Assembly: GCF_037975245.1 (NCBI RefSeq)
Contig: NC_092576.1
Location: forward strand, 940,501 to 1,004,500
DNA from: Apostichopus japonicus
Taxonomy: Eukaryota; Echinodermata; Holothuroidea; Aspidochirotida; Stichopodidae
DNA: 64,000 nucleotides
Reading direction: 5' to 3'
Shown here: positions 1 to 64,000 of the stretch, piece after piece
Layout of the letters: every line of letters starts with the position of its first letter
Position numbering within the stretch: position 1 is the first letter of the stretch
The notes under the pieces: generated by a model
What the model was told of the DNA's origin: nothing
Databases searched by the model: none
Seen by the model: the letters and a program-made list of their open reading frames with translations, nothing else
Made by a program: the position numbers and the translations under genes

Positions 1-445
1 CTCCATCTAGAACATCAGTTGCTGTCATTCTCAGATGTCGATACAACTGCAATATGATTTTCATTTTCTCTTCTTTGTTTGTCATTGTAATTGGTCTATA
101 ATTAACGCATTGTAGTTTTCATTTTCAATCAAGAACATCAGATGCTTTCATTCTGAGATTTTCTCAATAACACTTTTATATTGCGCAATAGAACAGTCAG
201 TAACATTTCGATAACGAAGGGAATCATAACTCTCCGTCTAGAAACGTTGTAACAAACCATCAGAATACGGACACTTTCGTGGAGGTAATAATCGAATCTT
301 TAAGTATTCCTATCAGCAAATTGATTACTGGCAGACTATCTTCGTGGCTTACAGAGGAATGGACAAACATTACTCATATCACTGATATTAAACAAGGAAA
401 TGTTGCCTGTCGTGACAAAGATACGACAGCTATCATAGTACAAAG
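1..445. other. Upstream flank of the receptor gene
   Basis: AT-rich DNA with no recognisable coding homology. It should hold part of the promoter or 5' UTR, but I see no convincing TATA box or initiator. Confidence 0.3.
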
Positions 446-788
446 ATGGTTGTCTTTTCATTTCAGTGGTGGACATTTTTCTTCATTTGGGATGTTCATC
501 ACGTCATTGCGGATATAAATCTGGGAAAAACAATAACTACTAATATTCACGATGACCTGATTCTGAACTGTTCTACTGGAGAGGAGGTGGCGAATAGTTC
601 ACTAACATGGTTTCACAATGACGACAGTCTATACGTGAAATCATATCCAATCGATCCAGGAAATAGTGAATTAATACCAACGAATTATTCATTACATATC
701 AGAAACGTCTCTTTGTCGAACGAAGGGAACTATTCATGTGTGGACAGTATTTACCACCTAGTTGTGCAGTATCAGGTAGAAGTAAATG
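446..788 (+). CDS. Receptor exon 1: signal peptide and Ig domain 1
   Basis: Starts at ATG 446 with a hydrophobic, aromatic leader of about 22 residues (MVVFSFQWWTFFFIW then HHVIA), a likely signal peptide. One Ig domain follows, with LILNCS, the core tryptophan in LTWFHN and the closing cysteine in GNYSCVDS. Several N-glycosylation sequons (NCS, NSS, NYS, NVS) support an extracellular position. The donor GTGAGT follows 788 in phase 1. Alternative: TTTCATTTCAG just before 472 could be an acceptor, with the leader encoded upstream. Confidence 0.8.
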
Positions 789-3700
789 GTGAGTTTATGT
801 TAGATTTATTCAGATTAGAAAATTATCTACAGCAATTCACTTGGTTGGCACTTTCATCGATCATCAATAACTCAATCAATTACTAATAATTATTACTATT
901 TAATTTAACAATAACAATCAATCTACTGTTAAAATATCAATTTTAACTATGATGTTATTTTGTATGTTAGATATTACGCATTTGTAATATGTTATACTCC
1001 TTCAACGTACGTAGACTAAGTTAAGGTTCAATCTAGATTATTCTACTAATTATTTGTCTATACCTATATCTATACCTATATATAGATATAGATATATATA
1101 GACATATAGATATATAGACATATAGATATATATGTTTATATTTATATTTATATATATATATGTTTATATTTATATATAGATATCATTTTACCAATGCATA
1201 TAAAGTCCTCCTATCGTTAAATATACGGTTCGCCTTCAGATAACAAACATGTATGTTTATTTCTTGTTTAGTACCTCCAAGACTGTTTTACATTCAAGTT
1301 GGAAGTTATACTTTATCCGATGGAGATTATTTCCGTATCGAGACGAATGAGACGTTGAACGTGTCCTGCCATGTCATTGGCGTTAAGCCTGCCACTGATC
1401 TACAGTGGTTAGTCAATAATGAAAGAATTCAGCCAAGTTACGTCGAAGATGTTTTCGAGGAAGTAGCCAATAATAAAATCTCTAACATCCACTCTACGCT
1501 TCGTTTCCATCCTCCAACTACAAATGGAACTTTATCATGTGTTCGATGTTCAGGTGTTTCCACTAATCAAGAGCACATAAAGGTTCGCTTCTATGACTAC
1601 GGTAAGCCTTTGTTGTTAACGATGCAGAAATCTTAATGGTAACCAAGACATGTCGTTAAAATATTCTCTTTTTTGGGGCGGGGGGAGGGCAAAAATTAAA
1701 AGACTAAGAAATATCGACGGCTTTAATATTATTTTCAATATTCTGTAATTGCTGTGATTTTGATATGACACATCTTATTTTTTTTTATCTTAGCATCAGT
1801 TTATTTGTACAACAAAATCTGACGCATGCACGCATATTTTCACAGAGATTACTGAGATAAACATTAGCCTTAAAAATTTCGTAGTTGCTTTCATTTTTTG
1901 GTTATATAGCACTACTTCCTTATTCATTTCTATCGGAGGCGTGTGTTAAAATAAAATTACAACTTGCGATGTAAGATCAACTGACTTTTATACAGTAATA
2001 AATAAGGTAAGTGGAAAAACATAATAATACCGAACACACTTCTTTTTTTAGTTTATAGTTTCGTCCGTATGTGATATCCAATTTTATTGCACAGGTTGAA
2101 GTATAGATATAATTACAGTTTAAACATTGCAACAGACTACGGTAGTTAAAACATTGTGCTCTAAAGCGTCATTTTCATTTCTGTTGAAAGATTTCACACT
2201 AAAAGTTATGCCGCTAATCCTTTGTTACTTCATTCCATTGATATTCTAGTGACCATGTTTGCCTACTTACATACAATCCTACGTAGCTGAATATGTTATG
2301 TTACATATTTGTTAAATATCTTTACTGAGGTAAGGATCGCATTTTCTGTAGGACTTTTCCATAAAACAAAATCTTATTTTAAATGTGACGTATTTTACCC
2401 GTTTTGTGATCAGTGCCTCCAAGATTATTTCAACTGATGGTTGATGGTATGAACGTCACCGATGGTGAACATTACTTTGTTGAAGAAGGCCAGATGTCAA
2501 ATATCTCCTGCTATGTCATGGAATCAAGACCGTTGAATAATATTCATTGGAGGATTGAAAACATAGAAAATTACCCACCAAGTGTAAAGTTCGACATGAA
2601 GAATGACTCTGCTAACAATATAGTTTTCGATACACAGTCAACACTTCATTTGCATCCAGCATCCGTTAATGGAACCATAACATGTGTTCGAATCGTAGAG
2701 GATATTTTAATTCAAGAAAACATTGGGATCCATCTTCATATTTTTGGTAAGCTTAAACCACTTATCCATTTTGTTGGTTAACATTTGACGAAACTAATGA
2801 GGGGAATTCAATTCATATAACAACAACAAAAAATACCAAGACAAATATCCGACTCTTTTTCTTTCTTTGCTATAATATAATTGAAATAATGCAATCTTAA
2901 CAATCAGGCAAAAAAAAATAAACAGTAAAGTTATTATAAATTTAAGAGACAATGTTAACTGCAAGACTGTTTATACGCTTTTATTTTTTGGTATCACTAT
3001 AGGCCAGATACCAACTAGGCTCACTGTAAACATAATAGTATATACTTTATATACTTTACCCTCAGCTGCCTTGTTATCAAGTATCCTAAGCAATAATAGA
3101 GAGAACATTTCAAACCAGTTACACTTAATTACATTAGTGCCAAGTACTGAGTTTTGTATATTTATAATACTAATTCCAGTCAGTTTTTGTTTCCTTTTCA
3201 GCAAAAGATAAAACACAATTCTCATCTGTAGAAGTCTCAATTGTAGAAAGAACATTACAGATTGCAATCATTAGCACCATTTGTTTCATTTTCGCGTCAA
3301 CTCTCGCGTGTGTACTAAAAAGGGGTAAGTTCATTACAACATTGGGTAAAACACATAGATAACAATTATATTTACAAAAGCTAAATCGAATATTTTAAGT
3401 TCGTAGAGATTTATAAGAAGGACGTAACTACCGTTATATCTACTGATATTTATATTTTATCAAAGAGCTTTGTGTATATTACCGAATTTGAGCTATTATA
3501 AGGGTTTATTTATTATAATCGATGATCAATGCAGTTATAATATGTAAGATAATATTGTTACACAGCCAAAATTTTCCATTTACAGCGCTTTTGAGGAGAA
3601 GAACGTTGACAGTATCGTGAGTGTTTTTTACCATCACATCATATTTCACCATGATAATCCTTCAGGGTATCTTGCCTACTAATTTCAAATTTTGTTATGA

Positions 3701-6700
3701 TACTATCATCGACTAACTCTGTTGCTGTCGATTACCTCCGATATTATTGCCTACCATATTGAATAGAAGGAGTACATAGGAGCGATGTTAATGATGTGTC
3801 TTTTAAATATTGGATGTAGGATAGTTTAGCAATATTTAATTATAACAATTAATGTTATTAACTTTTGCAGAATGATGTAACTTAGTTATTTTAGTACCTG
3901 CAATATATCCACAACTCGAAGAAACAGCTTAGGAAAATGACGTGCTGCTTTTAAAAGAGGCAAATTTATCTACAATTAACTATAAATTCAATGATGTCAT
4001 GTTGTCATAGTTATAATCTCTTTTAGGTTTTTCCCCTTTATGGTCTACTTCTGTTATGAGTGACACACCGTTAAGATAATTTGTATCAATTTCAGAACTG
4101 TAATGCTGAAAGTAAAAGTAATATTTGTACCAAAAAAAAAACAATTAACCACCCTAGTTTAAAATTGTATAACAATTAGGATGTGATACTTTCTTTTGTA
4201 CTCGCGACAATCGTCTTTACTTCTATTTACACAGATCAATGCGTGATGATGACACGTCTCGTGGAAATGACATGACTCTGAATTCACTAGGTGATCTAAG
4301 TTAATAGCTCTCTTGCAATCTTGATCATAGATATAAGAATTTGTAATATGCCACTAACACGATTATATTCACAAGTACGTTGTCCAGCAGCAAACGGAAG
4401 AGATACCAAACAGACAGTACCAAATTAGGAAAATAAAGGAAATTATTTAGTTAAATTTATTGACGTCAGGCACTAGAAATATGTTGTAACTGGTCTCATG
4501 TTATATTTTCTTCTAGCAAGAGATGGCGATCATGAAGATCAAATTTGCGGGTAACATTTTCATTCTTCTCTGATGTTCTTTGACAACGTTTTATTATAAA
4601 ATAAAATTAAGACAATAACGTTTGCTAGCAAACATGTGAACACAGAGACACACAGTTAGTTAACATGTTATATATTTCTTACTTCTATAGTACTGTGGGT
4701 GCCTTACAAAGTGTCCCTCCTGGCTACTCAACCTACATTGTTGCAGATGATGAGGACGGTAAGAAAACATTTACTGATTGTAAAGAAAAGTAACATTTTG
4801 AGGAGACTTTAAGCTACATGCATATTGTGAGCTATTGTTATAGTTTCCTGCAATTCTGCGTAACCATTGATTGTTGAATGCCTCGAATCAAGCGGACTAG
4901 AGAGTACTAAATTAGTTAGAGTAGGTCTTTATGTGATAGTTCAGATTCCATTCTAATCGGGCATAAATCTTTCTTTCCTTCACAAGTTTCGTCCAGTTTC
5001 ATTTTGTGGTTGTGTGTTTTTGTTTGGTTTAACAAATGTAGCAAAGAGTGTGATAAGTCCATGTATCTATTATTATTTCAATCATTCGAAATCAATGCAA
5101 CATGTTAAGGGATTTATATTTTCCTTCAGGTCAGATGAGATAATATTTGTTCTTCTTCTTTTTACTATGACGTTCTTAATAATATTTCTTTAGTATATCA
5201 ACATTACTACATAACACTATCTAAAGCCTACCATCGTAGGAATAAATATAGTAGGTATATATGAGATTTTCTTCTTATTTTATTTATGTTTGCCAGAGGA
5301 GCTTAAGACAGTCGAAACCACACTCAGGTAAAAATATTTTTTGTTTCTCATCATGACCCAAATTCAGGAAACTAATGCCTAAGTTTTACAAATGCTCATG
5401 AGGGTAACAAGCATGACCAAAATAAATACAAAGTTTCATGAGTATCACTATTACTCTAATCATTTGAATTCCCTTAAGCCGATCAAAAGATGTATTAAGA
5501 AAAGCTCACCTATAGATCTTAGTCATTATTGTTAGGATAGACTCGATCATTTTCAAAAATTTAGAAGGGGAAAAAGAGAAACTGAAATAATTGAAAGAAA
5601 AATACACTCGACTTTAAGTTCTTTCGTTTAGCTGTTAAATCAAATAAGCGTCCTATGCAATGTTGTTGAAAAAAACAGTGGAAGAAAGTTCAACCCTACG
5701 GCTGTAGTTAGTACTGTCAAAAAATGTTTTTTTATTGAATATTCGACATTAGCTTCGTGTCGGTTCGATTTAAATTGTACTTACAACTTAATCCGAATAT
5801 GGATGATTTTTAAAGCTATGATTACTGACTTTAAAATGATTTTCAAAACAACACCACAGTTAATAATTTCTAGGGCATTTGAAAAGGAGTATACATTAAA
5901 CTTTAATTCAATCAATCCAGTCGCAGACTTCCAGAAATACCAAATCAAGAGGGAGACGATGGCGAATACGGTCAGTGGTTATAAATACGATGTATTCTTT
6001 AAGTTTACTTTTGGTCAATTTTCCAATTTAATAATTCTTTATGTTTTCCAGGAACGAACCCTTTCCACTTTTTTTAAATCACAAATCCAAACTTCTCTCA
6101 ACCGAAAGCAGAAACTCGGCTATCATCGTCATAATGAACATGTGCGGTATGAATATTTATGATAAACAAGTGACCTAAAGCCTAATAATTTCTTAAGGAG
6201 TCATCAGGGTATGCTTGATTTTTATTATAATGTACAATGTGATGTAATATATTTGCTTTCTTGGCTTAAACAAAATTATCATACAATATATCGTTAATGT
6301 AACTATGATTTTGCCAGATTGTAATTGAAAAACTTAGGTTGGGCAATATAAAGTTATTACCATGTAACGGCATAGAGTACGTAGTAATCAATCATAAGTA
6401 GCTTATGATGTAATCAGTAATTCAAAGAGTCTATGTTGTGTATGAAGGAATTATAATGAATACTATCCCACATCCCAAAGCTTAGTACTATCCCTTTGGG
6501 ATCATTATAACCATAGTCAATATATTTGGGGTTAAGCATAGGATATGCAGCTTTGGTTCGCTAGTTGTTATATGTCTCGTTGTGCCGCCCTGTTACGGTC
6601 GGTATTTGAAATATTGATCGACACTTTCTCATTGCGATAGCATATTACTCGGAGACCAAACCAATGGAATCAGGAAGGAGTGTTTATCAACTCCACGACG

Positions 6701-9700
6701 TCTGCGTTCTTATGAGCCTTAAGGTTGGGGAATTATACAAACGTTGGACAGGAATACTTAACTACGACAATAATCGAAGTAAATCCGTAGTTATCACTAC
6801 AGCATCAGGTGAAGCATATAAACTTAACTATTGTGAATTCATTATTATTTACTAAGATCTACACTTTATTCTTTATAACTACATTTTGTTGTCAAATCAT
6901 GCGTTTAATTTCTTCGCATTCAGTATATCATATTATATTTCAATCCTTAAGGGCGCTTGTATATTTTAATAAAGGGTCGGATTGCTCGGATTAGTAGTTC
7001 ATTAAAGCAATGGTTACGTTCATCCTAGTAGAATTTTTCACACCTTCCATGATTTGTACACAGAAATCGACACCTCCTCTAGTGCTCTCCATTGGAACTA
7101 CCATGTACGACGCCTTCTAGAGCTCCCTGAAAATGCCGAGAATATTGTCAGGACGGAGGGTATATACATGGATGGAGGTATGGACGCTTTCAACGCTAAT
7201 CCAGATGACGAATTAATGAATTAATTATTTTAATCAGCCGTTATGTATGTTTACGTCTATTATAAAATTCACCGTGACAGACCAAGTACATATAACTTAG
7301 TCCAACAGTTAAATGAGGGCAGATAGAGTACCTCTCTCTTGCAAGCTTTTTGTCAATTTAACGCTATTTTTGAAAATAACGCTATTTTTTACATTAAGTT
7401 ACAGTAACTGGAGACAGGGAGACGAAGTCTAGAAAGGAATGTAGCTGATAGAAAAGAATGCTTCAAAAATTAGTGTGTAATTATAGAGTTACAAAATACT
7501 TCAATAACTATTTAGTCTTGGAAAACATGCATCGAACAAGAGTTTACATGGTGAAAACATGTTAAACACACACACACACATAATAATAATATTCTTCCAA
7601 TATATTTTCTTATACCGACAAATAACATGAACAAATAGCCCTCTTAATTGCACAGAACAAGTAAAATCACTATAATTAATCACAATCTATAGAAACATGA
7701 CCAACTCAGCACATGTATGTATAAAAAACATTCTCGTGTCTTAAGAAAACTATTCTTATCGGAAAATTTATTTAAAAATCAACTACGCTTTCATAGGCGT
7801 CATGGAATACCTTAACATAGAAACCCTCCAAAAAAATAAATAAAGAAATCAATATTTGTAAATATTATCAACAATAAATCCTTTTTATACCATGATCGTG
7901 TTGCCTTGTGAATTTATGGGTCAATAATTTATCGTGCGGTACTTAGGTCAAATTTACTTGCTGCAAGAGCACATGGTATGCCGAACCTTGCAAGATTTCA
8001 TGGAAGACGGATGCCCAGGTATGAGTTGGACAGAATTGATGGCAAAGAACTCTGTCATGGATTTCCTGAAAGGAATGGATTTAATTCATTCATACGGGGT
8101 AAAGTTACGTGCTACTTTTATTTGTACGTTGTATTTCATATTTATAGACGAATGCTATGATCTTCATAACACATCTCCTGTTTAAAGTTGTCAATTTGTT
8201 TTGTTGGCGTAGAAGGAAACTAATAAGGCACACGTCCAACCCGACCATATATGCAAGACAGTCGGGTCCAAACATATTAGATACACCGTCTGATCAAGTT
8301 TCTGCCCCGCCTGGCCTAGCTAACTTGATCCGCCCTTTGTATTAGCGATTCTGCCGATTTCTGATCTCCCATCAGATATGACCCCGCGGGGTCATGCAAT
8401 TCCATTGGAGTTCCCTGTACCGTATTGTAATGTATACAAAGTTTGCATACAAGAATAATACTAGCAGCGCGTCTGTACAGTATAAGCCTAGCTTACTCAG
8501 TACTAGTATCGCGAAAGGTTTTTTTTTACTCGACAGTTCTTAAAGTTCAATACAAAGTGATGATACTTTGTTAGTTTCACAGTAATTTTTCATTCTTTCA
8601 ATAATAAAGGAGGACTTTCAGCAAAGCATAAATATTCATCAAAGAGAGTGATAGGTCACTCACAAGTCGTTATTAACAAATTACAAAGCAGTTTACAACG
8701 CCGAGATTATGCTGTTTGCTCTTGGAACTGAACTTACAAACACTAGATATATTTATTTATTTAATTCCCGATATCGAATATTTGAATCCGGGCAGATTCC
8801 GGCAGAAACTGTATACTACCGCGAATAGAGAATATCAGAGAAAAATATCATACTGTCGGACTCACTGGCGTAGGAAGGTATTTTTTGTCAAGGGGGGGGG
8901 GGGGGGCTAATGAATGATGAATTGTGATCGCTGACCTGGGGGGCGGGGTTCTAAAAATTTCCAAGGGGAGGGGGCCCTAACTCCCCGTTGGAAAATTTTG
9001 GAACAATTAGAGGCCATCAGATGCTGTTTAGTGCCACAAATGTTTTTCACATTTCCTGATTTACTTTACTAACCTTGCTTGCAGTTGCCAGGCGTGTACG
9101 TGCCATACGTGATATGCATGAACTACGGAGTAGCGGCGATGGTTTATGTACTATGTCAGTATGTATGCCTGACCTACCGTACATGAACAAAACAAACGGA
9201 GTTCTGTACACACTGTAGTGTATAAGCTAGCACAACCTAAACATGCAGCACATTGGTCTGGACGAGGTTTGATCCTGACTTATTTTGACGGTATGCTCAA
9301 ACGCTAGCGAATTTCCGGCGGAGATAGTGATTCCCAATAATCGCAGTACTAAACAGTCTGAACAATGGTGAAAGACTACGTTCTGAATTTCAGGGAAAAA
9401 AAATCAAAACTGAAAGGGGTTTTTACCCTCGACGACTGGGGGGCGGAAGCATACTTCCGCCGCCATGTTTTCAGGTGGGGGTCGGATTAGCATAACCAAC
9501 TTGTTAAAAACATTCGTGACTGAAAAACAGGAAATTCTTTAATACCCTTTACCAAATTATCGTCGATAAAAGTAGCAAGGAAAAATTATCAGTTTCACTT
9601 TTACTTAACCGCAGCTAGTAATTTTATTAATAAAGCTATCTCCAAAAGCAATTATTAGTTTGCATTTACCTGCAATGAAGGTGTACCGACTGTATTTAAA

Positions 9701-12700
9701 TTTCATGTCAAAGCATCAGGAGCCTGAGATGCCAGTTAGTTGTACCAAGGAGGTTCTACAAGGAGAGCCGCCTAGATTGCACAAGCTCCACAATGTATTT
9801 ACACTTCATTGATTCCACACAATAGATCCAAGCATATCGAGCTGGAGATTTGATCTTGTGGTCAGCAGGGAGAAAATCAGGTAATTAACTGTGACAGTCT
9901 GCTACAAGATATGAGGGATATGATATGAGGGGTAGTGATGTCACTGAGCTTGGCTACCTCTTGCCCCAGATTTCATAGCGGCAAAAATTAGCATTATTAC
10001 AATTATTTACTATATGCCATAATCTTTTCTGTTTGTTTATTGTTTTCAAGAGAAACAACCGATTTAATTATTAACTATTCTTATTTTAGCTTCTACATCC
10101 AGGGTTGTCGAGACGTAAAATTCTGGTGACTAGGGCAGGGATCTGCAAATTATACGATTTCTGTCTGTCTGAAGACGTAACAATCATCGTTCGTTTAATT
10201 AAATCAAAGGTAAGGATAAATGTGAATTAACCTCACAAAGGCTCACAATGCCATCAGCGTACATGGATGCGTAAAGTATCCCTCTTAAACTTGAAATGTT
10301 TAAGTAACTGCAAGAGTTTATATTGATTGTTTAGCTACCTTCTGAGGGGAAATATAAAATATTGCTAATTTACTACACTTTCGTCCAGAAGCCTTTTTAT
10401 TTTGTTTCGCTCCCCCCCCCCCTCCGCCCCCCCCCCCCCAAAAAGAATAACAAGAAGATTTGCTGTCTCATCGTGACTGGCCTGTGCAAATCAGAGCACT
10501 ACCTTTCTATATCATTAACAAAAGAATGAATATTAATTTCGATCCTTTCTTATTTTCGGTGTGGATATGAAACAGTCAAATTACAACGAAAATCAACTTC
10601 CTCCGGAATCGATACAACGGAACGAATACTCAAAAGAAAGTGATGCTTGGTCATGTGCAGTTTGTGTTTGGGAAATAATGACAAATGGTAAATTTATAGC
10701 GGTGTACTGATGCATGTGGGTGGAAAATAATTGAACCTTTACAGGTATACAAATTCCCCTTTTCTTTGATTTGATTTTAACTCCACATCCACCTCCTCTT
10801 CCTTTCAGTCGTTATTATTACGGCAATCATTACGAGTATGTATTGCGATTATTATACGAATAATCTCCGAAAGTTTGAATACGACTGTTATAGTCCCATT
10901 CTCACGTATATGCCCCACCCCCCTTGAAGTGAAATAAGTTACGTTTGTAAAGCTGTCTGGTGGTTCTTCCTTTATGGATCAGGAGTTCTATGCTTGGTGT
11001 TAAATTTAAGGTTATATGGGGAAATAACTTCATCAGAATACGTTATGTACTTTCAATGTAACTAAAAATGGGAACTTCGAATTCGTTTAATATCATTGTG
11101 TAGGAAGCATTTTAGTGTTCAGCGTCAGTTAAAAATATGCATTGAAAGGTGCATCTGCTTGATATTTCGAATTTTCTTGATGGTTACAACTTTATATTCC
11201 CAACAATGTTGCTGCCATTTATATATTTTGCAGGCTCCATACCCTGTCAGGGTAGCGGATGGGGGAAGACCAATGCAAGCTACGAAGCACATGATTGTCC
11301 ACAAAATATTGCCGAAATATTAAGGTGAGCATCCTCGTGTATGCAGTTTCCATCTTCTTTTTTTGGAAGGTATTGTAAAAATATTTTCTTTGCCTTGACC
11401 TAGACAGCTACCACCTACTTCGAATGAAATGCTATACGATAGTTATTAGAACCGCACTATGACAACATGATATATTGCATGAAAAGCATGATATGTTTAG
11501 AAAAATCAGATTGTAAAACAGCAGTAAGTTACAAGCTCAGACTATGGAAATACTTCATGAACCTATGATGTTAACATGAGGTAGACAATTCATGCCTTAA
11601 CTAGATATACTAAATTTAACTAGGATCACTTTTAGATTGCTTGTCAACAATCCATTAAACAGAAATATTTCCAATATCCTATCCTACAACTGTTACAAAC
11701 TTAGAATATATTTACTTTTTTGGCTCGTTCGACTTAAGTTTTGTTTGTCAGAATGGGACGGTTTGGTAGTGCCTTTTGGCCGTGACGTTTTGGATCCCGC
11801 ATGGTAGGTCTCGTAAAAAGCACTCATTGTGCATGGGAGGCCTCATAAACTGTGGTGGGGCAAAATGGGTTGAGGATATGTGAAGGTGTATAACTACCTT
11901 CGAGAAAATTTTAGGCGAGATAAGAAAAGGTTATCTTTAAAACTTATTTCCAATAGTCAGTCATACATTAACGTCAGTTGATAAAGTGCCAAAAATCATC
12001 TGTAAAGTTGAAATGCAGAATACTTATCCACTCACACGTGATATAAAACCACGGTTAAAATACAAAAGAAAAAGAAGTATAGATTCATTTTAAAGGTATA
12101 TTACATTAACGGATAAGACGATGTGTCCAGAGAGATAAGGCAGCCAAAAAGTAACACGTAATTCTGCTCATGAAACAGTAAAAATAAATTTAAAATACGC
12201 ACAATAACAAGAGTATATGAGTGAAGCTAATGAACAATTTCAACTTACAAAGCGAAGTTGAAGGGTAAACAAACACGACCTTGCCTTCAGCATTACCAGC
12301 GGCATACTGGGTCACTCTATGGGTTAAACAGGCTTTCTTGGAAATGTTTAGAAATTTGTAAGGAGGAACCAATAGGAAAGGTGAACGTTATAACATTGCA
12401 AATTGATCGGTGACATACGTTGAACAAACGCAAATAGGCCTACATGCAATATGCAGATATCCACATAAAACTTGTATAATTCAGTGACACGTTAAAACCT
12501 AATAAGCCTATCAGTTCACGGTGGTATGCTTCTACTTACATAGCCTTAATAAACTTAAACAAAGCAATGTCATTTACATATGAAGAGAACATATCAGGAG
12601 AACACGTGAGTCTAGACTAGCGGCCAATCGAAAAGTGATAAGCGTTGAAGCTCAGGTGTCGGCAAATATTGTAATGTACAAGGTTTGCATGCGTGCCTCG

Positions 12701-15218
12701 CCTGACTTCAATTTGAACGAGTTCAGTTTTGAGCCTCTATGAATCTCGGATCACTTAGTATGCAAATTGTGTAACACAAAGGAATGAAATGACATGTCAG
12801 TATCATTGGCTAGTGGATAGCATATATTCTTTGTATAGTGAATCAACTATTTACAAGAACATAGTACGTAAACAACTGTAAATATTATGTTACTCGGTGA
12901 CCTTCATGGATTCATTCCTCACGATTGCTAGAATAATTTATCGGTCCAGACAACAATATTTGATACATATTTAATCCTGGAATTGACCCTCGGAAAGTAG
13001 GTTCGCTGGAACACTATTGGTACGGTGTGGTGGGTGTTCACTGGCCCTATTGATTATCTTCCGGATATTTGGTATATTACATAAAAAAAAGGGTTCTCTG
13101 CAGATCCTTGGTCGGAATAATGGAGAATCTCAGATTTGCTGAAACTAAACCAGAGCATAAAGAATCGGCAAATCTCTTGTGGATGGAATTATGGTAAACC
13201 TCCCAGTGACACTGGATGACACGTTCGTCTAGAGACAGCGCTCCTCTGTGGTTAATATCGTGAACGAAAAGGGAGCTGTCTCGTCTGTTATTTAAATACG
13301 CTCCTATTTTAATATCGCACAGTTCATGGTCTGGGAACACGCGGGATTGAACAAATGAACAGGACTGGGACAGGTACACGCAGACACGTCACCACGTGGT
13401 GGTTGTGCAGCACAATAAACATAATTATCCGTCCGTTCATGCTATATTTGGCATTAAATTGTAAGGTATGTTCGTAACGTTCTCGCCAGGTCAATTACCT
13501 AGGCTGCAGGATGTATTAAATTGGTAGCATGTGAGCAGTTGCTGCCTGGTGATGCAAAAAATAAGTGCATTGTACCTTTATAGGTTTTAAATCTGATATA
13601 TGTAAGTCTTAGGTCTATACATGTCATTTCTCCGATCTCGTTATCGTGAGAGAATCAAAGTTAGGTTTCAACTATCGTTTTGTCAACTATCGGTCGAACA
13701 ACGACCATTTCTTGACCACGTTCGACAAAGCAAGTGTCATATCTACCTAATAAATATTTGTGCGAACTGGTCTCGAATACCGACAGTTAGGATGTTAGGA
13801 AATTGATCTATTTAGCATTGGCTATTGAGCCAGATATGAATATTCTTCTTTTGGTCTTACCGATGTAGCTTGCGAAATTTTGTCATTTTCTTCCATTGGG
13901 AGGAATAAACAGGTGTTTTCAGACGTTTCCTCCGTGAAATTGGGTAAAAAAGGTATATAAAGGAGACTTTAAACAACAATCAGTCAATCGTTTGGTTTTG
14001 GTAGAGACGTTGGCAAGTTCATTTCCTTATTACCATCAGAGTGAGGCATTTTCAAAGTTGCGTGGGGGATTCAAAACGGAAGGGACAGAATTATAGCCGA
14101 ATGAGCTTAGGATTGTTCCCACAGAGACATTTATATTGGTGTTTAGTCGAAGTTTAGACGTTCTTATCACAAGATAACGCAATTTCCATTCTAGTTTGTG
14201 TCAAAATCTTTACATTTGATAGCGCCATTAGGACGTTCAACTCGGGGTTTTCCAAATCTGAAACTCCAAATCAAACAATTTTCCTCGGTTTTCGTATATA
14301 TTAAAATGTCAAAATAAGATAAAACTGTTAGCAAACTGCTTATCAACAAGAGAGCCTGTGTAGAAGAGAGCCATTTTTTTAGTGAAGAAGAAGGATCGAA
14401 ACGTCAGGCCAACATACATATTAAAAAGTCGATATTGCTAAATACGTTTCTTATGGGGATAGAATCTTTGAAGTGTGGCACAATCACCAGCATCTCAAAA
14501 GTCCTCACACATCCCGATTTTCAAATCAGTTGGGTGTGTTGCTCTGTGTTTGCTGAATTCAGCCGACTTAAATGTAGATGTTTAACAACATCTTTATGTT
14601 TAAAGCTCTGTATATAATTAGGTCTGCACGCAAGGTTCTGCCAATGAATACTACCAACATTTTGTACGGATTACAAAAAGGAGGGAGAGTAAACCACCAC
14701 CCCGGGATCCGTGACTGGATTTTGTTTAAACTATAGAGGTTCGCAGGGTATGTTGCGTTGCAAAGTTCACCAAAAGAATACCGTCCATACATGATGCCTT
14801 GATGTAGCAAGTTCGGTTAATTGCTTTAGTGATTTTTTTCCAGAGAATGATGCAAACTCATAAGTGAAATTTGCCATACCTCCCAAATATAAAGGTAGTC
14901 GCTGTCAAGTAATTATTTACTCTTCAACTAGATATGTTAAAGCTGTATACAATATGATCTAGCAGGTAATGTCAGGATGAATGTTCAATTCATCAAGATA
15001 AAGTAAAACCGAACTCATCAGGAACTCAACGATTTATTAAATTTTTACAGAAAGTTTAATGTAAGTCAAACATTTATATCTATGAGGTATTCTTTTCCGT
15101 TTACTAATTCTTCTTTCCTTCTTTTTCCCTTAGAAATGAAGTTTTACTACGATGTTGGTCAACGGACGTTTCCAATAGACCTTCAATCTCTCAACTGAGA
15201 GCGGCTTTGAAAACTTAA
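446..15218 (+). CDS. Three-Ig transmembrane receptor with a tyrosine-kinase-like pseudokinase domain (18-exon model)
   Basis: Exon model joined by splice phase: 446-788, 1272-1601, 2414-2746, 3202-3324, 3586-3616, 4235-4290, 4517-4550, 4691-4758, 5297-5327, 5927-5974 (or 5977), 6052-6146, 6641-6808, 7064-7177, 7947-8098, 10090-10209, 10576-10687, 11234-11324, 15134-15218. Phases match at every junction and give about 777 residues ending in TAA. Order: hydrophobic leader, Ig1 (about 30-113), Ig2 (115-224), Ig3 (225-335), membrane helix (about 354-374), juxtamembrane, kinase-like domain (about 500-775), no C-terminal tail. The kinase fold is clear (E-x-PENAENIV, QEHM hinge, LPPES, SDAWS, RCW...NRP), but Lys (VVIT), HRD (HPG) and DFG (DFC) are replaced, so phosphotransfer is unlikely. 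I infer a signalling co-receptor or decoy. The ATG at 446 has A at -3 and G at +4. I cannot name the family; the overall plan resembles Ig-containing RTKs. The juxtamembrane micro-exons are the least certain part. Confidence 0.85.
1058..1180. repeat. TATAGA/TATAT microsatellite
   Basis: Runs of TATAGATATA and TATATTTA words inside receptor intron 1. A low-complexity array with slippage-type variation. Confidence 0.8.
1272..1601 (+). CDS. Receptor exon 2: Ig domain 2
   Basis: The acceptor TTTAG precedes 1272 and the donor GTAAGC follows 1601; both borders are phase 1. The exon opens with VPPRLFYIQV and encodes one Ig domain: NVSCHV, core tryptophan in LQWLVN, closing NGTLSCVRC. The whole domain sits in one 1-1 exon, the classic layout of a shuffled module. 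Its start and its NGT-C-VR end closely match exon 3, so the two domains look like a tandem exon duplication. One extra cysteine (VRCSG) follows the closing one. Confidence 0.88.
2414..2746 (+). CDS. Receptor exon 3: Ig domain 3
   Basis: The acceptor GATCAG precedes 2414 and the donor GTAAGC follows 2746, phase 1 at both ends. It encodes VPPRLFQLMV, then NISCYVM, a core tryptophan in IHWRIE and closing NGTITCVR. It is the membrane-proximal Ig domain and is paralogous to exon 2 (same VPPRLF start, same HLHPASVNGT-type strand before the last cysteine). Sequons NVT, NIS, NDS and NGT are present. Confidence 0.88.
3202..3324 (+). CDS. Receptor exon 4: stalk and transmembrane helix
   Basis: The acceptor TTCCTTTTCAG precedes 3202 and the donor GTAAGT follows 3324, phase 1 at both ends. 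A short stalk (AKDKTQFSSVEVS) leads into an uncharged stretch, LQIAIISTICFIFASTLACV, followed by LKRG as a stop-transfer signal. This fixes a type I topology with the Ig domains outside and the kinase-like domain inside. Confidence 0.85.
3586..3616 (+). CDS. Receptor exon 5: basic juxtamembrane micro-exon
   Basis: A 31-nt exon after TTTACAG and before GTGAGT. Enters in phase 1, leaves in phase 2, and encodes ALLRRRTLTV. The triple arginine next to the helix fits the positive-inside rule. The support is phase continuity and splice sites only. Confidence 0.6.
4235..4290 (+). CDS. Receptor exon 6: acidic/polar juxtamembrane micro-exon
   Basis: Follows TTTACACAG and encodes SSMRDDDTSRGNDMTLNSL. 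Enters in phase 2, leaves in phase 1. The donor GTGATC is poor, so the 3' end is uncertain. No domain is recognised. Confidence 0.5.
4517..4550 (+). CDS. Receptor exon 7: juxtamembrane micro-exon
   Basis: A 34-nt exon after TTCTTCTAG and before GTAACA. Encodes ARDGDHEDQIC and changes phase from 1 to 2. It is accepted only because it keeps the reading frame between its neighbours. Confidence 0.5.
4691..4758 (+). CDS. Receptor exon 8: tyrosine-bearing juxtamembrane exon
   Basis: Follows ACTTCTATAG and precedes GTAAGA; phase 2 in, phase 1 out. Encodes TVGALQSVPPGYSTYIVADD, then ED. The tyrosines in PGYSTYIVADD are candidates for phosphorylation by a partner kinase and for SH2 or PTB docking, which would suit a receptor that cannot phosphorylate itself. 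That role is inference. Confidence 0.6.
5297..5327 (+). CDS. Receptor exon 9: juxtamembrane micro-exon
   Basis: A 31-nt exon after TTTGCCAG and before GTAAAA. Encodes EELKTVETTL plus two bases, phase 1 in and 2 out. No motif is recognised. Confidence 0.5.
5927..5974 (+). CDS. Receptor exon 10: pre-kinase linker with uncertain donor
   Basis: After CCAGTCGCAG the frame gives RLPEIPNQEGDDGEYG. The best-looking donor (GTCAGT at 5971) would leave phase 1 and run into a stop in exon 11. Donors at 5975 (GTGGTT) or 5978 (GTTATA) leave phase 2 and keep the frame open. Either the weaker donor is used or the exon pairing differs; a transcript is needed to decide. Confidence 0.45.
6052..6146 (+). CDS. 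Receptor exon 11: linker to the kinase-like domain
   Basis: The acceptor ATGTTTTCCAG precedes 6052. In the frame demanded by exon 12 it reads NEPFPLFLNHKSKLLS, then SRNSAIIVIMNMC, and leaves in phase 1 before GTATGA. The other two frames either contain a stop or do not join exon 12. Confidence 0.55.
6641..6808 (+). CDS. Receptor exon 12: kinase-like N-lobe, glycine loop and AxK strand
   Basis: Follows CATTGCGATAG and precedes GTGAAG, phase 1 at both ends. The segment LMSLKVGELYKRWTG occupies the place of the nucleotide-binding loop but lacks GxGxxG. SKSVVITTAS occupies the place of VAIK with threonine at the lysine position. Both losses argue against normal ATP handling. A short insert (LNYDNNR) lies between strands, as in many RTKs. 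Confidence 0.75.
7064..7177 (+). CDS. Receptor exon 13: kinase-like alpha-C and strand 4
   Basis: Follows TTTGTACACAG and precedes GTATGG, phase 1 at both ends. Encodes NYHVRRLLELPENAENIVRT, then EGIYMDG, matching the alpha-C to beta-4/5 stretch of tyrosine kinases where a conserved leucine-x-HPNIV-like segment is usual. The PENAENIV wording replaces the common HPNIV. Confidence 0.8.
7947..8098 (+). CDS. Receptor exon 14: hinge and alpha-D/E of the kinase-like domain
   Basis: Follows GTACTTAG and precedes GTAAAG; phase 1 in, 0 out. Reads IYLLQEHMVCRTLQDFMED for the hinge and alpha-D, then SWTELMAKNSVMDFLKGMDL and IHSYG, the helix that leads to the catalytic loop in tyrosine kinases (compare the usual GM-x-YL). 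Confidence 0.85.
8863..9470. repeat. Possible degraded inverted-repeat element in receptor intron 14
   Basis: The left side has CACTGGCGTAGGAAGGTA followed by G-rich tracts. The right side has TACTTCCGCCGCCATG after another G-rich tract. The two ends are loosely inverted copies. The match is too poor to give exact ends or a superfamily. Confidence 0.3.
10090..10209 (+). CDS. Receptor exon 15: degenerate catalytic loop (HPGL) and DFC
   Basis: Follows CTTATTTTAG and precedes GTAAGG, phase 0 at both ends, 40 codons. LLHPGLSRRKILVT aligns with the HRDLAARNVLV loop. The catalytic aspartate is replaced (HPG for HRD) and the metal-binding asparagine is lysine. ICKLYDFCLSEDV aligns with the strand ending in DFG, with cysteine for glycine. 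The fold is kept and catalysis is lost on three counts in one exon. Confidence 0.85.
10576..10687 (+). CDS. Receptor exon 16: PPE motif and alpha-F
   Basis: Follows ATGAAACAG and precedes GTAAAT; phase 0 in, 1 out. SNYNENQLPPESIQRNEYSK, then ESDAWSCAVCVWEIMTN, matches the APE motif and the DxW alpha-F helix, the most recognisable tyrosine-kinase signature of the gene. The activation segment between DFC and PPES is short with a single tyrosine. Confidence 0.9.
11234..11324 (+). CDS. Receptor exon 17: C-lobe alpha-G to alpha-H
   Basis: Follows ATATTTTGCAG and precedes GTGAGC; phase 1 in, 2 out. It reads GSIPCQGSGWGKTNASYEAH, then DCPQNIAEILR, where the last part matches the RPxxCPxxIYxIM stretch of tyrosine kinases. 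Confidence 0.8.
13077..13379 (-). other. Uncharacterised antisense open frame in the last intron
   Basis: A 100-codon open frame on the minus strand with balanced amino-acid composition (for example FPDHELCDIKIGAYL and CHWEVYHNSIHKRF), unlike the low-complexity frames nearby. I recognise no family and see no clear splice partners. It could be a fossil exon, an exon of a nested gene, or chance. Confidence 0.2.
14390..14410 (-). repeat. Single copy of the GGCCTGACGTTTCGATCC motif
   Basis: Read on the minus strand this is GGCCTGACGTTTCGATCCTT, the same word that begins each 45-bp unit at 57530-57664 and a variant of 63265-63297. It looks like a dispersed repeat end. Confidence 0.6.
15134..15218 (+). 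CDS. Receptor exon 18: terminal C-lobe exon with stop
   Basis: The acceptor TTTTTCCCTTAG precedes 15134. In the required phase it reads NEVLLRCWSTDVSNRPSISQ, then LRAALKT and TAA. This is kinase subdomain XI, with the RCW and NRP residues of the last helices intact. The protein ends about where the fold ends, so it has no C-terminal tail. Confidence 0.85.
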
Positions 15219-17315
15219 GGTAACGAAAGGCTATTGCTAGAGGTAAACGTTTATCGGCCCAAACTTATTTTCCGTGTAATACTTGGCTTCTAAGAAAAAT
15301 TGTCTGCACCCATCGTAGTCAGGGAAAGATAATCGAGAGATTTCACTGTTTCCTACCTTAGCATGAACAATCCTATCTCCATAGAAGCTACTTAACACCC
15401 TACCACACCAGTACAGTCATCACCAGCAAGGTTAGGTTCCTGTTCAATAATTATCCTGAAATTAATCTTGAATTACAGACAGGCAATAATCTTGGGGTTC
15501 TTGTTGACTTTTTTCTTCTCTAAACAACAGCAATGGACCTTTATGTGGAAAAGCAGGCGACTTATAACCTCTTATCCATAAAACTGCATAATACAGTGGA
15601 ACTTTACTCGCTAAGTTTGAAACGATACAACCGTGTGTGTTTCGTAACATTGAAATATCCTAATCTACTTTTAGTTTAGTATTTAGTTTTCAATTGTGAC
15701 CTGAACTATTTGCCACCAGGCACAATCGTTTTTTTTTTCTTTTTTTCTTCTTTTCGACACATTTGTCTTACATTAATACGGACTATAAGTAAAAAAAAAA
15801 ACTAACCTTTACGAAAAAGAAACGTACTTTCTATAATTAAAAAAAAAACTTTCAAGAATTACGGTATGTTTTCCCAGTATAATATTTTGTCTATTCCAAT
15901 ATTTTTATCTGCCTCAGTATATTCTATATATTATATACGTATTCTTTATCAACTATTCAGAACGTGTTTTGAACAGTGAACTTTCTTCCGAGATTTTCAC
16001 TCCCATTACGCATTAGCGGTCATTTTGTGACCTGACTGCGTCATAATCAACTTTTTCCTTCACCTTCTTGAAGCACTCTTTAATTATCCTTCTAAGTTTT
16101 CAAGCTATTGGTTTCGTTGTTTTCTACACGTGCTGTCATTCAGGCTGACATAATTCGTACAGGTATCGGTTTCGCGATGCCTTCTGATGCTATATTGCTG
16201 ACATTGTTGCTCCGTTAGGAGATGTGGCTTTAAGCCGCCCGCTTATTTAGCGGTGCTTGGGTAGACTTGTAACTCCCATCCTGTTATTTATAGATCGTTT
16301 TAACTCTGATATGCCGTTAACACCCTTTGTGGCCTTGTCTTTGCATCATGTTGAACTATTATTGCTTTTTACGTGACCCGCCCTGCGGGATCGAAAACGT
16401 CGCGGCCAAACGGAACTACTCCACCATCCCATTCTAACAAACAAAATCAAGTCAACGAGCCAAAAAAGTAAATATGCCCACCGTGAACTGTGAACGAGGG
16501 CCGGCCGTGACAGGTCACAGGGGGCAACTCAATAAGAGCGGAGCAACTGACACGCACCACCCTGCTTGGTGTACTACTATTCGGTTCTCTGTTGCTAAAC
16601 TGCGCCGGGACCCATCGACGCAAGTACAACCCGCCCCAAAAACGTACAAAATATGAACAAGGCATCCCTGGGTAAGTTACCGCTACAAACAATTGCTTAA
16701 ATAACAAAAAGATAAACTTACTTCCAGATGAACCACCCATAACCCCTTTCTCCACTTTTCGGTACATTACCGCCCTCTTGACAAGCTCTGTGCCACCCGA
16801 CCAAATGAATGCAAATATCGCTCTCTCCAACAGCACCAGGACGCAACGCGGAATTGGGTACACCGAGCCCGGAAACCGCATAATGAGCGAAACAAATCGA
16901 TTTATAACGGTGACCCAAGATCGAAAGCCAGCGGGTGTCAAAGGTTTTGAACCTGCTCTCAAATACCTCAGCCCTCTCTTTCCAGGTGACATCACAAGGT
17001 GCATCATAGCCGAACCATATGTTGAATTATTATTGGCTTAAGGCTTAGACTCCGTGTTAGCCATTGCTCTTTCTGTTGGCATTTAAGCCTTCTGTGACCA
17101 TTGACGTCTGTTCGGGTTAAGGCCGTATGGGTACCTCTCGTGGGTTCTTCGTTACTACCTTCAGTTTCCTCCTATGCGTATCGGTCCCCTCTGTATCTAT
17201 CTTCTAGTTCGAGCGGCTACTGCTGCCATGCAGTTACGGTAGTAAGAAGTTGTTCGTGTCGTAGCACATTTTAATACTATTCGTAACTGTTCAATTTGCT
17301 TCATTGACTAGATCA
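15219..17315. other. Intergenic DNA, no gene seen
   Basis: Holds the 3' UTR of the receptor (end not determined) and then repeat-like sequence. Words around 16348 (ATGTTGAACTATTATTGCT) and 17021 (ATGTTGAATTATTATTGGCT) resemble each other, suggesting an old duplication or insertion. The 186-codon minus frame at 16447-17007 overlaps equally long plus frames and has no recognised domain. Confidence 0.4.
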
Positions 17316-17316
17316 A

Positions 17317-17514
17317 ATGTCTGACAGGAATGTCTCGTATACATGTACCACATGTTCTCTCTGCCATCCGGGCCTGAATTGGGATAAACATGTGCTATGT
17401 TCAACATACAGGTCGTTTTCCAGACGCGATCCTTGTTCCGCATGTGTTACCTTCGACCAGAAAAAACAACAACAAACAAACAAATGTAAGGAGATCAAGT
17501 CGGCTATCGGCTAG
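17317..17514 (+). pseudogene. Cysteine-rich Gag-like fragment of the DIRS relic
   Basis: A short frame with a zinc-knuckle-like set: SYTCTTCSLCHPGLNWDKH, then C, and RDPCSACVTF further on. Paired cysteines followed by D-x-H-x2-C resemble the cysteine/histidine region of the first reading frame of DIRS elements. The resemblance is by eye only. Confidence 0.4.
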
Positions 17515-18502
17515 ACGAAAGAAACTGCAGAAGCAACTTACTCAGTAACATTCTACCCTTGCGACTACTGAAGTCCCGGAGACAGTGGAGAGGTCTAACT
17601 GAAAACACGGTAGCTTCTTGCTAGGACAAACGAAAAGGAAAGGCCATGAAACCTAGTAATGGTACTGTCTGGTGTTGGATTGGCTTCGCTACCATCCAGA
17701 AAAATGGTTGTTTATGGTCCGCGACTTTCCCGGGAGCATCAAAGGCGACCAGTACATAGTGGCAGAAGTAGAAAGAAGTACACGTCTCCGAGAGCTTGAG
17801 GTCCATCTCCATACATCGGCAACGTTGCGAACAGCAGCAGATGGCCATCGTCCGTCCCTAGAGAGCTAGCTAGCGAAATGATTTATATGAACGCGCTCGA
17901 TCCCAGAGTTGCAATTTGAATACTAAACCTTTCAGTCTTTCAGGACAACAAGAAGGAGGAACTCGACGATAAAAGGCACTTCCCGAAATCCAGTGCTTAT
18001 GGCAAAGGTCAATGGTATATTCAAAAGAGCCTAGCATTTGACTCACCTTTGGCTCCTGAGGGCTGAGGCAACGCACCACTCGGCTGCGGATCAGAAACGA
18101 GTATTCGAAAGTTACAACTCTATGCATTCCATTTCGACGGATTGAAGGCTATTCAAAATAAAATATAGTGGACTGCCTTCACTGTCAAGGAAGTTTGGTT
18201 ACTCAAGGTCCACGATTAACGGGGCTTCTAACGGCCAATGTGCGACAGCTGTAAAGGTGTACCCACTCACTAGATCAACTTCTCGAAACAGGAGCCGCAG
18301 AGATCTCAAACTACAAAGTATTCCTCAAATTGATATCAAGTTCACACACGGGACCTAACACTTCAAGAAAACAAACCAAAAGGTTCCTCAAGTAGAATTA
18401 TGAGGGAGTAGAATTATGAGGGAGTAGAATACCAATCAAGAAGCACCAGGTCCGTCCAAGTCTGCCAGGTGACGAGGAATATATTTCACCAGTTTCAGCA
18501 TA

Positions 18503-18580
18503 ATGAAAAAGGTCACCAGAGTCTATCACAATGCGGGGACCGACAACCAAATCGCAGATGCCCTGCCCAAGTGGTACCTG
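18503..18580 (+). pseudogene. RNase H C-terminal fragment
   Basis: Reads VYHNAGTDNQIADALPKW. The G-x-x-N-x-x-ADALSR-type ending of retroelement RNase H is recognisable (ADALPKW here). Downstream frames are broken. Confidence 0.6.
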
Positions 18581-18986
18581 TCGCCATTTACTTGTGCGAC
18601 ACGGTTAAACCTGATTGGCTCTCTGCACATCGATCTCATCTCTATGCATCAGCCGACAATGCCAAAATTCCGATATTTGGGCTCGAGAACGTATTGACCA
18701 CAAGCTTTTAAATGCCTGATCCACGGAGTCCTGCTGAAACCCAAGTCCGCCAGATGTAGACTTCTTCTGATAGCCCTAAACTGACACCGGGAGACCCTGC
18801 TGAGTCCAGGTTACGATATTCCACGATATGTCACGGATTCGCCGTAACCGTTTCACATACAAATTGAAAAGTCTTCACAGCATCCGATCGATCTGACTGA
18901 GTGGCCCTCATCAAGGCTTCCTAGAACGAAGAGTTTTGAGGGGACTGCCGATATGGCGCCAGCGTTCTATAACTGCCAGACTTTAA

Positions 18987-19122
18987 AATTTCTACGAGTG
19001 GTGCTCGGCTCGTCAGATTATTCAGCGTTCAGCGTCTGTAAATCCTCTGACAGATTTTGTCATGCACCTATCCCATCATCAATCACGCTGTATCGCTGCG
19101 CGATCTCTGCCGTTTACAAAGT
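18987..19122 (+). pseudogene. Tyrosine recombinase N-terminal (core-binding) fragment
   Basis: In one frame: NFYEWCSARQIIQRSASVNP, then LTDFVMHLS. The F-x-x-WC...SxV...xxFLxxL pattern is that of the core-binding domain of DIRS-type tyrosine recombinases. Confidence 0.6.
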
Positions 19123-19379
19123 TTCGACGATTATACCACAATGGGGTCAAACAAAGTCATCTTCGCAATCCTATATGGCATGGCCAACTGTCATTCGTAA
19201 CCTTTCTCACAAGACGCTGCAATGAGGAGACCACATACGATGGGATCGCATGATGTTCGTTTAATGCGCCGGTTTGCCTAAGAACCAGGCCTCAGATTTT
19301 GTGCCAGTGGACAACTAATTTTTTATGCATTAAAGGAGACAAACTGTGATGGCCGTTCTAAGCCCTCTCGTGATAGCTC

Positions 19380-19617
19380 GAGAGGGCAAAGCCTTTACCG
19401 CATCATCCTCCCGGACACCTCATACTCATCAGTGTCCAAGAACATTACCTCAAAGTGTCTGTTACAGTTGTTTCTCCCCCATGCCTCATATTTCGAGCAC
19501 ACGATCTCAGAGGTCAAGTCTCTTCTAAAGTACTGGCCGCATTCGTTCCACTGGAAGACATATTGAAGGCGGCCTCGCACGGTGTTGAGAGTTCCTTAGG
19601 GTAGCTACCGCCCGTTG
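19380..19617 (+). pseudogene. Tyrosine recombinase C-terminal fragment with frameshift
   Basis: One frame gives SVSKNITSKCLLQLF. After a shift another gives RAHDLRGQVSSKVLAAFVPL, then EDILKAASHG and a stop. AHxxR...xPLEDILKAA is characteristic of the catalytic end of DIRS/Pat-type recombinases; the arginine of the box (HDLR) is present. The final W and Y region is lost. Confidence 0.7.
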
Positions 19618-19620
19618 TAC

Positions 19621-21430
19621 CGCTCACCACCGTAGAAGTGCTACTCCGACGGAAAGTCGGAAACAGGTAAGAGAGGAGCAAAGTAAATTGAACAAAACCT
19701 TCTGGTTTGGGGATTTACAAGCCACGAAACTTACCATTCTCTCACACGCCCCACCTCCATGAGGAGATACGAAATACAGCTTAGAGTGGAATATATGATC
19801 ACGACTGTAACTTTGAACTGCGTATTCTAAGGTGAGTGGTTCGTTCGCATGTATGAATTATTTGAGAGATCTGCAACTGTCATCTCATGTCGAACCATTG
19901 TTAGATATCGTTTCACCTTACGTTCTTACCCATCTCTCCGTGTTCAGCTGGTGAGGATCTCGCTCGACCGCCAGGATTCAACTGTTTGTTTTTTCTCCAC
20001 TTTAATCCACCCACTCTTCCGTACTCATAATTTGTGTTGTCCTTTTTAGGTAGATCCTGAAGGAGGAGTAAGTAGGCGATGTCACAGAAGTGACAATTTT
20101 CAATATACAGTATGTATATATGAGAGGGCAAATGTTAATTCGGAGACAGGTCACGATGGTGGCGTTGAGTCGAGTCCCGTTCAGATTGATAGTGTGCGGT
20201 CGGCCGATCGATAATTTCCTAATAGAAACTCTTGTATTAACACCAGACAGAGCACTTAGTCGCAGTAGCTTTAACCAGTCATCGTTAGGACTTTTATTAT
20301 TCAGTTCTTAGAACAATCCATAGGTATGAGCATATCAGTGTGTGGTCACAAGACCTCTTTAATGTTAGGTCATCTCAATAGATTTAAAGTACAATACGAT
20401 GAGCAAAATTCCACAGTGTTGATTATCGCAAGTTTGTTTACACTTAAAAGTAATTGATTAAATCAATTTGAATATTTTCTTACTAATATTATTAAACGTA
20501 AAACTCCCTACCACTCATTTGATATTGAAGCGTAAAATGTAAATTTTCGAGGGCATTATGTATGTTGCTTCTTTATTAACAAATGTGATTTTTTTTTTAA
20601 TTATTACTCACAGCTAATGGACTACCATGAGCCACTCTGAGTTATACTGATCCCACCGAGGATGTCAATTGATTTCATTGTGGAATTACAGATTTGTGGC
20701 ATCGGATGGCTAAACTATTCAGTTATTGCTGCACACCACGCACACTGCAAATCCCATATCACAGCAACATATTCATATCATACCGGAGATGCCAATACCC
20801 TTTCATGCTGAAGTATATGAGAGGACTTACTGATGAACACCGAGGACTTTACAACCATTATACATCCCATTCACACAATGTCTTCCACCTATCTCATTTT
20901 ACCTAGAGGATGTGCTGATTTGGATTGGGTTGTTCAACTAGGCTCAACGCAGGAAGACAAAGTCAACGATGTTGCTATAGCTCATCATCAGGAATAATAG
21001 AGGCCTAGGCTGCACATGCTAATCACAATTGCTTGGACCAATAATCACATTTATTAATAGCCATCATGGGCTATAGGAAATACATCTATCTTCTAACAAT
21101 ATGCACTCATGCACTACCTTTGACAATACTGAGGCAGATTTTTTTTATAAGAATAAAAGGTGGTCCGTAGAGGCATTCTGCATTTCACAAATATCCAAAC
21201 TGGCTAAACATTGAAAGTTCAAAGCATGGAATATCCACTGGAAATATTATGTCAATAGAAGATCATTGGAGAGTGCATTAACAATATTGAATAGCCTACA
21301 TGGTATGCTGTGTGAATATCCATGAAAGTGACACTGCAACATGTTACTTAGAAATAACAGACTGTCTCTAATCCCTCCCAAATTATGTGTTTCTAGGGGT
21401 TTGTTCATACTAATGGAAGATAATATCCTT
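19621..21430. other. Intergenic DNA, no gene seen
   Basis: Short open frames only, none with a recognisable domain. No inverted or tandem repeat stands out. Confidence 0.4.
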
Positions 21431-21432
21431 TA

Positions 21433-21960
21433 TTATTATTATTAATATGGTTCCTTATATAGCGCAAATACTATAACATATGCATATTCAAATGCGCTTT
21501 ACATGATGAAGAATAAAACAAAAATAAGTAGAAATAAAAAAACAAAATCAAGTTAAATTAAGTTAATAAAAGTAGTGGATAAAAGAATATAATAATTACA
21601 TGATAAACAGTAAAACAAATATATAACAAGAAAACAATTAACGAAATAATAATACATAAAATGAATTCAGATATTATAAGCTTTGCAGTATAAATGAGTC
21701 TTAAGTTTGGATTTAAACAGGGTAAAACTTTCAATTTTTCTTAAAACCTCAGGGAGTGAATTCCATAAAACTGGCGAAGCATAGCTAAAAGATCTCGGTC
21801 CAAATTTTGCAGTTCTTATGTTAGGAACAGTTAAAAGCAGACGGGACGAGGAACGCAACGGTCTAGAGGGAGTGTAAAGAGAAATTAAATCACAAAGGTA
21901 CTGCGGTGCAATATTGTAAATACATTTAAAAGTGAGTAATAAAATCTTTTAAGATATTCT
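21433..21960 (-). mobile_element. 5'-truncated LINE 3' end (CR1/L2-like) with partial RT C-terminus
   Basis: The minus frame 21858-21667 reads FGPRSFSYASPVLWNSLPE, then FTLFKSKLKTHL. This is the conserved tail found after the reverse transcriptase of CR1/L2-type LINEs (YG-RSF...LWNSLP...FKS-LKTHL). The 3' UTR contains GTAAAGCGC and GCGCTATATAAG words and ends in (TAA)n, seen as (TTA)n at 21433 on the plus strand. Only the last part of the element is present. Confidence 0.75.
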
Positions 21961-23160
21961 TTCTCTAACTGGAAGCCAATGCAAGTTATATAGGACGGGT
22001 TTTATATGAAAAAAAATATAACCGATCGCCAGGAATGGTCATGAGAGCCAATAAAGAAAACATTTATTCTGTTAAGTGTATACACATCTCTGAGGTTTCT
22101 TAAAACACTTCCTTTCACACTTATGCTTTACATATAACTTAACCAATTATATGTGTATATTATTATAGAGAAACAAAATAAATGCAATGAAATCATTTGA
22201 CGACACATTGTTCAAAGCTTGAGAAATTTATGAGAACATTTATACCAGCCCTATATGTCTTGCGTTTTTTATTCCTTGACCTAGTTATACGAGGTCTGTA
22301 CGGTCGTGAAGGCGCATGTGTTTGCTAATGTGACACTGTTTGTAAATATGATTACTAAAAGATACATTATTACTTGACTACCAAACGACGTCATCGGTGA
22401 TGTTCCAGTTGTGTAAATCAAAAAATTTGAGATCCAATTCTTATGACCTTGTAAAATGATAAATTGAAAGAGTCACGCTACGATGAACTTAACTCTACTA
22501 AATGCCCTCTTACAAGTTGGCAAGGAATTGCTAAGCCAAGGAATCGCTCAGCCTTTTGGTTGTCTGGTTTATATTTTTCGTTATACCACGGTCACTATAC
22601 ATCGTCTGCAGTATACTTGAAGTAGGTACTTGATTTTGTGTCATACATGGCCAAACATTTTGCAATCAATAATGCAAAAGGAACTTTGTCTAGAATAATA
22701 CGTTAAACGAGGAAAGTGGAGAGTGCAAACTATTGCTAAGCTGAAAAGAAAATTGGTAATCTGCGAACTGCATTATAAATAGTGATTGTGGTGTGAGGTC
22801 GTTGAAACCGAACCCAATCTCCATGCATTGCCGGTTGGTATTCCCCAAGAGAAGACGTAACATGGTCTTTCTGAGGCATACTCAGGCCATAATTGGGTCT
22901 ACAATTTTCAGGGAGATCAAAACTGTTGCAAAAGATAGATCAGTAGACATTCACGTTCATGGATGTATGGATGAATGAATAGATCTGTCACAGATATGTA
23001 CATTGTACAAAGATGGGTAGCCTCTGTTACGATTGTCATGTCAAAATTTAATCCACATTTCCCCCCTCCCACCGTTCCTTCATCCACCTCTCAGACTTTT
23101 ACAAATTGACTTTACAAATTAAGCACATTCCAACATTCACTATTATTAGTTGAAAACATT
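21961..23160. other. Intergenic DNA, no gene seen
   Basis: No open frame with a recognisable domain. GGAAGCCAATGCAAGTTATA near 21970 is repeat-like and may extend the LINE relic. Confidence 0.35.
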
Positions 23161-23164
23161 TTGC

Positions 23165-24920
23165 TACGAGAGCCGAAAGTTTTCGTCAATTGTAAAAGAA
23201 AACCTCTTTACTCAGTCGCAAACAATGTTAGTCAGTGCTCCTGGGAGGTCTAAAAACTGATGTGCTTCATACATGTTGTGCAGTCCAAATGTGCAGTACT
23301 GAATTTTTAGAAGTCATCCATAAGCATGACTGGTGTACTGCATGTCTAAGTTGCTATATGATCTATAGAAGGTGTTTACAGCACAGTAACTCAGTTCGGT
23401 GACCCTTTGGCGGGAAACTTGACATAGCTTTGCCTTCCCACCTCTGAAACCTTCATCACTCCCACAGTCCCACTAACTGCGTTTGGGAAAAAAATGTTCC
23501 CGTCTGGCGAGAAACTTGTCACAACTCCCACTAACTCAGTTCGGTATTACTTAGCCCCTCTAGCGGGAAATATTTCCTCAGTTTTGCTTAATTGGTAGCA
23601 TACGCCCATGAAAAGCCCCATTGACATATACACAGTCTAGCTAAACGCTACCCATCACTGGATAGCTGACAAGTTGGCCTTTCATGGCACCGTGCAGCTG
23701 TTTTGCTACGAGTTACGTCACTTGTAAACAAACAAACCTCTCAGTTTGCTCAGTCGCAAACAATGTTAGTACGCTGCTCCTGAGAGGTCTAAAATTGCCT
23801 CAATTGACCACATTTTTGCACCACATGTGCTTCCATTCATGCTCTTGAACATGACAACCACAACCATAACCTTGGCGGGAAACATGTTCCCGTCTTGCGG
23901 GAAATTTGACAGGACTCCCACTAACTGAGTTTGGTACTGCTTAGCCCGTGTGGCGGGAACCATTTTCCCGTCTTGCGGGAAACTTGACACTACTCCCACT
24001 AACTCAGTTTGGTACTACTTATCTGGCGGGAAAGACCTTCCCCTCTTGTTGGAAATTTGACACAACTTTGCCTTCCCACCTCTGAAACCTTCATCACTCC
24101 CAGCATCCAGCAAGCTTTAGAATTTAGCTGTGGCCCCGAGTTGAAATAGAAAAATCTACTTGTTACTTTGGCACCATTTTCAAAAGGCATTTTTGCAGAT
24201 TTCGGGGCCAAAAAAGCTCAGAAAAAAAGTGTGCTGTGCCCAGATCTGAAAAGAGGGCGCTGTTCAAACCGTTCCAAAATCGTTGAAGTCGATCATTTTG
24301 ACTAGCTTCTCAGTGTAAATCATACACAGTGTAAATCATCCAGCTATAATTTAGGGTCTAAAACGGCAATTTTCTCATTTTTGCTTAAGGTAGCATACGC
24401 CCATTAAAAGCCCCATTGACATACACAGTCTAGCTAAACGCTACCATCACTGGATAGCTGACAAGTTGGCCTTTCATGGCACCGTACAGCTTTTTTGCTA
24501 CGAGTTACGTCACTTGTAAACAAACAAACCTCTTTACTCAGTCGCAAGCAATGTTAGTACGCTGCTCCTGGGAGGTCTAAAATTGCCTCAATTGACTAAA
24601 TTTTTGCACCACATGTGTGTCCATTCATGCTCTTTAACATCACAACCACAAAAAAAAGCACACCCTTATTGATACAAAAGCAAAAAAAAAAATGTTCTCC
24701 AGCTCCTAATTGGCACTTTTCCTGAAAAAAGAACACTTGGGGCGGATTCATGTAGACGCTTATAGGAGTATATGCCACCTTAAGAAACAGCTGGAACCTC
24801 TTTTTATGACAGTTTGAGTTGTCTTGAAAACCAGAAAATACATAACTTTGCTGTATCTCTTATTATTGTGCCTCATACAAGTTGCGCATTCAGTCCAAAT
24901 GCACAGTACAGTACTGAATT
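23165..24920. repeat. Complex repeat block with duplicated 250-bp unit and GGCGGGAAA units
   Basis: A 250-bp segment at about 23592-23850 recurs at about 24384-24640 with very few differences, and a shorter related piece lies at 23165-23260. Between them are about 75-bp units containing CTTGCGGGAAAYTTGACA, then CTCCCACTAACTSAGTTTGG (about 23388, 23497, 23890, 23965, 24040). The flanks 23264-23305 and 24870-24920 also match each other. It looks like a nested or tandemly expanded non-coding repeat; I assign no class. Confidence 0.75.
23406..23418 (+). promoter_or_regulatory. E2F-type consensus word inside the repeat block
   Basis: TTTGGCGGGAAAC matches the well-known E2F site TTTGGCGGGAAA. Close variants occur at 23562-23570, 23872-23883, 23951-23960 and 24023-24033, all inside the repeat. 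Whether any is bound is unknown. Confidence 0.45.
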
Positions 24921-24954
24921 AAATACATGTACCATAACCAGCCGGCTGGCCGCG

Positions 24955-25679
24955 TAGTGGCGGAGCTAGGGGTATTGGTCGGGGGGGGGGGTGAGAATGG
25001 TCTGTAGTGTAGTGGTCTGTAGTGTCGGTCTGTATAGTGTCGAAAGCGCCCCATCTAAGCGGAGCGCCACCACCGGTTGACGCGGAGCATACCGATTTTT
25101 TTTGAGTAAAGATACTCCCTAGATCGCCGGAAATGACCCTTTCCGGGCCGCGTATTTTTTTTTCCCAGGACGAACGTGGGCATCGGCCAATCAAATCCCT
25201 GGATTCCAAACATGTGACGCTTTTTCAAAAAACATGTTGTGAATCTTTTTTCCTAGTTTTGACCCCAGATTATGAACGACAATCCTTCATTTTCAGAGAA
25301 ACTCGATCCCTAACCCACTTTCTACACCCTACCCCTGATTTCAAACGAATTTGTAAATTCCAGAAAAACCTGAAACCCACGTTCGTCCTAGGAAAAAAAA
25401 TTACGCTTCCGGGCCTTGCTAATTTGCAGATAAACGAAGAATAAAAAGATGTCATCGGAAGTGTATATGGGTGTTCCGCCGTTAGAGCAGTTTGTCATAA
25501 ACTTACACCAACAAAATGTGACAAATGTCGATAGATAGATGAGAGCGCAATAAAAAAGTCAATAATCGCGAATAAGTAAAAAGTGGTAAAAAGCTGAAAA
25601 GGGCGCCAGCAGTCCATTTGAGTCCGTCAGGGGGCATCCGCTCCCCCCCCCCCCTGACTGTATGGACGCTCCGCCACTG
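24955..25679. mobile_element. Non-autonomous hAT-like DNA transposon (about 725 bp)
   Basis: The left end TAGTGGCGGAGC and right end GCTCCGCCACTG are inverted copies (one mismatch at the tip). The flanks are TGGCCGCG (24947-24954) and TGGCCGCC (25680-25687), an 8-bp target duplication with one change. Eight-bp duplications and CAGTG-type tips are features of hAT transposons. The interior has G/C runs and no transposase frame. Confidence 0.8.
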
Positions 25680-25687
25680 TGGCCGCC

Positions 25688-26615
25688 TATCCTATTAACA
25701 AATCAAGAGTCCGAATCAACGTTCCAGTTCAAAACGTGTAAGCATAGCAACTACTGTGCCACCGATGTAATGTTTTCCAAGCGATATCAGGGAAATATCA
25801 GTTTTGTTTCGCTGGCTCCTATTATTTTCCGTACTGTGTTATTGTTGACCAAGACATACCACACACAATTTACTATCGTTGCCTGAGTTGACGTACCTGT
25901 GAACAGTGTCGTTCTAAATGTATTTCATTTTATTGCAGCAGGTACGGTATGCCTAGTATCATATTCATATAAAATGCAACTGTTGGAGTTCCAGCTTACG
26001 TACTTACAGTACATGCCCAGAAATCTCATCGGAAAGAACTAGTATCACTTCTTTGTAAATTTTCGTCGGGCAATACTGATCTTCGTGGATATTTGCAGCA
26101 TTTCCAATACCAAATTAAATTCTGTTAAAACATCAGTAAGAACCTAGGTGAAGTCTGAGGTGAGTTAGCTTTGAATTTCATAGCCGACTTCGGTTTCGAT
26201 ATGACTGAACAATTACCGTGCGCGGAGTCATTAAGTGTACAGTGTATGTATTAACGTTAGGCTGCAAACCTGCTGTAAAGGCATAGTCCTGGTGACAGGT
26301 CCAAAAGCAAAATAGTGGATCTATCGTTTCTTCATTTTCTAACCAAAACGATGCTGTTAGACAAGGAATTAGTCAAGAAAATCAAATAACTATACATTTA
26401 GACTTAACCTTTGGTCATTGAATTATGATAGGTTCGGATAAGTTACTTGACTGAAAGTAAAATTGGCCTAACTTAGCAGACCCTTGACTATAATACCCTT
26501 TTTCTGGAGTCTTATACTGCCACTATCACGAAAGTTGGTTGGTAGCTGCAGATGAAGTGCAGATAAAGCTGAATACGGAGTAACTAGGCTAGTAATATAG
26601 AAACAGTGGCCTAAC
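25688..26615. other. Intergenic DNA, no gene seen
   Basis: No recognisable coding or repeat structure apart from scattered TACTGTA-like words beginning here. Confidence 0.35.
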
Positions 26616-26759
26616 TTTAGAATCCGTACCATATGAATGGGAAAGCTTACTTCGAATCGGCAGAATAAGGTTAGGGGTTAGGAAGTTGGGTTAGGGTTAG
26701 GGGTTAGGAAGTAGGGAATAGGGTTAGGGGTTAGGAAGTCGAATGGTACGGATTCTAAA
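26616..26759. mobile_element. 144-bp inverted-repeat mini-element with telomere-like core
   Basis: TTTAGAATCCGTACCA at 26616-26631 and its exact reverse complement at 26744-26759 enclose repeats of GGGTTAGGGGTTAGGAAGT (about 26668-26740). A perfect 16-bp inverted repeat suggests a miniature transposon. No clear target duplication is visible. Confidence 0.7.
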
Positions 26760-29700
26760 TTAGTACCCAAACAGGGCCTCTGCGGAGATTTATTCAACAG
26801 TACTGTAGCAACTACAGTAGCATGGATGCCCAGTCAGCTCATTATTAAGTTCAATCAAATATCAAAAGTCAAACATAAGGCTAACCTCTAGTGATTTTCA
26901 AATCTTCAATCGTTTAGTACTGTAGGCAATTATGTATTTTTTTCACCGCCTCAACCCTGGTGCCTTCAAACCCCATGACCTAGGCCTACTGTTAAAGGAA
27001 TAATGAAGGCAGGGATCAATTTATATTATTCAGTAACCTAAAAACTCTTTAATATTTCATTTTTAAGTTAACCGCTTCCTGTATGACTGAATATGCTCGC
27101 TTTGAAAATTGTCTTCTAAGGCCTCACCACAAAACATAGTAAGCCGCCAAGTTTGAAAGCAGGAAATGTTACGGTAGACTACAGTAGCTACAGAATATGC
27201 TGGCTTAGACATCACATAATGCATACTACTGTATTCAACTCCCTTACATAGCGTCTGTTAAAATGTTATTGGCTATGAATTAGCTTGATGTGGGAAATCA
27301 ATGGGAAGTAAAGTAGTGCCTAGAGAAAAATGCAAGTAAAAAAAACACTGCACTTTAACTGATTTTATTGAGCCCTTGACGACATGGAACATGCCCCTCA
27401 AAGGCCTAGTACTTGCTCGCAACTTTTATGAACCCCTGTTGTAAGTTACCATTAACAGTTACCCAATGCAGTTGTATTCATATGATTAATGAATATATAG
27501 TTGAATGAAGTTTTCCTTTTCCCCAACCACTAGAGGCAAGTCGGCCCAACCCGGCCAGTGCCCCTTTCCCACTGCAGTATGTAAATAACTTTTTATGCAA
27601 TGTACTGTACAGTAGGTTAAGAAACTCAAGCTTCAATGGCTACTTTTGACGAGGTAAGAATGTTGCTCCAGAAAAAAACAAAAAACTGAAGCATGTGGCA
27701 AAAGTTTGTAACAAAGAAATTACTGTACACATGTATTTAAGCAAATCTCAATGTAAAGACAACTAACATACAGTACTGTAAGATGATGTTAGCCTCCTAC
27801 AAGATTCATAAACTGTCTCAACTCCTAATACTTTGTGATGAAAAAAATGCTGAATATATTAGTGATATTCTTAGAAACAATTCAACTACAACTTCCTAGG
27901 ATATTTGAGTGTGCACATGTGATAGCCTGCCTATAGCACAAACTTCATTATCTCTACACAGGGCACAGTAATGTTACTCAATTAGTTGTTAAACAACATA
28001 CTTTGTTTTCATTCAGCACTACAGATGCAATGTTTCCATACGACGGATATGGGAAATTTTAGCCAATCAAATGAAGGGAAAATTTGGAAAATCTCTATTG
28101 ACCATTTTAAGTGTGAAAATCTCTGTAATGAAAATGTTTTAAACTCTGTACCTTGCAGTTGATTGTTATGAGTTGTATTTTTTTAAGCAATGTCGATCTC
28201 TGTAGGATTGGGAGACATTTTGGTTCTTTTGAGAATAAGTTATGGTTTTTTCTTTTGTTTTAAAAAGAAAGAAAAGAAGTTCATTCAAAATTGTGTTTTG
28301 TTGTGCTTTGCATATCTACTGTTGGCATAATACAGTACTGTAATCAGACATAAGCAATTTGAAGGTGTTTGCGTCCCTGGCTTAAACATGGGTTCCCTGA
28401 CGCAGAATCCTGCCTTCGTTGGCAAAAAAGGCTGCACTGGTCATTACCAGATAACTGTACTTCAGTAAGTACAGTGTACGCAAACATGTATGTACAGTAG
28501 GTCCACTACTGTGCTGTTAATATTAGACAACCATGTACTGTACACACAGTATCGATATGAGCAGTTCGCTTAGACTACTACTGTAGTATAACCAGCTTTA
28601 ATGGCATCAATGTTTTAACTTTTATAACAATTCAAGTCTTGAATCACAGATTTTGTTGACCAGTCCAAACAAAGTGAATATTGTTTTATTCTTGATTTTG
28701 CCGGCCTTGCATGTTGTACTGGTTGTGATGTGTTTTTAACTGCAAGGTGTTGTGTCATCCATTTGAGCAGCTATTAGTCGGGTGGAAAAAAATGGAATTT
28801 TAGAAATTTATGGAACTGAGATGTAAAGTCTGTCACATGGAAGAGTGAAACTACTGTAAAGTGTCATGGTCAACCCTGACTGCAGTCAGATATTTCTAGA
28901 CTCCACTTTTTCCTGCACATGCAAACTTGAAAACTGGTCAACAGGTACCAATTATTACTGTACACCCTCTCGGATTAACATTGTACATGTATTGAGATTT
29001 CTAAGCTTCAAAAGCTGCATAATTTGTAACTGTAATTGTGTTAGTAAATATTTTGATTTGAATAATTGAAATGATTGCATACATGAGACCTTCCCCTTGG
29101 GAAGATACTTACATGTGTAAAGTGAGGAGGATTGGGAGGAAGTGAGTCAGAAAGATGGACATGTTTACAGACTGTACTACTGTAATAAGTATAGAGCTCT
29201 ACTGTACATATACACTAGACTTACTGTACAGAACTTTGCAGTTCCCTCAAAGAACGTTGATCACAACCATTTCATGTTATTCATTCCGAATTCAGGGCCT
29301 ACAGTACGCGGTTGTAAAAACATTGGCATATGTTTGGCCTTGTTTGGCTTCCTAAAGTTCATCTTTTAGAGACCACCCTTGATTGCCAAAGAATAGCAAA
29401 CTAACAGAATTCCTACACAGTGCACAGGGTCCGTACAGCAATAGATGTTTGCAATCTCCAACACTGCTACTGTAGAACCATCCTACAATTTAGGTCAAGA
29501 TCACTATTTTGTTGTCACATTTGTTCGATGATATTTTTGCTCAAATCCAATTTTCGGCCTCCCAAAATCCCACTCGGACAGATCCTCTTTACTCCGCTAC
29601 AGTAAACTACTGTACTTTAGGATATGATATCAGAAAGAAGTGCCCTTTACGCTTTGACGAACCTAGACAAAGCTTAGACTTGGCCTTCCAGAATTGAATT

Positions 29701-32640
29701 TCTTTTGACACAGGAAACCGTGAGTCACTCACGCAGACCTCAAGACATTCAACTGTGAAAAGGAGGCTCAGATACAGTACTTCACTCCAGAAAATTAGAT
29801 GCTAGGGAATTGTTGAAATCCACTAGCAATTACTATCAGTTTTCTTGCCTGGAGGGTGAAATATGGAAGAGAAGTATTGGGGAGATATTTGAAAGAGTGG
29901 TGTGTGTGATGTAACCACGGGGTAATGTCAAAATATGAATATATTACAGGCATTTTTGTTTTTGTCTTTTTTTGTTCATTTTGTCCAGGAATATTCCAGT
30001 ACCTCAATTCTGATTATTGACTGAAATTATGAGACTGAAATTAATGTAATTGATGAGATCCCTTTCATCAGGAGTACGTTAAAGAATGAATAATTAATGA
30101 AGTTACACTTAGGGTTCTCATCATGCTACTGCCCAGACAACATGCAGTGTGTACAGCAGTACTTTACCAGTAATAAATTGAGAGGATATATTTTGTAGAA
30201 TTTGAGCCTTGGTATGTAATAATCCAAGGAAAAAAAACAATTAAAATCAGTTTTGTTTATAGATTGTTATATTTTGAGGGTGTCCAGATATTCATGTTTA
30301 ATATGCTAAATAGCTCTGGAATGCTCCTACATTTAAGGCTAATAGCTCAGATGACACTGTCAGCGCCTCATTGTAGGTCTAAATATACACGTAAACTTGT
30401 TAATTCAAATATATACTTTGACAATATTATCAACTCAGGTCTTTTGAGACCATAAAAAGTCTTGCGTTACCATAATAAATTCAGTTTCCTTCTGTTTTTG
30501 AGCAAATGACCTACAGTAATGGCCCATGCACTCCTTGTTAAAAAAAAAAACAATAAATATGTTGACTGGAATGGTCATCAGTTTTGACCTTCCAAATATG
30601 CTATCCAACCAAAGAATTTAATGGTCACATCTTGCTACAAACATATCAACAAAGATTTCACTGTCATCCTCTAAGCATTATTCCTCATCCAGACATTGAA
30701 TTGATCTAACATTCCTCTTGGCCTGGGAATATATTTGGAGAACTCCTGCACCCTTTACTGTGCACAGGAACCCATTATTGTACAGTAGTAGTGCTCACCT
30801 TTTGATCACACAATTTATGTGCAAAAATTTGGCACAAATACCGATGACCTTTCAACTTAATGTTTTGAAAGGAAATATGGCTGTGTATAGATCTACAATT
30901 GAAATGCCAAGTTACATACAGCATATTATTGTGGGAATTCAGTATATATTTCAGTATGGAATAGTAGCTAAAAATGTGATAAAAAAACACTAAAAAAACA
31001 GCAAAACTGCTGAGTTGAAGCTGGCAAGTGAAGTACAGTACATGTAAAACATGCTAAATACATAATGATGTCAGTTAGGCTAGTCAGCTCAATCAATTTC
31101 CATGTGAGAAAGGGTAAATGTGGAACAAAAGACTAAGAGCAAAGAGGATCCATCATTGTCTCCCCCCACCCCATCTCCCACCTACCTGCCTCTAGGAAAA
31201 TAATAAAAGTTAAAATTTATACCTCAGATACCTAACAAATACTGTGTACATGTACAGTATAGTGTAGAGAATCTTTCTCTCAATAAAGTACAGTATTAAT
31301 TTTATGTACAATTTAGCTAGAACTGACAAAAGTTGTGCGGCCTGATACACTGTACAGGGTATACACAGTATAAACTGTAGTACAGATCCATTGGCTAGTT
31401 ATGTACAATGAACCCGGTAGTTTTAACCTATAATCCATTTGAATTTTATTCTATGATATCCGGCTTATCTTCCTTCCATAATTAGGAAGTTTAGTCGGAG
31501 ATATGAGGTTTGATGACATACAGTAGTGTCAATCTGAACAAAACTCCTCTTCAATTTAGAGCTTTATTGACTACTGTATCAGTTCAGTTCAGTTTGCCCT
31601 ACGTACAGTAGACGTGTAGCCCTGGTATACGGGCCGTAGACATTTCTCTCAAAAGCTGCCTTACTGTACAAGTTGCTGCTACCAATGGTACAGTACAGAC
31701 TGTACATGTACAACATACTGTATAGGCTATAGCATGGATTTAGTTTAGTCCCATGACACAGTGGTACCGTATGTAGACCGCATTCATCACACTCACAGGA
31801 CCTGTATATCACCCAAGGTTTGTAATCTGATTTTGCTCACTACATAATTTAACCGTTTCAATAGCTGATTTTATTACTAATAATAGTAAATACTATTAAT
31901 TCTCAAAGACTTCCTGTTTCTCAATCGGACATCATTGATTTTATGCTTCCATTACTGTACTCATTGATTAGACAATATCTCGTCGTCATTGTCGTTCAAT
32001 CGGTGGTTGCCAGAAGGTAAAGGCCTGTACATTCACACAGTAGTACAGCAGTACATTGTACCTGCAGCATAGACATACACTGTCCATGTACATGTACAGT
32101 ACAGTAGGTAGATCTCAACAAATGCTTTTAGTCTCTCAGCTGTTTCTCTCACAGTGAGAAGAAATTCATGTACATTTCACTGATACAGAGATAGGCCTCA
32201 ACATATATACTATGGTGTACTGTACATATGCACTTGTGTTATGTACAACAAACAGTAAGTGATAATTGCCTGTGGAATGCCCACAATGACAAATCTCTGG
32301 TTCTGTGTCTGGTGGGAGCTGGTCGCTTCATTCTGTATCACGTGTGCCATTTCACACATGTTAATATCGACTATCTGCCAATCTACAGAACTCATTTCTG
32401 TTTGGAATGGAGGGTTCTGCTTTATGATATATATCTGAACGTTGCTAATACAAAAGCAAAATATCTAGATTTATAAATATATATCAAAATAATGGCATGT
32501 ACAGTAGTTCTCTGCTGTATTCATTAATTCAAAGAGGTGAGCTGCGGTCTAATAATAACAGCAAAATCTTGAGAAGGCGTTTTCAGGCAAAATGTCAGAA
32601 ATTGTGAACTGATACAGTACTTGTTAACTTAATTCTTTGT
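26760..32640. other. Intergenic DNA rich in TACTGTA/TGTACA words, no gene seen
   Basis: About 5.9 kb with only short chance frames. Overlapping TACTGTA, TACAGTA and TGTACA words are conspicuous (for example 28470-28560 and 31230-31390). No splice-flanked conserved peptide was found. Confidence 0.4.
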
Positions 32641-32820
32641 ATTATTAATAATAATAATAATAATAAATGAGACTTATATAGCGCCAAATCAGTAAACAAA
32701 AGTTACTGCTCAAAGCGCTTTACAAAGAAAGTAAATTAATTTACAAAAGAACAAGTGAAAAAATGGGTCTTAAGTAGACTTTTGAAAGTAGAAAGTTTAT
32801 AGCATGTTCGAATGTTTGCT
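32641..32820 (-). mobile_element. Short 5'-truncated LINE 3' end
   Basis: (TAA)n followed by AATGAGACTTATATAGCGCC and GCTCAAAGCGCTTTACAAAG words. Nearly identical to 44466-44635 over about 160 bp, with one clear difference (GGTCTTAAG versus GATCTTAAG). Read on the minus strand it is the end of the same LINE family that ends at 44466. Confidence 0.7.
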
Positions 32821-34290
32821 GAGTCTGCATGTCCTGTCTGTACGCACACACACACACATGAATTGTCACCAAATGTACATATGTGGGGTAAAAAATTAGT
32901 GATCATGTTTGAGAGAGGTTTCCATTTTCAGCAGATTGCACAAAGTTTATAGATGTAATGGTACATGTATGTAACAGCCTAATTTTTTTTCATCATCTCC
33001 ATTTTTTATGAAAATTTTTAATTTTAACTATTTAAGTATATACTTACAAAATAAGATTTTGCAGTTGATCAAAGTCAAGACAAGCTGATGTGTACATTTG
33101 TTTTAATTTTAACAAAGATTTAATAGTGAGTCAGTCACTTTAATATGTAATAAAGTACAGTACAGGTGAATTGTACTTGTCAATAGATGATGGAGGAGGG
33201 CTGGTTTACATAAAGAATACTTTACAGTATCAGTTCATATGATCCTATGAATGTCATGCTATTATCAAAGGACTTTGATCTAGGCCTACTTTGATCATGT
33301 ATAGTTATAAATAGTACTGTACCTAACCAGCAAATTTATAGAAACATTTAGCTTAATAAATACTGTGGTTGTACATACTGTATATCTTAGGACAATATGC
33401 TATGATATACCATATCTTAATTAACCAAGTTTCAAGTTTAGAAAGTACTCTTAATTAGAGCATGGGTTGTCTTTGTTCACTGTACCCTGAACAAAGTTGC
33501 CCACAGGAATCATAATTAATAGTATTTTTTTTTTATGACCTTCAAAACTGCTATACAAGGTGTACAGTATTACCCCATAGGTTCTGTACACACAGTACAG
33601 TAGGCCTACTTATACAGTACTGTATGTGTACTGTACGAACCATGTACTGTTTTAAGTTTTTAACCCACTGAGATAAAAAAAAAGTAAAGTTTCTCTGTCT
33701 TTGGTTGTAGTGATGATTAATTGAATCCACCGTAGATTTGTCCAGAGTAAACAGCCCTTCTCCGGACGGACGGGAGACATTTGTTTCTTCTCGTTAACCA
33801 GGAATGTTTTTGTGATCCTCATATATTTCCAGCCCTGATTTGATCATTCCTTGGGTAATTAAAAGAGTTCTTAAACTGTCCGTCTTACCAGCCTGCAAAT
33901 ATTATCAGGAGAGTGATTCTATTATCAGCCCTTCACTTTTATGTAATTTGTGTTTTCGTTGTCGTCTAGTCAGTGGGAGACAAACAAGAGAATGCGAGGA
34001 TGAGTCAGAGATAATTTAAGGAATGGCAATAAAATATTGGTATGAGACTATATCCATCCATGATTGGAAGGGTAAGTTTTGCAAGTTGCAGGTTTTGCAG
34101 CGAATTCTTCCGCAATGTAATGGTTGCTGATCTACATACAGTAGACCGTTGAAGGAAAGATTTATTTAAGGGGCTAACTACTGTACTACTGGGACCTGTT
34201 AATTTAAGGGCAACAATAATCACCAAAGGAATAATAAATTCATCAGTCTTTTAAATGCTAGTTGCCTCGCAGGAGAAAATGTAAAGCTTT
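32821..34290. other. Intergenic DNA, no gene seen
   Basis: A (CA)n run near 32847 and dense TGTAC/TACAG words around 33540-33660. No coding signal. Confidence 0.35.
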
Positions 34291-34294
34291 TATT

Positions 34295-34550
34295 ACAACC
34301 GGTGCTGTGGCTGAGTGGATAAAGGAGGTGGCATTTGAAGCAATGATGCTTAGCAATCGGGAGGTTTGGGGTTCAATTCCTGGCTGGGTCATAGTTCCCC
34401 ATCTGAAATGACTTTCTAAATTGAAAAGATTCCAAATTTGAGGTAAAATGTTGAATTGGAAGCCACTCGATGTGTAAGTTGTAATCCATAAGCCCTTGCG
34501 GGTTTCTCCCACATTTGTGGTGGCTCAAGCATCGTAAAAATAACTGCTGA
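34295..34550 (+). mobile_element. tRNA-derived SINE, copy 1
   Basis: The pol III A box TGGCTGAGTGGATAA (34308-34322) and B box GGTTCAATTCC (34370-34380) have tRNA spacing. A non-tRNA body follows (ACTTTCTAAATTGAAAAGAT, then CCCTTGCGGGTTTCTCCCAC), ending in ATAACTGCTGATTAT. Same family as 46403 and 63318. Confidence 0.85.
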
Positions 34551-36100
34551 TTATACATATTTAAATGTTTTTACACAAAATTTTGTAAGTTTTAAGGTAG
34601 AAGGTAAAGTTAACTGTACATGTTTAAGTTTCTGGATTTGATTAAATGGTGGTTTTGTAATTTTAGACTTGTAATTTTAAAGGAAATATATGTAGGCCTA
34701 CATTACTGTAAGTACATTAGCTGTAACCTGGAACATTAATCTGCCATGTTAGTGATTTGTACAATATAGAAGCAAGAATGACAAACAGTTATCACTCAAC
34801 CTAAAGGCTTTTACTAGGAAACTTTTAGCAAGATGAGATTTTATTGACTGTTTTTTACCTGCCTAATGAGGATTGCTTAAGTTGTTTTGCAGATGGATCA
34901 ATGTAACCAAAACACTAACAGATTAGTTTGACAATTGTAGTCATTCCAACATCCCACCCCACCCTCCCCCTGCCCCCCCCAAAAAAAATGAAAAATTGCT
35001 GAAAATATATATGCTGGGTAGTTTCTTGAATTTACTGCACATACTATATCAGTGTGGTCTTATGAGCAGAGAATAGCAAAGTCTATAACATTTGCTGATT
35101 ATATGCACCTGCTGCAGTGGGTGGGGGAGGGGTGGGGGTTGATTATGTTACTGTAGGTCCTGTGAAATCTTGCCAACTTTTTGTTTTGTTTTTGATTTAT
35201 TTTTTTGTAAGATTGTTACCTTCCCCATTATAATGTTTCATGTTTTTATGTAGAGCTGAATGCTTAAAGTTATACCATTGTAATGTATTCAGAATAGGTG
35301 TTTGGTAGGATTGCTGGCCTAATGTGACCAAGTGTACAGCTCTAGGGCAGCTCTATTCTTGTTTAATATACTGTCTCTGGCACAGTAGATATTCTTGACT
35401 TCTTGAGTACTTACAGTACCTACTTAACAAATTACATTAAATATTATCTCCACAGCTCAAATTTCATTTTTGAATGCATGGACACAGTTTGATCTTGTGA
35501 TAATGCCCATAAAAATTGACTGGTGGTACAGGTATGGATTTTCATTGCAGTCAATTTGGGTTGGATTTCATAAATTCCCAGAAGTTGTCATACTGTATTG
35601 TACTGTAGTAAATTAGTACAGTTAGTTATATACAGGTGTCCCCGTCCTTGTTCAGGAAAATGATATGTGCTGAAGCAATCTTGAGGAATTTATAAACTAT
35701 TTTTGAGGAAGAGAGATCTAATGTAGGTATGGAAAGGTCTGGCCTTTCGTGGCCGGTCGGTACAGTTTATTCCACTGGCAAGAGAGGGATGTTTTATATA
35801 TATTTGTGTAGAATCTAAAAAGTCGTTGTTTTGTCGTTTTCAAATTAAATTACTGTATGAGCACCACATTTTTGACATCCCTAACCTATTTTAATTTAGT
35901 GTTTAAATCATGATTTAAATTATTATTTAATCCCTAATCTATGCCGACCATTAACCATTGTTAAGACCGGCAAAGAGTGGACTAATGATCCAGAAATTTT
36001 ACGGAGCTCTCTGCAATTGGTGTCACCGATTTTTATTCTACTGTACAGTAGCCTTGAAGTTATCTGGTACAGTTGGCAAAATTGTATAATCATAATAATC
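34551..36100. other. Intergenic DNA, no gene seen
   Basis: C-rich and A-rich runs near 34965-34990 and G-rich DNA near 35115. Nothing else is recognisable. Confidence 0.35.
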
Positions 36101-36408
36101 ATTTATTAATAATAATAATATTATAATAGTAATAATAATCATAATAATACTTTAATAATAATACTATTAATAATAATAATATAATAATACTGATCATAAT
36201 AATACTGATAATAAAAATATTAATAATAATAATAATATAATAATAATAATAATACTGATAATAATAATAATAATAATAATACTGATAATAATAATACTAT
36301 TAGTAATAATATTATAATAATAATTAAAATAATAATAACAATCATGATAATAATAATCATAATCACAATCATAATCACAATCATAATAATAATAATAATA
36401 ATAAATTG
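36100..36408. repeat. Imperfect (TAA)n/(TAATAAT) microsatellite
   Basis: About 300 bp of AATAATAAT broken by CTGATA, ATCATA and similar steps. It produces long meaningless isoleucine-rich frames on the minus strand. Confidence 0.95.
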
Positions 36409-37074
36409 TATTCCAGGATAGTAACCTGTCCTCAAATGCTCTCTGTCCTCAAAAAGTCCTCATGGGTTTGCCTAAGTTGTTCCATCCCTCAGGGCATTTT
36501 GGAAATCTAGTATAGAAATAGAGAACATGTACAAAATGATGTACTCAAACTCTCCAGGCTTGTAGTACTAATACTTGTGTGCATCTCATATCGATGACTA
36601 CTGTACCAAGCCCGCATTGTCATTTGGTACGTAATTGTACTCAATGCCATTGTAATCTACTGCACTATCAATATAAGTGAAATCAGTCTGCAACAATTTC
36701 AAGTTCATTCAATACAGTATATTTTAACGTGTGATATGGAGCTAATTATGCAAAAGAATCATGTTCAGTCCTGAGACCTTGAATTGTAATTTGTCAGCGA
36801 TTGATCAAGAAAAGTACAAACCAATTATGATATCCTGTGGATTAATTCCAAATTCTTGTTTTGGGAGATAACTTGAATAATTGATATGGTGATGGAGTAG
36901 AACTTTTCAAATTTAATTTTGATTTTGTGTCTCTATTCTTTTTCATTAATTACATATATAGTTCAAATTGACTAACAGAGGATGTAGATAGTACTATGAG
37001 TAATAATTCAGAGGGAATATATACAGTGGTGTCTATTATTATCAACATTCTTTAAACTGGAGACAAGCTGATGA

Positions 37075-37138
37075 ATTTGTTTTAATTTCTGTTTTAATTT
37101 CTGTTTTAATTTTTGTTTTAATTTTTGTTTTAATTTCA
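37075..37138. repeat. 12-bp tandem repeat TTTTAATTTCTG
   Basis: About five copies of TGTTTTAATTTC/T in a row. Pure non-coding array. Confidence 0.85.
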
Positions 37139-37694
37139 GAGCTTTGATATTTGACCTTTTTGAAGAAACAAACTCCTTTATTTGAACAGTTTAAGATAAA
37201 TCTTCCTACATACTGTACATGTGTAAGCAATCCTTCATGGGACACTGTACAACATGTACAATACATACTGTATAAGTGTGTACAGTCAAACCACAACTTT
37301 ACTGTACACTTGACTGATGAACATGAAAAAAAGCACACTTTTGTTGTACAGTATAGTGTGGGAAAACTATTATCTGTAAACACACAGACCAATTGATGGA
37401 AGTTATGCTGTGGTCCTGGAAGTAATATTTTGACATGAGTGACTGGACATACAAACAGAACAGTTGTGGTGTGTAAGGTTATACAATGTGAAACATATCT
37501 GAAGAGACGTCCAACAAATGGAAACATTTCGAAGGGTCATCTGTATACAGTTGTACAGAAGTACCTGTATACATACTGCACTGTACATGTACAGGAAATA
37601 TCGAAGAAAATTCAGAGTTCCAGTTTTGTGAAACTGCAACCTTCACCTGGCTCTATGTTTTATGTTATTACAGTACAGTAGATAATACTGTCTA

Positions 37695-38440
37695 TGATTC
37701 CTGTACATGTGCAGATTTTGTGTATCAGCCATCAAGGCTCTGGCACAGTTTATCTCTATTAGATAATATATGATTCCTGTACATGTGCAGATTTTGTGTT
37801 TAAAACAGCCATCATGGCTCTATTTTTTATGATATTAGATATTATATGATTTCCTGTAAATTAGCAGATTTTGTGTACTGTAAGCCATCGGGCTCTGCAG
37901 TTCATCTAAATAGATAATATATGATTCCTGTACATGTGCAGATTTTTTGTAACAGCCATCAGGGCTCCGCAGTTCATCTAAATAGATAATATATATTCCT
38001 GTACAGTACAAACATGTGCAGATTTTGAGTAACAACCATCAGGGCTCTATTTTTATGATATTAGATACTATATGATTTCCTGTACATGTGCAGATTTTGT
38101 GTAACAGCCATCAGGGCTCCGCAGTTCATCTAAATAGATAATATATATTCCTGTACAGTACAAACATGTGCAGATTTTGAGTAACAACCATCAGGGCTCT
38201 ATTTTTATGATATTAGATACTATATGATTTCCTGTACATGTGCAGATTTTGTGTAACAGCCATCAGGGCTCCGCAGTTCATCTAAATAGATAATATATAT
38301 TCCTGTACAGTACAAACATGTGCAGATTTTGAGTAACAACCATCAGGGCTCTATTTTTATGATATTAGATACTATATGATTTCCTGTACATGTGCAGATT
38401 TTGTGTAACAGCCATCAGGGCTCTGCAGTTCAGATATATT
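37695..38440. repeat. Minisatellite with 152-bp higher-order unit
   Basis: The word TATGATTTCC recurs at 38071, 38223 and 38375, exactly 152 bp apart. Each unit holds two related halves of about 76 bp, both with CCTGTAC, then ATGTGCAGATTTTG and CCATCAGGGCTC. Older, more divergent half-units extend left to about 37695. Confidence 0.9.
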
Positions 38441-39091
38441 TCCTGTATACATACATGCACAGAAACAGTCATACATAGTTCTATCTTTGCAACACTTATG
38501 CATTTAACTATGGAAATTATTCCCTGAAATTTCCAATAATTCTTCTTTAACTTTGTTTAGTTTGTTATATCCCAAGATTCCATGTCAAAATGTTACTGCT
38601 CTGATTTTAATGGAGTTTTAATTAACTTAGGTCATATAAGTAGCATAATTGGCAGTTTCAACGATTCACATGGCTCCAGCTTCTGTACAATAAATATATA
38701 GTTACATAATTTATAGGTACGTTTGCAGTTGTAAAGCTACATGAATTGTTTCCTAAATATTAAACATATATTGCTATCATAACACATGTACTGTATGTGG
38801 CAAAAATGTGCAAAGTATTTTCGAGCTAACCATTGCATGAAATATTGTTACATGAATGTACATTGTACATTTTAAGGTATGTAGTCTGTAAGTACATTTA
38901 ACAGGCACTAGAGGTGCGCTTACATTATTTATATACAGTATACAGTACATATCGCAGATAAATACATGTCACAGAGTGAACTTAACAATGAAAACTTTAT
39001 ACAAGATGATTCAAGGTCATGTGCATCTTTACATGTAGCATTGTAAATCAATATAAACAGCACTGCATGCAATACTGCGTTTGTTTTGCTA
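38441..39091. other. Intergenic DNA, no gene seen
   Basis: AT-rich with TGTACATTGTACA-like words near 38855. No coding signal. Confidence 0.35.
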
Positions 39092-39246
39092 TCTGACCGA
39101 GGACTTGAACAAAAGAATTTCAGGTCCTCGGTTGTGATTTCTAAAGAATCACCACGTCCCCTGAAGAATTCTATTGTGTGGGGTATTGTTAGGGTTAGGG
39201 TACGTGGATTTGAACAATGGAAAATACAATGGGGTCCTCGGTCTGA
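39092..39246. mobile_element. Second small inverted-repeat element with telomere-like core
   Basis: TCTGACCGAGGAC (from 39092) and GTCCTCGGTCTGA (to 39246) are inverted copies with one mismatch. They enclose GTTAGGGTTAGGG at 39188-39200. Similar in size and design to 26616-26759 but with different ends. Confidence 0.55.
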
Positions 39247-40860
39247 AAGAAACACAAACATGTGTGTACATGTGTGTGTTACATTGTGTGTGTGTTACGT
39301 TGAGCAGCTAGCTGTCAGATGGATTGGACATTTAATCCTAATTGGAGAGTTTATCACAGCATGCAGTATACATGTCTGTGACAAGCCTACAGCACGCACT
39401 CTCTGTACAACTGATCCCTAACCGACTCGGCTCAACCGTCGATACGTGGAAAATCTATATTCGTGAAGACTAAGTTTAGTCTCAATTAGGCTGACAGCAG
39501 CACATGCACTGACCTACTGATCAGAGCACGCAACGAATGTTAGCTCCGTTAAGGACCAGAGTTCGTTTAAATTACATGACCAATTATGAACCCCTGATTG
39601 GTTATATTTTGTTAAAACTGCATACATCAGTTTCAGTAGTGAACCCCCCCTATCCCTATCCCTCTCCCACATAGAGTTTAACTTAGATCTGCAACACCAG
39701 GGCTATACAGACTTCGTCATTGTAAAATCCTTGATCTGCCTCTGGTCCTTCCATGAAGGCCCATGTGCTCACCTATATCAGGTTAATTTAGACCTGCTTC
39801 CCCCGCCTTTGAAATCCTGTGCCGGCCAGTGGCCACTGTTAGGCTAATAAAATACAGTTGGCAGCCTTATGAACACAATCACATGTAGGCCTATAGTACT
39901 CAAACAATAATGATCTGTGTGTATCACAGACAATAGCTATATCTGTACGTTTATCTCAGACAATAATTATCTGTGTACATTTATAGATCTGTTTGCTGCG
40001 ACAGGGTTGTTCTGTACAACTTATTTGAATGGCACCAATAATGTGACTGACAACTGCAAAATGTGAAATCAATATTAATAACTGTTTAAAAAAACAACAC
40101 CTTACTGTACAGTACATGCTATTGACTGTACTGTAGATTGGTAGAGATGAAAAATACAATACCTTTGGCGAGCTATAATTACCGATCGTGAGTAGGGTGC
40201 TTGCAGATGTTGGCTAATGAGTGACCATCTCTGAAATTCTAGCATATTTGGAATTGTGCTACTGTATAGCATATTGAAGACCATTACGACAGTACTTTTT
40301 TTAAATGTCTATGTAATAGATGATGTTTTAGTAGTCTCTGCTGTGTTGTACGGATCTAACCGTAATAGTCATTCCATGTAGTTATCCCTTTCGGGCTTTA
40401 GAATTTAAGTTTTAGTCATTTTTTGAAGAAAGTACCAGTGCATAAAAACAAAAACCCTGTACCATAAAAACCCCTAAGAGGCTAAAATCAAATTTATACT
40501 CAAATTTTCCTTGAAGAATAGAACAAAAGCAAAGCTACTGTAAGTTTGAACATTTGGCACAAAAATACAACTATCGTTTTTACATATTCTGCTGGCAAAT
40601 ATAGTTCTTAACATCCACTGGCATTTAACCTGTAACAGTTGACATAGCCTGGATTTCGATGCCTAGATATATTGCAGTATCATTCTGTGTAGTAGTATAC
40701 AGTGCACTACTTCTGTTTAGAGGCTTAATAGTTTCCTTCTAATTTTGGCACAGTTTACAATTTTATCCACTGTGTGCTTGAAAGATCTTTTAAAGAGCCC
40801 TGCATGAATTATTTACGATTCAAGCCTCAAGACATTTAGTATACATATTTCTTTCTTCTA
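39247..40860. other. Region upstream of the LNX gene, no coding exon seen
   Basis: AT-rich DNA with several short chance frames. It may hold promoter or 5' UTR exons of the downstream gene, which I cannot identify. Confidence 0.35.
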
Positions 40861-40880
40861 CTCTCTTACAGATGACGTCA
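40850..40880 (+). promoter_or_regulatory. Acceptor-like tract followed by a perfect CRE word TGACGTCA
   Basis: A pyrimidine-rich tract ending TCTCTTACAG (40862-40871) is followed by TGACGTCA (40873-40880), the palindromic CREB/ATF site. Two readings are possible: the start of a 5' UTR exon continuing into the RING exon, or a promoter element about 490 bp before the LNX start codon. The sequence alone does not decide. Confidence 0.4.
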
Positions 40881-41363
40881 CCGTTGCTCCGGTAGTTCAC
40901 CCATCCTATCTGAGCTGCCTCATTGGTCATTTATCTTTTCATCATGGAGAAATTTGTTTTTGAATGTTCTGTTCCACTGGAAGGGAAGTTAAAATCGTTG
41001 TACACATACTAACGCAAACTGCTTCTACGGAATCGTCCTTCCCCTGGAATTTATGCCGATGACTCAGACAGAGGATTGAAAAGGAATTTTTTGTCTTTTT
41101 TTTCCCCTTCTTCTTCTTCTTCATCATGATAATGGAAAATTGATTTTGTACCTTGAGGGCAATGATTAATACAGACACTTGTAAAATGGCGAGATGTACC
41201 AGTTAGTGAGGGAGTTTGGCATTGGAAGCTCGTTCGACAATTCAATATGTAACGACATAAAACGCCGATATTTTTCAATTCGTCGTCAAGTCCAAAAGTT
41301 GGGTGAAAAGTAGCGTGTGTGGTGTATAGAGTGAGCCCCCCCCCTCTACGGGTGAAGGCAAAG

Positions 41364-63226
<21,863 letters not shown>

Positions 63227-63317
63227 GTAAGTAATGTGTGACTTACAGAGACTTTACATAGGGCCTGATGTTTCGATCTTACAAGGACATCTTCAATAAT
63301 AAAAATGATAATAATCA

Positions 63318-63602
63318 GCAGTTATTGTTACAACGCTTAAGCGAACACAAATGTGGGAGGAACCCTCAAGGGCTTGTGGATTACAACTTACATGTCAGGT
63401 GGCTTCCAATTCAACATTTTAACTCAAATTTGGAATCTTTGCTATTTAGAAAGTCATTTCAGATGGGAACACTGTAGGTTGCTCATAAATGAAAAGCCCA
63501 TCTTACTATGACCAGGCCGGGTATCTGACTTGGAACCTCCAGATTGCTAAGCCTCATTGCTTCAAATGCCACCGCCTTTATCCACTCGGCCACAGCACCG
63601 CC
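63318..63602 (-). mobile_element. tRNA-derived SINE, copy 3, nested in another repeat
   Basis: Reverse orientation: the A box appears as TTATCCACTCGGCCA (63578-63592), the body as AATGTGGGAGGAACC, and the tail as ATAATCAGCAGTTAT. It is flanked on the left by GGCCTGATGTTTCGATC, then ATCTTC, and on the right by CTCTTTCAGAGGCTAA. These are the two halves of the 45-bp-type motif, so the SINE appears to have inserted into a copy of that motif. Confidence 0.85.
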
Positions 63603-63659
63603 TCTTTCAGAGGCTAACTGAAACAAAAACAAACTAAGAGCACATTAAAGAAACACAGA

Positions 63660-63765
63660 TGGAGAGACAGTTACATTGAATAAATGAGCAATGAATAGAG
63701 TAAAATGGATAGAGTCAATAGAGTCAATGGATAGAGTAAATAAATAGAGTAAATGGATAGAGTAA
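63660..63765. repeat. GGATAGAGTAAAT-type short tandem repeat
   Basis: Imperfect copies of ATGGATAGAGTAAAT/CAAT in a row. Non-coding. Confidence 0.8.
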
Positions 63766-64000
63766 TCAACAATTGATGACAGAGAACTTTGGAAATGAAG
63801 TGTATTTTTAGGCAAAAATTTTGAATATCATTTGTGGCCACTGGAATGCTATCTCTGGTGGTGACGACAGTCCTTCCGGTCATATCATTTTTGGTTCCTT
63901 GCAGATAAGCAAAGGAACTTTTGTAGTCATGTCGGCATATGTGAGTGTGTACATGTGTGACACTTTTTTGTATGCACGATAACTCAACAAGTGAATAATT

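Follow-up and report, generated by a model that had tools for sequence, protein, structure and literature searches.

Receptor pseudokinases are single-pass receptors in which an ectodomain is joined to a cytoplasmic kinase fold with substituted essential residues in the VAIK, HRD and DFG motifs. HER3 (ERBB3) has an ectodomain without Ig domains and carries several YxxM sites for PI3K, YxxM being the docking motif for the SH2 domains of PI3K in vertebrate receptors. PTK7 is Ig-based; EphB6 and EphA10 are single genes with Eph ectodomains. The human receptor tyrosine pseudokinases number eight according to the accessible text of PMC13259870, where the motifs of EphB6 are given as VAIQ, R, HRS....S and RLG, and those of EphA10 as VAVH, HRG....H and GFG. 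In the sea cucumber Apostichopus japonicus, the 2017 genome paper lists 'tyrosine-protein kinase receptor' among the significantly expanded and clustered families, and its authors tie the expansion to signal recognition and the nervous system; the accessible text on the expansion contains no statement that the kinase domains are dead (PMC5638244).

The window analysed here is a 64,000-nucleotide stretch of A. japonicus contig NC_092576.1 (positions 940,501 to 1,004,500). On its plus strand, a gene of 17 coding exons (446-15218) encodes a protein of 744 residues; its frame stays open as far as the TAA stop codon at 15216-15218, and each of the 16 introns has GT...AG borders and a consistent phase. 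After a signal-peptide-like start come three Ig domains, then a single span of the membrane, and last a tyrosine-kinase-like domain that is complete. Pfam finds Ig_3 in three stretches (E 5.2e-16) and the tyrosine-kinase domain at residues 500-741 (E 1e-30), and hydropathy gives a single membrane span. The Ig core cysteines lie at about 42/98, 147/204 and 257/315, with one tryptophan per core. The parts of the gene are listed below with the support from P0001, a predicted A. japonicus protein on which the fold was modelled, and from the 101 protein clusters of the family described further on.

446 to 788, plus strand: exon 1, start methionine (the same as in P0001), signal-peptide-like stretch and Ig domain 1 (Cys42-Cys98); Pfam, and helix 2-23 with the first Ig sandwich in the P0001 model.
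1272 to 1601, plus strand: exon 2, Ig domain 2; Pfam and the P0001 model, matched by 32 of 101 clusters (E<=1e-3).
2414 to 2746, plus strand: exon 3, Ig domain 3; P0001 model, matched by 28 of 101 clusters.
3202 to 3324, plus strand: exon 4, membrane span (hydropathy peak 356-374; helix 345-380 in the P0001 model).
3586 to 3616, plus strand: exon 5, juxtamembrane, also in P0001.
4235 to 4290, plus strand: exon 6, juxtamembrane, missing in the P0001 gene model, aligned with the paralogues P0002 and P0003.
4517 to 4550, plus strand: exon 7, juxtamembrane, missing in the P0001 gene model.
4691 to 4758, plus strand: exon 8, juxtamembrane, with Y429 and Y432.
5297 to 5327, plus strand: exon 9, juxtamembrane, aligned with P0001.
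5927 to 5970, plus strand: exon 10, juxtamembrane, with LPEIP and Y464.
6641 to 6808, plus strand: exon 11, start of the kinase-like N-lobe, with a degraded glycine loop and VVIT (for VAIK) at 6787-6798; matched by 76 of 101 clusters.
7064 to 7177, plus strand: exon 12, alpha-C and the next strand, without the alpha-C glutamate.
7947 to 8098, plus strand: exon 13, hinge, alpha-D and alpha-E (P0001 model).
10090 to 10209, plus strand: exon 14, pseudo-active site with HPG (10096-10104), K619 (10117-10119), DFC (10156-10164) and a predicted activation-segment helix; matched by 100 of 101 clusters.
10576 to 10687, plus strand: exon 15, PPE (APE-like) and alpha-F with the conserved D672 and W674; matched by 96 of 101 clusters.
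11234 to 11324, plus strand: exon 16, alpha-G region, at lower model confidence (P0001 model).
15134 to 15218, plus strand: exon 17, C-terminal kinase-like helices (CW...RP) and the stop, with the same end as P0001, without a C-tail and without YxxM.

The initial annotation had described a three-Ig, single-pass receptor of 18 phase-consistent exons, open in frame throughout and with a kinase-like domain that runs to its natural end. This description holds, phases included, save for the number of exons: 17 are found, free of stops and frameshifts. The eighteenth was likely 6052-6146 (plus strand). Spliced to the normal donor after 5970, it runs into a stop, and its phase agrees only if a weak donor at 5978 (GTTATA) is used; it is matched by none of the 101 family clusters (tblastn, E<=1) and is absent from P0001. 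Because of the conflict in phase or the weak donor, and the want of a homologue, it was rejected and is more likely intron. A second copy of the gene was also sought in the window, where 16 of 683 tblastn matches (E<=1) fall outside the 17 exons; the best (E 0.019, at 30784-30987) and the others are taken as chance. Two repeats lie farther downstream, namely a tandem array at 37911-38432 (152-base unit, 3.4 copies, 98% matches) and a long TGATGA array of about 74 units at 59953-60398, from which long open frames result on both strands.

The architecture and the motifs of the window protein recur in P0001, itself a gene prediction, with 682 of 746 alignment columns identical and 32 columns gapped, 30 of them corresponding to the two short exons (6 and 7) that its gene model lacks. 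Over the 714 aligned residues the identity is 95.5%, and the 32 differences are distributed as 14 in 345 residues of the ectodomain (4.1%), 6 in 103 of the span and juxtamembrane part, and 12 in 266 of the kinase-like part (4.5%). Ephrin receptors are characterized by an ephrin-binding ectodomain and by FN3 and SAM domains. In both P0001 and the window protein Pfam shows only Ig and kinase families; because of this domain content the database label of P0001, 'Ephrin type-A receptor 1', is wrong.

The catalytic motifs of the window protein are replaced along the whole domain. The glycine loop GxGxxG reads KVGELY, with the first and third glycines gone and the second kept; VAIK is changed to VVIT (K to T), HRDxxxxN to HPGLSRRK (R-D to P-G, and the catalytic-loop N to K), and DFG to DFC (G to C). 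The alpha-C glutamate is gone in both alignments, its position being ambiguous (R537 in one, H534 in the other). Retained are the D and F of DFG, the APE glutamate, the alpha-F aspartate and the C-terminal RP. The loss of the VAIK lysine, the HRD aspartate and the DFG glycine, claimed from the outset, is thus borne out by the aligned motifs, while the claim that the glycine loop is lost is correct for two of its three glycines. The protein has neither the HRD aspartate nor the VAIK lysine of an active receptor tyrosine kinase (FGFR included), and carries the substitutions of a receptor pseudokinase; judged by its motifs, it is apparently a catalytically dead Ig receptor. The domain would neither bind Mg-ATP in the normal way nor transfer phosphate. 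With one loop glycine and the first two residues of DFG retained, it may bind nucleotide weakly; as a guess, K619 could take the place of the metal by a salt bridge with the DFC aspartate.

The gene belongs to a large family of 101 protein clusters (90% identity), which are not gene counts because they mix two probably overlapping A. japonicus assemblies and possibly isoforms. Altogether 98 clusters come from A. japonicus or Holothuria leucospilota, including 30 from the latter. The A. japonicus clusters comprise 42 on chromosome-sized contigs (14 on one of 46.0 Mb and 16 on one of 34.6 Mb, a tally that leaves out P0118), 25 on shorter contigs taken for an older assembly, and the divergent P0118 as one further cluster. 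The family was built up by searches with a single-protein region and then with a 22-sequence profile; these depend on shared 5-residue words, and the profile search scored only the 8000 candidates that share most words. No relatives from other echinoderm classes are among the matches, which is not proof of their absence because the searches need such words. An active (HRD/DFG) relative is likewise lacking among the 101 clusters, and the next matches are other kinases, from E 4.1e-26 onward. The first of them, P0119 from Callorhinchus milii, labelled ephrin type-A receptor 7, has HKT in place of HRD and AGF in place of DFG, motifs that would fit an Eph pseudokinase better than EphA7.

Named here the sea cucumber HPG/DFC family, the group combines HPG...K and DFC with an RTK-like fold, an Ig ectodomain and a membrane span, all of which occur in the window protein. 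Pfam matches kinase families in 55 of 56 members scanned and the commonest Ig family in 34 of them, and a membrane-span-like stretch is present in 56 of the 66 members with room for one; not every gene model shows the full architecture (e.g., P0003 is without an Ig domain and P0004 without the catalytic-loop region). P0002 and P0003 show the motifs of the window protein at 38% and 48% identity, respectively, and both end in a YMTM tail. The initial annotation left out the large family, the conservation of the altered motifs themselves and the YxxM in most measurable tails of the relatives.

Several other observations concern the members of the family. Their database names vary widely and mislead (Ephrin receptor, CSK, BTK, Src, FGFR, VEGFR, Cad96Ca, even ste20 and cadherin). 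P0115 from H. leucospilota (1101 aa), labelled IgGFc-binding protein, combines PF17517 with Ig families and an incomplete kinase-like part, and could be a fused gene model. Among the 91 members longer than 300 residues, LPx[I/V/L]P is found anywhere in the protein in 66 (in the window at 5927-5970) and YY[A/S/T] in 67; both are possible adaptor sites.

The replacements are shared by the family as a whole. The catalytic-loop region, present in 100 of 101 clusters, begins with HP in every case (93 HPG, 3 HPC, 2 HPA, 1 HPV, and 1 HPD). The catalytic asparagine is replaced by lysine in 99 of the 100 and DFC is found in 95, the rest having DFY, EFC, AFC, NFC, or DFW (P0118). HRD or DFG at the catalytic positions, which would be expected in orthologues with an intact site, occurs in none of the 100; the string 'HRD' in P0050, P0062 and P0079 lies away from the catalytic loop, and the exceptions are partial, with the HRD aspartate kept in P0012 (HPD) and the catalytic-loop asparagine in P0039, both from A. 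japonicus. In a conservation ranking of 280 columns over 49 family rows that share less than 75% identity, P613 and K619 do not vary (49/49), and their columns are among the twelve with zero entropy. Residue C634 is found in 48 and G614 in 45 of the 49 rows (ranks 18 and 36), while T517, at the lysine position, is T or S in 47 rows and K in none. A common set of replacements this well conserved would not arise by independent decay and argues for selection on a rebuilt non-catalytic pocket; the pattern of residues speaks for a function of the altered pocket, not for decaying motifs.

It is therefore very improbable that the gene is a decaying pseudogene or a dying duplicate of an active receptor tyrosine kinase. 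The change of all main catalytic motifs, the absence of the C-tail that most relatives have and the fact that no expression of the window copy itself was seen might be read in this way, but a processed or decayed copy should have a broken frame or lost introns, whereas here the 17 exons contain no stop or frameshift and P0001 shares both ends with few residues changed. Decay would also not be expected to leave identical replacements throughout the family, in up to 49/49 rows, and the protein searches found no active relative within the family. The early preference for function over decay is thus upheld, by the conserved signature as well as the open frame.

Other chemistry has been demonstrated for a few pseudokinases. 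A kinase that is active in an unorthodox way, or some other transfer activity, using the HPG/DFC site would agree with the strict conservation of several pocket residues and with a fold predicted to be intact, yet it is hardly credible: the window protein has lost the lysine, the HRD aspartate, the catalytic asparagine and two of three loop glycines, a lysine occupies the place of the metal-binding asparagine, and most activation segments in the family contain no tyrosine.

In a tree of 83 rows (quick search, SH-aLRT support only, with long branches that include P0081, P0118 and P0079), 71 family rows form one branch (SH-aLRT 96), as expected from the separate lineage proposed at first, and P0118 adjoins it (SH-aLRT 99) on a long branch. 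The window gene groups with P0001, P0002 and P0003 (SH-aLRT 100), and weakly (80) with a Holothuria protein. No nearest RTK of the family stands out in the tree, and the FGFR, KIT and MER folds are near-tied in the structure comparison. In P0118 (A. japonicus, 629 aa) the lysine of VAIK is still present (IIAK) beside HPG and DFW, which suggests that the HRD motif was lost before the lysine. The protein shares 83% identity with P0015 over 18% of its length, while the kinase-like parts differ; these sequences suggest exon shuffling and a stepwise loss of catalysis.

Such shuffling would also suit a germline repertoire for immunity or self-recognition, in which many Ig receptors for microbes or cells share a dead-kinase scaffold. 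The 42 clusters on A. japonicus chromosomes, with 14 and 16 on two of them, point in the same direction, although clusters may include isoforms; moreover, expanded germline families underlie echinoderm immunity according to the accessible text of PMC13428168, and the expanded, clustered receptors of PMC5638244 are likely the HPG/DFC family. However, the authors of the latter file the expansion under nervous-system signalling, no mention of the family was found in the coelomocyte challenge paper PMC7161275, and no immune expression was seen. In the window gene, the ectodomain changes no faster than the kinase-like part (4.1% vs 4.5% against P0001) and thus gives no sign of an ectodomain arms race. 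A repertoire of this kind is possible but doubtful.

The C-terminal tails distinguish the window copy from most of its relatives. With tails located by a pattern, YxxM is found in 76 of the 82 tails of at least 20 residues (against a mean of 8.2 and a maximum of 18 over 1000 shuffles); thinning leaves 47 tails, of which 41 have it. In 19 of the 101 clusters, P0001 among them, there is no tail of that length. Six of the 82 measurable tails are without the motif, which is usual but not universal in the family. The window protein and P0001 stop ten residues past the RP motif, without YxxM; a search for a lost tail exon 3' of the stop (15219-22000) gave eight Y..M strings near stops, none recognised as family-tail-like. 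Tyrosines located before the kinase-like domain of the window protein are Y429, Y432, Y464, Y466 and Y467.

Expression evidence comes from other members. Transcript-like contigs joining Ig and kinase parts were seen for the family and none for the window gene; one example is a 3777-base contig on which the frame of P0019, 810 residues long, contains both Ig and kinase families. A study on intestine regeneration in A. japonicus (PMC6037860, accessible text) gives the 'Cad96Ca-like' phosphopeptide IEAISIQSSK, which matches P0096, P0099 and P0100 exactly and whose published phosphosite is a serine, not a tail tyrosine. Three more published phosphopeptides (labelled HTK16-like, Tec-like, and Src) have no match among the fetched proteins. 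A Cad96Ca gene of the sea cucumber, which could not be assigned to a family member, is also named in the accessible text of PMC9854957 and PMC12784826.

Taken with a probability of about 0.68, the preferred reading is that the window gene is functional and belongs to a large family of sea cucumber receptor pseudokinases, constrained and non-catalytic, which would signal through partners and in which the window copy would act as a tail-less modulator. The ectodomain would bind a ligand or the surface of a neighbouring cell, and the dead domain would serve as a scaffold or a partner in dimers and receive its phosphate from another kinase. The C-terminal YxxM of most members, once phosphorylated, would then recruit PI3K much as in HER3, as suggested by the tails of the relatives and by analogy with vertebrates. 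As the window copy and P0001 are without this tail, the window copy is most likely a modulator or juxtamembrane signaller: it may influence its relatives as a co-receptor or dampener, or signal via its juxtamembrane tyrosines. A simple decoy, with an ectodomain that competes for ligand and a cytoplasmic part that serves only as an anchor, would explain the missing tail motif, but it would not need the kinase-like domain, in which only 12 of 266 residues are changed relative to P0001 and which is predicted to fold fully there; a ligand trap of this type is quite unlikely.

The pseudokinase reading can be extended to a large germline Ig repertoire that discarded catalysis before the split of Apostichopus and Holothuria, remodelled its active site into a near-fixed, non-catalytic HPG-K-DFC module, signals by trans-phosphorylation of YxxM to PI3K and uses tail-less members as dampeners, in a logic like that of the activating and inhibitory Ig receptor pairs of vertebrates. 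This wider scheme is speculative and rather improbable.

No paper calling this sea cucumber family pseudokinases was found in the open-access literature searched, subscription papers being mostly outside its scope, and the accessible text of PMC8662651 has no occurrence of echinoderm, Apostichopus or holothur. The 'tyrosine-protein kinase receptors' of 2017 (PMC5638244, accessible text) and the members labelled Ephrin receptor, CSK, BTK or Cad96Ca may be non-enzymes, a re-reading that may touch work on regeneration, colour and growth in sea cucumbers. The family could show the role of the kinase fold after catalysis is lost, and receptor signalling by docking alone.

Known receptor pseudokinases were at first said to keep more of their motifs than the window protein. 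This is true of HER3, which retains VCIK, DFG and the catalytic asparagine, and of the single-pass receptors PTK7, ROR1/2 and RYK, which retain the beta-3 lysine, HKD and the catalytic asparagine; it is not true of EphB6 and EphA10, whose motif loss is about equal to that of the window protein, although the replacement residues differ (PMC13259870, accessible text). Because these two are about as degraded, the degree of motif loss is not the novelty. FGFR-type Ig receptor kinases are active; the family is a separate branch. The likeness to HER3 lies in the YxxM of most family tails (one each), a PI3K-docking motif found in the relatives and not in the window copy. One animal group has apparently dozens of receptor pseudokinase genes with near-fixed 'dead' residues, against the human eight. 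The novelty looks to be this large set, so far from sea cucumbers only, which shares a single near-fixed signature of replacements and has docking motifs in most of its tails.
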